A stretch of 64,000 nt of DNA, from positions 124,001 to 188,000 of the forward strand of contig NZ_JAALDK010000003.1 of assembly GCF_013366925.1 (NCBI RefSeq), read 5' to 3'. A program made the position numbers and the translations under genes. Positions within the stretch are counted from its first letter, which is position 1. Every line of letters begins with the position of its first letter. The notes below the pieces were generated by a model. It did no database searches, was not told the DNA's origin, and was given only the letters and a program-made list of their open reading frames with translations. This DNA is from Paraburkholderia youngii. GTDB lineage: Bacteria > Pseudomonadota > Gammaproteobacteria > Burkholderiales > Burkholderiaceae. Below are positions 1-64,000 of this stretch, one piece after another.

Positions 1-2
1 CG

Positions 3-116
3 GCCGGCAAGCCTGCAGCTGGAACCAAGGGATATTTGGAAGATGACTATCGGTCGCGACTTGCCGCTATCTACTATCAACACAAAGAGTTGTTCAAGCG
101 ATTAGAAGGCGCGTGA
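3..116 (+). CDS. C-terminal end of an unknown protein (cut by window edge)
   Basis: An open frame enters from the left edge and ends at TGA 114-116. The 37 visible codons are polar and lysine/arginine rich and end in HKELFKRLEGA. No family can be assigned. It converges on the next gene, with about 95 bases between the two stop codons. Confidence 0.45.
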   Translation, partial: AGKPAAGTKGYLEDDYRSRLAAIYYQHKELFKRLEGA

Positions 117-211
117 GCACGAGAAGCCCACATATGGGCCGCGTTCCGTCTCGTTAACACAGCGCCGACACGCCGCACGACCGTGCCGAAGAATGTCGAG
201 ACAAAGGCAGC

Positions 212-781
212 CTATGCCGAAGCTTTCTGCATCGGTAGGCGCTCCGCAAACGCGCTCGAAGCGGTGTCAATAATCCTCCGGTAGTACTCTTTGACGTGCT
301 TATCCCGCGCACCTGGGTGGCATGTCCTAAAACACTCGATGCCATTCGACCGGAAGTGCCTAAAAGCCTTTGGCTCAACCTTCACAGTCTCACGCTCCGG
401 AAGCACGGCTTTCAAGGCGCGGTCGTATGTGTGGCCGCTACCGAAGATGATTAGATCTGGCTTAAGCAGTTCGATTTCAAACTTGACGGCTGCCACCGAA
501 AAATCAAACAGATGAGCAGAATGCCCGATCGAGGCCCGAGAGTAGCCGCGCTTCGGGCGGTGCCAGTCCATCTTCATCAGGTTGTTCCAGCAAACAGCCG
601 CTCGATCGCCTCCAGCGAATGCATCAGCGAACCGCTTCCACTGCCGCAATAACTCACTATTACCGGTGCCACAGGCGTGTTGATTCTCATAGCGAGCCTT
701 CGCGATGCCGATCCTGTCCGGACGCTCGTAGAAGGCTCCCAGCTTGTCACACCAACCGTTAGTTTCCTTCCCAATGAACAT
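212..781 (-). CDS. Hypothetical protein, uracil-DNA-glycosylase-fold-like, probably N-terminally truncated
   Basis: The 189-residue protein begins VMFIGKETNGW if the frame is read slightly upstream. It contains the segment LLKPDLIIFGSG and, near the C-terminus, a histidine-proline motif (FRTCHPG). That arrangement (an N-terminal strand with a Gly-rich turn, a central hydrophobic strand, a late HP motif) recalls the uracil-DNA glycosylase superfamily, but this is a pattern judgement only. The frame stays open upstream of the first ATG as far as about 904 without any ATG, GTG or TTG, so the original N-terminus seems lost. The break lies near repeat copy A (944-1010). Function is unknown and activity doubtful. 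Confidence 0.5.
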   Translation of the reverse strand: MFIGKETNGWCDKLGAFYERPDRIGIAKARYENQHACGTGNSELLRQWKRFADAFAGGDRAAVCWNNLMKMDWHRPKRGYSRASIGHSAHLFDFSVAAVKFEIELLKPDLIIFGSGHTYDRALKAVLPERETVKVEPKAFRHFRSNGIECFRTCHPGARDKHVKEYYRRIIDTASSAFAERLPMQKASA

Positions 782-943
782 GACGCGGACGGGCGCATCG
801 AGGTAAGCCTGCGATACGCTCGGAGTTCTAAAGAGGCGACCCTCCAGATCACGCTGTGTTGGCTTGGCGGTGCGTTGGGAAGGGTAAAGCCCGGCCTCGG
901 TCCGTCATGGGACACCCGGCGCGATTCGCCGCGCGACGACTGC

Positions 944-1010
944 GGCCGTCAGCCGGCTGACGGCCTTAACCCGAAATGATGCGGTTTTCCTTATAGCTTT
1001 CGGGCTAGCC
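944..1010. repeat. Dispersed palindromic repeat, copy A
   Basis: A perfect 22-base palindrome (944-965, core GTCAGCCGGCTGAC) is followed by an inverted pair, TTAACCCGAAA (966-976) and TTTCGGGCTAG (998-1008). Related copies lie at 11713-11777 and 35321-35383. Copy A sits between the end of the conjugation operon (stop at 1013) and the truncated gene at 212-781. It could act as a bidirectional terminator or be a mobile extragenic repeat; the sequence alone does not decide. Confidence 0.7.
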
Positions 1011-1012
1011 GA

Positions 1013-1618
1013 TCACTGGTAGGACGACGCGGCGTGCCACAACAGCGCACCGAGCACCGCGGCGATGGCGATCCAGCACGGCGCGAGCACCGGGATCGGC
1101 GCGACGAGGATCGCAAAGGCAACACCGAACACCAGCAGGATGCCGTGGCCTGCCAGGTGAAACGACAGTGGACTGGCGAAGCCCGCCGCTGACGCATTGA
1201 TCTTGCGACGCATCGCGCCGTCGAAGAACGCCGCGACGCAGAAGATCAGCGTGCCGAAAATCCAGAGCTTCATGACGCTCGCGCGGTACACGAGCCGATA
1301 CAGCTCGCGCCAGAAGTTGTGGACCCAGGTGTGGGCGAACTCGGACACTCCCCCATCGCCAATATCGCCGCCTCCCGTCGCGTCGATGGTTGCGCGGACA
1401 AGACCCGTTTGCACGAACCACGCCTTGAACCGTTCGTTGGTCTTCTCGACCACTTCGTCGGCCGTCTCCACACCGAGAATTCCTGCGACCGACTCCGCTT
1501 CCTCGGGCGGCACCGAGAAAAGCGACGGCTCAGGAATAGCCGGCATGATGAACACGGCAAGCAACGGCACGAAGAAGAACCACCACTTGACGTGGGAGAC
1601 GAACCGGCTACTGGCCAT
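1013..1618 (-). CDS. DUF4400-type membrane protein of conjugative elements
   Basis: The 201-residue protein has an N-terminal membrane segment (WWFFFVPLLAVFIMP, about residues 12-27), a soluble middle region and three further hydrophobic segments toward the C-terminus (LWIFGTLIFCVAAFF, then ILLVFGVAFAILVAP and a last helix). Size, topology and position at the end of a traD-containing operon match the DUF4400 family of SXT/TOL-type integrating elements. It overlaps the preceding gene by 11 bases and is the last gene of the operon. Its role in transfer is not known. Confidence 0.65.
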   Translation of the reverse strand: MASSRFVSHVKWWFFFVPLLAVFIMPAIPEPSLFSVPPEEAESVAGILGVETADEVVEKTNERFKAWFVQTGLVRATIDATGGGDIGDGGVSEFAHTWVHNFWRELYRLVYRASVMKLWIFGTLIFCVAAFFDGAMRRKINASAAGFASPLSFHLAGHGILLVFGVAFAILVAPIPVLAPCWIAIAAVLGALLWHAASSYQ

Positions 1619-1892
1619 GGATGTGCATCCCCCACTCGATCAGGAATGACCCGATCCGCACCAGAAGGTAGACCGGAAAGCCAACGAGCCCCGCGAGGCC
1701 AAGATAGAAGTGCACCGGGCGCCGCGCCACAAAGAGTGCCAGTGCGAACGCCATCGCGTTCGGCCCGTGCGAGAACTCGGCCGGTCGCCCGCCTTCAATC
1801 TCGTCGATCGCGCTGGCCGTCGATATCGCGCGGCGCACGACGTCCGGTTCAACCCTCGATAGCTTCGCTATCAGAAAAGGCGTGAGCGACAT
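1608..1892 (-). CDS. Small membrane protein of the conjugation operon
   Basis: The 94-residue protein has two adjacent hydrophobic stretches (AMAFALALFVARR and the region around YLGLAGLVGFPVYLLV), so probably two membrane helices. It overlaps the upstream gene by 44 bases and the downstream gene by 11, which implies translational coupling within the operon. I do not recognise a family. Its context between traD and the DUF4400 gene suggests an accessory transfer protein at the inner membrane. Confidence 0.6.
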   Translation of the reverse strand: MSLTPFLIAKLSRVEPDVVRRAISTASAIDEIEGGRPAEFSHGPNAMAFALALFVARRPVHFYLGLAGLVGFPVYLLVRIGSFLIEWGMHIHGQ

Positions 1893-2367
1893 CGTAGTCC
1901 TCGAAATAGAGTCGGAAGTTTTCGCCCGTCAGCGCGCGCGCGGCCAGCTGGAAGGCGGCCGAGCGCTGCGTGACCGATTCGGGGCAACGCTCGTCGAACA
2001 TGCCCGTTTCAAGCTTGCCGTAGCGTGCCTCGAACGTGGTCACCGGTTCGAACATCGGCGGCCAGACGTGATAGCGATCGCCGTCGATCGCCACGTAGCG
2101 GCGCGCATACAGCAGGTGCGCGCGGGAAAATAACCCCTGCATGAATGCGATGTGCGGGTTGCCCGTCTTGCGGGTGCGCTTGTAGGCGGCGAGCCCGCAG
2201 TCCAGCATCTCCTTGACGAGCGGCTCACTCTCGCCCATGAACTTCTCCCCGATGAAATCGGCCACGCGGGCGCAGGCGAGTTCAAGTTCCGGCGCCACCG
2301 TAAAGACGGGGATCAGACGGGAGGACAGCTTGTGTTCGCGGATGATTTTTTTGAATACGGCATTCAT
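1849..2367 (-). CDS. Unknown protein of the conjugation operon
   Basis: The 172-residue soluble protein starts at the ATG at 2367, ten bases after the traD stop. A longer reading from 2421 would overlap traD and is less likely. There is no signal peptide or membrane segment. The C-terminus is acidic and aromatic (FRLYFEDYDVAHAF). I do not recognise it; position alone ties it to conjugation. Confidence 0.6.
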   Translation of the reverse strand: MNAVFKKIIREHKLSSRLIPVFTVAPELELACARVADFIGEKFMGESEPLVKEMLDCGLAAYKRTRKTGNPHIAFMQGLFSRAHLLYARRYVAIDGDRYHVWPPMFEPVTTFEARYGKLETGMFDERCPESVTQRSAAFQLAARALTGENFRLYFEDYDVAHAFSDSEAIEG

Positions 2368-2377
2368 GCGTAGGTTT

Positions 2378-4249
2378 TCAGCCTTGAAGGATGGGAATAC
2401 GGCCCTGATAGACGGCGGCACCCGAAATGCGCATGAAGTATTGCAGGTTGGGCAGGCCGTGAATCAGGCGGGTTGGGATCAGCGGAACCTTCTCCAGTTG
2501 AAGCGAACGTGAAACGGACCCGGTAAATTCACCGATATGCGCTTCGCTGCCCGTGCTCGTACTGCCTGTGAGCGTCAGGTTGCGAATCGCGGTCTCCCCG
2601 ACCTTGTCCGAAAACCACTGCGCGGTATCGCTGTCTTCCAATCTTAGGATTATCTGGTTGTTCAGATTGCCCAAAACCTGCAGCATTTTGGCGGCGTTTC
2701 CGAACCGCGCTTCCAGATCCGCTCGCGCCTGGAACGCGACGAACGCCTTGAAGCCAGCGCCGCGCCCCTTGTTGAGAATCTGGATCACCTGTTCGTTGAT
2801 CGCTTCTGCGATCTCGTCGATGATCAGCACCACTTCCGGTGGCGAATCGTAGAAGTTGTAGATCGAGCCGCACACGGCAGCCACGTCGGACAGGATCATC
2901 GACGCGATCGCTTTCTGCACGATGTTGTTCGACAGCGAATCGAGGCCCATGTACAGGACAGCCTTCTGCTTGATGACCTTGTCGATGTCCCAGATCTCGC
3001 GCTCGTCGTCGAAGTCATCCGCCTTGGGCGCGAGCATCAGGCCGGTTTCCCCGGTTGCGAGCATCTGCAGCAGCGGTAGCGCCGACGCGATGATGCGCAT
3101 GTAGTGCTCGCGGTCGTGCACGTGCGTGGCAATCAGGCCGTCGATCGCTTCGTTGCCACGTTCCTGTAACGCGAACTGCGCGTTGTAGAGTCCGATCATC
3201 CCGTCGACGAGCGAGGCGGCATTGTTACGCTGACCCTGCCGGGTCGTTTCCGTGGCGACCTGTTGCTCCCAGTCGGTGAGCCCCTGTTCAACGAAGAAGC
3301 GCTTCAGTGCCTTTTCGAGCAGCGACGTGATGCCCGACTGCGCGTACTTGAGGATCGAGCGCAGGGTCGGCTTGTCGCCGATGTAGAGTTCGCCCTTCAC
3401 GGCACGGTCGATGAACAGGAACGCGAAGTCCCGGAACGGCCCCTCCTCCATCAGCTGGGCGATCCGGCTCGGGATTTCCGACGGCTGCGACCAGTTTTCG
3501 ATCGGGTTCAGCCGGATCGACTCGGACGGCTTGGCCTGGTTGAAGTACAGGAACTTCCGGCCGGCGCGCTGGCATTCCTTCTCGACGCGCCGCTTCCACT
3601 CCGCGTCGTTTTTCGGGTCAACGATGATGAGCACGTCGCTGAGGTGAATGACCTGGGTGGAGATCACCTCATAGGTGCGGGTCTTGCCGGCGCCCGTCGT
3701 GCCGCCGACCAGGGTGTGACCACCCATCGCCTTGTAGTGAAACGGCACCAGCGCCTTTTTCGGTTCCATGCCGTGAATCCACGACGAACCCTGCGGCATG
3801 CGATCGCGGATGCTGTCTTTCGGCGCGAACATGCCCTCGATGGCTTCTTCAATCCTGCGGCCCGTCTTCGTCCTGTTAAGCCAGCGCGGCAGCCCGGGAA
3901 TATCGGTCGTCGGCATACGCAGGATGTCATGGGCGATCTGGCAATGCTTCTGCGTCCACTCGTAGCCGATGCCGAGATACATCGAGTTCGCTTCACTACG
4001 CATCCGCTTCTGGATCTGCAGCAGCTTTGGCACCTCGAGCGTCGTCAGCCATTTGGTCGAGATAGCCATGCGGAAAGTCAGCGCGCGCCAGATCTGCAGG
4101 GAACGCAGCGCCAGAAACGCAAGTGCGACCAGTGCGAACGCCCAGCCGTAGGGCATGCCCGAGATGGGCAACAGCACGATCGCCGCCAGCCAGAACACCG
4201 CTGCGCGAACTTCGTAGATCGGCCTGAAATGGTTGATGTAGCTGGTCAC
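2378..4249 (-). CDS. traD: Conjugative coupling factor TraD (SXT/TOL type), type IV coupling ATPase
   Basis: The 623-residue protein couples the relaxosome to the secretion channel at the inner membrane. Two hydrophobic segments lie near the N-terminus (about residues 17-50). A Walker A motif GGTTGAGKT lies near residue 179 and a Walker B motif VLIIDEIAE near residue 471, followed by the AAA+/FtsK-like C-terminal part (QARADLEARFG). Length and motif spacing fit the TraD family of SXT/TOL-like elements. Its start overlaps the stop of the TraI_2-like gene by four bases (ATGA), so the two are coupled. It appears intact. Confidence 0.88.
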   Translation of the reverse strand: MTSYINHFRPIYEVRAAVFWLAAIVLLPISGMPYGWAFALVALAFLALRSLQIWRALTFRMAISTKWLTTLEVPKLLQIQKRMRSEANSMYLGIGYEWTQKHCQIAHDILRMPTTDIPGLPRWLNRTKTGRRIEEAIEGMFAPKDSIRDRMPQGSSWIHGMEPKKALVPFHYKAMGGHTLVGGTTGAGKTRTYEVISTQVIHLSDVLIIVDPKNDAEWKRRVEKECQRAGRKFLYFNQAKPSESIRLNPIENWSQPSEIPSRIAQLMEEGPFRDFAFLFIDRAVKGELYIGDKPTLRSILKYAQSGITSLLEKALKRFFVEQGLTDWEQQVATETTRQGQRNNAASLVDGMIGLYNAQFALQERGNEAIDGLIATHVHDREHYMRIIASALPLLQMLATGETGLMLAPKADDFDDEREIWDIDKVIKQKAVLYMGLDSLSNNIVQKAIASMILSDVAAVCGSIYNFYDSPPEVVLIIDEIAEAINEQVIQILNKGRGAGFKAFVAFQARADLEARFGNAAKMLQVLGNLNNQIILRLEDSDTAQWFSDKVGETAIRNLTLTGSTSTGSEAHIGEFTGSVSRSLQLEKVPLIPTRLIHGLPNLQYFMRISGAAVYQGRIPILQG

Positions 4250-5538
4250 GCCGGGCTCGCGAGTATGAGTTGTCCCGCGCGCGGCGCGAGGGTGACTTCG
4301 GTTGGCGCATCGGCGACCATCAGGCTGCGCTTGCGCATGTGTTCAACAAGGGTGCTGGCGGCGATGCCGTAGCTCCCAATCAGCCGCTTGGGCACGACTA
4401 GCCCCTTTTCGGTCCACTGCACTGCCGCCTTGCTACTGGCGACGTCTTCACTGAGTGCCTGAAAAAATTCGCGCACGGAGCCGGGGACGCCTTTGAGAAC
4501 CTCGTCGAATGTCGACGCGTTCGACGACTTCGGTTGACTCGCCGTCGTTGCTAGTGGGCGCATGGCGGTCGGATCGACCGCGGCGGACACTGGTGCCGGC
4601 GACGGCACAGTCGGGGTATCCGCAGGCGTGGCGGGCAGAATCTCGCCCGTCGATGGTTCGACGGTCATGCCTGCCGGTGTCACAACAGCCGCCGCCTGCG
4701 TTGCTGTTGGAACTGGAGGAGCCGACGTTGGAGGCGGATTGTGTGGTGCTGCCGCGCTCGCACCTGGTACCGGTGCTCCCGGCGATGACACTGGCTCGAG
4801 CTCTGCGGCGACGTGGACAGCCGACGGCACGGCGAACTGGACCGGCGCGAACACGCCACGCTGCGCCTTGCGATCAAACTCGTCGGCCGTGCTCACGCCC
4901 TGGCGGACGACCTTGTGCAGCAGCGATTCGGCCTCGATCGGCCGCATGTTCGGATTGATCGCGCCAAAGAGTTCGGCGAGCACCTCGGCGTCGAGACCGG
5001 CGAGCAGCCCGGAGCCCACCAGCAGCTGAGCCAGCATGCCGGTACGCATCCGCTCGACCGGCAGCGGGGTGTCGCGCCGCGCGAGGCGATATGGCGATCC
5101 GGCCAGCCACGGGCACAACTGACCGTCAACCGGTGGATTCCACAGCGCACGGTCGCTGTCCCGCTCGACGGCGAAATGCCGGTACGGTTCATCAAGCCGC
5201 GAGCACACGGCGGCCAGAAACACCGCATAGTTGTACTGCGGCTCGATGCGCCTGCGCTTTTCTGAAGGCAGATTGGTGCCGAACTTCTGGCCGCCAGCGA
5301 GCCGCATGGCGTAGAACGCGGTCTCGATCGTGGCGCGGAAGGCGCCGCCCGGTTCGCGGTACAGATCCGGGCTCAACGGCAACGACGAGAACCACGACGC
5401 GCAGGCGCGCAGAACGGCGAGCCACTTGCGCTCCAGCTCGCTCTGGCTGGCTTCGTTCGCACACTGCGCAATCAGGTCCACGCGACGCTGATACTCGCCG
5501 AGCAGCGCGTCCTCGGTCATAGGCGTATGCGCGGTCAT
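4246..5538 (-). CDS. TraI_2-domain protein (MobH relaxase-like), catalytic histidines apparently missing
   Basis: The 430-residue protein has an N-terminal region resembling the TraI_2 domain of MobH relaxases (REPGGAFRATIETAFYAMRL, about residues 62-82). A long Pro/Ala-rich linker spans about residues 235-345, and a C-terminal domain like that of TraI follows (KGLVVPKRLIGSYGI). In the family the PGG motif is followed by a metal-binding His and later by an HD pair. Here the expected His after PGG is Ala, and no HD motif is visible in the following helix. Either this is a non-catalytic accessory paralogue or the relaxase of a divergent subfamily. It overlaps trbL and traD by four bases each. 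Confidence 0.6.
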   Translation of the reverse strand: MTAHTPMTEDALLGEYQRRVDLIAQCANEASQSELERKWLAVLRACASWFSSLPLSPDLYREPGGAFRATIETAFYAMRLAGGQKFGTNLPSEKRRRIEPQYNYAVFLAAVCSRLDEPYRHFAVERDSDRALWNPPVDGQLCPWLAGSPYRLARRDTPLPVERMRTGMLAQLLVGSGLLAGLDAEVLAELFGAINPNMRPIEAESLLHKVVRQGVSTADEFDRKAQRGVFAPVQFAVPSAVHVAAELEPVSSPGAPVPGASAAAPHNPPPTSAPPVPTATQAAAVVTPAGMTVEPSTGEILPATPADTPTVPSPAPVSAAVDPTAMRPLATTASQPKSSNASTFDEVLKGVPGSVREFFQALSEDVASSKAAVQWTEKGLVVPKRLIGSYGIAASTLVEHMRKRSLMVADAPTEVTLAPRAGQLILASPA

Positions 5539-6593
5539 AGCAGCGGCTTCGCGAGTTTGGCCAGCGCCCGGCCGGTTGCTCCGGTGCCGCCCCCGAACAT
5601 TCCGGCGATTTTGGGAATCTCGAACGACACCAGGAACACGAAAAACGCGAGGTCAAAGACGTAGCCGGCCGACAGTGAAGTGGTCAGTCCCGCGCTGGCC
5701 GCGTCTTTGACTGCGTTGACGAGAGTACCCGTGACGAGCTTCATCATGATGGCGGCCACGACCATATACATGCCCGCGGTGATCATGAAGTCGAGCCATG
5801 ACTTGAAGTAGCTCCGTGTGAATGACGAAAATCCGAGCGCAAATGCGATCTGGCCCATGACCGCGCCGCACGCAAACTGCAACTGCCCCACGTTGATGTA
5901 GAACACGAAGACGACGGCCGTGATCGACAGGACCAACCATGCAAGAAGGAGCGGAATGACGCCGATCAGCACCGAGATGTATTCGGTCCATGCGGCACCC
6001 TTGAAAGCCTTGATGACCGAGTCGAAAAGCTGGCTGGCGGCATTGCCGATGATGCTGACCGAACTGCCCATGTTCGTGCCACCGGCAATCTCGGACGACA
6101 GTGTCACGAACCACTTGTAGAAGGATGGCACCCAGGTCGCGTAGCCGATGTAGAAGGATGCAAAAATGCCGAGCATCCCTAGCTCCTCGAAAAGCGCGAT
6201 CCATGCCATGACCGGGTCTTTTGTCGCGGCGAAGCGGACCGCTGCCAGCACGATCGTGATGACCGCAAGGCCACTGGCGAACTTGTCCGATTCCTGGCTG
6301 ATGCTCTGGCTTGCATCAGCGGCGGCACTGACCACCGAGGCAAACATCGCGTTGAGCTTCGCCATCGCATTCGCATTGGCCTGCCCAAGTTCTCCCGGCT
6401 TGACCAGGGAGGCAGCCGTGGCACCCGAGCTCGACGGACTGGGCGTGTTGGAAGCGGGCACCACGGTGCCGTCCGGCAGGGTCGTAGGTTCGTCTGCGAG
6501 CGCAAACCCTGGACACGCGAACACACACAGCGGCACCAGCACCGTCAGAAAAAGCCGGTTCAGATGGCGAAGCATGTTCAGCCCTGCCCGCAT
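5535..6593 (-). CDS. trbL: Conjugal transfer protein TrbL/VirB6-like
   Basis: The 352-residue polytopic inner-membrane protein has an N-terminal signal segment ending near ACPGFALADE, a periplasmic Ser/Ala-rich stretch and five or more membrane helices (for example VLIGVIPLLLAWLVLSITA and AGMYMVVAAIMMKLV). This is the TrbL/VirB6 layout, the core of the inner-membrane channel. Its ATG touches the trbJ stop (TGATG). An internal ATG 18 bases further in (MLRHLNRLF) has an equally plausible ribosome site. The order trbE-trbJ-trbL is the usual P-type order. Confidence 0.85.
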   Translation of the reverse strand: MRAGLNMLRHLNRLFLTVLVPLCVFACPGFALADEPTTLPDGTVVPASNTPSPSSSGATAASLVKPGELGQANANAMAKLNAMFASVVSAAADASQSISQESDKFASGLAVITIVLAAVRFAATKDPVMAWIALFEELGMLGIFASFYIGYATWVPSFYKWFVTLSSEIAGGTNMGSSVSIIGNAASQLFDSVIKAFKGAAWTEYISVLIGVIPLLLAWLVLSITAVVFVFYINVGQLQFACGAVMGQIAFALGFSSFTRSYFKSWLDFMITAGMYMVVAAIMMKLVTGTLVNAVKDAASAGLTTSLSAGYVFDLAFFVFLVSFEIPKIAGMFGGGTGATGRALAKLAKPLL

Positions 6594-7327
6594 CAGAAGC
6601 CATAGGACGCGCGTTCTGCGTCCTGTTGATCCAGGAAGCTTTTCGCGGCGGCTGAGCGGTTCTTGTCGTCCTCGTTGGCAATCGACTGCTTCTGTGCATC
6701 CTGCTGCTGTTTGCCGGCCGTCATCTGGATCAGGTCACTCATCTGGCTCGATACGATGTCCAGATAATGCGTCGTCATCTCAGCGGTTGCCTGTTGCGTC
6801 GGCGTGAGCGACATCTGCGACTGCAGTTCCTGGCGGCGTTTGGCCAGCGTCTGGGCGTGCACCATGACGTCATTGCCTGTCTGAAAGAGGCGCGTGGCCT
6901 CGTTATCACGCTGGTTGTAGAGCGTTGCCATGTCGGCGAACCACTGCGAATTCGACTTGCCCGAGCGGGAAATCAGTGTCTGGACGCGATTGATCCACTG
7001 ACTGCCCTCGTTGAGGTCACCGTACATGTCAGTCAGGGTGCTTTTGAGCTGCGTGAACTTGCTGATGTCGCCGGTGATCTGGTCGTACTGCGCCTTCATG
7101 GCAGACGGGTCGAGGTTCGTCGCCTGCAGCAGCTGGTTTGCCATCATCTGGTACTGATAGACGATGTTGCTGTCCTGATAGATCTCGGTCTTCATGGCCT
7201 TCGCCGCAGTGATGATGTTCTGCGCGAGGTTAGACGCGTCAATGACGGGCAGCACGGCGTTGGCAGCGTGCGACATACCGAGCATCAGGCCTGCGGCGAG
7301 CGTCAGGCGGCCAAGGATCATTTTCAT
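6593..7327 (-). CDS. trbJ: P-type conjugative transfer protein TrbJ (VirB5-like)
   Basis: The 244-residue secreted protein has a signal peptide (LTLAAGLMLGMSHAANA) followed by a largely helical, Gln-rich body (QMMANQLLQATN, HAQTLAKRRQELQSQM). This is typical of TrbJ/VirB5, the minor pilus component that acts at the pilus tip and in entry exclusion of some plasmids. It lies ten bases after trbE and overlaps the trbL start by one base. Confidence 0.85.
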   Translation of the reverse strand: MKMILGRLTLAAGLMLGMSHAANAVLPVIDASNLAQNIITAAKAMKTEIYQDSNIVYQYQMMANQLLQATNLDPSAMKAQYDQITGDISKFTQLKSTLTDMYGDLNEGSQWINRVQTLISRSGKSNSQWFADMATLYNQRDNEATRLFQTGNDVMVHAQTLAKRRQELQSQMSLTPTQQATAEMTTHYLDIVSSQMSDLIQMTAGKQQQDAQKQSIANEDDKNRSAAAKSFLDQQDAERASYGF

Positions 7328-7337
7328 CGTGGGTTTC

Positions 7338-9800
7338 CTAGTCGAGAGTCAGCATTTCGCGCACGTAGGCCTCGCGCCAGTCCGGTGCGCCGGACGTGTA
7401 GTGCCTGTCGAGCACCGCCTGCGCGCGGCCGTCCGAGCGCAGCACCGCGAGCGTTTCCTTCGGGAAGCTCGCCTGCAGCATGCGGGTCTGGTCCGGCGTC
7501 ACCCATAGGTAATCGCGGTTCGGCACGGCGTTGGCCAGCATGTCGATCTGGTGTTCCGTCAGCCCGAACAGGTCGCGATACAGATGCAGGTTGTTCTTTG
7601 CATCCTTGTTGGGCAGATAGAAAATGTTGGGAATGTTTTCCTTGAGAATTTCGAAGTTCGGAATCCGCGCCACCTGGGAGAGCGACTGCGTCGCGAGCAG
7701 TAGCGTCGCATTCAGCTTGCGGATGGTGACCGCCCAGATTTCCAGGCGCTGATAGAAGCGCGGATACTGGAAGAAGAAGCCCGCCTCCTCAACTTCGATG
7801 ACCGTATAGCGCTTGCCATCAAGCCACTGCGCGATACGGTAGAACGCGTAATCCATGAACAGCGCCGCGGCCACCGGATAGTTCTGGAACAGGTCGCCCA
7901 TTTCGATCGAGATGTCGTCGGACAGCGAGAAGGCGTCGTCGATGTGGTCGAAGAAACGGCCATTCTTTTCGCCCTGGGTCCAGACCGCGAGCCGCTCGCG
8001 CAGCTCGATCGGCAGAAGCGCATTGAGGTTGGACAGTGTCCAGAGGTCGCGCGGGTAGCCCGTACCCAGGACCGTGACCTTCTCGAAAATCGTGCGCTGC
8101 TGTTGCGGCGAGCATCGGAAGTCATCGTCCTCGATCGCCATCTGTACCCATTCGGCGACGTACGGGAAGTGCTTTGAATCGTGCAGCAGCGAAAGCGGAT
8201 TGACCGAGGTTCCGGCCTCAAAGCGCCCCGTCGCGTCGACGAACCGTCCGCCCGCGAGCAGGGTCGGGATGCGGGTCGAGCGGTCCTTGTCGAACCGGAT
8301 TCGCCGCGCCTTGTGGCGCCCGGTCTGGGAGACCAGGAAATTCAGGAAGATCGACTTGCCCGCGCCGATCGGGCCGATCACGAGCGCATGCGACTTGCCG
8401 CCCGGATGGTGCAGACTCACGCGCTGAAGGGTCTTGTGACGCGTCGGCAGCATGGTAAGCGGCCCGGTCTTCTCGCCGGACTGCTGCGTGAGCCACGCAT
8501 TGACCGTGTCGCCTTCCGAGACGCTGCGCACCGGGGCGATGTCGGACACCGCCGGCGTTTCGACAAACTGCAATCGCCTCTGCTGGTCCCATCGGCCCGG
8601 CAGTGTCGTCTGCCAGGCGGCGAACAGATTGTCCCGCTCGAGGATCACGCCAAATCCAGCGTTGCCGATGCGGCCGATCACTTCGCGCGTGGCATCGTCG
8701 CATTCGTCGACGGTATCGCCATAGACGATCACCGAGACGTTCGCAAAGCCATACTGCTGCCCGTCCGCAACCAGTTTGGCCAGCGCCTTTTCGGCTTCGT
8801 CAGCGAGGCGCTCGCGGCCTTCGTCGTTCTTCTGCTCTTCCTTCGAGAAGTAGGCCTTGAGGATCGACCAGGGGTTGAATGCCGCGACCTTATAGAACTT
8901 GCGGATCTTCTCGATGTACGCGCTCGCCTTCGTTGTGTCCAGAAAGCGGAACATCACGCACACATCCAGTTCGGCGTCGACTTCGGCGAGCACGTCCAGT
9001 GCGGCTTCCTGAAAGCCCATCCACTCCTTGACCGCGATGATCTTCGCGTACCGTTTGCCGTGCGCCGATTCGAACATCAGCGTGTCGGCACCGATCGTGA
9101 CTTCGCTCTCGGTCAGGTGCGTATCGAGCATCGTGACGGGATACCGCACGCGCCGCGGCGGCACCGACGGGTTGGCCGCCTGATGGAGGAACGCGAGCGC
9201 GTTCTGCAATTGCAGACGCTTCATCCTCAGGCGCGTGACACCCCCTTTGAACGCATCGATCACGCCTTCAAACCGCTTGATGTCAGACGTCAGTCGCTCG
9301 ATATCAAAGGCGAAGGCACTGCGCGCAAGGACCGAGTCCTTGATCGTCTCGAAGATCGCGCGCGGCATCGATTTGCCGCCCACCGTCATGTGATACGCGA
9401 CCTTCTCGAAGATCTTGTTGACGCCGGTCTCGGGCGTGAAGGCGAGTGCGAGCGAATGCGTGTTGCGGAAATACCGGCCGCTCGCGACATGAGCGCGGTT
9501 GATTTCGTCGACACGCGCGTCCATCGAGGAATCGAAAGTCCCGCCGATGTCTCCCTTGACGCGCCGGTGCGAGAGCTTCCACCACGCCGTAATCCGGTGG
9601 TCGAAATTCTTGCAGGCGTGATCAAGGTTGTCGCGCGCGGCCGAAATATCGGAGGCGTTTGGGCTGTCGGCGTCCACGCCTTCCAACGTATAGACGGTCA
9701 GCAGCGACCCGTCCTTGTCGAGGATCAGTTCGGGCGTGACCATCGTCGCCCACGGGGCGATCTCCTGGATCGAGCGGCGCTTCAGGCTCTTCTTCAGCAT
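7338..9800 (-). CDS. trbE: Conjugation ATPase TrbE/VirB4
   Basis: The 820-residue cytoplasmic ATPase energises pilus assembly and substrate transfer. It has the N-terminal CagE/TrbE/VirB4 region, a Walker A motif IGPIGAGKSIFLNFL near residue 473 and a Walker B motif VIEVEEAGFFF near residue 667, followed by LLLATQSLSQVARI. Length matches the family (about 800-850). Its ATG overlaps the end of trbD by seven bases. No frame break is visible, so the main transfer ATPase seems functional. Confidence 0.92.
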   Translation of the reverse strand: MLKKSLKRRSIQEIAPWATMVTPELILDKDGSLLTVYTLEGVDADSPNASDISAARDNLDHACKNFDHRITAWWKLSHRRVKGDIGGTFDSSMDARVDEINRAHVASGRYFRNTHSLALAFTPETGVNKIFEKVAYHMTVGGKSMPRAIFETIKDSVLARSAFAFDIERLTSDIKRFEGVIDAFKGGVTRLRMKRLQLQNALAFLHQAANPSVPPRRVRYPVTMLDTHLTESEVTIGADTLMFESAHGKRYAKIIAVKEWMGFQEAALDVLAEVDAELDVCVMFRFLDTTKASAYIEKIRKFYKVAAFNPWSILKAYFSKEEQKNDEGRERLADEAEKALAKLVADGQQYGFANVSVIVYGDTVDECDDATREVIGRIGNAGFGVILERDNLFAAWQTTLPGRWDQQRRLQFVETPAVSDIAPVRSVSEGDTVNAWLTQQSGEKTGPLTMLPTRHKTLQRVSLHHPGGKSHALVIGPIGAGKSIFLNFLVSQTGRHKARRIRFDKDRSTRIPTLLAGGRFVDATGRFEAGTSVNPLSLLHDSKHFPYVAEWVQMAIEDDDFRCSPQQQRTIFEKVTVLGTGYPRDLWTLSNLNALLPIELRERLAVWTQGEKNGRFFDHIDDAFSLSDDISIEMGDLFQNYPVAAALFMDYAFYRIAQWLDGKRYTVIEVEEAGFFFQYPRFYQRLEIWAVTIRKLNATLLLATQSLSQVARIPNFEILKENIPNIFYLPNKDAKNNLHLYRDLFGLTEHQIDMLANAVPNRDYLWVTPDQTRMLQASFPKETLAVLRSDGRAQAVLDRHYTSGAPDWREAYVREMLTLD

Positions 9801-10105
9801 GGCAGGTCCTGATCAAATCCATATGGACGTTTGAACCGGGCCGAAAACTTCGCAGTCGGCAGGGGCTCATACACGTCCGCGTAGCGGTTGTAGACGAGCA
9901 TGACCTGCTTCCACCACGGATCTTTCGAGCTTTTCCAGCGCAGCAGCCAGTGCACCGCGATCCCAACGACGAGGAAGGTTGGCGTCATGCTGGTGTAGCA
10001 CAGCAGCATGGTCATCGTGCCGTTGGCGATCGCGAGTCCGCGATCTGCCCCGCCCATCTGGCGAGGCAGCGAAAGAGAGCGGCTGACGCGGGTAGGCTGA
10101 CGCAT
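9794..10105 (-). CDS. trbD: Conjugal transfer protein TrbD/VirB3
   Basis: This is a 103-residue inner-membrane protein. Two hydrophobic segments (AIANGTMTMLLCYTSM and TFLVVGIAVHWLLRW) are followed by a short basic tail containing KDPWWKQVMLVY. Size and position between trbC and trbE are those of VirB3-type proteins, which anchor VirB4 to the membrane. It starts six bases after the trbC stop and overlaps trbE by seven bases. Confidence 0.85.
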   Translation of the reverse strand: MRQPTRVSRSLSLPRQMGGADRGLAIANGTMTMLLCYTSMTPTFLVVGIAVHWLLRWKSSKDPWWKQVMLVYNRYADVYEPLPTAKFSARFKRPYGFDQDLPC

Positions 10106-10111
10106 GTGAGC

Positions 10112-10504
10112 TTACGTACAGGTGTAGGTGACGTGGAGATGGTTCTTCACGATCGGAATTGCGCACGCCGCAAGGCCGAGACCAACGAAGACCGTCGAAA
10201 TGATCTTGCCGATCGTGCTTTCCGAGTTGCCGATCGCGACGGCGCCGACGATGATCAGCACGATGCCGATGCCGTAAAGCCACGGGCCACTAATGTAGGA
10301 CGAGATCAGACAGATGACGTCCGTCGCGGAGCCGAGGTCGGTCAGGTCGACGGCCGAGGCGAACGGCGCGAATGCGGCGAGCGAAGCCGCAACGACGGTC
10401 GAACGCAGCTCACGGCGGGTGAGGAAGCGCGTCCAGATAAAGCGGCTCAACGCTCGCGTGCGCTCGCGCACGGTAGCGAGAAAATCAGACGGGTACTTCT
10501 TCAT
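10112..10504 (-). CDS. trbC: Conjugal transfer pilin TrbC/VirB2
   Basis: The 130-residue pilin precursor has a long basic N-terminus (about 35 residues), a hydrophobic signal segment ending AAFAPFASA, and two membrane helices (WLYGIGIVLIIVGAVAIG and IISTVFVGLGLAACAIPIV) separated by a short basic loop. This is the pro-pilin layout of TrbC/VirB2. The start MKKYPSD at 10504 is preferred over the ATG nine bases upstream because a GGAG lies at proper distance. The stop is six bases before trbD. Confidence 0.85.
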   Translation of the reverse strand: MKKYPSDFLATVRERTRALSRFIWTRFLTRRELRSTVVAASLAAFAPFASAVDLTDLGSATDVICLISSYISGPWLYGIGIVLIIVGAVAIGNSESTIGKIISTVFVGLGLAACAIPIVKNHLHVTYTCT

Positions 10505-10522
10505 AAACGGCACTCCGATGGG

Positions 10523-11569
10523 TTAGAAAACGCGGTTGAGAACGTAGTCGCGGTCCTTGAAACCCTTGATTTCGAGGATTTCAGAAACGTGACGCAGCTC
10601 GCCTGTGCGGCGAAGATGAATGACGTAGTGGAAGCAGTCGGCCACCGCCTTGCGCATGTCCGCCAGTTCCCACCGGCTGCCCGGCGGTACGCCGAGCATC
10701 GCGAGACTTTCGAGGCGGCTCAGCCCGCCACGCGCGTCGTTGGCATGGATCGAACCCATGCCGCCGTCGTGGCCGGTGCTCAGCGCCTGGATGAAGTCGT
10801 AGGCCTCGCCGCTTCGGACTTCGCCGACGATGATGCGGTCGGGCCGGAAGCGCAGACACAGGGCGACGAGCAGCTGGGTCGTGACACCCTTGTCGGGGTT
10901 TGAGAGCAGCCGCACGCGATTGGGCGCGGTCAGCTTCAGTTCCATCGTGTCCTCGACCGTGATGACGCGTTCGTCTTCAGGAATCTCGGCATTGAGCGCG
11001 TTGAGCAGGGTGGTTTTGCCGGACGAGGTGCCGCCGGCGACGAGGACGTTGCGGCGTGCCCGCACCATCGCGCTCAGGGCCTCGCGCAAGGCATCGTCCT
11101 GGATGCCCGGAGGGAAGAGATCGAGTTCCTTTTCCTTGCGGGCGTTCGTGAGCGAGAACGCGCCCATGTTCACGTAGTCGCTAAGCGATAGGTGCTTGTC
11201 GCGGTGCTTGCGGATCGAAAGCGCATTGCCGTCGATCGCGGTTGGCCGCATCACTGATGCGATACGCAGATTCTTGTGGCCTGCGTTGATGATCCCCTGC
11301 GCGGTGCCGGCGACCGCCGACTTGTCGACCGATGCCGCCAGCGCGCTGATCGCGCCGTCAAGCACCGCCTCGTTAAGCGTGAGGTCAAGCCGATGCATCT
11401 TGCCGCGGCGCTCGATCCAGATGTTGTTGAAATCGTTAATCATGATTTCAGCAACGTCGGGCGCCTCAAAGCACTCGCGCAACGGACGCAGCGACTCGAA
11501 AAACATGCGGACCGCGCTGTCCTCGAGCGGGCGCAGTTTGAGCAGGGGATTGTCGGTAGCCTCGGACAT
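10523..11569 (-). CDS. trbB: Conjugation ATPase TrbB/VirB11
   Basis: The 348-residue hexameric traffic ATPase is the first gene of the operon. It has a Walker A motif VAGGTSSGKTTLLNAL near residue 175, an Asp box (ITVEDTMELKL), RPDRIIVGEVRSGEA and a His box (GGMGSIHAND), all canonical for VirB11/TrbB. The start MSEATDN at 11569 gives the family length; the frame could extend to 11686 but that N-terminus is atypical. The stretch 11570-11838, shared with the divergent plus-strand gene, must hold the operon promoter and contains repeat copy B. Confidence 0.92.
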   Translation of the reverse strand: MSEATDNPLLKLRPLEDSAVRMFFESLRPLRECFEAPDVAEIMINDFNNIWIERRGKMHRLDLTLNEAVLDGAISALAASVDKSAVAGTAQGIINAGHKNLRIASVMRPTAIDGNALSIRKHRDKHLSLSDYVNMGAFSLTNARKEKELDLFPPGIQDDALREALSAMVRARRNVLVAGGTSSGKTTLLNALNAEIPEDERVITVEDTMELKLTAPNRVRLLSNPDKGVTTQLLVALCLRFRPDRIIVGEVRSGEAYDFIQALSTGHDGGMGSIHANDARGGLSRLESLAMLGVPPGSRWELADMRKAVADCFHYVIHLRRTGELRHVSEILEIKGFKDRDYVLNRVF

Positions 11570-11712
11570 GCCTGCTATTGTTCCGTCCGGCCGGAACCTG
11601 GAGCAGACTGAAAGAACGATCAAATCCGCGAGCTTTCGGGGGAAGTGTCGTGCTCGATGTCGCAGACGATGGATGCCTTGAACCACCCGGGCTGCTTCAC
11701 GCCTTCCAGACT

Positions 11713-11777
11713 CCCGTCAGCCGGCTAACGGGCTTAACCCGGAAAGCTCAAGAAAAACGTATAGCTTTCGGATTAAC
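11713..11777. repeat. Dispersed palindromic repeat, copy B
   Basis: A near-perfect palindrome (11713-11732, one mismatched pair) is followed by TTAACCCGGAAAGCT and, after a 15-base loop, AGCTTTCGGATTAA. The arms of the second part pair with each other. It is related to copies at 944-1010 and 35321-35383. It lies between the divergent starts of trbB and the gene at 11839, so it could affect either promoter. Confidence 0.7.
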
Positions 11778-11838
11778 CGCAGCTGGAAATTGTGGTATAT
11801 GTCTGCGGCGCAATTGCCTTTCCAATCATCAATCATCG

Positions 11839-12303
11839 ATGGCAAGAACAATTCCGTTTTACACAAGCCCGCAGGCCGCTCGCGCCCGCCGCTCGAAAAC
11901 TCTGCTGTTGCCGATGCCGCGCGCTCAGGCGGACGAACTTTCCTTACAGGTGCACATAGCCCTCGACGCGATGCGACGAGGCCTGGGCAACGTGAACGCT
12001 GCCCAGACGCTGTGCCAGGCCATGATCGTTGTGGGGCTGCTCGCGGAAGCTGGATACGGCTCGGCGACGGTCGAACAGATGCAGGACGCGGAAGAGGTGA
12101 TCGGGTCGGCATTCGACCGCGGCCGGGACACCGGCGTGTGGATGCTCGACGATGACGGATTTGCGCAGTTCGCGACGATCGTGAGCACGTACGACCATCA
12201 GCTTCGGCGCGCGCCAGTCGCCGCGATCGCTGACGCTAGCGACAGGCTGGATCGTTTCCGCGCGGGCGAGACATTCGAGCAGACGGCCCGCAGGCGCGCC
12301 TAG
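11839..12303 (+). CDS. Hypothetical plasmid-borne protein
   Basis: The 154-residue protein starts MARTIPFY. The N-terminus is basic (AARARRSKTLLLP), the rest helical and Ala/Asp rich, with no signal or membrane segment. The ATG at 11839 is chosen because the frame upstream of it runs through repeat copy B. It lies divergent to the conjugation operon and 57 bases ahead of the H-NS-like gene. A regulatory role is possible but not shown; no family recognised. Confidence 0.6.
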   Translation: MARTIPFYTSPQAARARRSKTLLLPMPRAQADELSLQVHIALDAMRRGLGNVNAAQTLCQAMIVVGLLAEAGYGSATVEQMQDAEEVIGSAFDRGRDTGVWMLDDDGFAQFATIVSTYDHQLRRAPVAAIADASDRLDRFRAGETFEQTARRRA

Positions 12304-12360
12304 CGACCTCCAGGCATTAACCGGGATAAACCGCGACAACCAGAATTCGGGCAACAGGAC

Positions 12361-12672
12361 ATGAGGGGAAAAATCGCTGACGGCGAGGCCCGCGACAGGC
12401 TGATTATCTGGCTTCGCCGGCGCATGGAAGAATTCGGCATCACGCTTGAAGCACTCGCAGAGTCAATCCAGCACGACGTCGACCACCCGCCTCTTTATCG
12501 CGATGCGCGCGGCAACGAATGGAACGGGCTGGGCAACATGCCCGACTGGCTAAGCGCTGCCAGAAATGCCGGTGTAAGTCCGGAATTCTTCCGCATCGAG
12601 CCGAAGCCGGCGCCCAAACCTATGGTCGCCGCCTCGGAGACCGATCCGCGGCAGCTGGACCTTTTTCGATGA
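12361..12672 (+). CDS. H-NS-like nucleoid-associated protein
   Basis: The 103-residue protein has a helical N-terminal half and a C-terminal stretch YRDARGNEWNGLGNMPDWL (about residues 45-65) that matches the pattern of the H-NS DNA-binding domain (YR-x-G-x-W-x-G-x-G-x-x-P-x-W). In the family this loop contacts the minor groove of AT-rich DNA. The core here is N-G-L-G-N-M-P, so the usual R-G-R tripeptide is not conserved and DNA affinity may differ. Plasmid H-NS homologues commonly silence transfer genes, and its position beside the trb operon fits that. A short run AACAGGAC precedes the ATG. Confidence 0.65.
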   Translation: MRGKIADGEARDRLIIWLRRRMEEFGITLEALAESIQHDVDHPPLYRDARGNEWNGLGNMPDWLSAARNAGVSPEFFRIEPKPAPKPMVAASETDPRQLDLFR

Positions 12673-12908
12673 AACCAACCGCCTGATGGCACGGGCAATC
12701 CGCGCGTGCGTGCTTCGCGAAAACGGCCCGTTTCGACCCACATCGGCCCGTTCGGCGGGGTAAAATCAATGGCGGCTTCCTGAGTACTTCGGCCGCCCGT
12801 GGGTTTATGACTAACACACCAAGTCGGCTGTTCGAGTATTCAAATAACCTCGAACGTAAGCCTACCCGCCCTCGGTTGGCGACGAACAGCGGCCAGGCGT
12901 TACGTCCT

Positions 12909-14494
12909 TCATCCAACCCGCTCCGATGCCAGGAAGGCGGTTTCATCTGTATCGGCGGTTTCTGGAGATGCGTGTTCGTTCAGGTATGTGGTGCGTAGCC
13001 CACTTCTTACGCCCCATCGATAGAAAACCAGCGCAACCGCCACAACAGTCAGCATGTCGCACCCGTCGGGAATGACGCCCATGCCTCCAAACTCCCGTCC
13101 GCCCAGCAACGAAAGCATCGCCATGGCGGGCAGGTACAACAGCATCCACCACGCCGCTCGCAGTTCCGCGCGAAAACTCTCCCATCCCGCCGTCGACTGG
13201 TAGTAGAAATAGACAGGCAACGCCACGATGATCAACAGGATAATCTGCCCTGTCAGCGGCCAACATGCACAGAAAAGCACGAGGGAAGCGCACACGAATG
13301 CGAACGGTGCGATCACCAACATGCCAGGAATTCGAAGAGGTCTCCGGAGATCCGCGGCATGCTTTCGAAGTGCCATCAGGCTAACCGGTCCAGTCAGGAA
13401 GGAAACAATTGTTGCTACCGAGATGACCGCGGCGAGTGTTCCCCAACCACGAAAGAAAAACATGAAGAGAAACGAAATGCCGAGGTTGAACCACATGGCA
13501 GCTCGCGGGACCCCGTAGACGGGATGGGTCGCGCCGAAGATGCTTGGCATGGTCCCATTGCGCTCCATCGCATATATCATGCGGGCCGTCGTTGCGGTAT
13601 AGATCGTGCCTGTTCCCGATGGGCTAACGAAAGCATCCACGTACAGCAGAATCGCCAGCCAGTTCAGGTCGAGGGCGATGGCCAGTTCTGCGAACGGTGA
13701 TGAAAAATTCAGACCGTGCCATCCGGATGCGATACTTGACGGGCTGACGGCGCCTATGAACGCGATCTGCAGCATCACATAGATAACCAGCGCAAGCAGG
13801 ATCGAGCCGACCAGCGCAAACGGGATGCTCTTCGAAGGGCTACGCGCCTCGCCCGCAAGACTAACGGGACTCTGGAATCCGTTGAAGCTGAACACGATAC
13901 CACTGGTTGCAACGGCCGTAAGGAGGAAAACTTCGCGGTCGGCACAGGTGGACAATTCGCGCCCTACGGGTGGCCGTCAATCCTTGGAACGAGAAACTTG
14001 AAGACGGTGATGGCGGTGTTCGTCTTAACAAACAGCTTCACACGCCAGTAGTTCAGCATAAAGTAGACAATGACGAGCGATGCACTGGCGAACAGTCCTT
14101 GTGTCGTGAGATCCTCGCCGGTCATCAGCGCATGGGCCCATGAATAAGGCCACGACGCCATGTATTGAACCGACGCGATTGCTTCAATCGGGATGACAGC
14201 AACGATCGATATCCAGTTCGCCCAAGCGGCTATAAATCCGACGAGTGCTCCATGAGAATAGCGCGCGTAGCGGACCATGCCGCCCGACTCCGGAAATGTC
14301 GTACCCAGCTCTGCGTAAGTCAGTGCGATGGCCAGCACGATAACCGCACCAATGATCCACGCAATGATCGCGGCCGGCCCCGCAACCTTCGACGCGTGCC
14401 AGGTGCCAAACAGCCACCCGGAGCCGATAATCGAGCCCAAGCCTGTAAAGAGCAATGCCACTGGGCCGATACTTCGGTTGACGTTATCCTTCAT
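12909..14494 (-). pseudogene. APC-family amino-acid permease, disrupted
   Basis: Two adjacent frames make up one APC-superfamily permease. The N-terminal part (14494 down to 13964, MKDNVNRSIGPVALLFTGLG with the GSGWLFG signature) holds about five membrane helices. The C-terminal part (about 13945 to 12909) resumes at LLTAVATSGIVFSFNGFQSP and holds about seven. Between them the frame shifts near 13990 (an extra A in CCAAGG would explain it) and roughly 20 expected residues are scrambled or missing. AGGAGAC precedes the ATG. It would have imported an amino acid for the catabolic genes that follow, and is probably inactive unless the break is a sequencing error. Confidence 0.75.
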
Positions 14495-14615
14495 AATTGT
14501 CTCCTGGATCGCGTTCGCAGGGGCGTGACTGATTCCCGCCACAGCGGCGCTTTTGTTATCGTCTACGCAATGAATGCCTTCATCGCGTCGGAGATGACGG
14601 CGAGCGGGAGTTCGC

Positions 14616-15845
14616 TCAGGCTGTCGGCTCGGCTAGCCAGGCGAGTTGGCGTTCGAGGACTGATTGGGCTGTCTCGCCGACCAGTTCCTGATACGTTGCG
14701 GGAGCGGTGGCGCCTTCGGTATTGACCAACAACACGCGGGACGAGCCATCGAGGCCTACGTTGCTGGCCAGCAGCGGGTCTTGAAGCAAGACAATCAGCC
14801 CAGCAAGACCCGCCACGCCCGACTCGCCAGCGACGACGGGCGCATCGGTATCGCTGCCAGCAGCCAGGATGCGCATGGCGTTCACTGCATCGTCATCGCT
14901 GATGGTCATGAAATCATCGACGCTGGGCTGCAGGAACTTCCATGCGAGCGGCGACGTCTCGCCGCAAGCGAGCCCGGCCATCACGGAGTCGACGGAGCCC
15001 GTTGCACGAGCTGCGCGTCCCGCCAACGCGCTCTGATACAGGCAGTCGGCCTGCTGCGGTTCGACGACGACGAATCGCGGACGATGTTCGCCATGGTATT
15101 CCCACAGGTAGCTGATCAATCCTGCTGCAAGGCCGCCGACACCGCCCTGAAGGAACACATGCGTGTACGCCGGCCGATCCGGCTGGCTATCGCTCTGCTC
15201 GACGATCTCCGCTGCAATCGTGCCATAGCCCTGCATCACATCGCGCGGGATGTCTTCGTAACCGTCGTACGACGTGTCGGAAATGACGTGCCAGCCATTC
15301 AACGAAGCGAGGCGAGCCGCCTCTTCGACCGACTCATCGTAGTTTCCGGTGATGCGCACAATCTCTGCACCGTACGCCGCTATCGCTTTCTCGCGCTCGA
15401 CGCTGACATTCGCGTGCAGCACGATCACACAACGGCAACCGAGCGTTTGCGCGGCAGCGGCAAGACCCTTTCCGTGGTTGCCGTCCGTGGCGCTCACTAC
15501 CGTGGAATGCGTCAGCAGCTCCCGATAGCGTCCTTCGAACAGGCCATGCGCGTCGAGATTATGATTCCGCCACAGCCGCTGAATCAGGCGTACCAGCGCA
15601 ATCGGTGCACCCAAGGCCTTGAAGCTGCCCAGCACAGAGCGCGCTGACTCGTCCTTGATACTGATGCTGCCGACCGCGAGCCTCGCGGCCAGCCCCGGCA
15701 ACTCACGCAACGGCGTCGCATCGGGCGAAATCTTGTCCCAGCATGAAAGCCAGGCGCGGCTTTCCTGTGCTTTCTCGATGCTGAGAATGGTCTTCAATTC
15801 AGCGGGGTACGCAGCGCGCGTTGCGCGTGGATTGGCTACCAACAT
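14616..15845 (-). CDS. dpaL: PLP-dependent diaminopropionate ammonia-lyase-like enzyme
   Basis: The 409-residue fold-type II PLP enzyme has the Schiff-base lysine in SFKALGAPIAL near residue 75, the substrate loop SATDGNHGKGLA and the phosphate-binding Gly loop GGVGGLAAG near residue 235. Length and motifs match diaminopropionate ammonia-lyase (DpaL/YgeX), which converts 2,3-diaminopropionate to pyruvate and two ammonia. The start MLVANPRATRAAY is preferred (AAGG at proper distance). It lies between the permease and an N-carbamoyl hydrolase-like gene, the same company ygeX keeps in purine/amino-acid degradation loci. The actual substrate is inferred. Confidence 0.8.
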   Translation of the reverse strand: MLVANPRATRAAYPAELKTILSIEKAQESRAWLSCWDKISPDATPLRELPGLAARLAVGSISIKDESARSVLGSFKALGAPIALVRLIQRLWRNHNLDAHGLFEGRYRELLTHSTVVSATDGNHGKGLAAAAQTLGCRCVIVLHANVSVEREKAIAAYGAEIVRITGNYDESVEEAARLASLNGWHVISDTSYDGYEDIPRDVMQGYGTIAAEIVEQSDSQPDRPAYTHVFLQGGVGGLAAGLISYLWEYHGEHRPRFVVVEPQQADCLYQSALAGRAARATGSVDSVMAGLACGETSPLAWKFLQPSVDDFMTISDDDAVNAMRILAAGSDTDAPVVAGESGVAGLAGLIVLLQDPLLASNVGLDGSSRVLLVNTEGATAPATYQELVGETAQSVLERQLAWLAEPTA

Positions 15846-15897
15846 GACCTTGATACTCCAGTAACGAATGATGTGAATTGGCGAATGAAAGTCGTGC

Positions 15898-17154
15898 TCA
15901 CTTCTGTGCGAGCCGCTGGAGCACGACATCCAGCAAGACGTTCGCGCCGTCGATAAGCTGATCGTCGTCCGTGTGTTCGCGCGGGTTATGGCTGATGCCA
16001 CCGCGGCTCGGCACGAAGATCATCGCGGCCGGCGCGATGCGCGCGATCATCTGGGCGTCGTGTCCTGCGCCTGACGTCATCCGGCGATGCGTGAAGCCCA
16101 TGCGCTCTGCTGCCGCTTCGATCGCATCGGCCAGTCCTGCATCGAATACGACAGGCTCGAAACGGACCAGGCGTTCGGTCGTGATCTTCACGCCTTCCTT
16201 CTCCGCGACTTCGATGAGGAATTCGACAAGACGACGCTCGGCGTCCTGCAGGCGTTGTTCGTCCGGGTCGCGCAGTTCCACCGTAAAAACCGCCTTGCGC
16301 GGAATCACGTTGATGACGTTCGGCTCGATGCGCAGCATGCCGATCGTCGCGAGCGTGGTGCCGGTGGTCACGGCCAGCTCACGCAAAAACGTCGACACGG
16401 CAGCAGCCACCCACCCCGCATCATGACGAAGCCGCGTTGGCGTCGTACCCGCGTGATTGGCATTGCCCTGAACGGTGATCTGCTGCCACGAGATGCCCTG
16501 AAGATTCTCGACCACGCCAATACGGATGTTCTCTGCTTCGAGTATCGGACCCTGCTCGACATGCAGTTCCAGATATTCGTGCGGAACCACCGCGCCGGGC
16601 TCCATATCACCCGCGTAACCAATGCGCGCGAGTTCGTCGCCAAAGCGCGTACCGTCGATGCCAACCGTATCCAGCGCTGCACCAACCGACAGGCCTCCCG
16701 CGTACACCAGCGAGCCCATCATGTCCGGCTGATAGCGGATGCCTTCCTCGTTGGTGAAGGCGCCGATGGTGATGGAGCGCTGCGGCGTGATCCCTGCCTG
16801 ACGAAATGTCCGCACCACTGCAAGCCCGGCCAGTACGCCATAACAGCCATCCAGCGCGCCGGCGTTCTTCACCGTGTCGATGTGCGAGCCCATCATCAAT
16901 GGACGCTGGCTGCCGTCGTCCGAATCGGAACGCAGCGTGCCGAATATATCGCCGATCCGATCGACGCGGACATCGAGGTCCAGTTCGCGCATCCATTCGA
17001 CGATGAGGTCGCGACCGGCTTTCTCATCGTCAGTCAGTGCAATGCGCGTCCGGCCACCCACTTCACTATCAGCGCCCAGTGCACCAAGCTGACGCAGTTG
17101 CTCTAAAAGCAATGCGCCGTCGAGCATCAGCGATGAAGATACAGACGTATTCAT
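15898..17154 (-). CDS. Zn-dependent M20 hydrolase (N-carbamoyl-L-amino-acid hydrolase / allantoate amidohydrolase type)
   Basis: The 418-residue enzyme belongs to the hydantoinase/carbamoylase branch of M20. Metal-site motifs are visible: GSHIDTV near residue 88, GALDGCYGV near 100, TNEEGIRYQP near 133 and YLELHVEQGP near 195. A late GISHNPREHT near 387 supplies the last His. Family members hydrolyse N-carbamoyl amino acids, allantoate or ureidopropionate to the amine, CO2 and ammonia. It lies 52 bases before the dpaL-like gene and 16 bases after the second M20 gene, so the three probably form one operon. Confidence 0.82.
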   Translation of the reverse strand: MNTSVSSSLMLDGALLLEQLRQLGALGADSEVGGRTRIALTDDEKAGRDLIVEWMRELDLDVRVDRIGDIFGTLRSDSDDGSQRPLMMGSHIDTVKNAGALDGCYGVLAGLAVVRTFRQAGITPQRSITIGAFTNEEGIRYQPDMMGSLVYAGGLSVGAALDTVGIDGTRFGDELARIGYAGDMEPGAVVPHEYLELHVEQGPILEAENIRIGVVENLQGISWQQITVQGNANHAGTTPTRLRHDAGWVAAAVSTFLRELAVTTGTTLATIGMLRIEPNVINVIPRKAVFTVELRDPDEQRLQDAERRLVEFLIEVAEKEGVKITTERLVRFEPVVFDAGLADAIEAAAERMGFTHRRMTSGAGHDAQMIARIAPAAMIFVPSRGGISHNPREHTDDDQLIDGANVLLDVVLQRLAQK

Positions 17155-17170
17155 TTATTACCTTTGATCC

Positions 17171-18334
17171 TTAGTCGACGGGCAATTCGAGCCGCGCGAT
17201 CTCAGCGAAATAGTGCGCGCCCGTCAAAAGGATGTCGTCGTTGAAATCATAGGTGGCGTTGTGCAGCGGCGTGCCGCCCTTATCCGCCGACTCGCCGTTG
17301 CCGATGAAAATAAAGTTGCCGGGCACTACCTGCAGGAACGCACCGAAGTCTTCCGAAATCATCATGGGCTGAATGTTGTCATCGACGCCATCGCTTCCCG
17401 CCACATTGCGCGCCGCCGCTACCGCGACGCCAACGAACTGCTCCGAGTTCACCGTCGGAGCGAACTCATGTGTGTACTCGAAGGTGCAATCGGCGCCGTG
17501 CGCGCGGCAGATGCCTTCGCATACTTCACGCATGCGCGTCTCGAGCAACGTCTGCACTTCGCGTGAATAGCTTCGCGTATCGCCCTTGATAATGACATTC
17601 GAAGGAATCACATTTCTCAGTCCGTCCGTGATGAATTCCGTACACGAAATCACCGCCTGAAGACTCGGGTCGAGATTGCGCGAAACAACGGTCTGCAATG
17701 CCATCACGATCTGCGACGCGACGACGATCGGGTCCACGCCCATATGCGGACGTGCAGCATGCGTGCCCCGCCCCTTGATGTGAATGACGAAGTTGTCTTC
17801 ACTCGCCATGATGCCGCCCGCGCGCGTTGCAAACGTTCCCGCGCGCATGCCCGGCATGTTGTGCGCGCCGAAGATGGCATCGACGGGGAAGCGTTCGAAC
17901 AGGCCGTCGGCCATCATCGCCTTCGCGCCGCGGCCATGCTCTTCCGCCGGCTGAAAGATGAAGCGGACCGTGCCATTGAAATCGCGCCGTTCTGCAAGGA
18001 GTCGCGCCGCCCCGAGAATCATCGACATATGCCCGTCATGCCCGCACGCATGCATTTTTCCGGCGGTGCGCGAAGCATGCTCGCGATCGGGCGCCTGCTC
18101 GGCAATGTTCAGCGCATCCATATCGGCGCGCAGGCCAATAACCCGTTTCCCGTCCCCGGCCGTCAGGTTCGCAACGAGCCCCGTTCCCCCGATGCCGCGG
18201 TGAACTTCCAGCCCAAGCGTCCGGAGAATGTTCGCCACATAGTCGGACGTGTTGACTTCCTCGAAGCCCGTTTCGGGATGTTGATGCAAATACTGGCGCC
18301 AGCTCTTCAACTGGCCCTGCAGCGTGCTTTCCAT
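17171..18334 (-). CDS. M20 amidohydrolase (hippurate hydrolase type)
   Basis: The 387-residue peptidase M20D family enzyme starts MESTLQGQLKSWRQYLH. Motifs are LHQHPETGFEE near residue 17, GLRADMDALNI near 70, MHACGHDGHM near 95, QPAEEHGRGAK near 129 and MMISEDFGAFLQ near 330. Relatives remove acyl groups from N-acyl amino acids (hippurate, indole-acetyl amino acids). The longer reading from 18442 adds a non-conserved tail and is rejected. It is first gene of the operon, transcribed away from the Lrp-type regulator. Confidence 0.82.
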   Translation of the reverse strand: MESTLQGQLKSWRQYLHQHPETGFEEVNTSDYVANILRTLGLEVHRGIGGTGLVANLTAGDGKRVIGLRADMDALNIAEQAPDREHASRTAGKMHACGHDGHMSMILGAARLLAERRDFNGTVRFIFQPAEEHGRGAKAMMADGLFERFPVDAIFGAHNMPGMRAGTFATRAGGIMASEDNFVIHIKGRGTHAARPHMGVDPIVVASQIVMALQTVVSRNLDPSLQAVISCTEFITDGLRNVIPSNVIIKGDTRSYSREVQTLLETRMREVCEGICRAHGADCTFEYTHEFAPTVNSEQFVGVAVAAARNVAGSDGVDDNIQPMMISEDFGAFLQVVPGNFIFIGNGESADKGGTPLHNATYDFNDDILLTGAHYFAEIARLELPVD

Positions 18335-18481
18335 TGTCGGACGTCCTTGATGATTTCGGGGAATGCGCCTGTCGAACATGTCGGCTGAGGAAATAATATT
18401 GTTTGCGGTGATAGAAAAAGTCTCCAAATCGGCCCCCATCATGCAAAAATATCTTTGTCTCGACCTTCCGGCCGCAAAACC
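18335..18481. promoter_or_regulatory. Divergent promoter region between M20 operon and Lrp-type regulator
   Basis: This is the only AT-rich segment nearby. It contains AATAATATTG and GCAAAAATATCTTTG, short AT tracts bounded by G/C as in Lrp/AsnC-type binding sites. It separates the operon start (18334, minus) from the regulator start (18482, plus). Exact promoter boxes cannot be set with confidence. Autoregulation and control of the operon by the adjacent regulator is the usual arrangement. Confidence 0.45.
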
Positions 18482-18961
18482 ATGACACTCAGCCTGGACG
18501 ATTTTGATCTGAAGCTATTGATGGAAGTGCAACGCGACGCGCAGATTCCTCAGAACGAACTCGGCGCGCGCGTCAATCTGTCTACAGCGGCCGTCAATCG
18601 CAGATTGCGACGCCTGTCGGACGAAGGCATCATTCGCAACTACGCCGCCATCGTCGCGCCCGAAAAGGTCGGCTATCCGCTGACGATCATTGCAACAGTC
18701 GAGGTCGAGAGCGAACAGATCGATCTGCTCGACTCGATGAAGCGCACCTTCGCGCAATGCCCGCAAATCCAGCAGTGCTACTACGTCGCGGGCGAATGGG
18801 ACTTCGTGCTGATACTGACGGTTCGCAACATGGACGAGTACACGGCCCTCACGCGGCAACTGTTCTTCTCGAACAACAACGTCAAACGCTTCAAGACGCT
18901 GGTGAGCATGAGCAACGTAAAGGTGGGGCTCGGTGTACCCGTCGCGCCCGAAGGCGCGTGA
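18482..18961 (+). CDS. Lrp/AsnC-family transcriptional regulator
   Basis: The 159-residue protein has an N-terminal helix-turn-helix (about residues 5-55: DLKLLMEVQRDAQIPQNEL, then LSTAAVNRRLRRLSDEG) and a C-terminal ligand-binding RAM domain (about 65-145). This is the standard Lrp/AsnC size. It is divergent from the M20/dpaL operon and six bases before the convergent binding-protein gene. The family senses an amino acid or catabolite and usually controls the adjacent operon. Confidence 0.9.
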   Translation: MTLSLDDFDLKLLMEVQRDAQIPQNELGARVNLSTAAVNRRLRRLSDEGIIRNYAAIVAPEKVGYPLTIIATVEVESEQIDLLDSMKRTFAQCPQIQQCYYVAGEWDFVLILTVRNMDEYTALTRQLFFSNNNVKRFKTLVSMSNVKVGLGVPVAPEGA

Positions 18962-18966
18962 CGCCG

Positions 18967-20112
18967 TCAGCGCACGACTGACTTGTCGGTCCAGTTGCCC
19001 TGATCGAACTGACGAACGGTAATCGCGCCGTTACGGATATCGCCCTTCTCGTCGAACTGGATTGCGCCCGTCACGCCGTCCAGCCTGGACGCGCGCAGCT
19101 TCGGCAGATACACCTTCGGGTCGGTCGAGCCCGCGGCCTGCATCGCGTCCGCCATCGCGAGCACTGCGTCGTAGGCATAAGGGGCATAGAGCTGCACGGG
19201 AACGCCGAAGCGCTGCTGATAGCGTTTGAAGAACTCCGGTCCTTGCGGCATCTTTGCAGGCGGCACACCCGCCAGCGTGCAGTACGCGTCCTTGCTCATC
19301 GAAGACCCAGCGAGCTTGATGAACTGCGGTGTGCACGCTTCATCGCCGGCAATGAACTTGACCTTCAAGCCGAGCTTTTGCGCCTGCTGCACGAATGCCG
19401 CGGCTTGCGTGTCGCCGCCCGTGAAAGCGATCCCTTCCGGCTGACGGCTCTTGATGGTCGTGAGCACCGCCATCCAGTTCGTCGTCTTGTCGGTGCCGTA
19501 CTCGCGGGCGACCACGTTGCCTCCGGCAGCCTTGACGGACTTTTCGATCTCGTCTGCGAGACCTTGTCCGTACGCCGTACGATCGTCGACGATGGCGACC
19601 TTGCGCGCGCCAAGATCGTGGACCAGATACGAGCCGATGACCGAGCCCTGTCTCACGTCATTCGCGACCATACGGAACACGTTCGTCAATCCTTGCTGCG
19701 TGAGCTTCGGGTTGGTTGCCGATTCGGTGATCATCGGAACGCCTGCATCCGAGTAGATTTTGGAAGCGGGTATCGACGTCCCGGAGTTCGCATGACCGAC
19801 GACACCCGCCACGCCATCGTCCACCAGTTTCTGGGCGACGGTCACCGCTGTCTTCGGATCGGCCGCATCATCCTGCGAGTCGAGCACAAACGTGACGTTT
19901 TGCCCGCCAATGCGAATCTTTCTGCTGTTCAGATCTTCGATCGCCAGCCGCACACCGTTTTCATCATCCTTTCCGATGTGGGATAGTTCGCCGGTCAGCG
20001 GAGAAACCTGCCCGATCTTGACCGTCAAATCCGCGTGAGCCGCGTGAGCCGCGAGAGGTTGCAGGGTAAGCGTCAGGGACGCGAGGCATATCAATGGCCG
20101 TGATGATTGCAT
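18967..20112 (-). CDS. Branched-chain-amino-acid-type ABC transporter substrate-binding protein
   Basis: The 381-residue LivJ/LivK-type periplasmic binding protein has a signal peptide (LASLTLTLQPLAAHAAHA). The mature part starts LTVKIGQVSPLTGELSHIG, followed by VVGHANSGTSIPASKIY and the late LYAPYAYDAVLAMADAM, all typical of the Peripla_BP_6 fold. No permease or ATPase gene lies nearby, so it must work with a transporter encoded elsewhere or be an orphan. It is convergent with the Lrp-type gene. Confidence 0.88.
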   Translation of the reverse strand: MQSSRPLICLASLTLTLQPLAAHAAHADLTVKIGQVSPLTGELSHIGKDDENGVRLAIEDLNSRKIRIGGQNVTFVLDSQDDAADPKTAVTVAQKLVDDGVAGVVGHANSGTSIPASKIYSDAGVPMITESATNPKLTQQGLTNVFRMVANDVRQGSVIGSYLVHDLGARKVAIVDDRTAYGQGLADEIEKSVKAAGGNVVAREYGTDKTTNWMAVLTTIKSRQPEGIAFTGGDTQAAAFVQQAQKLGLKVKFIAGDEACTPQFIKLAGSSMSKDAYCTLAGVPPAKMPQGPEFFKRYQQRFGVPVQLYAPYAYDAVLAMADAMQAAGSTDPKVYLPKLRASRLDGVTGAIQFDEKGDIRNGAITVRQFDQGNWTDKSVVR

Positions 20113-20735
20113 GGTCGTGCTCTCGATAGGTTGGCTGAGAATAGGATCGACAGAACCGTCGACCCGTTGAGCCAAGCAACACTGCGCTGGCCTGCAACCA
20201 TCCTAATGACGCGAGTCAGTAGCCAAAATCAGCCGCGATGACATTTCTGCAAATTTCGATTGAAAAACGAGCAATTTTCGATAATTCTTCTCGGTGCCTG
20301 GATGGCAGTGTTTGCGGTCGACGCCATTTCTCGTTCCCGCATGGCAAGCCGAAGTATCACCGGACTGCCAGCGCGAATTCCCGGGCAGCGAGCGGAAGCG
20401 CCTCCGGCACGACCAGCATCTGTTCGTAATCGATGACCGGCGCAAACGCAGTGTCGGGCACGTCGAAGCCGTCTCTGGCCGGAGAGCCGGTAGGGCGTCG
20501 TGTGGGTCGGCCGGATTTGTGCAAGGGTCAGCACAAGATCTCTCCACGGGGTATGAACCACAGCTTGAGCGACGCTTCCCGGAGGCGAACTGCCGTTCGA
20601 ACGTCAAAATGCCGACAACCGCGAGCGTCCCTTCCTGGCCGAGAGCAGCGCGACCGCGGGGAGAGTCCGCGGGCAGAAAAATAGCCCGGCAAAATTGTCG
20701 GGCTTGGGTTCAGGAGAATGGGCAGACATCGCCCG
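20113..20735. other. Intergenic stretch with a short coding remnant
   Basis: No complete gene. On the minus strand between about 20367 and 20520 one frame reads FDVPDTAFAPVIDYEQML and ends LPLAAREFALAVR before a stop, which looks like the C-terminus of a lost gene of unknown family. The part near 20680-20705 is the terminator of the next minus-strand gene. Confidence 0.35.
20676..20705 (-). terminator. Rho-independent terminator after the VWA gene
   Basis: Read on the minus strand, the stem AGCCCGACA/TGCCGGGCT (20683-20704, one G-T mismatch) is followed by a T run (ATTTTT). It lies about 30 bases past the stop of the gene ending at 20736, closing the minus-strand gene string. Confidence 0.8.
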
Positions 20736-22022
20736 TCAGCAGATCACTTCCATCATTTCGCCAAAAGGTGCTTTCTTCGCGCGCCTGAGCGGCACGGTCG
20801 AGGCCCACAGGACGGGATAGGACGGTTCATCGGTCGGAAACGCTCCATCCATGTCGGTGAGATAGACCAGAAACGTGGGTTGAATGCCTTCGTCGGCCAG
20901 CCGTTTGAACGGATCGACAAACGAAGTGCCTCCCCCGCCACGCACCGGTAGCAGGTCGACCGCGTCGCCGCGCTCGAAGATCTGCACCTGCTTCACGCGC
21001 GTATCGCAATCCAGCACGATCAGCCGCCGCGGCCGCACAGTCTCATTCACAACGAGGATTTCCGCGTCGAACTGTGCCTGCGTCTCGTCAAACACCGAAC
21101 CGCTGGAATCGCGCACGAACACCGCATCGCCAACCGCCGGTTCGTTAAGCGACGGCAGATACAGCCCCATGTGCAGATACCGGCGATTGGGCATCGCGAA
21201 AGTGTAGTCAGTCGGCGACGATTCCTGCGCAAAGCGTTGCAGGATCGCGCGCCAGTCAACCACAGGTTCCGCCGCCACCTGGACCATGCCTTCCAGAGAG
21301 CCGCCCAGTCCGCCCCGCATCTTCGCCGCTTTCGCGGCCTGTAGGACGGCGACCTTCCAGTCGGCTTCCTTCTGTGCCTTGTCGTCCCCTCTGTATTGAC
21401 GGACCTCGCCACAGGAGGGCGCAGCCTCGGGAGAAGTGCCGGACTCGGGTGTTGCGGACCGAGTGGTCGCGCCGTTCGCGGATTGTGGCGGGCTGTTGCC
21501 CCCGGGTGTGCCGCCTGGCTGTTGAGCCGACTGTGGAGTCGACTGCTGGCCAGGCTGCGCATCCGGTTTGCCATCATCCTTCTTACCGTTGCCCTGCTGC
21601 TTTTCCTTCTGCTGCTTTTCCTTCTGCTGCTTCTCCTGCGCGAGAATGCCGTAAATCTCCTCGGCCGACTTGCCCTTGAAGCGGGCATCGACGAACACGC
21701 CCTTTGGTAGCAGCATGCCTGCGTCGAGCACGATTGGATTGATCGCATAGTCACACGCGTCGTTCCAGAGTTTCGGATCGCGATCGCCCTGGCGCCAACA
21801 GTGGCCGTTGGCCACGTGCAGGACTTCATGCGCCAGCACGCCGCGTGTCTCCAGATCGTTCAGGCCGCCGAGGTACGCCGGGTTGTATCCCAGCGATTCC
21901 CCGTCGGTCCAGAACGTCCTGCACGACGGATCTTCGACCACCTTCAGACGCAAAGCGAGTGCGCCGAAAAACGGCTGGTCGAGGACCAGCGCCGTGCGTT
22001 GCTTCGAGATGCGCGGGTCCAT
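20736..22022 (-). CDS. Metallopeptidase-like / VWA-like protein (DUF2201 type)
   Basis: The 428-residue protein has three parts. The N-terminal domain carries a zinc-site motif AHEVLHVANGH (HExxH at residues 65-69). A Gln/Lys/Pro/Gly-rich linker spans about residues 135-215. The C-terminal VWA-like domain has a MIDAS-type DSSGS near residue 300 and GGGGTSF further on. This is the layout of DUF2201 putative metallopeptidases. It lies eight bases after the DUF3150 gene and is last of the triad with the MoxR-like ATPase. In MoxR-VWA systems the ATPase is thought to remodel a target bound by the VWA protein. What this one acts on is unknown. Confidence 0.75.
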   Translation of the reverse strand: MDPRISKQRTALVLDQPFFGALALRLKVVEDPSCRTFWTDGESLGYNPAYLGGLNDLETRGVLAHEVLHVANGHCWRQGDRDPKLWNDACDYAINPIVLDAGMLLPKGVFVDARFKGKSAEEIYGILAQEKQQKEKQQKEKQQGNGKKDDGKPDAQPGQQSTPQSAQQPGGTPGGNSPPQSANGATTRSATPESGTSPEAAPSCGEVRQYRGDDKAQKEADWKVAVLQAAKAAKMRGGLGGSLEGMVQVAAEPVVDWRAILQRFAQESSPTDYTFAMPNRRYLHMGLYLPSLNEPAVGDAVFVRDSSGSVFDETQAQFDAEILVVNETVRPRRLIVLDCDTRVKQVQIFERGDAVDLLPVRGGGGTSFVDPFKRLADEGIQPTFLVYLTDMDGAFPTDEPSYPVLWASTVPLRRAKKAPFGEMMEVIC

Positions 22023-22029
22023 GGCTACC

Positions 22030-22980
22030 TCACGCGACGAGTCGCAGAAGCGGCGTCGGCTCCGGCTGGACAACCTGCTCCAGCGGCGCGAACGTCGAAA
22101 GCTGGTTCGCCACCGGCTCCGGTGTCCCGCCCATGAACGCTGCCATCAGCCCCTCGATTTCCGAGGCCTTGGCCGCGACCTGCGAACGCAGCACGCTCGA
22201 CTCCTTCAGATCCGCACCCGTGTGAACCGCGAGATGCGTCTTCGCCTGTTCGAGGATGTGGCTGAGCTTCGGGTCGTTCGTGAAGTTCAGCTTCGGCAGC
22301 AGCTCGCACAGTTCGCGCACCTGGTTGGTGACGCCCAGGCGAACATCGGTGGCACCGTACAGCTTGTCGGCCAGCTTCGAGACGGCCTCGTACAGACGCC
22401 CGACCAGATCATTGTTCGCCGTCGAGATCGAGGCAAGCACGTGCTGGTCGATTTCCGAACGAAGATCCGTCAGCACGTCGGCCGGCAGATCGACGCCAAA
22501 CTGGCTCGCGTCAGGAAACGGCAGCACCGCGAGCTTGACGCCGAACTTCTCTGACATGCGGGCAAGCGTGGGATAGTCCGACTCGTTGAACAGCCCGTTC
22601 AGTTCCACCCGGGCCTGTTCCTTGAGATTCAGGTAGTCGGTCAGGAAGACGGAAACGGCGAGATCGAACTCATCCTTCATCCTGCGCATCTGGTCGGCGA
22701 AGTCCATGTAGATCGCCGTCGGCAGCAGACGCACGCCCAGCTGTTCGTACTTTAGCGAGTGGTCGTAGTGATAGCGGCGAATGCGATTGCCGATCGAAAC
22801 CACCTCCTTGTAGCTCGGCGCATGCTCGGGCAGCAGGCGCTTGTTGAAGCGCCCGATGTCCTTTGCCTGATGATTCTTCTCGACTTCTTCGGTCGCTTTC
22901 ACGTCGAAGCAGCGCGCCTGCCAGGCGGATACCGTGACGGCCGACAGCATGACGCGGGATTTCAGTTCAGTGATGTTCAT
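22030..22980 (-). CDS. DUF3150 family protein
   Basis: The 316-residue soluble protein starts MNITELKSRVMLSAVTVS. It is mostly helical, with YHYDHSLKYEQLGVRLLP near residue 70 and a long charged middle. Sequence and neighbourhood match DUF3150, a family of plasmids and phages with no assigned activity. TGGAG lies just ahead of the ATG, and the terminator of the upstream ATPase gene lies about 40 bases before it. The downstream VWA gene starts eight bases after the stop, so these two are one transcript. Confidence 0.72.
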   Translation of the reverse strand: MNITELKSRVMLSAVTVSAWQARCFDVKATEEVEKNHQAKDIGRFNKRLLPEHAPSYKEVVSIGNRIRRYHYDHSLKYEQLGVRLLPTAIYMDFADQMRRMKDEFDLAVSVFLTDYLNLKEQARVELNGLFNESDYPTLARMSEKFGVKLAVLPFPDASQFGVDLPADVLTDLRSEIDQHVLASISTANNDLVGRLYEAVSKLADKLYGATDVRLGVTNQVRELCELLPKLNFTNDPKLSHILEQAKTHLAVHTGADLKESSVLRSQVAAKASEIEGLMAAFMGGTPEPVANQLSTFAPLEQVVQPEPTPLLRLVA

Positions 22981-23020
22981 GGAAAACTCCAGAATAGAAA
23001 GGGATTGGATCGAGCAGAAA

Positions 23021-23052
23021 GAAAAAAGCCACGGCGCGAGGCGGGCCGTGGC
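23021..23052 (-). terminator. Terminator between the MoxR-like and DUF3150 genes
   Basis: Read on the minus strand, GCCACGGC pairs with GCCGTGGC and is followed by TTTTTTC. It sits between the stop of the ATPase gene (23087) and the start of the DUF3150 gene (22980), leaving about 40 bases for any promoter. Confidence 0.85.
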
Positions 23053-23086
23053 AGAACGAACAACGGATGAAGCAACAGGCAGCGGC

Positions 23087-24106
23087 TTACTCGCCGCGGA
23101 TGATTTTTCCGATCTCGCCACCCTGCGCGCGGATGAACGCATGGGTGCTCGCCAGTTCAGGCTTGCGACGCACGGCATCACGCGCGAGAAGCGCACCGAA
23201 TTCACGGTGGCCTACGTCGATCAGCCGCTGGTTGTAGGTCAGCACCCGCTCGAAGTTGCCTTCGGTGGAGTGCGCCGCCAGCGCCGAACTGACCGCATAC
23301 AGCGCGGCCGGGGTCTCAGGGATCGGCGCCGTGTCCGGCGACAGAATGATGGCGTCCGGCGACGGCAGCTCGCGGTAGATGGCAAGAAAGCTCATCAGTT
23401 CGCTCGCTGCAGCCTCGCCCACCGAACCCGCGTAGGAGACGAGCTCGAGCGACTTCGGCACGACCGGCATCGTCTTCGCGACGAATCCCCATGTTCGGGG
23501 GCTCGGTGCGTTTTCGATATCGCGCGCGGTCTTCTTCACGGACAGCAGATCCGGCCGGAATCGCAGAAACGCGATCAGTTCGGCAGGAACACCGCTGCGC
23601 ACCGCCCAGGCAGTCCAGTCGGCGATCGAAGGCTCAAGCTCCACCACCGTCGCGAAACGCGAGATGACGGGATCGAGAATGCCCGAGACACCCGCGTTGT
23701 CGTTGCGCCGGTTGGTGGCCGCAACGAACGTGACGCAGTCGGGCAGCGCGTGTTCGCCGATGCGGCGTGCCAGCAGCAGTTGCATCTTTGCCGCCTGCAC
23801 CGCCGGTGATGCCTGGCCCAGATCGTCAAGGAACCAGAGCAGCGGCGTTGTCGCTCTCAATGCGCGCTCGAGATCCCCGAACGGCAGGAAGCGGGCGACG
23901 TTCCCGTCAGGGAATGGCAGGCCCTTCGAGTCCGTGGGGTCTTCAACGACGGGATGGCTGATGAGCAGGTCATGCCCGGTTTCCTGAGCCGCCTGAGCGA
24001 CGATGTCGCTCTTGCCGATGCCCGGAGCCCCGGTGATAAGCACCGGAAGGCGGGCCGGAATGTAGGTGATGAGCAGTTCGCGAAGTTGCGAGGCAGAGAC
24101 TTTCAT
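23087..24106 (-). CDS. MoxR-like AAA+ ATPase
   Basis: The 339-residue AAA+ ATPase has Walker A GAPGIGKSD (about residues 26-34), Walker B LLWFLDDLGQA (about 88-98), sensor 1 FVAATNRR (about 130-137) and the downstream arginine in ILDPVISRF (about 150). The compact size and the order ATPase, DUF3150, VWA protein resemble MoxR-VWA chaperone modules. The start MKVSASQ is chosen because AGG lies eight bases ahead; the ATG 27 bases upstream would place the leader hairpin in the coding region. All nucleotide-binding motifs look intact. Confidence 0.8.
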   Translation of the reverse strand: MKVSASQLRELLITYIPARLPVLITGAPGIGKSDIVAQAAQETGHDLLISHPVVEDPTDSKGLPFPDGNVARFLPFGDLERALRATTPLLWFLDDLGQASPAVQAAKMQLLLARRIGEHALPDCVTFVAATNRRNDNAGVSGILDPVISRFATVVELEPSIADWTAWAVRSGVPAELIAFLRFRPDLLSVKKTARDIENAPSPRTWGFVAKTMPVVPKSLELVSYAGSVGEAAASELMSFLAIYRELPSPDAIILSPDTAPIPETPAALYAVSSALAAHSTEGNFERVLTYNQRLIDVGHREFGALLARDAVRRKPELASTHAFIRAQGGEIGKIIRGE

Positions 24107-24226
24107 GGGGTACCTGAAAAGGAAAAGCCCCACGAAACAACGCCCCCGGGGGGACGTGGTCCCTGAGGGGCGAGTTGGATGTGCCGCGGATGCGGCGCGT
24201 CGATGCGTCCTGGAGACGCGAAAAAA
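24107..24226 (-). promoter_or_regulatory. Structured 5' leader of the MoxR-like gene with hairpin motif copy 1
   Basis: Read on the minus strand: motif GCGTC-loop-GACGCATCGAC (24198-24219), then GCCCCTCAGGGACCACGTCC, GGGGGCGTTGTT, GGGGCTTTTCC and the ATG. GCCCC and GGGGC can close a large stem followed by T's, so it could terminate or attenuate transcription. The same blocks in the same order occur ahead of the DUF3717 gene (24478-24590). Confidence 0.6.
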
Positions 24227-24234
24227 GTTGTGCC

Positions 24235-24477
24235 TTACGCCTTCGCGCCAGCCAGAGCGGCCAGTTGAGATTCGGTAAGGGTTTCGCGCGGCACGGCGGT
24301 CACGCGGTTGAAGATCATGCTGCCGTAGAGATTGGCGAGACAGCGTGCTTCAGCGCACAGCACCGTCACCTCCTCGTCGGAGGTAGCCGGATTGCGGTTG
24401 CGCCACACGTTGATCGCGTTTTCGATCTGGGCGATTGAAACGTCCCGGGTTCCTGAAACAGCGTTCGGATGTTTCAT
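24235..24477 (-). CDS. DUF3717 family protein
   Basis: The 80-residue protein contains SIAQIENAINVWRNRNPA near residue 15, AEARCLANLYGSMIFNR near 43 and LTESQLAALAGA at the C-terminus. This pattern is characteristic of DUF3717, a small family common in Burkholderiaceae with no known activity. It starts MKHPNAVSG with AAGGA ahead of the ATG. The stop TAA is followed within 12 bases by hairpin motif copy 1, so its 3' end and the leader of the MoxR-like gene are contiguous. Confidence 0.75.
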   Translation of the reverse strand: MKHPNAVSGTRDVSIAQIENAINVWRNRNPATSDEEVTVLCAEARCLANLYGSMIFNRVTAVPRETLTESQLAALAGAKA

Positions 24478-24590
24478 GGGGTGTCCTTGAAGGAAGTGCC
24501 CCCTGAACAACGCCCCAAGGGACGTGATCCCCAAGGGCAGAATTGTTGCCGTCTCCGGCGGGTCGATGCGTCATGGACGCGGGTAACAGA
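24478..24590 (-). promoter_or_regulatory. Structured 5' leader of the DUF3717 gene with hairpin motif copy 2
   Basis: Read on the minus strand: CGCGTC-ATG-GACGCATCGAC (24563-24582), then GCCCTTGGGGATCACGTCCC, TTGGGGCGTTGTT, GGGGGC, TTCC and ACCCC just before the ATG. It parallels the leader at 24107-24226 block by block, although the genes that follow are unrelated, pointing to a shared regulatory element. Confidence 0.6.
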
Positions 24591-24677
24591 GCCCAGTATG
24601 GGCGGCCGCTGCGCGAAGGTTTGCCCGAATGATGAGCAGATTGACCCCGCTTAGACTTATCGCGTGACGCCAGGCCG

Positions 24678-24707
24678 AAAAAAAAAGCCGGCGCATATGC
24701 GCCGGCT
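24678..24707 (-). terminator. Rho-independent terminator after the gene at 24727
   Basis: A perfect 20-base palindrome (GCCGGCGCAT and its complement, 24687-24706) is followed on the minus strand by nine T's. It lies about 20 bases after the stop of the gene ending at 24727. Confidence 0.9.
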
Positions 24708-24726
24708 GTGGTTCAGGAAAATGCAG

Positions 24727-25185
24727 TCAGAGCAACGCTGTCTGCGCGGCCCGTGCTGCATCGATTCTCGCGATCATCGCCGCTTCCTGCTCGCGATGCC
24801 GTCGGGACTTCTCTTCGCCCACGCCGTTGTGCTGCTCGATCACGTAGGCGAAACAGACAGGATTGGCCGGACCGCGCCACGCCTTCCAGGCCTCCAAGAT
24901 CCGCGCGCGCACGCCGGGCGTGCATGCGAAGTACTCGCGACGCAGGCGACGCCATTGCTGGGCGCGCAGATCGCGCATGCGTTGCTCGCTCTGGTACAGC
25001 AGCCGTTCGCGCCGTTCCCGCTCTTCATCAACCGAAAGCGCCTGGGGCGTTTCGATCTGATCGCTGAAGAGCGGGTAGGCACGTTCGATCTTTTCGCGAG
25101 CCCGATCCTGACGGCTCAGATGCAAGGCTTGCATCCGCGAAGTCCAGCGAAGACCTTCGACCTTGGGTGTACGATCGAATCGCAT
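24727..25185 (-). CDS. Hypothetical protein, charged, coiled-coil-like
   Basis: The 152-residue protein is rich in Arg/Glu/Gln (RQDRAREKIERAY, DEERERRERLLYQSEQRM) and is probably helical throughout. No family recognised. It lies 12 bases after the stop of the gene at 25198 and is followed by a strong terminator, so it ends that transcript. Confidence 0.6.
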   Translation of the reverse strand: MRFDRTPKVEGLRWTSRMQALHLSRQDRAREKIERAYPLFSDQIETPQALSVDEERERRERLLYQSEQRMRDLRAQQWRRLRREYFACTPGVRARILEAWKAWRGPANPVCFAYVIEQHNGVGEEKSRRHREQEAAMIARIDAARAAQTALL

Positions 25186-25197
25186 CGTCCCCTCCCC

Positions 25198-25785
25198 TCA
25201 GGCTGCAAGCCGCTCGAGCATCGCGCGGGCGTAATCCAGCGTGCCATCCTTTACCTGCAGACGACGCGCCTCGTTAAGCTCAGTGTTGACGAGCACGTAC
25301 TGTTTGCTCTCCCCCTTGCGCCAGTCCCGAATCTCCCGGAACCCCGATGCGATCGCGTCGACATGCTGGGCGCCATCGGTGACGACGCCGTCGCCGCGCT
25401 TATAGCGGGCATTCTGCGCGGCTTCCTTCGCACGCTGCGCATCCTGCTCCTTGCGCTCCGCCTGCTTGCGCGAAAGCTCGCTCTCTTCCCATGCGGCCTG
25501 CGCAGTCCCGTCGAGTCCGCACAGTTCGAAAATCGCACGACGCCGGGACTTAGCCGTCAGGCCTCGCAACTTCAGGCCATGGAACTCGAGCACGACCTGC
25601 TTGCTGCTCAGGTTGTGATCGTCAGGCGTGTCGAGGATGTTCAGCAGACTTGCCACATCGCGCGACTCCAGTGCAACGGCTACACGGTTCGGCCATTCGA
25701 ACGTTTCGCGCCCGTATGCGAGCAACGCCATCGAACGTTCCAGCGCGTGCCGACGGGCACTGAGCCGCCCCTGCGTGCGCTGCAT
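25198..25785 (-). CDS. Hypothetical protein
   Basis: The 195-residue protein has a helical charged segment (ESELSRKQAERKEQDAQRA, about residues 101-120) and a C-terminal part FREIRDWRKGESKQYVLV. No known domain recognised. Its ATG lies 30 bases after the stop of the gene at 25816; the frame is open slightly further upstream but without a better start. It is part of the same minus-strand string. Confidence 0.6.
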   Translation of the reverse strand: MQRTQGRLSARRHALERSMALLAYGRETFEWPNRVAVALESRDVASLLNILDTPDDHNLSSKQVVLEFHGLKLRGLTAKSRRRAIFELCGLDGTAQAAWEESELSRKQAERKEQDAQRAKEAAQNARYKRGDGVVTDGAQHVDAIASGFREIRDWRKGESKQYVLVNTELNEARRLQVKDGTLDYARAMLERLAA

Positions 25786-25815
25786 GTCCGCATGGTCCAG
25801 CTTTTTCTCCCGGCG

Positions 25816-26709
25816 CTAGTCGGCGATCGGGTCACGAAGCCGCGCGGCCAGCGCATTGACCGGCTGTCCGACCGATACCGGCTTGTCGAACATCTCCGGC
25901 AATGGGTCAACCTGCAGGAGGCCCGCCGCGAACAGGGCGTCATCGACCTCGATGAAGTCCGGTGCATTGGATACGCCGGCGACAGCGGCCACCAGAGCAT
26001 CGACCGTTTCTGCCGTGACCGGCTGTTTCGCCGCTCGCATCACGGACAACAGCTGATGCAGTTTCGCCGCCGGTAGCCGCCCGCGCAGCGTCGGAACGTC
26101 GAGCAACGTCGACGCCCACTCGAGGTCGTAACAGAATGCCCTTTCCATCGCCCGGTATTCCGAGAGCACCGCTTCGGGAATTTGCTCGTTGCGCAGCAGC
26201 GCATAGGCGATGTGCACCTCATGTCGTCCGTTCGTGCTGCCTCCCGGCACACAAGGACCGCCGCTGGCAAATCCGAAGCGTTCCATGGCCACGTCATTGA
26301 ATAGCGACAGCAGATTGAAGAACTGGCGCGCTTCACGTGCGGCCGATTTTTGCGCATCGATCTGGTCGGTCGAGAGAAACCGCGTTGGCGTACGCGCAAG
26401 ATCGAAAATTGCGAACAGCAGTTCCCAGTGCGATGCGCGGATCTGCCAGGGCTTCGGCTCAGGGCCATAGGTCGATAGCCACAGCGAACGGACTTCGTCG
26501 AACATTGCCGCGACGATTTCTGCGACCGTGCCGTCACGACGGATGCCGAGCGTGCCGTTGTAGCGCGTCACGCGTACTGCGGCCGCACCGCCGTCCAGGT
26601 CAATCAAAGTGGTCTCAGTTGCCTGGACCGCCTCATTGACGAACAGCGCGAACACCCCGGAGAGCGTCGGGGTCGTGAAGACTTGGCCGGGAATCGAGAG
26701 TTGGTACAT
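25816..26709 (-). CDS. Hypothetical protein of the backbone operon
   Basis: The 297-residue protein starts MYQLSIPGQVFTTPTLSG. The N-terminal half reads like a globular domain (TLIDLDGGAAAVRVTRYNGT) and the rest is helical. The longer reading from 26925 is rejected because it would overlap the next gene upstream. I recognise no family. Stop and start spacing (30 bases to the next gene, 43 from the previous) indicates an operon. Confidence 0.6.
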   Translation of the reverse strand: MYQLSIPGQVFTTPTLSGVFALFVNEAVQATETTLIDLDGGAAAVRVTRYNGTLGIRRDGTVAEIVAAMFDEVRSLWLSTYGPEPKPWQIRASHWELLFAIFDLARTPTRFLSTDQIDAQKSAAREARQFFNLLSLFNDVAMERFGFASGGPCVPGGSTNGRHEVHIAYALLRNEQIPEAVLSEYRAMERAFCYDLEWASTLLDVPTLRGRLPAAKLHQLLSVMRAAKQPVTAETVDALVAAVAGVSNAPDFIEVDDALFAAGLLQVDPLPEMFDKPVSVGQPVNALAARLRDPIAD

Positions 26710-26752
26710 ATTGGCCCCGTCCGGGATTGCAAAAAAAGCGAAGAAAATCGAA

Positions 26753-27130
26753 TCAGTCGAGGTCGAGCATCCGCGAGACAACGGCGGCGATCGCCCATGC
26801 CTGCGTGCGCGAAAGCGTCTTGCTGCGCAGGACCGGCTGGCTCTTCCAGTGCCCAGCTTCGCCGAGAGCGACGAACTGGACAAAATCAATCTGGATGATC
26901 CAGCCTTCCGAGCTTCCGCGGGCAACCGATAGCGCCAGCCGTCGGCGCGCGGTCCCGCTGTCCGGCCAGTCTCGTGAAGCCGACAGGCCGTAGCAGTCTT
27001 CGTTCGGATCGTTGATGAAGTTGGCCGCCACGATCCATTCCGGTTCTATCTCGGATTGGCACAGGGTCCGGGCAATGTGATTCAACCTGGCTGATGGTTT
27101 TTCCAGCAGGATCAAACGGCGTGCTGGCAT
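26753..27130 (-). CDS. Hypothetical protein, first gene after the group II intron
   Basis: The 125-residue protein starts MPARRLILLEKPSARLNHI. It includes WIVAANFINDPNEDCYGL and the C-terminal TLSRTQAWAIAAVVSRML. No family recognised. The start at 27130 lies about 43 bases past the inferred 3' end of the group II intron (about 27173), so the intron occupies the 5' untranslated region of this gene. Confidence 0.55.
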   Translation of the reverse strand: MPARRLILLEKPSARLNHIARTLCQSEIEPEWIVAANFINDPNEDCYGLSASRDWPDSGTARRRLALSVARGSSEGWIIQIDFVQFVALGEAGHWKSQPVLRSKTLSRTQAWAIAAVVSRMLDLD

Positions 27131-27258
27131 GCACGACCGGTGGTTCGAGAAGTTCGGACATGAGAATCGGAAATCGGCATAGGGGACGGCCATAAGGCCG
27201 TACCCCTGCCACACCACCCGGCATGCGGGTCCGCACCGGGCGGTTCGGGAAGTTGAGG

Positions 27259-28625
27259 TTATGAGAGGCGGGGTGCACCCAGCCGATCGAAGCATGCGAG
27301 GGTCAGCACGCTATTCAGGAGTTTGCCGCTGTTACGCCACCAGCGACGGCTGTTCGCCGCCACCTGTTGCGCCACAGCGGGCGGTGCCCCCAGCGCACGC
27401 AGTTCCCGGTAGATGGTCGGGCCGCGGCGCCATTGCTTAAGCTGGATGACACGCAACCGGTGACGCATCCACTCGTCCAGCACCCGCCAGACTCGTGACG
27501 TTTGCGCCAACCGGAAGTACGCCTTCCAACCCAGCACATAGCGCCGTAACCGTTCCACCACGTCCTTCATGCTGCGTCCGCCGTTACGGCCGGTCAGTTC
27601 ACGAATGCGGCGTTTGAACGCCAGCAGCGGTTTGGCCGCCACCTTGCGCTTGATGACACCACCGGACGCTACCCACAGGCTGTAGCCCAGAAACTTGCGA
27701 CCGAACACACTGGCCACCGCGCTTTTGGTCTCGTTGAACTTCAGCCGCAGTCGCCCATACAGACGGCGCAGCAGCGCCATCACCCGTTCGCCAGCGCGAC
27801 GGCTGCGAACATACACATTCGCATCATCGGCATAACGCACGAAGCAGTGGCCGCGCCGTTCCAGTTCCTTGTCCACCTCATCGAGCAGCACCTTGGCCAG
27901 CAACGGCGATAGCGGCCCGCCTTGCGGCGTGCCCTGTTCGCGCTGCTGAATCACGCCACCATCCATGATGCCGCTGTTCAGATACGCCCGGATCAGCCGG
28001 ATCACCCCGGCGTCCCCGATACGTTTCTGTAGACGGTCGATCAGGATGTCGTGGTTGACCCGGTCGAAGAACTTCTCCAGATCAACGTCCACCACGATTC
28101 GCCGGCCCGACTGCGCGGCAAGCACCGCGTCATGCGCACGCGTCCGGGCCGGAAACCGTAGCTGTGCTCGCTGAAGCCAGGGTCCAGAACCGGTTGCAGC
28201 ACCTGCAGCAGCGCCTGCTGGATCAGCCGGTCCGTCACCGTTGGGATGCCAAGCTCGCGCTCGCCTCCTTCCGGCTTCGGAATTGTCACCCGCCGTACCG
28301 GACTGGGCCGGTACGTCCCCTTCAGCAACTGTTCGCGGATCGCGGGCCACGCCGTCACCAGATGGCGCGACGTCTGGTCAATGTCCAGACCGTCAACGCC
28401 AGCAGCTCCCTTGTTGGCCCGTACCCGTTTGAACGCCTGCTTCAGGTTCTCTTTCGTCAGCGCCGCCATCAGCAGCGATGACCCTGTGCCCCCGGACTCA
28501 TGGCGCGGGCAACAGGCTTCGTCGCTCACGGACATAGGCGCAGCTTCACCGCGCGTGCCTCCCGCTCGCCCCGCTTGCGCGGGCATCTGACGCAATTCCT
28601 GTCGCATCGACATGGCGCTGGACAC
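27259..28625 (-). pseudogene. ltrA: Group II intron reverse transcriptase/maturase, frameshifted
   Basis: The N-terminal frame (about 28490 down to 28130, AALTKENLKQAFKRVRANKG to YGFRPGR) continues in another frame (from about 28130 to 27259, RAHDAVLAAQSGRRIVVDVD). The YADD catalytic motif is present (HCFVRYADDANVYV) and the maturase region is complete. One missing base in GGACGC-GTGCGC would restore GFRPGRSAHDAV. The protein is therefore broken at residue about 125 unless this is a sequence error. It belongs to the outer intron. Confidence 0.82.
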
Positions 28626-28683
28626 TCCCTCCCGTTCGGCCCTTCGTCACCAGCTTCGGTCTCATCGACCTGTCCTGTGACTG

Positions 28684-30098
28684 TTGGGTCGGAGGAGGCG
28701 CGCTGACGCGCTGGCCTCCGTCCGCCGCGCAAACTGCACGTGCCGTTTTCCGGCATGCAGCTTTCACGAAGATGCAGCATGCTGGGACGCAATAGAAGGT
28801 ATCAGTTGCACAAGATTGACCAACCCGAGCTCGCCATACAGCCGCGCCTCGGGCAAAACCTTCCAGCCCATGTTGCGCCAGCGCTTGAAACGATGCGACC
28901 AGATGCGCCGCACGATTCATCGGTTGAGCCGGTTGAAGATTCTCCGGACGTGGGAGCGCTTGTAGTAGTGCCCCCAGCCCCGCAGGATGGGATTGAGCCG
29001 TCCAATCCAGATCTTGCGCAAAGCGTCATGTGTCGATCGCCCTCGCCGATAGCCGAAGTTGGCGTCATCGAATACCGGTTCGAAGATCGGCTCAAGACGG
29101 TTGAGCAGCGCCTGCTGGCATACGCGATCGTAAATCGACGGTATGCCGAGCTGGCGGAACTCCCCCGGTTTGCCGACTTTCGGGATCGAGACCTGCCGGA
29201 CCGGTTGCGGCTGATAGGTCCGCGCACGCAGTTCTGCCTGCAGACGGTCCAGATGCTGGTCCGCCTGTTCGGCAAAGTCTGCCACGCTGATTCCATCGAC
29301 ACCGCCACTGCCCCGATTGGCCCGGACCCGCTCCCAGGCGACTTCCAGATTCTTCCGTTGATAAATCTTGTCAATTAATGAGTGGACCTTCCTTGCTTCC
29401 ATCGGGTTGATCCAGTCAGACAGTCTCCTCGGGCGCGGATGTACGGGTATTTCGCTCATGGAACTGATCCTCCTCCGTGTCCTTACTCACTGTCGTCCGG
29501 GTTCTTCCCAATCATCTTCGCCGGCTGCCTTCCCCGACCCACTTCCGTCGCCGATCGCTCGGTCACGTAGTTTTGGCCACGCTTCAGGTACTACTCAGCC
29601 GTCCGACTACTGGCACAGCGCCGCTCACCACTTCGCTCCTCGCTTATAGGCTTGCTTCCCGCGGTGCCACCCGCGGACTGTGCCAGTTCTCCTGGGGTCA
29701 CACGCTGTTCTTCCGCACCGTGCCGTCCGCAAACACCTTGGTGCGGTGGGTGAATGAGAACGCCTTCGCCTCCATAGTGCAGGCTCGACCTTGCCCCACC
29801 TTTGGCCGACCGGTTCGTCATCGGGGCAGCCCCCATCGACTACGGCCCGGTACTTCTCCTCATGCCCTTCGGATTCCGCCTCACGGCGGACACCCTGCCC
29901 TCCGGAGTACTGCGAGATGATGGCTTCAGGTCCGCCTTGTCCGTATCCGGCTTTCGCCTTCGTGCCCAGTTAGACGTCTCCATACCTTCCCACCTCTCTC
30001 CGGCCAGCGAGGCATTACCCCCGCTTTCGGATATGGCGCCCCTCATCCGGGCGCCAGAGGGACTTCAACCCTCCCGAACAACGCGCTGCCCAGCGCAC
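28684..30098 (-). mobile_element. Inner group II intron, deleted derivative
   Basis: On the minus strand it starts GTGCGCTGGGCAGCGCGTTG (from 30098), followed by GGGTTGAAGTCCCTC. It carries an RT gene with a large internal deletion, then a domain V hairpin (28731-28767: AAAGCTGCATGCCGG, loop AAAA, paired with GCACGTGCAGTTT) and a domain VI-like stem ending near 28684. It is inserted in the 5' domain of the outer intron, right after GAGGCCGTAGT. The 3' boundary is good to about ten bases. It could still splice in trans if domain I is intact, but cannot make its own maturase. Confidence 0.72.
28764..29459 (-). pseudogene. ltrA: Inner-intron reverse transcriptase/maturase with internal deletion
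   Basis: The protein begins MSEIPVHPRPRRLSDWIN and runs through the RT N-terminal domains (QLGIPSIYDRVCQQALLNRL, YRRGRSTHDALRKIW). It then jumps directly to the maturase region IGRLNPILRGWGHYYKRS, skipping the whole catalytic palm with YADD. A TGA at 28917-28919 replaces an expected Trp codon; beyond it the frame reads IVRRIWSHRFKRWRNMGW to a second stop at 28764. It is inactive. Confidence 0.82.
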
Positions 30099-30432
30099 AC
30101 TACGGCCTCTGCTGACTTCTCGCTCCGGCTCGACGCCGTTGCGCTTTCAGGCACGAGGCGAGATCTCCCCAGGTAAGAACGCACTCCTTCATCGCACAAC
30201 CGCCGCATTTACGCCGCCTCGCCTTGGTCACGAGAGCTTCGCGGTCTATTGCCCGCTCACCCTGCCCGGCAGCGCCTCCTATGCGGTTCTTGTTCATCGG
30301 CTCACGATTTACGCTCCACGCTTCCTCCCCACATTCGGTCGCCCTCATGCAGTTGCGCTTCACTTCATTCGCTGTGACCAGCTTATGGCGGGACTTGCAC
30401 CCGCAAGAGTGCGCCCATGCTGGGCGCACAAC

Positions 30433-30462
30433 AAAAAGGCCACACCCGGAGGTGCAGCCTTT
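30433..30462 (-). terminator. Terminator that serves as group II intron insertion site
   Basis: Read on the minus strand, AAAGGCTGCACC, a short loop and GGGTGTGGCC are followed by TTTTTG. It lies about 55 bases past the stop of the 36-residue gene (30517). The intron begins immediately after TTTTTGTT. Confidence 0.8.
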
Positions 30463-30516
30463 AGATGGATTGAGGACCGGCGACCTCGCCAGCCCACTTT
30501 TGACAATCAGATGACG

Positions 30517-30627
30517 CTATGGCGTGCGCCGACGAGCGCGATCCGCCTTACGACCGTTACGGTCCATGACGAGACCAAGTACAGACAAGGCAACAGCCAC
30601 GCCCAGCGCAAAGAAACTGAAGCCCAT
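30517..30627 (-). CDS. Small single-helix membrane peptide
   Basis: The 36-residue peptide starts MGFSFFALGVAVALSVLGLV and is followed by a basic tail (RNGRKADRARRR). It has one membrane helix with a positive-inside C-terminus. GGAGAGTGAGC precedes the ATG, which lies two bases after the stop of the upstream membrane-protein gene, so the two are coupled. The longer overlapping frame is rejected because it would run through the upstream gene. Confidence 0.6.
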   Translation of the reverse strand: MGFSFFALGVAVALSVLGLVMDRNGRKADRARRRTP

Positions 30628-30629
30628 GC

Positions 30630-31106
30630 TCACTCTCCATTCATGGAAACCATGCCCACGTACAAGGTTAGCACAAAGGCCACGACCAGATTGACCTCCG
30701 ACAGGATGTTGGAAACAGACCAGCTCGACGTTGTGTGCCAGAAACTGATCGCACCGATCACTGCTGCGGCAGACAGCGTGTGCATGAACCGGCCGAATTG
30801 CTGGCGTTGGTCCCTCGTGGGTGACCTGACCATGTCCACCAGCTCTGCCCACAGTCCGATCTTGTCCAGTCGATCTGCCAGCTTCGACGCCACATGGAAC
30901 GTCCCGTCGACCTTGGCCTCCAGTTGCAGGGAGCAATCGGGACCCCGCGCAGAAACCTTGGGCGGAGACTCAGATTGAGAGAGGTGCTGCATGACAAACG
31001 CCAGCCTTTCCGATATGCAGACCTGATCCAGATCGGCAATAAACGTCGCCCGATCTGTGATGCTCAGGCCGGATGGGTACTCAACGACAATGTCGACGAT
31101 TTCCAT
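30630..31106 (-). CDS. Hypothetical membrane protein with two C-terminal helices
   Basis: The 158-residue protein starts MEIVDIVVEYPSGLSI. The N-terminal two thirds are soluble and acidic; the C-terminus has two hydrophobic segments (LSAAAVIGAISFWHTTSSW and VNLVVAFVLTLYVGMVSM). GGGGAC precedes the ATG. It is followed two bases later by a small membrane peptide and preceded eight bases earlier by the gene at 31115. No family recognised. Confidence 0.6.
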   Translation of the reverse strand: MEIVDIVVEYPSGLSITDRATFIADLDQVCISERLAFVMQHLSQSESPPKVSARGPDCSLQLEAKVDGTFHVASKLADRLDKIGLWAELVDMVRSPTRDQRQQFGRFMHTLSAAAVIGAISFWHTTSSWSVSNILSEVNLVVAFVLTLYVGMVSMNGE

Positions 31107-31114
31107 CGCGTCCC

Positions 31115-31507
31115 CTACCGGCTTTCGCCATCGAGGCCGCCTGCAAGCCGCAGACCGCCAAGCAGCGCGTCGTATCCCTCGCGGGAAAACAGTTGCTCGA
31201 ACGACACCGCGTTGTCGCCGCCGCCCGACAGATCGGAGCGGCCGCGACGCGTGCGGAACGAAACGGCGACCTTGTGCCGGGTCGGGGAGTCTGTAACCTC
31301 CAGCATGAGGGCTGGGGTTCGCAGGGTGACGCGGCAACCGCGATTGCGGCGAGCCGGTTCGGTGACGATCTCGTGCTCGCCGGAACGCAAACGCAGATCG
31401 CGGGCGACACGACGCAGCATCTGCGTCGCGTGGTGTGTGATGGCGGCGTCCGTTGCCGCGCCGGCGCTACGCTGGTCGGCATGGAACACCTTTGGAATCT
31501 TGAGCAT
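31115..31507 (-). CDS. Hypothetical small basic protein
   Basis: The 130-residue protein starts MLKIPKVFHADQRS and is Arg rich (MLRRVARDLRLRSG, TEPARRNRGCRV). The start follows the T run of the upstream gene's terminator by about ten bases, with GAGG as ribosome site; no room remains for a separate promoter between terminator and start. Family unknown. Confidence 0.55.
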   Translation of the reverse strand: MLKIPKVFHADQRSAGAATDAAITHHATQMLRRVARDLRLRSGEHEIVTEPARRNRGCRVTLRTPALMLEVTDSPTRHKVAVSFRTRRGRSDLSGGGDNAVSFEQLFSREGYDALLGGLRLAGGLDGESR

Positions 31508-31516
31508 TTCAGCCTC

Positions 31517-31557
31517 AAAAAAAGAAAAAGCGAGGTGCCCTTTAGGGAACACCTCGC
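31517..31557 (-). terminator. Terminator directly ahead of the gene at 31507
   Basis: Read on the minus strand, GCGAGGTG (31550-31557) pairs with CACCTCGC (31530-31537), followed by a long T-rich run ending at 31517. It serves the lipoprotein gene (stop at 31603), yet its T run ends ten bases before the next start codon. Confidence 0.85.
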
Positions 31558-31602
31558 GATGAAGGAATGCGCCGGCGGTGGTGCCGGCATCTGAAGAGCG
31601 GG

Positions 31603-32064
31603 TCAGTGAGTGACGCGAAGACCCGAACCGGTCGCAACGAGAAGCACGTGCTCGCCCGGGACAAAGCGCTGGTCGTCCGGTTGAGCGACGACAACCGTGG
31701 CGCCCGAACTCTTGCGCACGATGATTTCGAGGCCTGAACGCTGCGCCATCGCCTGCGAAACCTTCTGTGCGACAAAGCCCGATGCAGCGCCCGACAAGGC
31801 CCCCGCGATGTAGCGTCCTGTGCCGTTGCCGATGGTCTGGCGACCGAGGAACGCACCCACACCGGCGGTGATCAGCGAAGTGAGCCCGGAGTTATCCGAA
31901 CCCGCTTCAATCGAGATTGAGCGGGTGCGAACAACGGTGGCCTCTTCAACAGAGCCGGCACGCTGGACGTCGTAGCGCTGATACGTATTCGGCGAGCCGA
32001 AATCGGTACTGGCGCAGGCGGACAGCATGGATGCGAGAACGAGACTGATGATGATCTTGCACAT
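31603..32064 (-). CDS. SlyB-like outer-membrane lipoprotein with glycine zipper
   Basis: The 153-residue protein starts MCKIIISLVLASMLSACAS, a signal peptide with lipobox LSAC. The middle is glycine rich (ITAGVGAFLGRQTIGNGTG and YIAGALSGAASGFVA), the glycine-zipper pattern of SlyB/Pcp lipoproteins. The C-terminus GEHVLLVATGSGLRV matches that family too. It is probably anchored in the outer membrane. CTTTGAGGC precedes the ATG and a hairpin (32095-32120) lies in the leader. Such lipoproteins stabilise the envelope; a plasmid copy may adapt the envelope to transfer. Confidence 0.72.
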   Translation of the reverse strand: MCKIIISLVLASMLSACASTDFGSPNTYQRYDVQRAGSVEEATVVRTRSISIEAGSDNSGLTSLITAGVGAFLGRQTIGNGTGRYIAGALSGAASGFVAQKVSQAMAQRSGLEIIVRKSSGATVVVAQPDDQRFVPGEHVLLVATGSGLRVTH

Positions 32065-32094
32065 GGTTGCCTCAAAGAATTGAAGGGCAACCGT

Positions 32095-32120
32095 CCCGTC
32101 AGGGAGGTTGCCCTGACGGG
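32095..32120. promoter_or_regulatory. Hairpin in the leader of the SlyB-like gene
   Basis: CCCGTCAGG and CCTGACGGG form a perfect nine-pair stem around an eight-base loop. There is no T run on either side, so it is not a classic terminator. It lies 31 bases upstream of the lipoprotein start and 41 bases past the stop of the preceding gene. Confidence 0.6.
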
Positions 32121-32160
32121 AAGAATTCAACCGCGGTAACACAAGCGGTTTGATGAAGGA

Positions 32161-32487
32161 TTAACTGGTGCGAACGTGGTTCGAATATCCGGTGACGCCG
32201 ACAGCCTTCTCCGGGTGCCAGATCGCCACTGTCTGACTACCGACCATCCACGACACGTTCTCGTCGCTTCCTGCGATGCGTCCTTTTGCAGGAACAGCAT
32301 CGGGGAACTCACGAACGAGGTTCAGGGAAAACATTTCGTAGGTGTAGGCGGTTCTCGCCTGACGGAAACCCTGGCCGTATACGAGACTCAGGAGTTCCCG
32401 AGACTTGCTATATGCCTCGGCCTGAGAGACCAACGCCTTTGGGGATGTCGCGACGTGATCATGCGAACCAAGGACTTGCTGCAGCAC
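32161..32487 (-). CDS. Hypothetical protein with GTG start after a terminator
   Basis: The 108-residue protein reads VLQQVLGSHDHVATSPKALV from a GTG at 32487, with TTAGGAG as ribosome site. The longer frame to 32595 would run through a terminator stem and is rejected. The C-terminal half (GSQTVAIWHPEKAVGVTGYS) looks globular. No family recognised. Confidence 0.5.
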   Translation of the reverse strand: MLQQVLGSHDHVATSPKALVSQAEAYSKSRELLSLVYGQGFRQARTAYTYEMFSLNLVREFPDAVPAKGRIAGSDENVSWMVGSQTVAIWHPEKAVGVTGYSNHVRTS

Positions 32488-32501
32488 TGTGCGGCTCCTA
32501 A

Positions 32502-32538
32502 GAAAAAGGGAGCCGATTCCCTGATGGCATTGGCTCCC
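32502..32538 (-). terminator. Terminator directly ahead of the gene at 32487
   Basis: Read on the minus strand, GGGAGCC (32532-32538) pairs with GGCTCCC (32508-32514), followed by TTTTTCTT. The ribosome site TTAGGAG of the next gene begins within the end of the T run. Confidence 0.8.
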
Positions 32539-32884
32539 AGCAGGGTCAAAGACAGGCGGAAGCCCCTCGTGGATGACCAACATTCGTCGGTCCAAGGTTG
32601 ACGCACTCCGGCAAGCCAGAGTGTTCTTTCGATGCGCAAAAGCGCGGGTGATACGGCCAGTCTAGGCCAGTCCGAAGCGCGCCCATCGTGGAAACATCGA
32701 GAAAATGGCGTCGCTTTTAAAGTTCGGCCCGGCGGCACGAAAGAGACAGCGCAAAAAAGCGCTGAACTCGAAGGACCCGCGCTGATCAAAAGGCGCGTCA
32801 AACCTCGTCGTTCACGACGAGGAAGGAAAGCGCGGACGCCGCAGGCGTCCTTGACAACGCGTCGATGCTGATACGATAACTTTC
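32539..32884. other. Non-coding or decayed stretch left of the IS607 remnant
   Basis: No convincing gene. It contains two perfect hairpins, CCTCGTCG-TTCA-CGACGAGG (32806-32825) and GGACGCC-GCA-GGCGTCC (near 32835-32851), which may belong to the end of the insertion element. The gene that the terminator at 32502 should serve is not recognisable here, so it was probably lost. Confidence 0.4.
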
Positions 32885-32920
32885 ATGCAACGACTTCAAG
32901 CCTTCAATTTCGAACCAATG

Positions 32921-33051
32921 CTGAACAATACCTCGCAAAGGACGTTCTTGAGATCATCACTGTCTTCAGCGCGCGGCTGTATGGATCGCGCTCGCGCAAG
33001 ACTCAGAAGCTGCTCGACGGTATGCGGCAGGCTGTAAAGGATTCAAAGTGA
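32921..33051 (+). pseudogene. tnpA: Serine-recombinase TnpA of IS607, C-terminal remnant
   Basis: The frame reads AEQYLAKDVLEIITVFSARL then YGSRSRKTQKLLDGMRQAV to TGA at 33049-33051. This is the conserved tail of IS607 resolvase-like transposases. The catalytic serine domain is absent. It overlaps the tnpB start by two bases. Confidence 0.7.
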
Positions 33052-34247
33052 TCCTCGCCCATCGCATTGCACTCGACCCGAACAACACGCAGGCGACGTA
33101 TTTCGCGCGCGCTGCCGGGACGGCTCGCTTCGCGTACAACTGGGCGCTCGCCGAGTGGAAGCGGCAGTACGAGGCGTACAAGGCTGACAGGACGCGGTCC
33201 AAGCCTTCGCAGATGGCGCTGCGCCGTCAACTCAACGCCACCAGGCGCCAGCAGTTCCCCTGGATGCTTGAGGTGACGAAGTGCGCGCCGCAACTCGCAA
33301 TCATCCAGCTCGGCGAGGCATTCAAGCGCTTCTTCTCCGGCCAGAATCGCTACCCGACGCAGCGCAGGAAAGGCGTCGATGATCGCTTCAGTCTTTCCAA
33401 CGATCAGTTCTCCATCGAAGGTTCACGCATTCGCATTCCCAATCTGGGGTGGGTGCGCATGCGTGAGCCGTTGCGCTTCGTGGGCAAGATCATCTCGGCC
33501 ACTGTTTCGCGCAAGGCCGACCGCTGGTTCGTGAGCATTACCGTCGAGGTTCTCGAGGCTTCGCACCTATCCAGAGCCGAAAACCAAGGCGCGGTTGGTG
33601 TGGATCTCGGAGTTTCCTCGATGGCGACGCTTTCGACCCGCGAGAAGATCCTCGGCCCCAAGGCGCACACGGCCCTGCTCGATCGTCTGCGCCGCATCTC
33701 GCGTAGCCTGTCGCGCAAACAGAAAGGCTCCGCGAACCGCCGCAAGGCCCGCATGAAGCTGGCGAAGCTGCATGCCCGCATCAGCAATATCCGGTCGGAG
33801 GCACTCCACAAACTCACGTCCGACCTCACGCGCCGATTCGATACGCTCGGCATCGAGGATCTGAACGTGCGCGGCATGATGGCAAACCGTCGCCTGGCGC
33901 GCTCCATCGCCGACATGAGTTTCTACGAATTCCGTCGGCAGCTGAAGTACAAGGCTGACATGCGCGGCGGCCGGGTGATCGTTGCAGACCGCTGGTTTCC
34001 GAGCAGCAAGACGTGCGCGGATTGCGATCACAAGGTCGATGTGCTGCCGCTCAAGGTGCGCGAATGGACGTGCCCGGCGTGCGGTGTGGTGCATGACCGG
34101 GACGTGAACGCGGCAACCAATTTGAAGATCATGGCCGTGAGTTCCACGGTTTCAGCCTGTGGAGAGGAAGGCTCTGGCCGTCGTCGCAAGACGGCGGTGA
34201 AACCGGCCTCAGTGAAGCAGGAACCAGACAGCAAGCTCGCTGCATAG
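33048..34247 (+). CDS. tnpB: TnpB RNA-guided nuclease of an IS607/IS605-type element
   Basis: The 399-residue protein starts at GTG 33048. It has the helix-turn-helix N-terminal part (ARAAGTARFAYNWALAEW), a split RuvC domain with GVDLGVSS (Asp about 186), GIEDLNVRGM (Glu about 270) and VHDRDVNAATN (Asp about 352), and a zinc ribbon TCADCDHK/TCPACGVV between the last two. All three acidic residues and four cysteines are present, so it may be an active nuclease. TnpB proteins use an RNA from the element's right end, which here would include the hairpin near 34240-34267. No TnpA able to move it is present. Confidence 0.85.
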   Translation: MILAHRIALDPNNTQATYFARAAGTARFAYNWALAEWKRQYEAYKADRTRSKPSQMALRRQLNATRRQQFPWMLEVTKCAPQLAIIQLGEAFKRFFSGQNRYPTQRRKGVDDRFSLSNDQFSIEGSRIRIPNLGWVRMREPLRFVGKIISATVSRKADRWFVSITVEVLEASHLSRAENQGAVGVDLGVSSMATLSTREKILGPKAHTALLDRLRRISRSLSRKQKGSANRRKARMKLAKLHARISNIRSEALHKLTSDLTRRFDTLGIEDLNVRGMMANRRLARSIADMSFYEFRRQLKYKADMRGGRVIVADRWFPSSKTCADCDHKVDVLPLKVREWTCPACGVVHDRDVNAATNLKIMAVSSTVSACGEEGSGRRRKTAVKPASVKQEPDSKLAA

Positions 34248-34318
34248 CTTTAGTCAGCTATGCAGCGGTTTGTATAGGTTCTGGAGAACGGTCAAAGATG
34301 GATGCCGGGCGAGCCGGC

Positions 34319-34345
34319 TGGGTCGATGCGTCAGAGACGCGGTAG
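34319..34345 (-). promoter_or_regulatory. Hairpin motif copy 3
   Basis: Read on the minus strand: CTACCGCGTC-TCT-GACGCATCGACC. It matches copies at 24198-24219, 24563-24582 and 35088-35112. It lies about 70 bases past the terminator at 34414-34445 and just outside the right end of the IS607 remnant, which therefore separated it from the gene it served. Confidence 0.55.
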
Positions 34346-34413
34346 GTTCACCAAAGATACCGTCACGATCCGCCGGCGTTTCAGCGGAAAGCTTCACAAT
34401 TGCATATCGCTAA

Positions 34414-34445
34414 GAAAAAAGGCCCACCGTTCTCGGGTGGGCCTT
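34414..34445 (-). terminator. Terminator after the gene at 34450
   Basis: Read on the minus strand, GGCCCACC (34436-34443) pairs with GGTGGGCC (34421-34428), followed by TTTTTTCTTA. It lies directly after the stop codon at 34450. Confidence 0.88.
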
Positions 34446-34449
34446 CGTT

Positions 34450-34866
34450 TCAAAGGAGCGTCAACTGGTCGATCCTGTCGAACATCGAGCGCTCGCGCGT
34501 GCCGCTCGCAAGCGACTGCTCGAATAGTTCGGCCAGCGACGTTGCGTCACGAACAGGGGAAATCACTTCGGCGTTGCCGATTGCTCGTTCCAGCACAGCG
34601 ATGTCCGAGTTCTCCATTTCGGGCGCGACATCAATGTCACCCGCGTCTTGTTGGGCGGCCATTGCGTGCTCCTCCACTGGCTCGCCACGCTCAAGCGCAA
34701 CGGCATCGCGAAGCAGTTCTGCCTCAATCCGCCGCCGCAGCCTGAAGGTCCAGCCGCCCAGCACGTGCGCAGGCGTGTACCAGGTGCCCCATACCTCCAT
34801 CGATAGAGCATTCCCATGTACCACGGTCGCGGGAATGTGAAGGAGCGAGAGTTGTACATAGGGCAT
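34450..34866 (-). CDS. Hypothetical protein
   Basis: The 138-residue protein starts MPYVQLSLLHIPATVVHGN. The N-terminal part is rich in strands and aromatics (MEVWGTWYTPAHVLGGWTF), the rest helical and acidic. No family recognised. It is preceded 22 bases upstream by a 36-residue reading frame and followed at once by a terminator. Confidence 0.55.
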   Translation of the reverse strand: MPYVQLSLLHIPATVVHGNALSMEVWGTWYTPAHVLGGWTFRLRRRIEAELLRDAVALERGEPVEEHAMAAQQDAGDIDVAPEMENSDIAVLERAIGNAEVISPVRDATSLAELFEQSLASGTRERSMFDRIDQLTLL

Positions 34867-34888
34867 GTGGACGCAACACGGATCAATG

Positions 34889-34999
34889 TCAATACAGGTC
34901 GCGCTTCTTCGACTTCACGATCCGCAGCAGGCGATCGTGTGTTTCGTACGATAGGCAATGCATCTGCATGCCGATGCGAAGCAACCGATTGAGGTTCAT
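34889..34999 (-). CDS. Small basic peptide gene
   Basis: The 36-residue frame starts MNLNRLLRIGMQMHCLSYE and ends RIVKSKKRDLY. GGAG lies at proper distance ahead of the ATG (CTGGAGCATC). Codon use is GC rich and the terminator at 35060-35083 lies about 60 bases upstream, as for other genes in this string. It may be a real small protein or a leader peptide for the gene at 34866. Confidence 0.45.
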   Translation of the reverse strand: MNLNRLLRIGMQMHCLSYETHDRLLRIVKSKKRDLY

Positions 35000-35059
35000 G
35001 ATGCTCCAGTCTTAGACGGGAACACGCCCGCAACGGGTGTGAACCCGTCGGGGTGAATG

Positions 35060-35112
35060 AAAAGCGCCCGCGTGCTGCGGGCGTTTAGTCGATGCGTCAG
35101 TGACGCGGTAGG
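35060..35112 (-). terminator. Terminator preceded by hairpin motif copy 4
   Basis: Read on the minus strand: motif CTACCGCGTC-ACT-GACGCATCGAC (35088-35112), then TAAA, then stem CGCCCGC/GCGGGCG (35065-35083) and CTTTTC. Motif and terminator are directly adjacent, which supports a joint regulatory role upstream of the small gene at 34999. Confidence 0.7.
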
Positions 35113-35496
35113 TGAGTCGATCGTATCGCCAATGGCACGGCCATACGACCGGAATGACGGCGAAATCCATGCGGCTTTCGGAGAAGACTCACGTGTCCAT
35201 CGCGGCAAGATATCCACCGTTTCGCTTAATAAACCTGTGGATATCTGTGCGGGCGTGCCACCTGGCAAGGCGGGCAGACCCGTGATCAATTGGAAGGCAC
35301 GCACCCCATCACGTCGCGCTGCCGTCAGCCGGCTAACGGCCCTAACCCGGAAAGCTCGACTAAACCATGTAGCTTTCGCCGGAAACTGATGTGCTGGAAA
35401 GCTCGCGCAAACGCTGGAGCTTTTGCGCCACCCCGGTTCCTACCCGCGCCCGACAATGAGAAATGCCCGCGCGCGGGCGCCCCGGAACCACGCCTT
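35113..35496. other. Intergenic stretch containing repeat copy C
   Basis: No gene supported on either strand; frames here have no ribosome site and mixed third-position composition. It marks the switch from the minus-strand string to plus-strand genes. Apart from repeat copy C it holds GCCCGCGCGCGGGC, a short hairpin near 35467-35480. Confidence 0.4.
35321..35383. repeat. Dispersed palindromic repeat, copy C
   Basis: GCCGTCAGCCGGCTAACGGC (35321-35340, palindrome with one mismatched pair) is followed by CTAACCCGGAAAGCT and AGCTTTCGCCGG (35371-35382). It has the same two-part design as copies A (944) and B (11713). Confidence 0.7.
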
Positions 35497-35592
35497 ATGT
35501 CCGAGCCGACTGACAACACGCACGCCCCCTCGTCGCTGAACGGCGCGTCATCTATGAGACCGAGCGTAAAAGCTGCGGCGAAGGAATCGTGA
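35497..35592 (+). CDS. Possible 31-residue peptide coupled to the next gene
   Basis: The frame reads MSEPTDNTHAPSSLNGASSM and ends KAAAKES; its TGA overlaps the GTG start of the next frame (CGTGA). Coupling and position argue for a real gene. Length and lack of homology leave it uncertain. Confidence 0.3.
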   Translation: MSEPTDNTHAPSSLNGASSMRPSVKAAAKES

Positions 35593-36379
35593 CGGCACAT
35601 GACGGCGTCACGGGCACCGTGATCGTGATGGACATGGAGGACAGATCGGTTCTGGCGCAGGTCCGAGTCGCAAGTCGAAATCATCGTCTGAGGAGCAGCA
35701 ATTCAACGGTAATACCACAGGTAGTGTCGCCTTCACCACCGCCGTCGCCGCCTGCCTGTTCGCCTTTCTCCTGCCGGTCTTTCATGCGGACGGCGTCCTG
35801 AAGCCGGTGTGCCTGGCAGTGGTCGGTGCCCTGATCGTCGAGATGAACCGGCGAAGCATCATTGGCGGACTGGTTGAGCGTGCCAGCCGCAAGACGGGCA
35901 CGTCAGCCCGCCAGGCCGTCTTCATTAATGGCGTTCGGGTTGGCGAAATCCGCGAAGCCGACGCTATTGCCATCAAACTCGAGGCGCTGCGCCATCCGCG
36001 CAACTATGTCGCCCAGTTCGCCAACATTATCGCGTTCATGTGCCGCGGCGCAGCAGCGTCTCTCGTCCTCACGCCGCTGCTGCTGTTCTGGCTGGCGCTT
36101 TTCTGCGCGTGGACAGCACCGGAAACGTTCCAGACTGCCATCTCGGCAATGGTCCACCTGCAACCGGGCGATCTGGCGAATTTTGCGACGACGCTCATCC
36201 TGCTAGCCCAGATCGCCTTTGTGATTGCCGTTGGACTGTCGTTCGCCCTCGGCCTCGACCTTGGGCTCGAGAACGTCTTCCGCCGTGCGGCGCACCGAGA
36301 GATCCGCCTCGCCATCGATTGCGCGACCGACGGCGAAATAACGCTGCGCGCGCCAAGCGCCTCGCTCGCACTCGCGTGA
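35589..36379 (+). pseudogene. Hypothetical multi-pass membrane protein, apparent frameshift near its N-terminus
   Basis: The C-terminal frame (GTG 35807 to 36379, or open from 35603) encodes about 190 residues. Hydrophobic segments are visible at TTAVAACLFAFLLPVF, AAASLVLTPLLLFWLALFC and TTLILLAQIAFVIAVGLSF. That frame has no start codon upstream of 35807, although its coding character clearly extends back to about 35680. A frame starting GTG 35589 (MTAHDGVTGTVIVMDMED) has coding character only up to about 35650. The simplest reading is one gene of about 260 residues with a frame break near 35650-35680. Function unknown. Confidence 0.5.
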
Positions 36380-36450
36380 CGTGAGAACCACATCCCGCGC
36401 GAATATCAGCTCGAAGGCAGCAATACCTGTTTCCTACCAACCCGCTTTCA

Positions 36451-36474
36451 TGGCCGCCCCTGTGCGGCCATTTT
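36451..36474 (+). terminator. Terminator just ahead of the DUF1173 gene
   Basis: TGGCCGC (36451-36457) pairs with GCGGCCA (36464-36470), followed by TTTT. It ends the membrane-protein gene and lies 18 bases before the next ATG (36493), the same close spacing seen on the minus strand of 20736-35000. Confidence 0.75.
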
Positions 36475-36492
36475 CCATCGTGGAGCGAAACC

Positions 36493-37702
36493 ATGTCAGA
36501 CGTAGCGTTCGATGGCGGCAGATTCCCGCTTGCCGACGTGCAGGAGAATCCGGCTCGCTACGTGAAGCGCCTCGAACGCGCCAAAGTTGCGCCCGGCCAT
36601 GCCGTGTGTCTGTGTGCGAGGCACGACACCCCACTGCAACTCGTTATCCGGCGGTACGGTTCACTGCTACATCTTGCAGGGTGGCCGGACGACGGGCATC
36701 GGCACGCGCGAGGATGCGCCTTCCATAAGGACCCGAACGCCGCGAAACCCGCCGGCGGTGGCGACAGCAAGGCGGCGATATTCGCGACGCCCGCCGGTTT
36801 GAACGTCAAGCTGGACGCATCGCTTACCTTGCGCGAGACGAACTCCGGTTCCCGCTTATCGTCGGCACAAACGTCAACCCGCCCAGGCCGACGCTCCGCC
36901 ACCCTGCTCGCTTTCCTGCAAACGCTCTGGTGTGAAGCCTGCCTCAATGAGTGGATAGGACTGGGCACGACACGCCACTGGGGCCAGTGCAACGCCCAGC
37001 TGCTAGCCGAGGTCAGCACTGCGCTCATCAACGGGGCAGATGCCCAGACGGTTCTGCACGTCATGCGTCGCTTCGACGAAGCAGACCAACGCAGAGTTCG
37101 ACTCGTTCATCGCACGCCTCTCCACGACCCGTCGTGGTCTGGTGATCGGCGAAATCAGCGAGGTCACACCGACACAGTACGGCCATGCGTTGAGCCTTCG
37201 GCAAAGCGCTCGCAAGTACTACGCAAGCACCACGCTCATCGAACACGCGGCGCGCGCCTGGCCGCATGCGTGGCGTGCGCTGGGCGGCGATCGCGCCGCG
37301 TGGGTCGTTGCGATCCTCCTCCTCGTCGAACGGACGCCGAAAGGCCATCTGAAGCTCGTCGATCTCGCAGCGATGCTGTGTTCTTCCGCCTTTATCCCTT
37401 GCGACTCGATTCACGAAGTGGCCATGGCCAACCGGCTTGTCACTGAGCGACGCGACTTCGTAAAACCGGTTCGTCTGTCCGCAGACGACGACATGCTGCC
37501 CGACTTTGTGTTGCGCGACGCCGGCGCGCAGACGCACATCGAGGTCTACGGCATGAATGGCGTTCCAGCCTACGAGGCGCGCAAGGAAGAGAAGCGGGCG
37601 CTTCGGCTCTCGCGTGGCATTCCGGCCGTCGAATGGGATGTGGATCGCGAGCCGCTCGCGCACGTGCAGATCCCGCCGCCTGGCGATGCGCGGGCGACTT
37701 GA
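36493..37702 (+). pseudogene. DUF1173 family protein, split by a frameshift
   Basis: The N-terminal frame (36493 to about 37080) starts MSDVAFDGGRFPLADVQENP and includes GWPDDGHRHARGCAFH. The C-terminal frame (about 37075 to 37702) continues with NAEFDSFIARLSTTRRGLVI and LPDFVLRDAGAQTHIEVYG. Joined, they give about 400 residues, the DUF1173 length, with the break inside FDEADQ-TNAEFDSF near 37075-37090. DUF1173 proteins are plasmid-borne and uncharacterised; the C-terminal part has a nuclease-like look (IEVYG, then KEEKRALRL), which is an inference. GGAG precedes the ATG. Confidence 0.72.
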
Positions 37703-37796
37703 CTCCGCGATAGGCCCGGTAACCTGGAAATACATTGCCGCGGCGGCACACCGACCCCGGCGCGCGAATCAACAACACACACAGAGGAATCCGACC

Positions 37797-38348
37797 ATGC
37801 AATTGACAAGGGCAAGCCACCGCGACAACCGTAACTCGGACGGCTACATGAAGCTGAAATCAATTTTCGCGACTGCAGTGCTCTTATCGTCGGCGAGTTG
37901 TTTTGCTGCCGATCTGCCCGGTCCGAGGCTCACTCCGGGCGCGATCAATCCGGACGTGACGCAGGAAAACATCGGCAGCACCATCTGTGTGAGAGGCTGG
38001 ACAAAAACCGTGCGACCGCCCGCCTTCTATACAAACAGGCTCAAGAAGCTCCAGATCCGGCAATACGGATACACGGATACCAACCCACGCGACTACGAGG
38101 AGGACCACCTCATTCCGCTCAGCGTCGGCGGCAATCCGACCGATCCTCGCAATCTGTGGCCGCAGCCGCGCAAGTCCGAATGGAACGCGGATCGCAAGGA
38201 CGAGTTGGAATTCGCGCTTTACAAGGGCGTGTGCAACGGCGAAGTCAGCCTTCACGATGCGCGCCGCGCATTTGCGACGGATTGGATAGTGGCATATCGC
38301 CAGTACGGCGCACTACTTCAGCGGTATCGGTACGGCTACACAGACTGA
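37797..38348 (+). CDS. Secreted HNH-like protein
   Basis: The 183-residue protein starts at ATG 37797 (ribosome site AGAGGAA). A later ATG at 37848 would begin directly at the signal peptide (MKLKSIFATAVLLSSASCFA). After the signal peptide comes a short domain ending in EEDHLIPLSVGGNPTDPRNL then WPQP, the pattern of HNH-type nucleases (D-H, then N-P, then N-L-W-P). Cys residues are few. It is probably exported to the periplasm. Candidate roles are DNA processing during transfer or a secreted nuclease; no immunity gene is recognisable next to it. Confidence 0.6.
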   Translation: MQLTRASHRDNRNSDGYMKLKSIFATAVLLSSASCFAADLPGPRLTPGAINPDVTQENIGSTICVRGWTKTVRPPAFYTNRLKKLQIRQYGYTDTNPRDYEEDHLIPLSVGGNPTDPRNLWPQPRKSEWNADRKDELEFALYKGVCNGEVSLHDARRAFATDWIVAYRQYGALLQRYRYGYTD

Positions 38349-38426
38349 CGGAGGCCGACGCACCGCGACCACACACGGCGCCCGGTGGCAGTTTGGCCCG
38401 CCGCAACCCAACGAACAGGAGTCACC

Positions 38427-38786
38427 GTGCAACAGATATCCCAGATCCTCCAGGACATCCTCAACCTGACACGCTATGCGACATCACCCTTCATTCTTAA
38501 CGGTCGACCCGATTCTGTGCGCCAATGGCTTCTCGCGCTGCAGGAGCATTTGAACGCCGTCAGACTCCGGATCGACAACGCGCTCGCGTCCCTCGATGAA
38601 TCGAAAGTAGGTGAGCTCGATGATTGGACTGACGAGGAACGCATCCTGAGCAACGAATGGGTGCTGCGTCACTATCCCAACGAGTCTGAAAACATCAGGA
38701 CGGCGTTGCGTAAAGCGTGGTGCGACGGACAACGACTACCCTACAAGTCACAGATGGCCTCTCCTGCGACAAACCAGAAAGCTTGA
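38427..38786 (+). CDS. Hypothetical small helical protein
   Basis: The 119-residue protein starts at GTG 38427 with CAGGAG at proper distance (MQQISQILQDILNLTRYA). It is helical and acidic, with WTDEERILSNEWVLRHYP in the middle. No family recognised. It follows the HNH-like gene by 78 bases in the same direction. Confidence 0.5.
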   Translation: MQQISQILQDILNLTRYATSPFILNGRPDSVRQWLLALQEHLNAVRLRIDNALASLDESKVGELDDWTDEERILSNEWVLRHYPNESENIRTALRKAWCDGQRLPYKSQMASPATNQKA

Positions 38787-38856
38787 CTTTCCGGTTGAAT
38801 CGGCACGATGGAATTGCGTGCCCGGTTCCCGATCGGGCTATCTAACGGAGTCCTCC

Positions 38857-39311
38857 ATGCTCGGCAAAAGCTTTTTTCTTGAACGCGCTACGTCGCGCTC
38901 GCTCGACTGGCTGGGCCGCTACCCCGCCTTGGGCTGCGCCTCTCACGATCTGCAGTCACTTTCCTCGGGTCGCCAGATGTCGTGGCCGCGACCGCGTCCA
39001 ATGGCGTGCGCTGCGTGTTTTTCAGTGCGGTCGGTTCAGTCCTCGACTTTAGCGCGACGTGGGCCGAGCTCGAACGCGCGAAAACCTGGTGGTACTTCGT
39101 GCAGCGCTGGCATTTCTGGATCGTGCCGGACGCGAATTCTCTCGCCGCGATCAATTCGACGGGCGATCAGATCGGCCATCTGATCGTCCCGAACTTTGCG
39201 CCGTCCAACCTCGTTGACGCGGCGTTTCTCCCGTGGCTGGACGGGATCGAAATGCGCGCCCGCCAGTGCGGAACGCTCGCGCTACAGTCTCCCGATATCG
39301 AAACGGTCTGA
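38857..39311 (+). pseudogene. Hypothetical protein with apparent one-base deletion
   Basis: The N-terminal frame from ATG 38857 reads MLGKSFFLERATSRSLDWLG then RYPALG. Coding character then moves to the frame reading LRLSRSAVTFLGSPDVVA and on to VRCVFFSAVGSVLDFSATW and the stop at 39311. Adding one G in CTTGGGCTG near 38932 would join them into about 151 residues. AACGGAG lies ahead of the ATG. Family unknown. Confidence 0.5.
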
Positions 39312-39322
39312 GCAGAGGCAAC

Positions 39323-40183
39323 ATGAGCCAGAACAGTAAGATTGAATGGTGCGATCACACCTTTAATTCTTGGGAAGGATGCCAGAAGGTCGGCCCGGGT
39401 TGCGACCACTGCTACGCAGAGACGCGCAACGCGCGCTTCGCCGGCGGCACACCGATCAACTGGGGCCCGGGCGCGCCACGTCGCCGCACTTCCGCCGCGA
39501 ACTGGCGCAAGCCGCTGCAGTGGAATGCGCAGCATGAAGAGTTTTTCGCGAAGCACGGTCGTCGCCAGCGCGTGTTCTGCGCATCGCTCGCCGACGTGTT
39601 CGACAACGAAGTCGATCCGCTATGGCGCCGCGATCTGTCCGAGCTGATCGAGCGCACGCCGAACCTGAACTGGCTGTTGCTCACGAAGCGCATCGGCAAT
39701 GTGTCCGACATGGTCGCTCACGCGCGATCGCGCGATTGGCTCGCGGGTCGCGACAACGTCTGGCTCGGCGCGACAGTCGTCAATCAGGCCGAGGCCGATC
39801 GCGACATCCCGAAGCTGCTTGCGGTGCCAGCGCGGGTGCGCTTCCTCTCCATGGAGCCGCTGCTGGGCCCGGTGAGCTTCGAAGGCATGTTCGCGGGCAG
39901 TGACTGGCGCGACCACACCAACGCCCTCGAGGCGCTCGACTGGATGATTGTCGGCGGCGAAAGCGGACACGGCGCCCGGCCAATGCATCCCGATTGGGCA
40001 CGCTCGCTGCGCGACCAATGCGCTGCCGCGGAGGTGCCGTTCTTCTTCAAGCAATGGGGCGAATGGGCGCCCGGCTCAAACCCCTCCAGACAGCCGATGG
40101 ACCGCGTCGGCAAGAAAGCCGCCGGTCGCGAACTGGACGGCCGCGTTCATGACGATTTTCCTGAAACTATTCTTCATACATAA
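39323..40183 (+). CDS. Phage Gp37/Gp68-type DUF5131 protein
   Basis: The 286-residue protein starts MSQNSKIEWCDHTFNSWEG. A cysteine motif GCDHCYAE lies near residue 25, then NWLLLTKRIGN near 115, RVRFLSMEPLLGPV near 170 and MIVGGESGHGARPMHPDWAR near 210. This matches the DUF5131 (Gp37/Gp68) family of phages and plasmids, distantly related to radical-SAM proteins; no activity is established. GAGGC precedes the ATG. It appears intact. Confidence 0.85.
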   Translation: MSQNSKIEWCDHTFNSWEGCQKVGPGCDHCYAETRNARFAGGTPINWGPGAPRRRTSAANWRKPLQWNAQHEEFFAKHGRRQRVFCASLADVFDNEVDPLWRRDLSELIERTPNLNWLLLTKRIGNVSDMVAHARSRDWLAGRDNVWLGATVVNQAEADRDIPKLLAVPARVRFLSMEPLLGPVSFEGMFAGSDWRDHTNALEALDWMIVGGESGHGARPMHPDWARSLRDQCAAAEVPFFFKQWGEWAPGSNPSRQPMDRVGKKAAGRELDGRVHDDFPETILHT

Positions 40184-40284
40184 AGCGGCGCTTTTCCGGT
40201 TGTAAATCGGCTTTTCGCGCGTCCAATGTCCAACGATAATGCCTGCCAATATCTCCCAATAAATGCACGGCGAAGACCCGGACA

Positions 40285-40956
40285 ATGTACGAACAGCTCT
40301 ATCCCTGCGACCACTGCGGCGGCCGCGGCACCCTTGGGTTTTCCCAACGGGTCGTCGCGGAAACCGGTTCGTCTCCTTTTGACTACGGCAAATATGGCCG
40401 TCACGCCGGCCCACCTGTCATCGGCGACGTCATGCCCCGCCCTGCATTTGCTCCCCAAACCGAAAAACTGGTCGGCATCTACTGCTCGGACTGCGGCATG
40501 TCAACGCCGTGGCTGCCCGTAGGCAAGGACGAGAAATCTGCAATGACCCGGTGTGCTCATATCTGGAACCGCCGGCTGAGTCGCCCGAAAATCACCGAGG
40601 GCGACCTGCGTGACCTGGTCGAGAAAGAGCTCGGAGCCTGTGATTCACAGATGGTCATCGACATGCTCGCGCGCAATGATGAAGACTGGGAAACGCGCGG
40701 CCCGCTATTCGCCATGCTCGCCCAGAGGCTCGTCGATGCTACCGTGTCAACGATCGACAGCTGGCCGATCGATCCCGTCCTGAAAGACGCCGCACGCTAT
40801 CGCAAGCTCGTGCAACTGGCGAAGTGGGTCGATATCGACGGCGAACGCTACGTACAGTTTCCGAAGACCCCGTCGCCCAGCGAGCATGACCAGTGTCTTT
40901 TTGAGGATCGAATCGCGCTGGCTGTCGACGCAATGCCTGATCGCGACCGGTGGTAG
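40285..40956 (+). CDS. Zinc-ribbon hypothetical protein (Lar-like N-terminus)
   Basis: The 223-residue protein has an N-terminal CDHCGGRG and a second YCSDCGMST, two CxxC pairs that can bind one zinc. It then has NRRLSRP, the order found in Lar-type restriction-alleviation and other phage/plasmid zinc-ribbon proteins. The C-terminal 130 residues are unfamiliar (LAKWVDIDGERYVQF). The start is ATG 40285. A role against restriction is only a possibility. Confidence 0.55.
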   Translation: MYEQLYPCDHCGGRGTLGFSQRVVAETGSSPFDYGKYGRHAGPPVIGDVMPRPAFAPQTEKLVGIYCSDCGMSTPWLPVGKDEKSAMTRCAHIWNRRLSRPKITEGDLRDLVEKELGACDSQMVIDMLARNDEDWETRGPLFAMLAQRLVDATVSTIDSWPIDPVLKDAARYRKLVQLAKWVDIDGERYVQFPKTPSPSEHDQCLFEDRIALAVDAMPDRDRW

Positions 40957-41040
40957 GGCAACCCTACTGTCGAACGGCGGCACGGTCAACAAAGTGTCTT
41001 GGCGGCCTTCCGGGACAACCGCTTGCGGAGAGGCAGTAGT

Positions 41041-41226
41041 CGGGCCACCAGCGGCCGCTCGAGGTCGTCGTCCAGTTTGGTTAGCCGAGGTCTCGTCCGC
41101 CCTCGCTCAATGGCCGGTCTCCGGCGAGCGAGTTGCGGATGGCACCGCCTCAACCCGGCCACGAACGGCCGGTCGAGGTCGTCTTCCAGTTAGGCTTACC
41201 GAGGTTTCATCCGGCCTCGCTCAATG
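41041..41226. repeat. Two direct copies of a 72-base repeat
   Basis: Copies at 41041-41112 and 41156-41226 share GTCGAGGTCGTC or CTCGAGGTCGTC, CCAGTT, CCGAGGT and CCTCGCTCAATG at matching positions, with period 115. The rest of the gap between 40957 and the IS1111 element holds no gene. Spacing and only two units argue against a CRISPR array. The insertion element starts seven bases after copy 2. Confidence 0.7.
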
Positions 41227-41232
41227 AATTAG

Positions 41233-42706
41233 TAAGGACCTCCCCGATCCCAGCATAGGCACCGATCGGTGCCATCATGGCTGGTGCTACACAACCTTCC
41301 GGGAGGGGAAATCATGGAAACGATTACTCGTGTCGGCGTGGATCTGGCGAAGAACGTCATGCAAATTCATGCAGTCGACGGCAGGGAACACGTCGTGGTC
41401 CGCAAAGCCGTTCGCCGTGAGCACTTCCTCAGCTGGTTCGCCAATCTGCAGCCCTGCCTCGTCGCCATGGAAGCGTGCAGTGCCGCACATTACTGGGCCC
41501 GTAGACTGCGCGCGCTCGGACATCTGGTACGGCTCCTTCCCCCGCAATTTGTCGCGCCCTACCGCAAAGGTGGCGCCCAGATAAAAAACGATGCACAGGA
41601 TGCCGAAGCTGTCTGTGAGGCTGCGGGTCGCCCCAACATGCGCTTCGTGCCTGTGAAGTCACCCGCCCAGCAGAGCGTGCTGGTGCTCCACCGCATGCGC
41701 ACCGGATTCGTCGAGGAGCGTACCGCACTCGTGAACCGGTTGCGAAGGCTGCTGGGCGAGTTCGGTGTCTTCCTGCCCCAAGGCATCAACCAGTTGCGCA
41801 AACACCTCGTTGAGCACATTGAGGACGGCAACAACGAACTCAACGGTCAGGCCCGTCAGGCTCTCATGCGTGGCTGGGCCCAATGGCAGACGCTGGACGA
41901 CGAGATTTCGTGGCTGGATCGACAGATCGGCGACCACGCCAAGCACGACTCCCAGGCACAGCGTTGCATGGAGCTGTGCGGAGTCGGGACGGTCACCGCT
42001 TCGGCCGCCGTGGCCACCATCGTTGACGCAGCACAATTCAAGAACGGCGGGCAGATGGCCGCGTGGCTCGGCCTCGTGCCCAAGCAAAATAGCAGCGGCG
42101 GCAAGCAGCGGCTCGGGCGCATAACCAGACAGGGTAACGACTATCTGCGCAGTCTACTGTTCCAGGGCGCGCGCTCCGCGGTCCTCACCGCGCCCCGACG
42201 CAACGACCGGCTCTCCCGCTGGATCGTTCAGTTGCAGGCGCGCGTGGGCTACTCCCGAACCCTCGTTGCCGTGGCCAACAAGCACGCCCGCGTCCTGTGG
42301 GCGGTGCTCGCCAGGGGCGAACGTTTCGATCCATCGCACGCGCCCGCCCGCCATGGCGGGGCGGCGAGCGCGTAAGCCCCGAACCCTGAAACGCCACGCC
42401 CACAGCAATTTCACTTCCAACTCGAGGACCCAACGGGCAAGGATAGCGACAAGTCAGACCGGCAGCAGGCGAACTCGAAAACCGGCAAGGCGATGCGCCC
42501 AGTGCAAATGCGGCTCAATGAATGGAGTCCTGCTGCGCGGTTATTATCCGGGCCCGGGCGCAGCAACGCCAGCGCGCCCAGCGAGGCTGTTTATAGGCAT
42601 GCAGTCTGTCTCGCCGCCATTCCTGCCAGATACGTCCCCTCTCACGACAAAGGAGACTTGTTCGATCATCCGCTAAACCAATCTTGCTAAATCGGGGAGG
42701 TCCTTA
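41233..42706 (+). mobile_element. IS1111-type (IS110 family) insertion sequence
   Basis: TAAGGACCTCCCCGAT (41233-41248) is repeated inverted at 42691-42706. The transposase gene lies inside in the plus direction. No target duplication is visible, as expected for this group. It is inserted between the 72-base repeats and the DauR-type locus. Confidence 0.88.
41314..42375 (+). CDS. IS110-family (IS1111 group) transposase
   Basis: The 353-residue protein has an N-terminal DEDD-type RuvC-like domain (VGVDLAKNVMQIHAVDG, then IKNDAQDAEAVCEAAGRP) and the C-terminal Tnp20 part with the conserved serine region (CGVGTVTASAAVATIVDA, then GGKQRLGRITRQGNDYLRSL). It starts METITRVG with GGAGGGG ahead of the ATG. 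Intact, so the element may be mobile. Confidence 0.92.
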   Translation: METITRVGVDLAKNVMQIHAVDGREHVVVRKAVRREHFLSWFANLQPCLVAMEACSAAHYWARRLRALGHLVRLLPPQFVAPYRKGGAQIKNDAQDAEAVCEAAGRPNMRFVPVKSPAQQSVLVLHRMRTGFVEERTALVNRLRRLLGEFGVFLPQGINQLRKHLVEHIEDGNNELNGQARQALMRGWAQWQTLDDEISWLDRQIGDHAKHDSQAQRCMELCGVGTVTASAAVATIVDAAQFKNGGQMAAWLGLVPKQNSSGGKQRLGRITRQGNDYLRSLLFQGARSAVLTAPRRNDRLSRWIVQLQARVGYSRTLVAVANKHARVLWAVLARGERFDPSHAPARHGGAASA

Positions 42707-42881
42707 TAGGCCGGTTTGCAGCGGGCAAATTTCAGAGGGCACTGCCTCGATGCGACCAATTGCGGACGATCTACCGTTGGATGCAGTGGACGGTCCATGT
42801 TCGCCTTCAGGCCGTAAAACGGGAACTCAGCGATGTTCAATCAACGCATTGCGTATTCATGCCCCGGGAGACTTTGCCGAA

Positions 42882-43526
42882 TCAAGCCGCCGCGCCTCGC
42901 AGATCTCTTATATGCTGATAGACGGTCGCGCGGCCCATTCCCAGGACATTTGCGACATAATTCGCAGCGCTTTTTCCCTTGAACGCCCCTTCGGCCCATA
43001 GAGCTTCGACGAGCTCGCGACGGTGATCACGAGTAAGCGAATTCAGCGCCAGCTGACGTTCCTGGAGCCATGTGTGAAGGAAAGTGTTGATGCGTTCCTG
43101 CCAGTCATCCTTGAACAGCTCTTCGGGCTGTTTCACCAAGCCTGCACCGGTAATCACACGGTCAATCACATGCTTAATGTCTTCGAACACTGCAATGTTG
43201 TAGTTCACGCACATCACGCCGACTGCGCTACCGGCATCGTCAAACAGTACCGTACTGACGCACCGCATGCGCCTGCCATCCCAATTAATCTTTTCGTATG
43301 GACCGACGGTACCGGACTCCGCCGAATGGTCGATCTCCTCCAAAGCCGAGTCGTCCCCCAACTCCCGCTTCGAGAGATTATTGGCGATATAGGCGACCGT
43401 CTGACTTTGCAAGTCATGGATAACGATTTCCACATACGGGAAAAAAAGCAGTGCAACGCCGTCAGCGACACGGCTGTAGCGCTCCAGTAGTAGCCGACGT
43501 CCGGCCGTTGTCTTGGGCTTTCGCAT
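42882..43526 (-). CDS. DauR/YheO-type transcriptional regulator
   Basis: The 214-residue protein has a YheO-like PAS domain (about residues 15-125: FFPYVEIVIHDLQSQTVAYI, then SAVGVMCVNYNI) and a C-terminal helix-turn-helix (about 160-212: FKGKSAANYVANVLGMGRAT, then VYQHIRDLRG). DauR of Pseudomonas represses the D-arginine catabolic genes dauBA. Here the regulator is the last gene of the strand carrying an ornithine cyclodeaminase-family gene, the same family as DauB. It probably senses the substrate of this locus. Confidence 0.82.
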   Translation of the reverse strand: MRKPKTTAGRRLLLERYSRVADGVALLFFPYVEIVIHDLQSQTVAYIANNLSKRELGDDSALEEIDHSAESGTVGPYEKINWDGRRMRCVSTVLFDDAGSAVGVMCVNYNIAVFEDIKHVIDRVITGAGLVKQPEELFKDDWQERINTFLHTWLQERQLALNSLTRDHRRELVEALWAEGAFKGKSAANYVANVLGMGRATVYQHIRDLRGAAA

Positions 43527-43660
43527 GGGTGGGTGCTTGCAGTTTGGGGCTCACTCTGGGGCGCGAATCGCAGCGCAGATCCGGTGTTTCCGCATTTTGC
43601 CATGAGACACATTGCAACAATTTCGCCGGTATCGCAGCGCTTTGCGCCAATGAAACTGAA

Positions 43661-44796
43661 TCAGTCATGCAGCAGCTTTCCGGCAACACGTTCGGGTAGC
43701 GCCGCCTTGCCGGCGATCATAGCGATACGCTGGCCTGGCGTCAGCAGATGAATGTGCGAGCGCGCGATCAAAACGCCCGCGGTAGGCGCCACCACCGCTA
43801 CGCGTCGCGCCGGCACTATATCGTCGCAGCGAACGACCTCTGCAATCGTCTCGCCGCGCTCGACTGAAGCCCTGCACTGCCGCTTCCAACTAATCACGCC
43901 GGCTGCCGGCGTTGCTACATGGGAGACGGCGTTCAGCGCAAAAATTTGCGACTCACGGCCAGGCGCCGCTGCCCTTCCAGCGACGAGACCCGCCATGATG
44001 CCTTCCCGGCGCAGGAAGTCGATCAGTCCGGCAGCATCGGCGGCTGCCAGATCGTCGCTGACGTCGCGCTGCCCGCGCAGTTCGACGACAGCGGCAAATC
44101 CTGTCGACGCATCACTACAGAGTTCAAGACGCTTAATTTCTCGCCACGCGTCGCGAAATGCCTGATCGAACGTCCCGCCACCCGCCTCATCTTCCAGAAT
44201 CAACGCATGCGCTTCCATGCAACGTGCAAGAGCTCTGGCTCGGTCTTCGAACTCCCACGAACTATAGATATGCATGACTGCAATCTTGTCACAGTGCAGG
44301 TCGAGCACCGCATCATGCTCAAAACCGACGGCAAGCAATTGCAGCTTCAACGCCTCGACAGGGTTCGCCGCCGCCTGGCGATCCAGAGTTGCCTGTTTCA
44401 ACCATGCTTTAATTTCTGCAGCGGACGCGGCACGCGGCCGCGTCACGTCGAAGCTTGCTGCGATCGCCGGCCGCAGATCGAAAAAGTTACGATCAAAATT
44501 GCCCGTTCCACCGAGATCGAACCTGCCGCTGAGGTGTCCCATCACATGCTGATTCATGCCAACGGGTTGGCCCATCTTGACACTGTCACCTGATGCAGCA
44601 GTTCGCCGTCCTGTTCAGCGCGAGTCAGAGCGGAGATAAGATGCTGGATTACGAGCAGTCCGGGCACTTCGCCCGCGTGAAGTGCCGCCTGGATGTAAAG
44701 CGCCTTCCGACCCGACGGTGGACCGAAGGTGTGATGGCAGAGACCGAGGTCCGCTCCGGGACCTGTGCTCTGGAGCGTGACGTGCCGCGTCTTCAT
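43661..44796 (-). pseudogene. Succinylglutamate desuccinylase/aspartoacylase paralogue 2, frameshifted
   Basis: The N-terminal frame (44796 to 44560) reads MKTRHVTLQSTGPGADLGL and carries the zinc-site IQAALHAGEVPGLLV. The C-terminal frame (to 43661) carries GRFDLGGTGNFDRNF, VLDLHCDKIAVMHIYSSWEF and GFAAVVELRGQRDVSD. A one-base deletion in AACCCGTTGG near 44560 explains the break (ANP-VGMNQ). The intact neighbour at 44855 shows the joined order. Joined length would be about 378. Zinc ligands (H..E and LDLHC) are conserved in the two halves. Confidence 0.8.
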
Positions 44797-44854
44797 GGTC
44801 CTGCTTCCCCTGATTCATTGAGGAGTTTCCAGGCCAGCGTGAGCCCACCGGCGC

Positions 44855-46000
44855 TCAAAAATCAAGCAGCAAACTGCCCGCATGCCTGTCCCGCACCGGA
44901 CGTTTGCCGGCCAGAAGCGCCGCTCTTTCTCCGGGGCGAACAAGCTTCTTGAGTTGCCTGACAATCATCAGTCCGTCCACGGTACTGAGGATCGGCACCC
45001 GCTGGTTGAATTCACGGCCATCAAGACGCACCACTTCGGCAATCACTTCCCCGACGCTGACCCGGTCCCCCGGTGCTTTTCGGTAGACGATCACTCCGGC
45101 GCACGGACATGGCACGTGTGAGGCTCCGTCGAGCGGGAACACGCTGGCCGTTTGAGTTACCGGCGCGGGAGCACACAAGGCTTGGGCGCTCAGCACGCGT
45201 TCGCTTCCGAGAAAGCGCAACAGATTCGATGCATCGGCGGCTGCAGGCTCGTCATTGACATCGGCCTGTCCGCGCAACTCGATGGTGGCGCTAAAGCCGC
45301 TCTGGTGCTCGGAGAGGAGACCGGCCGCCTGAACTGTGCCCCATGCGCTGGAATGCACCTGATCGAATGCGCCGCCGCCGGCGTCGTGCGGCTCCAGCAG
45401 CAGAACGGGCGCGCCCATGATCTCGGCGAGCAGCGTCGCCCGGCTGGCCTGAAGCTCGGACGCATAGACATGCGCAATGCAGTCGGTATCGCAATGCAGG
45501 TCCAGAACGATGTCATGTTCGATCGCCAGCCTGGCCAGTTCCAGCTTCAACGCTTGCGATGGCGTTGTCGCCGTCGCTTTGCCCAACATGTCGGCGAACA
45601 GGGTCCGGTATATCTCCGGGGTGTTCGTCCGATCTGACACATCGGCGACGTGCGCGGCAACCTGCTGGTCGAGCCGCGGAAAGTTGCGATTGAAGTTTTC
45701 GCCGTTCTCGAAATCGAAGCGGCCTACAACGGCGCCGAACAGCCGTTGCGACATACCGATCGGATTCGCGTAGGGCACAACCGTCACGAGGCCGTCGATT
45801 AAACCTGCGGCGTCGAGTTGTACAAGCATCGCCAGGAGGTGCTGAAGCACCAGCAAACCGGGATGCTCGTCTGCGTGGAGTCCTGCGTGCAAGTAGACAC
45901 TGCGTCCATTACCTCGTTTGCCAAACTGGTGCGCCAGAAGCGTCAACTGGACTCCCGGTGCCGGCGACGGAAGCTGGATATCAAGGCGCCGATAGGTCAT
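44855..46000 (-). CDS. Succinylglutamate desuccinylase/aspartoacylase family hydrolase 1
   Basis: The 381-residue M14-like zinc hydrolase has YLHAGLHADEHPGLLVLQHL (H..E zinc pair) near residue 41, GRFDFENGENFNRNFPR near 120 and IVLDLHCDTDCIAHVYASEL (third zinc ligand) near 180. GFSATIELRGQADVND lies near 260, with the catalytic Glu. Relatives cleave N-acyl groups from amino acids (AstE, aspartoacylase, DoeB). AGGAG precedes the ATG. It lies between paralogue 2 (58 bases downstream) and the ornithine cyclodeaminase-family gene (108 bases upstream). Confidence 0.82.
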   Translation of the reverse strand: MTYRRLDIQLPSPAPGVQLTLLAHQFGKRGNGRSVYLHAGLHADEHPGLLVLQHLLAMLVQLDAAGLIDGLVTVVPYANPIGMSQRLFGAVVGRFDFENGENFNRNFPRLDQQVAAHVADVSDRTNTPEIYRTLFADMLGKATATTPSQALKLELARLAIEHDIVLDLHCDTDCIAHVYASELQASRATLLAEIMGAPVLLLEPHDAGGGAFDQVHSSAWGTVQAAGLLSEHQSGFSATIELRGQADVNDEPAAADASNLLRFLGSERVLSAQALCAPAPVTQTASVFPLDGASHVPCPCAGVIVYRKAPGDRVSVGEVIAEVVRLDGREFNQRVPILSTVDGLMIVRQLKKLVRPGERAALLAGKRPVRDRHAGSLLLDF

Positions 46001-46108
46001 GGATGCATCTCCTGCTCGTCCAGGTACGTTGGTGCAGGCGGGACCACATGCTGGTTTTGAAGCGCAACACAGCATCTGCGTTGCGCGAACTCTTTGGCCG
46101 CCACGCCA

Positions 46109-47083
46109 TCATTGGGCGCGCGACTGGCCCTTCAGGTACTTAAAGAGTTCATAGGCTATCGCAACGTCTTCAAGGCCGAGTCCGATGGACCGGAAGAATG
46201 CATGCTTCCGAAAGGACGGCTTGATCGCCTTGCCGCACAAGAGATCAGCAAGATCGCCCTGCACGGCTTCGGCTCGCCAGTCATGAAGTTCGGCAGCCAG
46301 CTTCATCTCACCTGCGGTGGCTGGGGTGGTTCGGCGGTAATCACAATAGACATCCATTGCAGCGAGCCACTCGGGAGGTATCTCGTGGGCATTGGCGACG
46401 TTGGTGCTGATTGATGTGATAAGCGCAGGCTTGTGAAGCATGTTCTCGTGAAGCACCGGCGTCCCCGATGAGGTACACAGGGCAATCACGTCGGCGTCGG
46501 CGACGCAGTCTTCAATCCGTGTGCAAACGGAGACTCTGCCGTCCAATGCCATCAACTGCTCACGCTTTGCCGTGTCGTCCGCAAGTTCGGGCGAGAACAC
46601 CTGAATCGTGCGCCATGGACGCACCGACACCAGGTGGCGTAAATGAGCCCGCCCAACCGCGCCCGATCCGATAATAGCGAGCCGGCCGGCAGCATCGGCG
46701 GCAAGATGTTCGACCGCGAGTGCCGTCGCGCCAGCGGTGCGCTCGATTGTCAGCTGGCCTGAGTCGCACCACATCAGCGGCTGTCCCGTTTCCATGGACA
46801 TCAATGCCGTCCATGCCGTGATGACTGGCTTTGCCTCCGTCACGATGTACGGCGACAGCTTCGCGCCGAACACCTTTGCGTCCGCCATCACGCCCAGATA
46901 CGTAATGAAGTCTCCGGCACCCTTGGGGAAAAGAGCCAGCGTCTGCGGCGGTTGCACCGCCATGTCGTTTCCGAGCGCGCGAAACATCTGCGCCAATACT
47001 CGACGCACGTCGAGGTGAGGTAGCGCGTTCCTGACAGCATGCTGGTCGACGATCAAGGGCAATCCGTTCTCTGCCTGACTCAT
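46109..47083 (-). CDS. Ornithine cyclodeaminase / mu-crystallin family enzyme
   Basis: The 324-residue NAD(P)-dependent enzyme has the nucleotide-binding loop LAIIGSGAVGRAHLRHL near residue 131. The N-terminal domain contains GDFITYLGVMADAKVFGAKL and the end of the Rossmann part VIALCTSSGTPVLHENML. The family includes ornithine cyclodeaminase, ketimine reductases and DauB (L-arginine-forming dehydrogenase). Given the adjacent DauR-type regulator and FAD amino-acid dehydrogenase, a DauB-like step (imino or keto acid to L-amino acid) is plausible. GGAG lies upstream of the ATG at 47083. Confidence 0.8.
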   Translation of the reverse strand: MSQAENGLPLIVDQHAVRNALPHLDVRRVLAQMFRALGNDMAVQPPQTLALFPKGAGDFITYLGVMADAKVFGAKLSPYIVTEAKPVITAWTALMSMETGQPLMWCDSGQLTIERTAGATALAVEHLAADAAGRLAIIGSGAVGRAHLRHLVSVRPWRTIQVFSPELADDTAKREQLMALDGRVSVCTRIEDCVADADVIALCTSSGTPVLHENMLHKPALITSISTNVANAHEIPPEWLAAMDVYCDYRRTTPATAGEMKLAAELHDWRAEAVQGDLADLLCGKAIKPSFRKHAFFRSIGLGLEDVAIAYELFKYLKGQSRAQ

Positions 47084-47140
47084 TGAAACTTCGCTCCACA
47101 TTGTTGCCGGGTCCGGCGGCGGAAGAATTGTAAGCCAATC

Positions 47141-47201
47141 TGTCCAGTTTGGACATTTATTTTTTGAAATTGCTTGCTTTTCTCCTTGTCCAGAATAGAC
47201 T
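47141..47201. promoter_or_regulatory. Candidate operator pair in the divergent promoter region
   Basis: TGTCCAGTTTGGACA (47141-47155) is a perfect inverted repeat with a three-base spacer. A partial copy TGTCCAGAATAGACT lies at 47187-47201. Both are inside the 242-base region between the divergent starts at 47083 and 47326. AT-rich tracts (ATTTATTTTTTGAAATTG) lie between them, where promoters are likely. The binding protein is unknown; the DauR-type regulator is a candidate. Confidence 0.5.
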
Positions 47202-47325
47202 GTCAATCCAGAGGAAGCAAGGGCGGCACGTCAGCAAGCCGTCTTACGCGATGTCTCCATAGCGCCGCACTGAAACCACGCTCGCGCACCCACTCGTTGC
47301 CGCCCACATACACAGGGGACTTCTT

Positions 47326-48114
47326 ATGCTTCGGAAGCTTGAACTTTCTTTCATTGTCGCTGCCGCGTTAACGGGCTCGCTCGGGACTATCAGTGCGCAT
47401 GCGCAGGACACATTGCGCTTCGGCATCGAGGCGGCCTACCCGCCGTTCGAAAGCAAGTCTGCGAGCGGCCAACTGCAGGGCTTCGACATCGATGTGGGCA
47501 ATGCCGTGTGCGCCAAGCTGGCTGTCAAGTGCATCTGGGTGGAGAACGCGTTTGATGGGTTGATCCCCGCGCTGCAGGCGAGGAAATTCGGCGTAATCAA
47601 TTCCGCAATGAACATCACAGCCAAGCGCAAGCAGTCTATCGACTTCACCAAGCCGATCTATGTCGTTCCGATTGTTATGGTTGCGAAGCGGGACTCGGGT
47701 TTGGCACCCGACGTGAAGAGCCTTCAGGGAAAGCGCGTGGGCGTGCTGCAGGCATCGTCCCAGGAAGATTTCCTGAAGCGCCACTGGGAAAACGCGGGCG
47801 TCACTATCGTTTCGTATTCCGACCAGGACCAAGTGTACGCAGACCTCATTGCCGGACGCATCGACGCTGCCGTGCAGGAAGCGCAGACAGCTCAGAACGG
47901 TTTTCTGAGTAAGCCGGCGGGCCAGGAATATGCGATCCTCGGCAAACCACTTGCCGATCCAGCGACGCTCGGCGAGGGAACGGGATGGGGTCTGCGCAAG
48001 GGCGACAAGGCGTTGGTCGCGAAAGTCGATGCCGCGCTCGACGCACTCAAGAACGATGGCACATTGAGCAGTCTTTCGCAGAAGTATTTCCATCGCGACA
48101 TCATCGCGAAGTAA
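47326..48114 (+). CDS. Basic-amino-acid-type ABC transporter substrate-binding protein
   Basis: The 262-residue periplasmic protein has a signal peptide (LSFIVAAALTGSLGTISAHA), mature start DTLRFGIEAAYPPFESKSAS, then GFDIDVGNAVCAKLAVKCIW and FDGLIPALQARKFGVINSAM. This is the HisJ/ArgT (lysine-arginine-ornithine) signature. No ABC permease or ATPase lies in the window. It is first gene of the plus-strand unit with the FAD dehydrogenase and aminotransferase, suggesting uptake of the pathway substrate. Confidence 0.88.
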   Translation: MLRKLELSFIVAAALTGSLGTISAHAQDTLRFGIEAAYPPFESKSASGQLQGFDIDVGNAVCAKLAVKCIWVENAFDGLIPALQARKFGVINSAMNITAKRKQSIDFTKPIYVVPIVMVAKRDSGLAPDVKSLQGKRVGVLQASSQEDFLKRHWENAGVTIVSYSDQDQVYADLIAGRIDAAVQEAQTAQNGFLSKPAGQEYAILGKPLADPATLGEGTGWGLRKGDKALVAKVDAALDALKNDGTLSSLSQKYFHRDIIAK

Positions 48115-48207
48115 GTGATCCTCGCTGGGCGAGACATCCCTGCGGCAGATCGTGCGAGCCTCCCCATGGCGCTAATCCGATTCGGACAACCAAAGCGAAG
48201 CGAGTTT

Positions 48208-49452
48208 ATGGATTTCGATGTGATAGTGCTCGGCGCAGGGATCATCGGCGTGTCGTGCGCGGTGCAGTTGCAGGACCGCTGTCTGAGGGTCGCCCTGGTG
48301 GACCGGCGCGCTCCAGGCGAAGAAACGAGCTTCGGCAACGCGGGGCTGATAGAAAGTTCTTCAGTTGTCCCGTACGGTTTTCCGCGCGATCTCGGCACAT
48401 TGCTCCGTTATGCAAAGAATCGCTCGACCGACCTGTACTGGGACTACCGGGCGTTGCCGCACTTCGCAAGCTGGCTGGCGCGCTTCTGGTGGGAGTCGTC
48501 CGCCGAACGATTGATGGCTGCCGCGCGCGACATGTTGCCCTTGATCCGGCAAAGCATGGCGGAACATGACCGCCTGATCCAACGCGCGCATCTTGGCCAT
48601 CTCGCTCGCGACAGCGGCTGGATGGATGCGTTTCGCACGCCGCGGGAGTTCTCCAGGCAGGCGCAGTTTGCCCACAGCCTTGCGCGAACCCATGGCTTGC
48701 GAGTCGCAGTGCTGGATGCGGCGGCGCTATCCGCACGCGAACCGGGTATTGCTGACGGATTTTGCGGCGCGCTGCATTGGCAGGATCCAAAGAGCATCGT
48801 CAATCCTGGCGAACTGACCAAAGGTTATGCGCGTCTCTTCGAAGCGAACGGCGGCGCTCTGCTGACTGGCAACGCCACCACGCTCGATGCACACGCCGAC
48901 GCCTGGATAGTTCAGACTACGTCTGGCCGTATCAGCGCACGACAAGCCGTGGTGGCGCTCGGCCCCTGGTCTGACACAGTCTACGGGCCGCTCGGCTATC
49001 GCATCCCTTTGCGTGCGAAACGTGGGTATCACATGCATTACAGCCCTACCCGGCCGATGTTGCAGATGCCGTACGTCGACGCTGAACAGGGCTACGTCGT
49101 GGCGCCGATGGAAGGGCGCTTGCGGCTGACCACCGGCGTCGAGATCGCGCGGCGCGAAGCCTGGCCCACGGGTATTCAGCTGGAACGCGCGGAGCGTGCG
49201 GCGCGACCCACTTTCGGTCTTGGCCACCGAATGGACGCTAGTCCATGGCTCGGCCTGCGTCCATGCACACCCGACATGCGTCCCGTGATCGGTCCCGCTC
49301 CCCGCCACCGCGGACTGTGGTTCGCTTTCGGGCATAACCACCATGGACTCACGCTCGGTCCGGTGACGGGGCGGCTCCTGGCTGAGATGATGACAGGAAT
49401 GCCGACGTTTTCCGATGCAACGCCCTTTCGCCCCGAACGGTTCTGCCACTAG
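48208..49452 (+). CDS. FAD-dependent amino-acid dehydrogenase (DadA/DauA type)
   Basis: The 414-residue protein starts MDFDVIVLGAGIIGVSCAVQ, with the FAD dinucleotide fold at residues 4-30. It continues with FGNAGLIESSSVVPYGFP, IPLRAKRGYHMHYSP and the C-terminal FAD contact GLWFAFGHNHHGLTLGPVTG. This fits D-amino-acid dehydrogenases that feed electrons to the respiratory chain. The frame is open upstream to 48115 but that part overlaps the binding-protein stop and lacks homology. It is the likely first oxidative step of the locus. Confidence 0.85.
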   Translation: MDFDVIVLGAGIIGVSCAVQLQDRCLRVALVDRRAPGEETSFGNAGLIESSSVVPYGFPRDLGTLLRYAKNRSTDLYWDYRALPHFASWLARFWWESSAERLMAAARDMLPLIRQSMAEHDRLIQRAHLGHLARDSGWMDAFRTPREFSRQAQFAHSLARTHGLRVAVLDAAALSAREPGIADGFCGALHWQDPKSIVNPGELTKGYARLFEANGGALLTGNATTLDAHADAWIVQTTSGRISARQAVVALGPWSDTVYGPLGYRIPLRAKRGYHMHYSPTRPMLQMPYVDAEQGYVVAPMEGRLRLTTGVEIARREAWPTGIQLERAERAARPTFGLGHRMDASPWLGLRPCTPDMRPVIGPAPRHRGLWFAFGHNHHGLTLGPVTGRLLAEMMTGMPTFSDATPFRPERFCH

Positions 49453-49537
49453 GCAGGCCGATGCCTGTCGACGAATAGAGGGCATTACCACCTGCTGCAG
49501 AACTCAAACAGGTTACTAAACAATCAAGGAGTGTGAC

Positions 49538-50659
49538 ATGAGAATCAAGGACTTTGGCGTCGAGCGCTGGATGGATCTATATGAGACCAAGTGCACGTAT
49601 AACCTTGCTGAAACATGTGTCGAATCGCTGACCGTGGACCAGTTGTTGACGCTCGCCGGCAAACAGGACAGCATCCTCGATGAGCTGCGCGAGCTCAAGC
49701 TCACATACGGCGCAATCGAAGGCTCAGCGCGATTGCGCGAGGCGATCTCGGCAATGTACGACCGTCAGTCACCCGAGAACGTGATCGTCACGCACGGGGC
49801 TATTGGTGGAAATGCGTTGGTCTATGAGACGCTGGTCGAACCGGGCGACACGGTGATTTCGGTTCTGCCCACCTATCAGCAGCACTACTCCATCCCTGAA
49901 AGCTACGGCGCCGATGTACGAATTTTGAAGCTGCGCGAGGAAAATGACTTCCTTCCCGATCTGGCTGAACTGCGCAGTCTCGTCAACGATAACACCCGGC
50001 TCATCGCGATCAACAACCCGAACAACCCCACGGGCTCGTTGATGGACGAAGAGTTTCTCACCAAGGTCGGTGACATTGCGCGTTCGTGCGGAGCCTACGT
50101 GCTGTGCGACGAGGTTTATCGCGGCACCGATCAGCACGGCAGCGGCTATACCGCATCGATAGCAGACGTCTACGAGCGCGGCATCAGCACGGGCAGTATG
50201 TCGAAGACGTACTCGCTCGCCGGACTTCGTCTTGGATGGATCGCCGGCCCCACAGAACTGATTCGTGCCGTCGCAATCCATCGTGACTACAACACGATCA
50301 GCGTTGGAATGATCGATGACCACTTTGCGTCAATCGCGCTGGAGAACCGGGCAAGGATTCTCGCCCGCAACCACGATATCGTCCGCACTAACCTCGCACT
50401 GGTGGACGCCTGGATCGCCGAGGAACCCTCCATCTCGTATGTGAAGCCGAAGTCGGGGACGACCGCGCTGTTGAAGTACGACCTGTCGATGAACTCCGTC
50501 GAATTTTGCACACAACTCATTCAGGAAACCGGCGTCATGCTGACGCCCGGCAGCGCACTAGATATGGAAGGGTATGTGCGTCTGGGCTATGCGAACAATC
50601 GGAAGGTGCTGGAGACGGGGCTCCGCAAGATGTCGGAGTTCCTTGCCGCACATCACTGA
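49538..50659 (+). CDS. PLP-dependent aminotransferase, class I/II
   Basis: The 373-residue fold-type I enzyme has INNPNNPTGSLMDEEFL near residue 158, YVLCDEVYRG near 187 and the PLP lysine in STGSMSKTYSLAGLRLGW near 224. The C-terminal arginine that binds the carboxylate is in YVRLGYANN. AAGGAG precedes the ATG. It is third gene of the plus-strand unit and could transaminate the keto acid made by the FAD enzyme. The substrate cannot be read from the sequence. Confidence 0.85.
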   Translation: MRIKDFGVERWMDLYETKCTYNLAETCVESLTVDQLLTLAGKQDSILDELRELKLTYGAIEGSARLREAISAMYDRQSPENVIVTHGAIGGNALVYETLVEPGDTVISVLPTYQQHYSIPESYGADVRILKLREENDFLPDLAELRSLVNDNTRLIAINNPNNPTGSLMDEEFLTKVGDIARSCGAYVLCDEVYRGTDQHGSGYTASIADVYERGISTGSMSKTYSLAGLRLGWIAGPTELIRAVAIHRDYNTISVGMIDDHFASIALENRARILARNHDIVRTNLALVDAWIAEEPSISYVKPKSGTTALLKYDLSMNSVEFCTQLIQETGVMLTPGSALDMEGYVRLGYANNRKVLETGLRKMSEFLAAHH

Positions 50660-50983
50660 CTGATGCAAACGCTCGCGGTTGTTTCGGACTGGATTTTATA
50701 CATTGACTAGCGGTGCGAATGCCGGGCTTTTCGACGCTTTCCGCCGGCGTACCTTGTGTGGTCCGGGCAGGCACGGATTCTTTGCGGTACTTCGAACGGC
50801 TGCCTGGCCACCAGGAGCAGGCAAAGATCGAAAAATGCACCGCCGTCCGGTATGGGTCGACGGACTAAACCGCTTACGCGGTAGGGGCTACGGTCCGGCG
50901 CTTGAGGTCTGGGAGAGGCCGGGCGCGCGGTTCTATGTTGGCGAATGAGGCAATCCGCCTCGTTCTCCAGCAGGAGCCGAATC
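50660..50983. other. Intergenic stretch, left flank of the IS91-type transposon
   Basis: No gene supported. It contains a short hairpin ACCGC-TTAC-GCGGT near 50870-50884 and probably the left end of the transposon whose integrase gene begins at 50984. Exact end not determinable by eye. Confidence 0.4.
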
Positions 50984-51859
50984 ATGACCTCCTCCCAACC
51001 AACCGTCAGCCCGCTGCGCCAGCGCATGATCGACGATATGCGCATGCGTCAGCTTTCTCCGAAGACCCAGTACGCCTATCTGAGGGTCGTGCGAGAGTTC
51101 GCCCGGTTTCTCCACCGCTCTCCCGACACCGCTTCCGCCGAGGACCTGCGACGCTACCAGTTGCACCTGGTCGATCACCGTACCTCTCCGGTTTCTCTCA
51201 ACGCCGCGATCACCGGGCTGAAGTTCTTCTTCGAGATCACGCTCAGGCAGCCCGAACTGATGGCTCGCATGCAGCCGGTGCGCGTGCCCCGTGTGCTGCC
51301 CGTCGTCCTAAGCCCCGATGAGGTCCGCCGGCTCATTGCCGCGGCGGGCAATCTCAAGCACCAGACTGCGCTCTCGGTTGCCTACGGCGCCGGCCTGCGC
51401 GCGAGCGAAGTGGTCGCGCTGAAGGTCGGCGACATCGACAGCCAACGCATGACGCTGCGCATCGAGCAGGGTAAGGGCCGCAAGGATCGCTACGCGATGC
51501 TCTCGCCCGTGCTGCTCGAACGCCTGCGCGTCTGGTGGCGCGTCGCGCGGGCCCAGGGGAAGATGCTCGATGGTGGCTGGCTGTTTCCGGGCATGGATCC
51601 GGTCAACCCACTGACCCCAAAGCAGCTCAACCGCGCAATACACGCCGCTGCCGTGACTGCGCAGATCGACAAGCGCGTGTCCATGCACACGCTGCGTCAC
51701 AGCTTCGCCACCCATCTTCTGGAACAGAGGGTCGACATCCGCGTCATCCAGGTGCTGCTTGTTCACAAGAAGCTCGAGACGACTGCGCTTTACGCGCAGG
51801 TGGCCACCGACCTGCTGCGCGAAGTCACCAGCCCACTGGAGCTCCTGCCCTCCGAATAG
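50984..51859 (+). CDS. Tyrosine recombinase associated with the IS91-type transposase
   Basis: The 291-residue integrase has a SAM-like N-terminal domain (MRMRQLSPKTQYAYLRVVRE) and a catalytic domain with the first Arg in GAGLRASEVVALKVGDID, the box II MHTLRHSFATHLLEQ and the terminal Tyr in HKKLETTALYAQVA. All catalytic residues (R, K-containing beta hairpin GKGRKDRY, H-x-x-R, Y) are visible. AGGAG precedes the ATG. It pairs with the IS91 transposase directly downstream and seems intact. Confidence 0.88.
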   Translation: MTSSQPTVSPLRQRMIDDMRMRQLSPKTQYAYLRVVREFARFLHRSPDTASAEDLRRYQLHLVDHRTSPVSLNAAITGLKFFFEITLRQPELMARMQPVRVPRVLPVVLSPDEVRRLIAAAGNLKHQTALSVAYGAGLRASEVVALKVGDIDSQRMTLRIEQGKGRKDRYAMLSPVLLERLRVWWRVARAQGKMLDGGWLFPGMDPVNPLTPKQLNRAIHAAAVTAQIDKRVSMHTLRHSFATHLLEQRVDIRVIQVLLVHKKLETTALYAQVATDLLREVTSPLELLPSE

Positions 51860-51880
51860 ACTGGCCCCGCAGGACGTCCC

Positions 51881-52061
51881 GTGCTTGAGGTCGCGGACAT
51901 ATTCCGCGCCCGCGGGCCAGCATGGCGAAACACGATACGGCTGAGCCCGGGGCAACTGAAGGTCATGTCGGCCATCGAACGGTGCCGCGCGGCGGCACTG
52001 GGCGGACATGTGCTGCGCTGTTCAGGCTGCGCAAGGACAGAGGTGTCCTTCAATTCGTGCC
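51881..52061 (+). pseudogene. IS91-family transposase, segment 1 of 3 (N-terminus)
   Basis: From GTG 51881 the frame reads LEVADIFRARGPAWRNTIRL and LRCSGCARTEVSFNSC, the start of the N-terminal zinc-binding domain. It stops matching at 52061, where the RIT element begins. The rest of the zinc motif (RHCPKCQ) is at 56330. Confidence 0.82.
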
Positions 52062-52141
52062 TTATGGGGAGTCTTTCCGTATGTGGAGTAGACACGTCGA
52101 TCGAGCGCGAGCCGGGGAGCCCGCGCCCCTGCTACTCTCCA

Positions 52142-53131
52142 TTAAAGCCTCGCCTTGAGCATGGCGATGACCTTGTCGGATGGCCTAAACGAGCCCCTGC
52201 GCAGTTCCGGAGGAACGATTGCGTTGAGTGCTTCAAGCTTCTCGCTAGGGTCGGCGCGGGTGTAGATTTCAGTAGTAGCCAGATCGCTATGTCCGAGCCA
52301 GAGAGACACTTTTCGGATATCGTTCGTGCTCTGCAGCACTATCATTGCGCACGTATGCCTCAAGACGTGCGGCGAAACACGTTTCTGTAACAATGAAGGG
52401 CACTTCTCGCTCGCTATCTCAGAATGATGTTTGAGGACGTAGGCAAACCCCCAGCGGCTCATCGCTTCACCCCGGGCGTTGACGAACAACTCCGGTACTG
52501 GAGCCGTTCCCCGTACCGCGATCCATGCACGCAACGCATTTGCGGTCACCTTCCAGAGGGGGAGCGTACGCTCACGCCGTCCCTTGCCATGAACGCGGAT
52601 ACTCATCGACGGCAGTGCAACATCCGTCATTTGTAACCCCGTCAACTCTGAAACGCGCAGGCCACCGCAGATAGCCAGATGCAGCATCGCCCGATCCCGG
52701 ATTCCCTCACGTGTTGTCGGGTCTGGCGTATCGAGGAGAGCCCGGATTTCCCTTTCTAACAGGTACGGTACCAGGCGGGAATCAGTCTTCTTGTATGGAA
52801 TGCCGAGGACACGCTGTACCTGCTCGAGCATTACGGGCTCGCGATGCTCAAGGAAGTGGAAGAAGGACCTGATTGCGGCTAGTCGTACATTGCGGGTCTC
52901 CGGCGAGTTGTGTCGTACATTTTCAAGATATTCCAGGAACGCACTGATCATTCCGGCATCGAGGTGCTCCAGTGCAAGTGATGAGGGAGACGCTTTGAGC
53001 CGTTGGGCGGCAAACTCGAACAGAAGTTGGAAGCGGCAGGCATAGGAATCGCAGGTATGCTGACTGGCGCCTCTCTGATGTGCGAGGGTCTCGCGAAGGA
53101 ATGTTACGACGTGGGGTGCGAGCGGGATCAT
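52142..53131 (-). CDS. ritC: RIT tyrosine recombinase, third gene
   Basis: The 329-residue recombinase has an N-terminal SAM-like domain (VVTFLRETLAHQRGASQHTC). The catalytic region has ICGGLRVSELTGLQMTDV, VHGKGRRERTLPLWK, SPHVLRHTCAMIVLQ and LGHSDLATTEIYTRAD, which contain the R, K, H-x-x-R and Y residues. Its ATG overlaps the ritB stop (ATGA). It appears intact. Confidence 0.85.
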   Translation of the reverse strand: MIPLAPHVVTFLRETLAHQRGASQHTCDSYACRFQLLFEFAAQRLKASPSSLALEHLDAGMISAFLEYLENVRHNSPETRNVRLAAIRSFFHFLEHREPVMLEQVQRVLGIPYKKTDSRLVPYLLEREIRALLDTPDPTTREGIRDRAMLHLAICGGLRVSELTGLQMTDVALPSMSIRVHGKGRRERTLPLWKVTANALRAWIAVRGTAPVPELFVNARGEAMSRWGFAYVLKHHSEIASEKCPSLLQKRVSPHVLRHTCAMIVLQSTNDIRKVSLWLGHSDLATTEIYTRADPSEKLEALNAIVPPELRRGSFRPSDKVIAMLKARL

Positions 53132-53327
53132 TTCTGCTCTCCGGCGAGGAAGCCCTCTGCGGCCACTGCAATATCGCGCAGGAGCTCCGGAGTGGCCTCG
53201 AGGTACCAGTACGTGGCATAGATGTTCGCGTGCCCCAGGTACGTCGCGAGGGCCAGCATGTGCTGTCCGACGCGGTCCCGCCCTTCAGAGCTCGCCTCCA
53301 GCGCACGGACTGCGAACGTGTGCCTTA

Positions 53328-54190
53328 GAGCGTGTTAGGAACTTTGAAGTACTGACACGGCGTGGACAAGCATGAGCATTGCGAAGACGACGAAATGAAG
53401 CCCAGCGAGAGTTTCGGGGAGCCGTTCATAGTCACGTGCGAGACGCCGGAAACGGTTGAGCCAGCCAAAGCTGCGCTCGACCACCCACCGGCGGGGGAGC
53501 AGAACGAAACCCTTTTTCGTTTCTTCGAGTTTGATCACCTGAAGGTCAATGCCCTCGTCGAACGCAGCCTGCGCTGGCTCTTTGCCCGTGTATCCCTGAT
53601 CGGCAAATGCCACCTTGACCGTTCGTCCCGTTACCTGCTGGACCTGCCGCGCAAGCTCCGCTACCTGTGCGCGCTCCTGTTCATTGGCTGGGGTCACGTG
53701 CACCGCCAGCAACTGTCCCAACGTGTCTACTGCAATATGTACCTTACTACCGCGCTTGCGCTTATAACCGTCATAACCCGCACGCGGGCCGCTCTCGCAG
53801 GTCGACTGTATCGTGCGGCCATCGAGGATGACCGCGCTGGGCTGTCCCCGACGGCCCTGTGCCACGCGTATCACCGAGCGCAGGTCACTCACCATGCTCT
53901 CAAAGCAGCCAGCCTGCAACCAGCGTTGAGTCTGCTGATACACCAACTCCCACGGCGGGAAATCATTGGGCAGCATCCTCCACGGCGCGCCGGCACGAGC
54001 CATCCAGCGCAATGCATCAAACATGTCGCGCAGTTCGTATTTGCGCTGGGGCGCGTCAACGTCCATCAGCGTCAGATACGGCGCCGCGAAACTCCATTCC
54101 TCATCCGACACATCAGTCGGATACCCTTTGCGGTCGGTTGTTTTCATCCCGCCAGGATACCAGGTCTCAATCGAAGTTCCTAACACGCTC
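53328..54190 (-). mobile_element. IS5-family element (IS427 group) inside ritB
   Basis: GAGCGTGTTAGGAAC (53328-53342) is repeated inverted as GTTCCTAACACGCTC at the right end (to 54190). A TA dinucleotide flanks both sides (53326-53327 and 54191-54192), consistent with a TA target duplication. Length 863 bases with one transposase frame. Confidence 0.9.
53335..54147 (-). CDS. IS5-family transposase (IS427 group)
   Basis: The 270-residue DDE transposase starts MKTTDRKGYPTDVSDEEWSF. It has the N-terminal DUF4096-like part (LRWMARAGAPWRMLPNDFPP) and catalytic residues in VILDGRTIQST, VKVAFADQGYTG and RRWVVERSFGWLNRFRRLA. It is a single uninterrupted frame, so it is probably active. The upstream ATG at 54186 lies inside the inverted repeat and is unlikely. 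Confidence 0.9.
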   Translation of the reverse strand: MKTTDRKGYPTDVSDEEWSFAAPYLTLMDVDAPQRKYELRDMFDALRWMARAGAPWRMLPNDFPPWELVYQQTQRWLQAGCFESMVSDLRSVIRVAQGRRGQPSAVILDGRTIQSTCESGPRAGYDGYKRKRGSKVHIAVDTLGQLLAVHVTPANEQERAQVAELARQVQQVTGRTVKVAFADQGYTGKEPAQAAFDEGIDLQVIKLEETKKGFVLLPRRWVVERSFGWLNRFRRLARDYERLPETLAGLHFVVFAMLMLVHAVSVLQSS

Positions 54191-54897
54191 TAGCTCATGT
54201 AACCGGGGACTGTGACCGTTGAACGTGACGCCAATGCCGGCGATTTTCAGCAGCTTCCGGAACGTCCAGTAAACAACCGTGTACCTGAGCGGGTGACCGT
54301 CGTCATCAACAAACGCATGGTCATCGCCCGGGTGTGCCAGTCGCCGTAGCGTCAGATATTTCTGCAGACCCTCCGTCGCCGTCTCGTGCAGAGGAACCAG
54401 ACGGCTCTTCTGGAATTTGCTCCTTCGAATGACGAGTCCGTCGGACGTAATGTCAGCAAACCGTAGATTCAGTGCTTCGGAGACGCGCAGACCAGTGGCG
54501 GATAGCAGAGCGATCAACGCCGCATATGTGTGTGGTCGCAGTGCGCTGGCAGGCCCGAGATTCATCGCAGCGTCGATCAGGCGCTCGATGTCAATCTGTG
54601 TGTAAATGTACGGAGGCCGTCGGGTCTTTCGGTAGCCAATGTAACGTTCCGGCGGTAGCTCATGGTTCTGATCTTCGATGGACAGATACCGGGCGAACCT
54701 GCATACGGTCTTCAGCCGCGCGTCACGCTGGGCCACCGACGCAGCCTCAGTTGCCCAGTCGATCGCAGTCTGTGCGCGGACGTGCGTTTCACCGCGATTG
54801 ACTGCAAAGCGCGCGAAGCTGCGCAGCAGGTATTCCACGTTCGACAGCTTGAAGCCCGCGGCACGACGCGCCGCGAGATAGGACTCCACGGCGGGCA

Positions 54898-56145
54898 TCA
54901 TTTCATCACCTCTGGCCAGGGCTGGGCGATCTGCTTGAGCAATGCGAAGTCGACTTTGGCGTAGTAGGCTGTGGTGTCGATACGGCGATGCCTGAGGACC
55001 ATGCCGATCTGGTCGAGGGGAAGACCGTGACGCAACATCTCGGTCGCTGCTGTGTGTCGCAGCAGATGTGCACCTTTGGCCGGTGAATTTACCTTGGCCC
55101 GCTTGAGCGCGCGTTTTACTACCGAGGAAATGCCATCGCCCGAAACAAACGGTCTGAACGGAGCAATGTTGCGTACGAAGACGCGGTCACCTCCTGTCAC
55201 TCGGGATCGGGATTCGAGATAACGCAGGAGTGCCTCACCAGCGTCTTGGGGCAGCGGTAGTCGAACTTCATAACGCCCCTTGCCCGAGACCCGCAGCGTC
55301 CCGGTTTCCCACTCAATGTCTCTCATTCGAAGGTTTGCGAGGTCGCCCGCACGCACCCCGAGTCGCACAAGTAACAGAATGATCGCGCGGTCGCGACGTG
55401 CTCGAACTGATTGGCCATCGCAAGCGGCAATCAGACGGTGAACATCGTCAGGTGCAAGACACTGGGGGAATGTCGACAGGCGCCAATGCGCCAGTGTGGG
55501 AACTGCTTGATCGAGACCGGCCCGACACAAGCCGTGAACACACAGATAACGCAGGAAGGCCCGCGCGCTGGTGACCCGCTTTTCAGCGGTACCGGCACCA
55601 CAACTGCTAACGCTGTCCAGCAGGAACGTGCGTACGCGCTTTGGATCCCATCTGCTGACATCGTCCCCAAGCGACTCGAGCATTGTCGTTGCATCGCGAC
55701 AGTAAAGCCGAAGTGTTGCGGGCTTCGCACCCCGATGCTTTTGCATCCAACGCCGGAAACCGCTAACGATCGCGGGTTCGCAAATCCCAACACTTGCAGG
55801 AATCCCGGCTTCACAGACACCAATCTCGACCAGGTATTCATGAAAGCGCTTTGCGCCGAAGTAGACATGATGGTTTGCTTTACCTCCTTTTGCATCTGGA
55901 CAACTGCACGTTGGAAGATGTCGACGGAAGATTTCCAACATCTGCGGACCTACCTCAACCAGCGCTCTGCCACTCATCAGCATGAAGCGGCCCAGATGAT
56001 CGGCGGCCCGTATGTACCGCACAGCGCTCGCCGCTGAATATCCATCCCGCTCCAGCGCATCAGCAAAGCCGTCAATGAAGACGCCGGCCGGTCCTGTACG
56101 CAAGCGCCTCAATGTCTTGGGTGCTACCAGGTATGTGTCTAGCAT
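54898..56145 (-). CDS. ritA: RIT tyrosine recombinase, first gene
   Basis: The 415-residue recombinase starts MLDTYLVAPKTLRRLRTGPA, with AGGAGG five bases before the ATG. The catalytic region has LVRLGVRAGDLANLRMRDIE, VSGKGRYEVRLPLP, AHLLRHTAATEMLRHG and LRHRRIDTTAYYAKVDFALL, giving R, K, H-x-x-R and Y. The N-terminal 200 residues are the long arm typical of the first RIT recombinase. Intact. Confidence 0.87.
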   Translation of the reverse strand: MLDTYLVAPKTLRRLRTGPAGVFIDGFADALERDGYSAASAVRYIRAADHLGRFMLMSGRALVEVGPQMLEIFRRHLPTCSCPDAKGGKANHHVYFGAKRFHEYLVEIGVCEAGIPASVGICEPAIVSGFRRWMQKHRGAKPATLRLYCRDATTMLESLGDDVSRWDPKRVRTFLLDSVSSCGAGTAEKRVTSARAFLRYLCVHGLCRAGLDQAVPTLAHWRLSTFPQCLAPDDVHRLIAACDGQSVRARRDRAIILLLVRLGVRAGDLANLRMRDIEWETGTLRVSGKGRYEVRLPLPQDAGEALLRYLESRSRVTGGDRVFVRNIAPFRPFVSGDGISSVVKRALKRAKVNSPAKGAHLLRHTAATEMLRHGLPLDQIGMVLRHRRIDTTAYYAKVDFALLKQIAQPWPEVMK

Positions 56146-56329
56146 CACGTCCTCCTGTGATGATTGCCCGTTAAAGCCAGACCACGATAGCAACGGAGGG
56201 ACGTGTTTTAATGGGGAGTAAAAATACAGGATTGTTCGGTCTGTCGAGCCGAACATGGTTTCGGACTCCCTGTTATCCAGGACTCCCCATAATGCATGTA
56301 ATGGAGCGCACTCCATTACGTGTGGGGAC

Positions 56330-57054
56330 CGGCATTGCCCGAAGTGCCAGGCCAGCGCCGCACACCGGTGGCTCGAGGCACGTCAGGCCGATCTGCTACC
56401 CATCGAATACTTCCACGTCGTCTTCACGCTTCCCGCACCCGTCAGTGCGATCGCCTGGTACAACAAACGGATCATCTACGGCCTGCTGCTCGACATCGCC
56501 GCCGACACGCTGCGCACGATCGCCGCCGATCCCAGACACCTCGGCGCCCAGATCGGGGCCACGCTCGTGCTGCCCACCTGGGGCTCGGCACTCACGCATC
56601 ATCCACACGTGCACGGCATCGTACCCGGCGGCGGACTCTCGCCCGATGGCGAGCGCTGGATTGCGTGCCGGCCCGGCTTCTTCCTTCCGGTGCGCGTGCT
56701 CTCACGCCTGTTCCGCCGCCGCTTCCTCGAGGCACTCCAGTTGATTCACCGCCGTGGCGAGCTGCGGTTCTTCGGCGAGTACACCGGGCTCGCGGACCCC
56801 GCCACCTTTGCCCGGTGGCTTGCACCGCTACGCACCTGCGAATGGGTGGTCTACGCCAAGCGCCCGTTCGCCGGACCAAAGGCCGTGCTCGAGTACCTCT
56901 CACGCTACACGCACCGCGTCGCCATCTCCAACCAGCGTCTCATCTCCTTCGATGAACGCGGCGTGACGTTCCGCTGGAAGGACTACCGTGCCAAGGGGCG
57001 TACCCGCTACAAGACCATGACTCTTGAAGCTGGCGAATTCATGCGCCGCTTTAT
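56330..57054 (+). pseudogene. IS91-family transposase, segment 2 of 3 (catalytic middle)
   Basis: The frame resumes at RHCPKCQASAAHRWLEARQ, completing the zinc motif. It contains the HUH-type histidine pair in HHPHVHGIVPGGG and the segment YLSRYTHRVAISNQRLISF that carries the IS91 catalytic tyrosines. It ends at GEFMRRF where the IS110 element begins (57055). Confidence 0.85.
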
Positions 57055-58094
57055 ATGAACGCGTCCCGTTTGCAACAGTTTTCTTGTGTTCAGACAGACA
57101 GGATGGGCTGCGGCTCTATATCCGGCCTTGTTGCAGTCGGTATTGCTGCCTGCGGGCCTCTATGAAATACGCTGACTCGCACCTCATTCCCTGCACGAGC
57201 TTGGAGCTCGACGGCGCATTCAGGTTTAGCGAGTCCCGGTCCTACCTGGTTTGTCATCACACTCGATTGCTGCGCAACCTTTCGACGTTCACCCTGTGTT
57301 GAACGTTGACCTTCTGCTTCGCGTGAACCATTCAGGCCGGCTTCACGCTCACGTAGGCCTTCTCGTAAGGCCGGTCATGGGCCAGCACGGCCCAGATCGT
57401 CCGAGCCATCTTGTTCGCCAATGCAACGACCACCACATTCTTTGGCCGCCGCCTGATCATCTGCTCGACCCACTCGCCGGGTTCCTTTGCGTGCTCTATT
57501 ACGCTACGCGCACCGTGGATCAGCAGTGTGCGCAAATAGGTGTCGCCTCTCTTGCTGATCCCGTGCAGCTTACCTTTCCGCCCGAGCCGGTCTGCTTCGG
57601 CACGATGCCAACCCATACAGCAAACTCCCGGCCCGAACTGAATGCCTTCGGATCGCCCATCATTGAGACAGCTGCCGTTGCCGTCAGCAGCCCAACGCCG
57701 CAAATTTCGCTAACAGCCTTCACCGCTTTGTCTTCCTTCTTCCACTCGCGCATCCGGCGCTCTATCTCGGCAACCTGTTCATCCAGCTTCGCCAGTCCAT
57801 TCCACTGCTCGCGAAACGTATCGATCAGCACGGCAGGCAGACGCTCCGCGATCCGTTCGAGCACGACCGGTATCTCCTTGTTCAGCTTGTTCCGGCCCTT
57901 GCTCATGACCTCCCCATATTCCGTCAGCAGTCCACGCAGACTATTGATCTGCATCGTGCGAAATTTGATCAGCTGCTGTCGCATACGGTGTAGCGCCAGC
58001 ATCGCCTGTTGCATCTCGGTCTTCACCGCGATGGGCTTACCGGGTTGCTGCACGGCCATCCAGAGTGCCCGGGCGTCCGCTGCATCGTAATGGG

Positions 58095-59435
58095 ATGGTC
58101 CTCCCCACCTGACAGTGGGTTACGCTGTATCGGCTCGTTCAACCGGAGGCAATGCCATGCAAGACGTAACAGTCATTGGAATCGATCTCGGCAAACGTTC
58201 GTTTCACCTACACGGCCAGGACAAGTCTGGTAAGGCTGTGTTCCGCAAGAAGGTATCGCGACAGCAGCTGATCGAATTTCTAAGTAACTTTCACGCTTGC
58301 ACGGTAGTTATGGAAGCCTGCGCCGGCGCCCACTTCATGGCACGCAAACTTGCAACCTTCGGGCACCAGATCAAGCTCATCTCACCGCAGTTCGTTCGCC
58401 CATTCGTAAAATCAAACAAGAACGATTTTGTTGACGCCGAGGCAATCTGCGAAGCTGCCTCACGGCCGGCCATGCGATTTGTTACTCCGAGGACGGAATC
58501 GCAGCAGACGCTGTCCGCACTACACCGGGTACGCGATTCACTGATTCGCGATCGCGTATGCACAACGAACCAGTTACATGCCTTCCTGCTTGAGTTCGGC
58601 ATCAGCCTGCCGATTGGCAACGCGGTCGTCAGGCGACTCCCGGCCCTGCTCGCTGAACACTCATTGCCACCGCGTCTGGTTACCATTCTCGAACGCTTAC
58701 ATACCCACTACAAGTATCTTGCGCAACAGATCGCGGAGCTCGACAGGGAAATTGCACAGCAACTCGCCGACGACGACCTCGGCCGGCGTCTGTTGACGAT
58801 CCCTGGGGTCGGCCCGATCACCGCTAGCGTCCTTACAGCAGAGATGGGCGATGGCAAACAATACGCCCGCAGCCGTGATTTCGCGGCCTCGATAGGTCTG
58901 GTTCCGCGTCAATACAGTACAGGAGGCCGAGCGAACCTTCTGGGCATCAGTAAAAGAGGCGACAAGAATCTCCGCCGGCTGCTGGTTCAATGCGCGAGAG
59001 TGTTCATGCAGAGAATTGACAAGAATTCAGGCCCATTGGTCACGTGGACGCGGCAAATGCTCGCGCGACGACACTCCAATGTTGTGGCCTGCGCATTGGC
59101 CAACAAATTCGCGCGAATCGCATGGGCGATCGCAGCGCGCAAGACGAGTTTTAACGCTGGGGCTGCAGCCATGCCCGCATAGCGAGTTTCACACAGCACC
59201 AAACAAGTTACCCAACTGGTTTTGCGACCGCTGACACCTGATGACGTGAACGGCACAGTGGCCCGACGAGGAACCCGAAACAAGAATGGGCTCATATGAA
59301 GCCGCCATCGTTCTGAGGTTCGTCGGGCGCGACTCTCATCGTGGCGCGGGGAGTGATCCCCTTCAAGACGCCGAATAGATTCACGCAAGCCAACCACAAA
59401 ATCGGAATCAGCGTTGCAAAAACGGGGAGGACCAT
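58095..59435 (+). mobile_element. IS110-family (IS1111 type) element B, nested in A
   Basis: ATGGTCCTCCCC (58095-58106) is repeated inverted as GGGGAGGACCAT (59424-59435). Its transposase is intact. It separates the two halves of transposase A. Right of the transposase (59183-59423) no other gene is visible. Confidence 0.87.
58157..59182 (+). CDS. IS110-family transposase B
   Basis: The 341-residue protein starts MQDVTVIGIDLGKRSFHLHG (DEDD domain, first Asp). It has NKNDFVDAEAICEAASRP with further acidic residues and the C-terminal Tnp20 part LLTIPGVGPITASVLTAEMG, then GGRANLLGISKRGDKNLRRL with the conserved serine region. CCGGAGG precedes the ATG. Intact and probably the active copy here. 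Confidence 0.92.
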   Translation: MQDVTVIGIDLGKRSFHLHGQDKSGKAVFRKKVSRQQLIEFLSNFHACTVVMEACAGAHFMARKLATFGHQIKLISPQFVRPFVKSNKNDFVDAEAICEAASRPAMRFVTPRTESQQTLSALHRVRDSLIRDRVCTTNQLHAFLLEFGISLPIGNAVVRRLPALLAEHSLPPRLVTILERLHTHYKYLAQQIAELDREIAQQLADDDLGRRLLTIPGVGPITASVLTAEMGDGKQYARSRDFAASIGLVPRQYSTGGRANLLGISKRGDKNLRRLLVQCARVFMQRIDKNSGPLVTWTRQMLARRHSNVVACALANKFARIAWAIAARKTSFNAGAAAMPA

Positions 59436-59818
59436 AGATTCTTGTTGCCGATGTTGAACGCCTTCACGAACTTCGCCGGCATCAGCTTTACCTCGTGACC
59501 CATGTTCGTCAGTTGCCGGGCCCAGTGGTGCGATCCGCCGCACGCCTCCATGCCGATCAGGCACGGAGCCCGGTTCGCGAAGTGCTCGAGAAACTTTGCC
59601 CGCTTGATCGGCTTGTTTACGATTTCTCCGGTTTCCTGATCGACGTAGTGGACCTGAAAAACCGACTTTGCAATGTCAATCCCCACTGGCGTAAGCTTCA
59701 CGACGGATCCTCCGGTTTGCCTGGAAACTTCGTATTTTCCACGTGGGCACATCGATGCCGTTGGCCCGTGAGGATCCACCTCCCTTTGCGCTCACATTCA
59801 CGGGTGGGACGCGTTCAT

Positions 59819-60088
59819 TTCATTCCCTGCTCCATGTCCTGCCCGGCAGGCTTCCATCGTATCCGTCACTATGGATTGCTTGCCAACCCGGTGCGTCGAG
59901 CCAATCTGGCAAAGGTGCGCGAACTGCTGCATGTTGCACCCAGGCTCAGCCCGTCACCAGACGACGCTCTCATTGAACGCCGGCCCACCTTTATCTGCCA
60001 CCACTGCGGCGCGCCAATGATCGTCATCGACATCCTCGCGCGCAGCGCCCCGATCCGGGCACCACCGATGCGACGGGGGCAGACATGA
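59819..60088 (+). pseudogene. IS91-family transposase, segment 3 of 3 (C-terminus)
   Basis: The frame reads CPAGFHRIRHYGLLANPVRR and FICHHCGAPMIVIDILAR to the stop at 60088, the conserved C-terminal zinc-ribbon tail of IS91/IS801-type transposases. It directly follows the right inverted repeat of IS110 element A. Confidence 0.82.
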
Positions 60089-60437
60089 GCACCGCGGTTC
60101 CTCGATCTGCATGTCGAACGTCGGCTTCGCGTCAATGCGGCCCACGAATGGACGCTCGCGCATATCACTTCGCGACCTGCCTCGCGTGCCCGCGTCATCA
60201 TCGCGATCGCACCTCAGCACCGCTTCGTCATCGCGTCAGTGCCCGTCCTGCATCCCGCCTGAACGCGCCGCATCCGGCACCGCTGAGCATCCTGACCCAT
60301 CAATCGCCATAGCCGCGAAGCTCCGATCGAATCGGCGCGCCCCGCGGTTTCCTCCATCGAGATCCTATGTAGCAGAGAGTCGCGCAATCGGTGGATCGTA
60401 TAATCAGCCGTAGGAGCCTTACCCAAAGGAGAGGATC
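60089..60437. other. Right flank of the IS91-type transposon and start region of an IS110 remnant
   Basis: No gene supported. The transposon's right end should lie here. A good -10 box TATAAT (60399-60404) precedes the next gene by 34 bases; no clear -35 box accompanies it. AAAGGAGAGG just before 60438 is the ribosome site. Confidence 0.45.
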
Positions 60438-60951
60438 ATGCGCACGGATCAGGCACGCACGACATATTCCGAAGCAGTCGTGCTCGCAGTTTCGCTGGAA
60501 CTTGCGGCGGCAAAGTGGAAGATCGCGCTTCACGACGGCCAGCGCGAGAAGCCTGCGGTGCATACGGTAGCGCAGCCACATGCCGCCACTCGCCTGCAAG
60601 CCGTGTTGGACGTGATCGAACAACAGAAGCTGCAGTGGTCGCTACCTTTGGAGACACGCGTTGTGGCGAGTTACGAGGCCGGCCAGGACGCGTTCTGGAT
60701 CTGCCGCGCTCTGCAGGCTCGCGGGATCGAATGTCATGTCGTCGATCCCGCGGGCATTCCCGTCGAGCGTCACAGGCGGCGCGCCAAGACGGACCGACTC
60801 GATGTTATCAAGCTGGTCATCAATCTACGCGCGTGGCTGCGCGGCGAGCGCGATCGGATGCACGTGGTCCACGTGCCCTCACCACAGGACGAAGCGTCGC
60901 GCCAGCTGATGCGCGATCGCGGCGAATTGCAGAAGGAAGTGCTGCAGCGCT
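60438..60951 (+). pseudogene. IS110-family transposase, N-terminal remnant
   Basis: About 170 residues from MRTDQARTTYSEAVVLAVSL. The DEDD domain is visible in SLELAAAKWKIALHDG and RRAKTDRLDVIKLVINLRAW. The match ends near LQKEVLQ; the following bases (60952-60977) are the displaced 3' end of the SDR gene on the other strand. The catalytic C-terminal half is missing, so it cannot transpose. Confidence 0.75.
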
Positions 60952-60981
60952 TCAGCTATTCGAGGCGCCAAGCCGTTCTAG

Positions 60982-62162
60982 GGAAGGTCTGCACAACTCG
61001 TTTTCAGAGAGTTGGCCGTTTGCCACTTGCGTCGTATCAGCCATGAGAGTCTGCTGGCAGGTTGGTCGCCTGGTTTTTTGAAGCGTGACGACCACTGTTT
61101 GCCGAGATTCGCGGCCTGAATCTGCGAGCGTTTCAAGCTTTCCACAAAGCCTTGCGTGCCATCCACAGGTTGCCCAGAGCAAATAGTGTCGTGATCTGGG
61201 CGGTGTTCTTCATCAACCCCCGGTACCGGGTCTTCGTATAGCCAAACTGCTGTTTGAGGACGCGGAACGGATGTTCAACCTTGGCGCGGATGCCGGCCTT
61301 CAGGCGTTCAATCTGATCGAATATCGCGTCCAGCCGATCGGTTAGGTCCAGTTGTCTGCGCCTGCCTGGTCGCATCGCGACATGCCAGCGAACCGCGCTT
61401 ACCTGGCAGCGCTTTTCGATACCCTGATATCCGGCGTCAGCGTACACATCCATTTCCTGGCCGTGCAACAGCGCTTCGGCCGCATTGATGTCATGAACGT
61501 TGGCGGCTGTGCCGATGACCGTGTGGACCAGGCCCGACTCTGCGTCCACGCCGACGTGCGCTTTCATCCCGAAGTACCATTGATTTCCCTTCTTCGTCTG
61601 GTGCATTTCCGGGTCCCGTGTACCAGAGCCGTTCTTCGTCGAAGTGGGTGCGGAAATCAAGGTAGCGTCGACCGCCGACCCCACCTTCAGCATCAAGCCT
61701 TTCTCGCTCAGGATCTCATTGACCAGCGTTAGCATCTGCGCAGCCAGGCCGTGCGTTTCGAGAAGGTGACGGAACCGGAGAATCGTGCTCTCGTCCGGCA
61801 AACGCGTCATACCCTCGTCCAGCCCAGCAAACTCACGATACAGCGGCACGTCATAAAGCGCCTCTTCCATCGCCGGGTCTGACAGACCAAACCACTGCTG
61901 CATGAAGTGGATCTGCGGCATCGTCGCAATAGGAAACGGCGGCCTTCCAGTCTTACCCCTTGGATAGTGCGGTTCGATCAACGCAATCAACCTCGACCAT
62001 GGCACAACGCGCCTCATCTCATCGAGAAATTCCCGCTTGCGCGTGCGTTTAGTTGAAAGATCCAGACCAAGACCAAGCTGTGTCATCGAGGTACCCCTTA
62101 AACCTGCCTTCTCCCAGGATAGTCCACCGAGACGTCAACGCCAGGACTTTTGCAGACCTTCC
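60982..62162 (-). mobile_element. IS5-family element (IS5 group) with CTAG target duplication
   Basis: GGAAGGTCTGCA at 60982 is repeated inverted as TGCAGACCTTCC ending at 62162. CTAG flanks both ends (60978-60981 and 62163-62166), matching the YTAR target of the IS5 group. It lies in the last codons of the SDR gene. Confidence 0.92.
61133..62086 (-). CDS. IS5-family transposase (IS5 group)
   Basis: The 317-residue DDE transposase starts MTQLGLGLDLSTKRTRKREF, with the DUF772 N-terminal part (FPIATMPQIHFMQQWFGLSD). Catalytic residues are in GSAVDATLISAPTSTKNG, MDVYADAGYQG and AKVEHPFRVLKQQFGY. Intact. Confidence 0.93.
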   Translation of the reverse strand: MTQLGLGLDLSTKRTRKREFLDEMRRVVPWSRLIALIEPHYPRGKTGRPPFPIATMPQIHFMQQWFGLSDPAMEEALYDVPLYREFAGLDEGMTRLPDESTILRFRHLLETHGLAAQMLTLVNEILSEKGLMLKVGSAVDATLISAPTSTKNGSGTRDPEMHQTKKGNQWYFGMKAHVGVDAESGLVHTVIGTAANVHDINAAEALLHGQEMDVYADAGYQGIEKRCQVSAVRWHVAMRPGRRRQLDLTDRLDAIFDQIERLKAGIRAKVEHPFRVLKQQFGYTKTRYRGLMKNTAQITTLFALGNLWMARKALWKA

Positions 62163-63021
62163 CTAGATCGGCAATCAGCCCGGGCCCGGTCGGAGTCCAG
62201 CCGAGCGTCCTCCGCGTCTTTTCGCTTGATGCCACAAGGTCGCGGCTAGCGAACATTGCCAGCCAACCAAAGTGCGTCGAAGCTTCTCCCGCGGATATGG
62301 ATCTTGTGGGCACTTTCAGCCCGCGGCCGATGGCTTCGGCAATATTCAGCATCAGCACGCCTTCTTCAGCCACCGCATGATATTTCGCGCCCGCTTCGTT
62401 CTTTTCCAGCGCCAACCGGTAAAGACGGGCGACATCCGAGATGTGTGCCGCTGCCCAGCGGTTGCGTCCTTCCCCGACATAGGCTGACACGCCTTTCTCG
62501 CGCGCCACAGCAACAGCGTAAGCCAGAAGCCCTTGCCGCATTGTGTTGTGAACTTGGGGAAGCCGCACCACCGAGGCGCGCACGCCTCCCAGTGATAGCG
62601 CCGTCTGCTCGGAGACGCGGGGAAAGGGGAAATCTGGCGGCACGTCATCGTACTCGGTCGCGACCTGGCCCGGCCCGGCTAATCCTGCCGTCCCCGACGT
62701 GGCAATCAGAAGCCGATCTGAGCCAGCGAGGACTGAGCCCAAAGCTTCGATCGCGCGGCGATCGACCTCGCAAGACCTTGCAAAGTTGGACCAGTCGTGA
62801 ATAAAGCCCAAGTGAATGACGGCATCGGCCGCCGCTGCGCCCCTCCGAAGGCTTTCGAGGTCTTCAAGCGAACCGCGATGTACGTCTGCTCCAATAGCTG
62901 CCAGGGCTTTTTCTCCCTCGTCTGAACGAGCCATGCCGAGAACCTTATCTCCCGCAGCAATCAGTTCCTTAACGGTGGGAATGCCGATAAATCCGGTGGC
63001 GCCGGTGATGAAAACGCGCAT
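62098..63021 (-). CDS. NAD(P)-dependent epimerase/dehydratase-like SDR with IS-encoded tail
   Basis: The 307-residue extended SDR starts MRVFITGATGFIGIPTVKEL (Gly-rich NAD site). It includes DAVIHLGFIHDWSNFA and an active-site-like region LLIATSGTAGLAG; the usual YxxxK is not obvious. The native C-terminus would read GLIADLERLGASNS, with its last codons now at 60952-60977 beyond the IS5 element. The present tail (KVCKSPGVDVSVDYPGRRQV) comes from the element. Most of the fold is intact, so it may still work. It is divergent from a broken MmyB-type regulator, a common pairing. Confidence 0.8.
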   Translation of the reverse strand: MRVFITGATGFIGIPTVKELIAAGDKVLGMARSDEGEKALAAIGADVHRGSLEDLESLRRGAAAADAVIHLGFIHDWSNFARSCEVDRRAIEALGSVLAGSDRLLIATSGTAGLAGPGQVATEYDDVPPDFPFPRVSEQTALSLGGVRASVVRLPQVHNTMRQGLLAYAVAVAREKGVSAYVGEGRNRWAAAHISDVARLYRLALEKNEAGAKYHAVAEEGVLMLNIAEAIGRGLKVPTRSISAGEASTHFGWLAMFASRDLVASSEKTRRTLGWTPTGPGLIADLGKVCKSPGVDVSVDYPGRRQV

Positions 63022-63113
63022 GAACCTGTCTCCAACTTTCGCTGGAGACAAGTCTCAGCTTTGCGAGTGTTCCGGTAAAGTAGTGACATTATCATGGTAA
63101 GACTACAAACAGC

Positions 63114-63978
63114 ATGAAGTCGCGCCGGGACAACGAAAAACCTCCTCGCCGCCTATTTGCGGGACCGGCGGATGAAGCTTGATCCCGCAGTACTCGGCTT
63201 TCCCGCAGAGCGCCGGCGGACGCCTGGGCTGCGCCGTGAGGAAGTGGCGCAGCGCGCCAATATCAGCCCCACCTGGTACACGTGGCTCGCACAAGGTCGC
63301 GGCGGTGCCCCCTCGGCCGATGTGCTCGATCGAATATCGCGGGCCCTGATGCTGACGGATGTCGAGCGCGAGCACCTTTTTTTTCTAGTTGGCCTCGGGC
63401 GGCCGCCCGAAGCCCGCTACCAAGAGAAGGAAGGTGTCACGCCTCGGCTGCAGCGTGTCCTCGACGCCTTGGACCCCAGCCCCGCCCTCATTCGCACTGC
63501 CACCTGAAACGTCCTTGCCTGGAATCGGGCGGCCACTGTCATGTTGGGCGACTATGGCTCCCTGCCGCCAAACCAACGCAATGTGCTGCGCACTATTTTC
63601 CTTGATCCGCGTGCGCGCGCCGTGCAGTATGACTGGGAGAGCGTCGCGCGCCACATCATCGGTGCATTCCGGGTCGATGCCGCGCGTGCGGGAGCGGCAA
63701 CGGAGGTGGCGCCTCTTGTTGATGAGCTGTGCCGGCTCAGTCCCGAGTTCAAGGTGATGTGGCGCGACAACGAGGTTCGAGAGGTCCACGGCGAGGTCAT
63801 CAAGCGCATCCGCCATCCGGTGCTCGGCCCGCTCGCCTTCGAATATTCGACCTTCTCCGTCGACGGCCGGACTGATCTCAGCATGTATCCCGCGACGCCG
63901 GAGGATGCGAAGACGATCGCGTCCCAGATCAGCTTGCTGTCAAACCGACTACCGTCGGCCGACATGCGAGGGCCGTAG
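63114..63978 (+). pseudogene. XRE-type regulator with MmyB-like ligand domain, two lesions
   Basis: The start at ATG 63114 reads MKSRRDNEK, then the frame shifts in the A run (63137-63141) to LLAAYLRDRRMKLDPAVLGF. The helix-turn-helix follows (RTPGLRREEVAQRANISPTW). The ligand domain begins but is cut by TGA at 63505-63507 (ALIRTAT-stop-NVLAWNRAATVM), where Trp is expected. It resumes from 63541 (MLGDYGSLPPNQRNVLRTIF) to 63978. Such regulators usually control the divergent SDR gene; this one is probably dead, unless the two lesions are errors. Confidence 0.82.
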
Positions 63979-64000
63979 TGGCGCTCGCAATAACGCAGGT

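Follow-up and report, generated by a model that had tools for sequence, protein, structure and literature searches.

A plasmid of Paraburkholderia youngii carries in a row, on one strand, genes for an AAA+ ATPase, a DUF3150-like protein and a protein joining a zinc motif to a VWA domain, and the question raised by this locus is what such a trio does for the replicon that holds it. The window analyzed is a stretch of 64,000 nucleotides of contig C3, a plasmid of 855,103 bases, and a T4SS block adjoins the trio genes in it (Table 1; "VirB11-like" for the T2SS/T4SS-family ATPase of this block is a label assigned in this analysis). Gene order, common strand and plasmid location had been proposed in an original prediction made from the letters alone, and all three were confirmed, with every trio gene on the minus strand.

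Table 1. Features of the trio locus and its surroundings (positions within the window)
Feature	Position	Strand	Description
AAA+ ATPase gene	23087..24106	-	339 aa; MoxR/Midasin-like kind; first of trio
Middle-protein gene (RefSeq-style DUF3150)	22030..22980	-	316 aa
DUF2201-protein gene	20736..22022	-	428 aa; HExxH metallopeptidase-like domain at the N terminus, then a low-complexity linker and a VWA domain (C-terminal, MIDAS intact)
DUF3717 gene	24235..24477	-	80 aa; Pfam DUF3717, 2e-21
ATPase-gene RNA leader	24104..24223	-	Last bases are the ATPase ATG; 99.5 bits; MFE z -3.99 (24104-24221)
DUF3717-gene RNA leader	24475..24584	-	Last bases are the DUF3717 ATG; 100.7 bits; MFE z -2.02
Divergent leader copy	34997..35110	-	Runs to start codon at 34999; 43.3 bits; z -4.73
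Leader head (P0-P1)	34243..34344	-	32.3 bits; by eye like the PRTRC parB leader head; truncated next to a transposase-like frame
Backbone gene, conserved	24727..25185	-	91% identical in P. sprentiae, there between PRTRC and trio
Backbone gene, conserved	25198..26709	-	Interrupted here by in-frame stop 25816-25818
Conjugation block	1034..11569	-	DUF4400 to TraI-domain protein, VirB4, VirB3, T2SS/T4SS-family ATPase; synteny with P. sprentiae pl2WSM5005

In 32 of 33 Burkholderiaceae loci the ATPase, middle and DUF2201 genes were found in this order on one strand, and for this reason their linkage is not due to chance; the search for a conserved neighborhood on plasmids, suggested originally as a check, thus recovered the association outside this locus. 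Order and strand were also retained in Variovorax and Rhodovastum plasmids, and, with inserted genes, in Simplicispira and in one cyanophage lineage, whose member MinM2 has small insertions and a primase a few genes away. A similar trio may occur on IncA/C plasmids; the stretch 95000-143963 of the IncA plasmid pRA1 bore no trio annotation. Across genera the trio occupies the same place in the plasmid core, preceded by the DUF3717 gene in 8/33 loci and followed by a T4SS-family ATPase gene in 28/33. Together with the adjoining T4SS block in the window, the latter gene would favor a conjugation accessory, in which the trio helps to assemble or recycle the VirB-type secretion channel or the relaxosome. 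Nevertheless, we consider this role unlikely, since the ATPase-DUF2201 pair is found on plasmids typed as non-mobilizable (Synechocystis pSYSA; Thermus) and in phages, which do not conjugate, and since the conjugation type of Simplicispira is a different one (MPF_F).

Regarding the ATPase, the Walker A lysine, Walker B aspartate and sensor-1 asparagine were invariant, and K32, D94, N132, R150 and R204 unchanged, in 12/12 aligned sequences. On its own, the window protein reached no Pfam family above cut-off (AAA_5, 21.2 against a cut-off of 22; bpMoxR, far under cut-off), and at E up to 0.01, 10 of the 12 aligned ATPases matched AAA_5 and 6 matched AAA_3; the window protein matched PHROG 1297 "ATPase" at 1.2e-66. 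Among solved structures the nearest by profile were the AAA domains of Midasin (Rea1; E 2e-33), in agreement with the MoxR/VWA-type remodeling predicted originally. Midasin and the trio have a MIDAS partner logic in common; however, Midasin is one giant polypeptide of ribosome assembly, whereas the window encodes separate bacterial proteins.

The third protein does unite the HExxH motif, low-complexity linker and VWA-like domain that had been read in it, and both Pfam domains exceeded their cut-offs: DUF2201_N ("putative metallopeptidase", PF13203; 2.7e-49, 168.6 bits against 23.2) and DUF2201 (VWA-like, PF09967; 8.5e-22, 78 bits against 26.4). Its MIDAS residues (DxSxS...T...D) were essentially invariant, the protein shows a VWA fold with MIDAS, and the VIA list for the protein was taken up by the VWA part. 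The zinc motif, HEVLH in the window, was an exact HExxH in 54/60 close and 14/15 diverse aligned sequences, and the sequence profile touched an M48 peptidase (2.6e-4). Yet HExxH is destroyed in 3 of the 60 close relatives and in Variovorax while MIDAS is retained, and three more of the 60 have HDxxH; because of these losses peptidase activity is not universal, and "protease-like" fails as the common denominator of the family. The possibility that both motifs would prove unconserved among homologs, raised at the outset, thus holds for a small part of the relatives with regard to HExxH, and not for MIDAS. Insertion of a metal cofactor, as by the AAA+ and VWA subunits of Mg-chelatase or cobaltochelatase, is suggested by two matches, a weak one between the DUF2201 profile and the Mg-chelatase 60 kDa subunit (E 0.033) and one of the window ATPase to phrog_249 "porphyrin biosynthesis" (0.0021), but it appears extremely unlikely, as the former match is limited to the VWA part and no tetrapyrrole enzyme is found among the 45 features in the stretch of P. 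sprentiae.

The middle protein is predicted to consist of a mixed N-terminal part and a C-terminal helical bundle (AlphaFold2, pLDDT 81.7, pTM 0.75). Its DUF3150 label stood only in part: Pfam, DUF3150 (PF11348) included, gave no family for the window protein, and the DUF3150 model touched 2 of 12 aligned middle proteins (best E 0.077), but RefSeq and depositors do use that name for some relatives. Scans of viral contigs found no relative with the window middle protein and one contig with that of MinM2; with the DUF2201 proteins of the window and of MinM2, the scans found no relative. From a class-wide sample of 185 genomes, only the genome of the window itself was recovered.

Outside plasmids, N4-like and jumbo phages have previously been described to carry the ATPase-DUF2201 pair, and on this account the original suggestion of an undescribed system is not supported in that form. 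The DUF2201 protein matched 613 phage records (27-31% identity among the matches listed), and in three of the first four inspected an AAA+ partner lay close by; the fourth, phage G, has a DUF2201 protein and no ATPase annotated within the 9 kb inspected. Like the window, gp24-gp25 of N4 (Schitoviridae) and the RaK2 and PA5oct counterparts combine an AAA+ ATPase with a DUF2201 metallopeptidase-VWA protein, and HExxH and MIDAS were present in all six phage or phage-like DUF2201 sequences of one alignment. The phages differ in the middle protein of the window, which by tblastn matched only 3/50,697 records, all of 65,014 bases. In CRISPRi-ART, consulted for N4 gp24/gp25, the two mentions of gp25 concern phage PTXU04. 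What is new is the setting of the pair: a DUF3150-like partner, a PRTRC/VirB plasmid core and a structured RNA leader.

The sole functional proposal found for the phage pair is virion assembly: in group 2.2 jumbo phages, a MoxR-vWA pair with an N-terminal metallopeptidase was proposed to act there with peptidolytic processing, and the passage concerned describes the domain architecture of the window ATPase and DUF2201 protein and names no third gene, whereas a middle gene separates the two in the window (PMC7824862). Besides this identical layout, an assembly or processing chaperone would agree with the ESI-MS/MS mark on the PA5oct ATPase record, which may denote detection in virions. Such a role is very unlikely here, because the plasmids have no virion, HExxH is lost in some relatives and in phage Pollock the pair lies amid genes of DNA metabolism (replication initiation protein, dUTPase, exonuclease).

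A three-part layout of AAA+, VWA and third protein also characterizes the MoxR-vWA ternary conflict systems, in which the third component is described as of the VMAP, iSTAND, FtsH or beta-propeller type (PMC7159879). The trio could accordingly be a switch freeing an effector upon invasion, and some distant pairs do lie near DUF262 or Sir2 genes. We judge this rather improbable: the third protein is DUF3150-like, no such partner or effector exceeded cut-off in the trio and its neighbors (eight proteins with Pfam, seven with PADLOC), and bpMoxR stayed far below its own. Moreover, the constant place in the plasmid core is not the patchy distribution of a conflict module. Nor was there any sign of a defense system in PADLOC, whose sole match among the seven proteins was GajB to the DUF3717 protein (E 0.034).

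The plasmids in question are PRTRC/VirB plasmids, large replicons of Burkholderia-related soil bacteria, in whose core the trio is found. Of the plasmid records listed with the middle gene (40 listed, 41 in total), at least 34 also appeared among the PRTRC ThiF records listed (60 listed, 380 in total), and the six remaining ones were outside those 60. PRTRC ThiF was not found on C3, which has the trio, and therefore PRTRC is not required in cis; both are present on C4 in the same cell. As the totals show, many PRTRC plasmids lack the trio, and PRTRC therefore does not depend on it. PRTRC shares with the trio the same plasmids and, ahead of parB, the same RNA leader, but consists of other proteins, and the association may perhaps be mere common descent of one plasmid backbone. 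In open-licence PMC text, PRTRC was not found together with MoxR, nor was the leader or the trio found described.

The leader type that had been noticed at the DUF3717 gene proved more than a likeness, being a structured RNA element at many sites on both plasmids. Mostly of four hairpins and 105-120 nt, it is found ahead of the ATPase gene, of PRTRC parB and of further kinds of gene, both on these contigs and on related ones; 14 of its 15 matches in this genome at E up to 1 were on the two plasmids. Among 150 sampled genomes it was present in 12/12 with the middle gene against 7/138 without (Fisher, 2.9e-13). For window positions 22950-24700, Rfam 15 returned no family when E values up to 5 were allowed. 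With a limit of E 0.1, 20 further loci gave only the sbcD RNA, which adjoins the leader head without overlapping it; another eight, scored at the gathering threshold, gave two sbcD matches and a toxic sRNA, with the leader itself unmatched.

Since the RNA leader of the trio also precedes plasmid maintenance genes, the machine probably serves the self-upkeep of large plasmids. Indeed, the presence of DUF2201 proteins in the core of plasmids, which have no virions, and the leader shared with the partition cassette argue for a role in replicon maintenance. From the observed genes, their linkage, the conserved residues and the leader with its distribution, we tentatively propose an AAA+/VWA remodeler for replicon maintenance, co-regulated with PRTRC, a reading to which we give somewhat less than an even chance. 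By analogy with the MoxR/VWA family, the ATPase would form a ring, and the DUF2201 protein would dock a substrate or adaptor on it, using the MIDAS metal site of its VWA domain. The zinc-peptidase-like domain would clip, or merely hold, the client, and the DUF3150-like protein would be the adaptor specifying it. The target would be a protein-DNA complex in large-plasmid upkeep (replication, partition or PRTRC-linked), and trio production would be tied to PRTRC ParB through the common leader controlling translation. The plasmid setting offers a tractable place for testing a replicon-maintenance role.

Concerning the leader, it may represent a structured regulatory RNA of a new class and form, on Burkholderiaceae PRTRC plasmids, a translational regulon spanning the replicon; this reading comes close to an even chance. 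P0, an invariant 5' hairpin with an AUCGA tag, would mark transcripts for one regulator, plasmid-encoded or of the host, and the gene-specific P2-P3 pair, the second usually with a Shine-Dalgarno core, would set translation, so that partition genes and trio are made together at times of need for the replicon. If true, this would place many backbone genes of a plasmid under a single RNA element, a rare arrangement. In its boldest form, and bearing in mind that PRTRC has been read as ubiquitin-like, the trio could make up a single tag-and-remodel pathway acting on plasmid nucleoprotein together with the PRTRC cassette that bears ThiF, each contributing one half; this would be the bacterial equivalent of AAA+ remodeling guided by ubiquitin marks.

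With regard to translation, a hairpin lay at most 9 nt from the start codon in 57/61 leaders, but also in 33/41 controls. Predicted accessibility of the ribosome site did not differ between leader genes and 41 control genes (p 0.07), and P3 of the window ATPase leader has no strict Shine-Dalgarno core. An arm-swap test, striking at first, was discarded because shuffled leaders give a similar gap (one of three shuffled runs had a usable mean). Compensatory base changes occurred in a 77-copy alignment, which was fitted to the model, so that the covariation leans on that fit; in an independent alignment of 10 parB leaders the covariation excess was smaller. In a first 33-sequence alignment, covariation of folds A and B was not above shuffles, and 90.8% (fold A) and 93.6% (fold B) of cells paired against 40-50% in slid versions. 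Fold B, the alternative fold, could represent, as a suggestion, a second leader state that uses the same GCCCC: 4/61 leaders have no start-codon hairpin in the minimum-energy fold, and fold B-like leaders were L023, L027, L040 (DUF3717) and L074.

The three trio genes, encoding an AAA+ ATPase, a middle protein and a DUF2201 protein, were consecutive and on the same strand in 32 of the 33 loci recovered when species genomes were pattern-scanned for the middle protein, a search that reaches close relatives only (all loci were from Burkholderia, Paraburkholderia or Caballeronia); at the 33rd, the middle gene has a contig end directly upstream. A T4SS-family ATPase gene follows the trio in 28/33 loci, and a conjugation role remains in contention. 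PRTRC genes (a plasmid cassette including ThiF and parB) and the DUF3717 gene were found inside the fetched flank at 14 and 8 of the 33 loci, respectively. By tblastn against 72,556 plasmid records, the ATPase matched 105 records (44 at a coverage of at least 80%), the middle protein 41 (39) and the DUF2201 protein 72 (53). Plasmids of Variovorax and Rhodovastum carry the trio, as does Simplicispira, where eight annotated genes separate the ATPase and middle genes, while the ATPase-DUF2201 pair was found with no middle-protein match in Synechocystis pSYSA and in Thermus, Sphaerotilus and Rhodococcus plasmids.

Features of the trio, its plasmid surroundings and the sbcD RNA sites (window positions unless a locus is named)
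Feature	Position	Strand	Remarks
T4SS block	1034-11569		pl2WSM5005 counterpart
H-NS gene	12361		pl2WSM5005 counterpart
DUF2201 protein gene	20736-22022	minus	PHROG 1314 match, 2.6e-96
Middle protein gene	22030-22980	minus
AAA+ ATPase gene	23087-24106	minus	PHROG 1297 match, 1.2e-66
DUF3717 gene	24235-24477	minus
Group II intron	30177-30348		Rfam D1-D4-3; with RT-like frames
Transposase-like frame	33048-34247		by eye
Leader head, parB-like	34243-34344		by eye; cut off, abuts transposase-like frame
sbcD RNA, C3	L071:13552-13690		RF01757, 121-134 bits across the three
sbcD RNA, C4	L075:1843-1994		RF01757, 121-134 bits across the three
sbcD RNA, P. sprentiae plasmid	L001:40717-40854		RF01757, 121-134 bits across the three

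According to Pfam, the DUF2201 protein fuses DUF2201_N (putative metallopeptidase) to a VWA-like DUF2201 domain, with the zinc site HEVLHVANGH and the MIDAS motif DSSGS. The 'HNH endonuclease' label of PHROG 1314 is at odds with the Pfam result and appears to be a misannotation, which recurs in phage records of DUF2201 proteins. The middle protein had no model match in Pfam, PHROG, NCBIfam or PADLOC, its DUF3150 name being taken from records of relatives. MoxR is reportedly the subject of a review by Snider and Houry. MoxR-like AAA+/VWA pairs, as the family is generally known and as described in the literature, remodel dedicated protein complexes (PMC7159879).

The DUF2201 protein was matched by 613 phage records. 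An ATPase partner is annotated near it in phages Pollock, RaK2 and PA5oct, and none within the 9 kb looked at in phage G. Cyanophage MinM2 also has the trio, its members being separated by one and three small genes; three cyanophage records were counted as one lineage (one length, and one identical sequence when set against MinM2's protein). An Acinetobacter 'plasmid' was treated as an N4-like phage because its size and RNA polymerase gene are those of such a phage. In N4 itself, a published table lists gp24 as 'putative ATPase' and gp25 as 'vWFA', both of unknown function (PMC2784036); a gp25 homologue is given as pfam13203 (PMC6992544), and DUF2201_N is reported for Delftia phage RG-2014 (PMC5735904). 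For the phage pair that includes a metallopeptidase, a role in virion assembly has been proposed (PMC7824862), and a virion-type role for the trio remains in contention.

The same RNA element precedes the ATPase and DUF3717 genes. From 5' to 3', this leader consists of hairpin P0 (GCGUC, a loop of mostly 3-5 and GACGC), an AUCGA tag, usually a further hairpin (P1), then two more (P2 and P3) and the start codon. A covariance model built from 33 copies gave 15 matches in the P. youngii genome at E up to 1 (8 below 0.001), distributed as nine on C3, five on C4 and one on C1 (E 0.38), C3 and C4 together making up 11.6% of the genome. In a family sample of 150 genomes (leader E up to 1e-3, middle protein E up to 1e-10), the leader occurred in 19 and the middle protein in 12, all 12 within the 19 (Fisher 2.9e-13, from non-independent genomes that include our own, with the middle gene as the sole trio gene searched). 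Copies are clustered, eight lying on a single 361,011-base contig. Behind the leaders, in a survey that left out 19 P0 sites without a recognised start, were found the ATPase, DUF3717, PRTRC parB and a lipoprotein-like gene, plus types labelled by first residues (MILY/MFGLY, MKLP, NQSG, MSKKS/MSRKS, MYRA, MKST and MNLN), of which MYRA is so far seen only in one genome lacking the middle gene. Leaders judged by eye to be of the ATPase type also persist (L094, L107, L113 and L117) in four genomes that gave no middle-protein match; the trio may have disappeared from behind them or given way to other genes.

The leader structure is well supported. Of 61 leaders, 55 had a tandem hairpin pair ending at the start codon; 20 shuffled sets averaged 14.25 such cases (at most 22), and 18 of 41 control genes had the pair. 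Single-sequence folding of nine leaders gave z-scores from -3.99 to -4.75 in six, -2.02 in one, and -1.37 and -1.47 in two. A first, very conserved alignment of 33 copies showed no covariation. Among 77 copies aligned with the covariance model, and hence biased toward structure, both sides changed at 20 of 24 pairs (11.8 in shuffles) and covariation was 0.243, compared with 0.080 for shuffled and no more than 0.048 for slid versions (0/500 shuffles as high); for 10 parB leaders aligned independently with MAFFT it was 0.100 against 0.070 (2/500), these shuffle counts not being probabilities. None of the leader copies that were scanned is covered by an Rfam family. A Shine-Dalgarno-like core lies in the P3 3' arm of 47 of the 57 leaders having P3. 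A switching mechanism is not well supported, since the remaining ten, including the window's ATPase leader (AGGU), lack this core and predicted accessibility did not differ between leaders and control genes.

Furthermore, P0-P1 heads without P2-P3 were located 194-199 bases upstream of sbcD RNA on C3, C4 and the P. sprentiae plasmid; on this basis, plasmid transcripts may have this head as a shared 5' end.

The window belongs to C3 (855,103 bases of a 9.49 Mb genome) and is collinear with genes of pl2WSM5005 of Paraburkholderia sprentiae, a plasmid typed as conjugative (MOBP, MPF_T), across the T4SS block, the H-NS gene, the trio and conserved hypothetical genes to 32064; nothing in the compared part of the P. 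sprentiae plasmid corresponds to the approximately 8 kb, at 12.7-20.2 kb, that separate the H-NS gene from the trio. Just past the conserved block, the P. sprentiae plasmid carries a PRTRC cassette that is missing from the window. The cut-off parB-like leader head adjoining a transposase-like frame suggests, without proving, that C3 lost the cassette at this site. Within this P. youngii genome, a PRTRC ThiF gene was found only on C4 (241,445 bases), which also has a second trio about 11 kb away from it; a single cell thus carries two plasmids with the trio, of which one apparently lacks PRTRC.

In this context, the trio would be a machine working on replication or partition complexes, a reading that we hold tentatively, at somewhat less than an even chance, because of the plasmid cases, the DNA-metabolism genes surrounding the pair or trio in phages Pollock and MinM2, and the leader that PRTRC parB also has. 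However, the C3 trio persists without PRTRC in cis, many PRTRC plasmids have no trio, and the PA5oct ATPase is marked in its record as seen by mass spectrometry. A role in conflict also remains in contention.

Minor features were also observed. At 27300-30500, the group II intron and RT-like frames break into the conserved plasmid block on the side opposite the H-NS gene, and a conserved backbone gene has an in-frame stop at 25816-25818 (the P. sprentiae counterpart is a single 507-aa frame). On C1 (1114680-1114793), a 38-position middle-protein fragment (E 2.6e-8) is perhaps the trace of an integrated plasmid. Behind the P. sprentiae trio, an Rfam 'Betaproteobacteria toxic small RNA' match (L001:22662-22720) overlaps the H-NS gene start.
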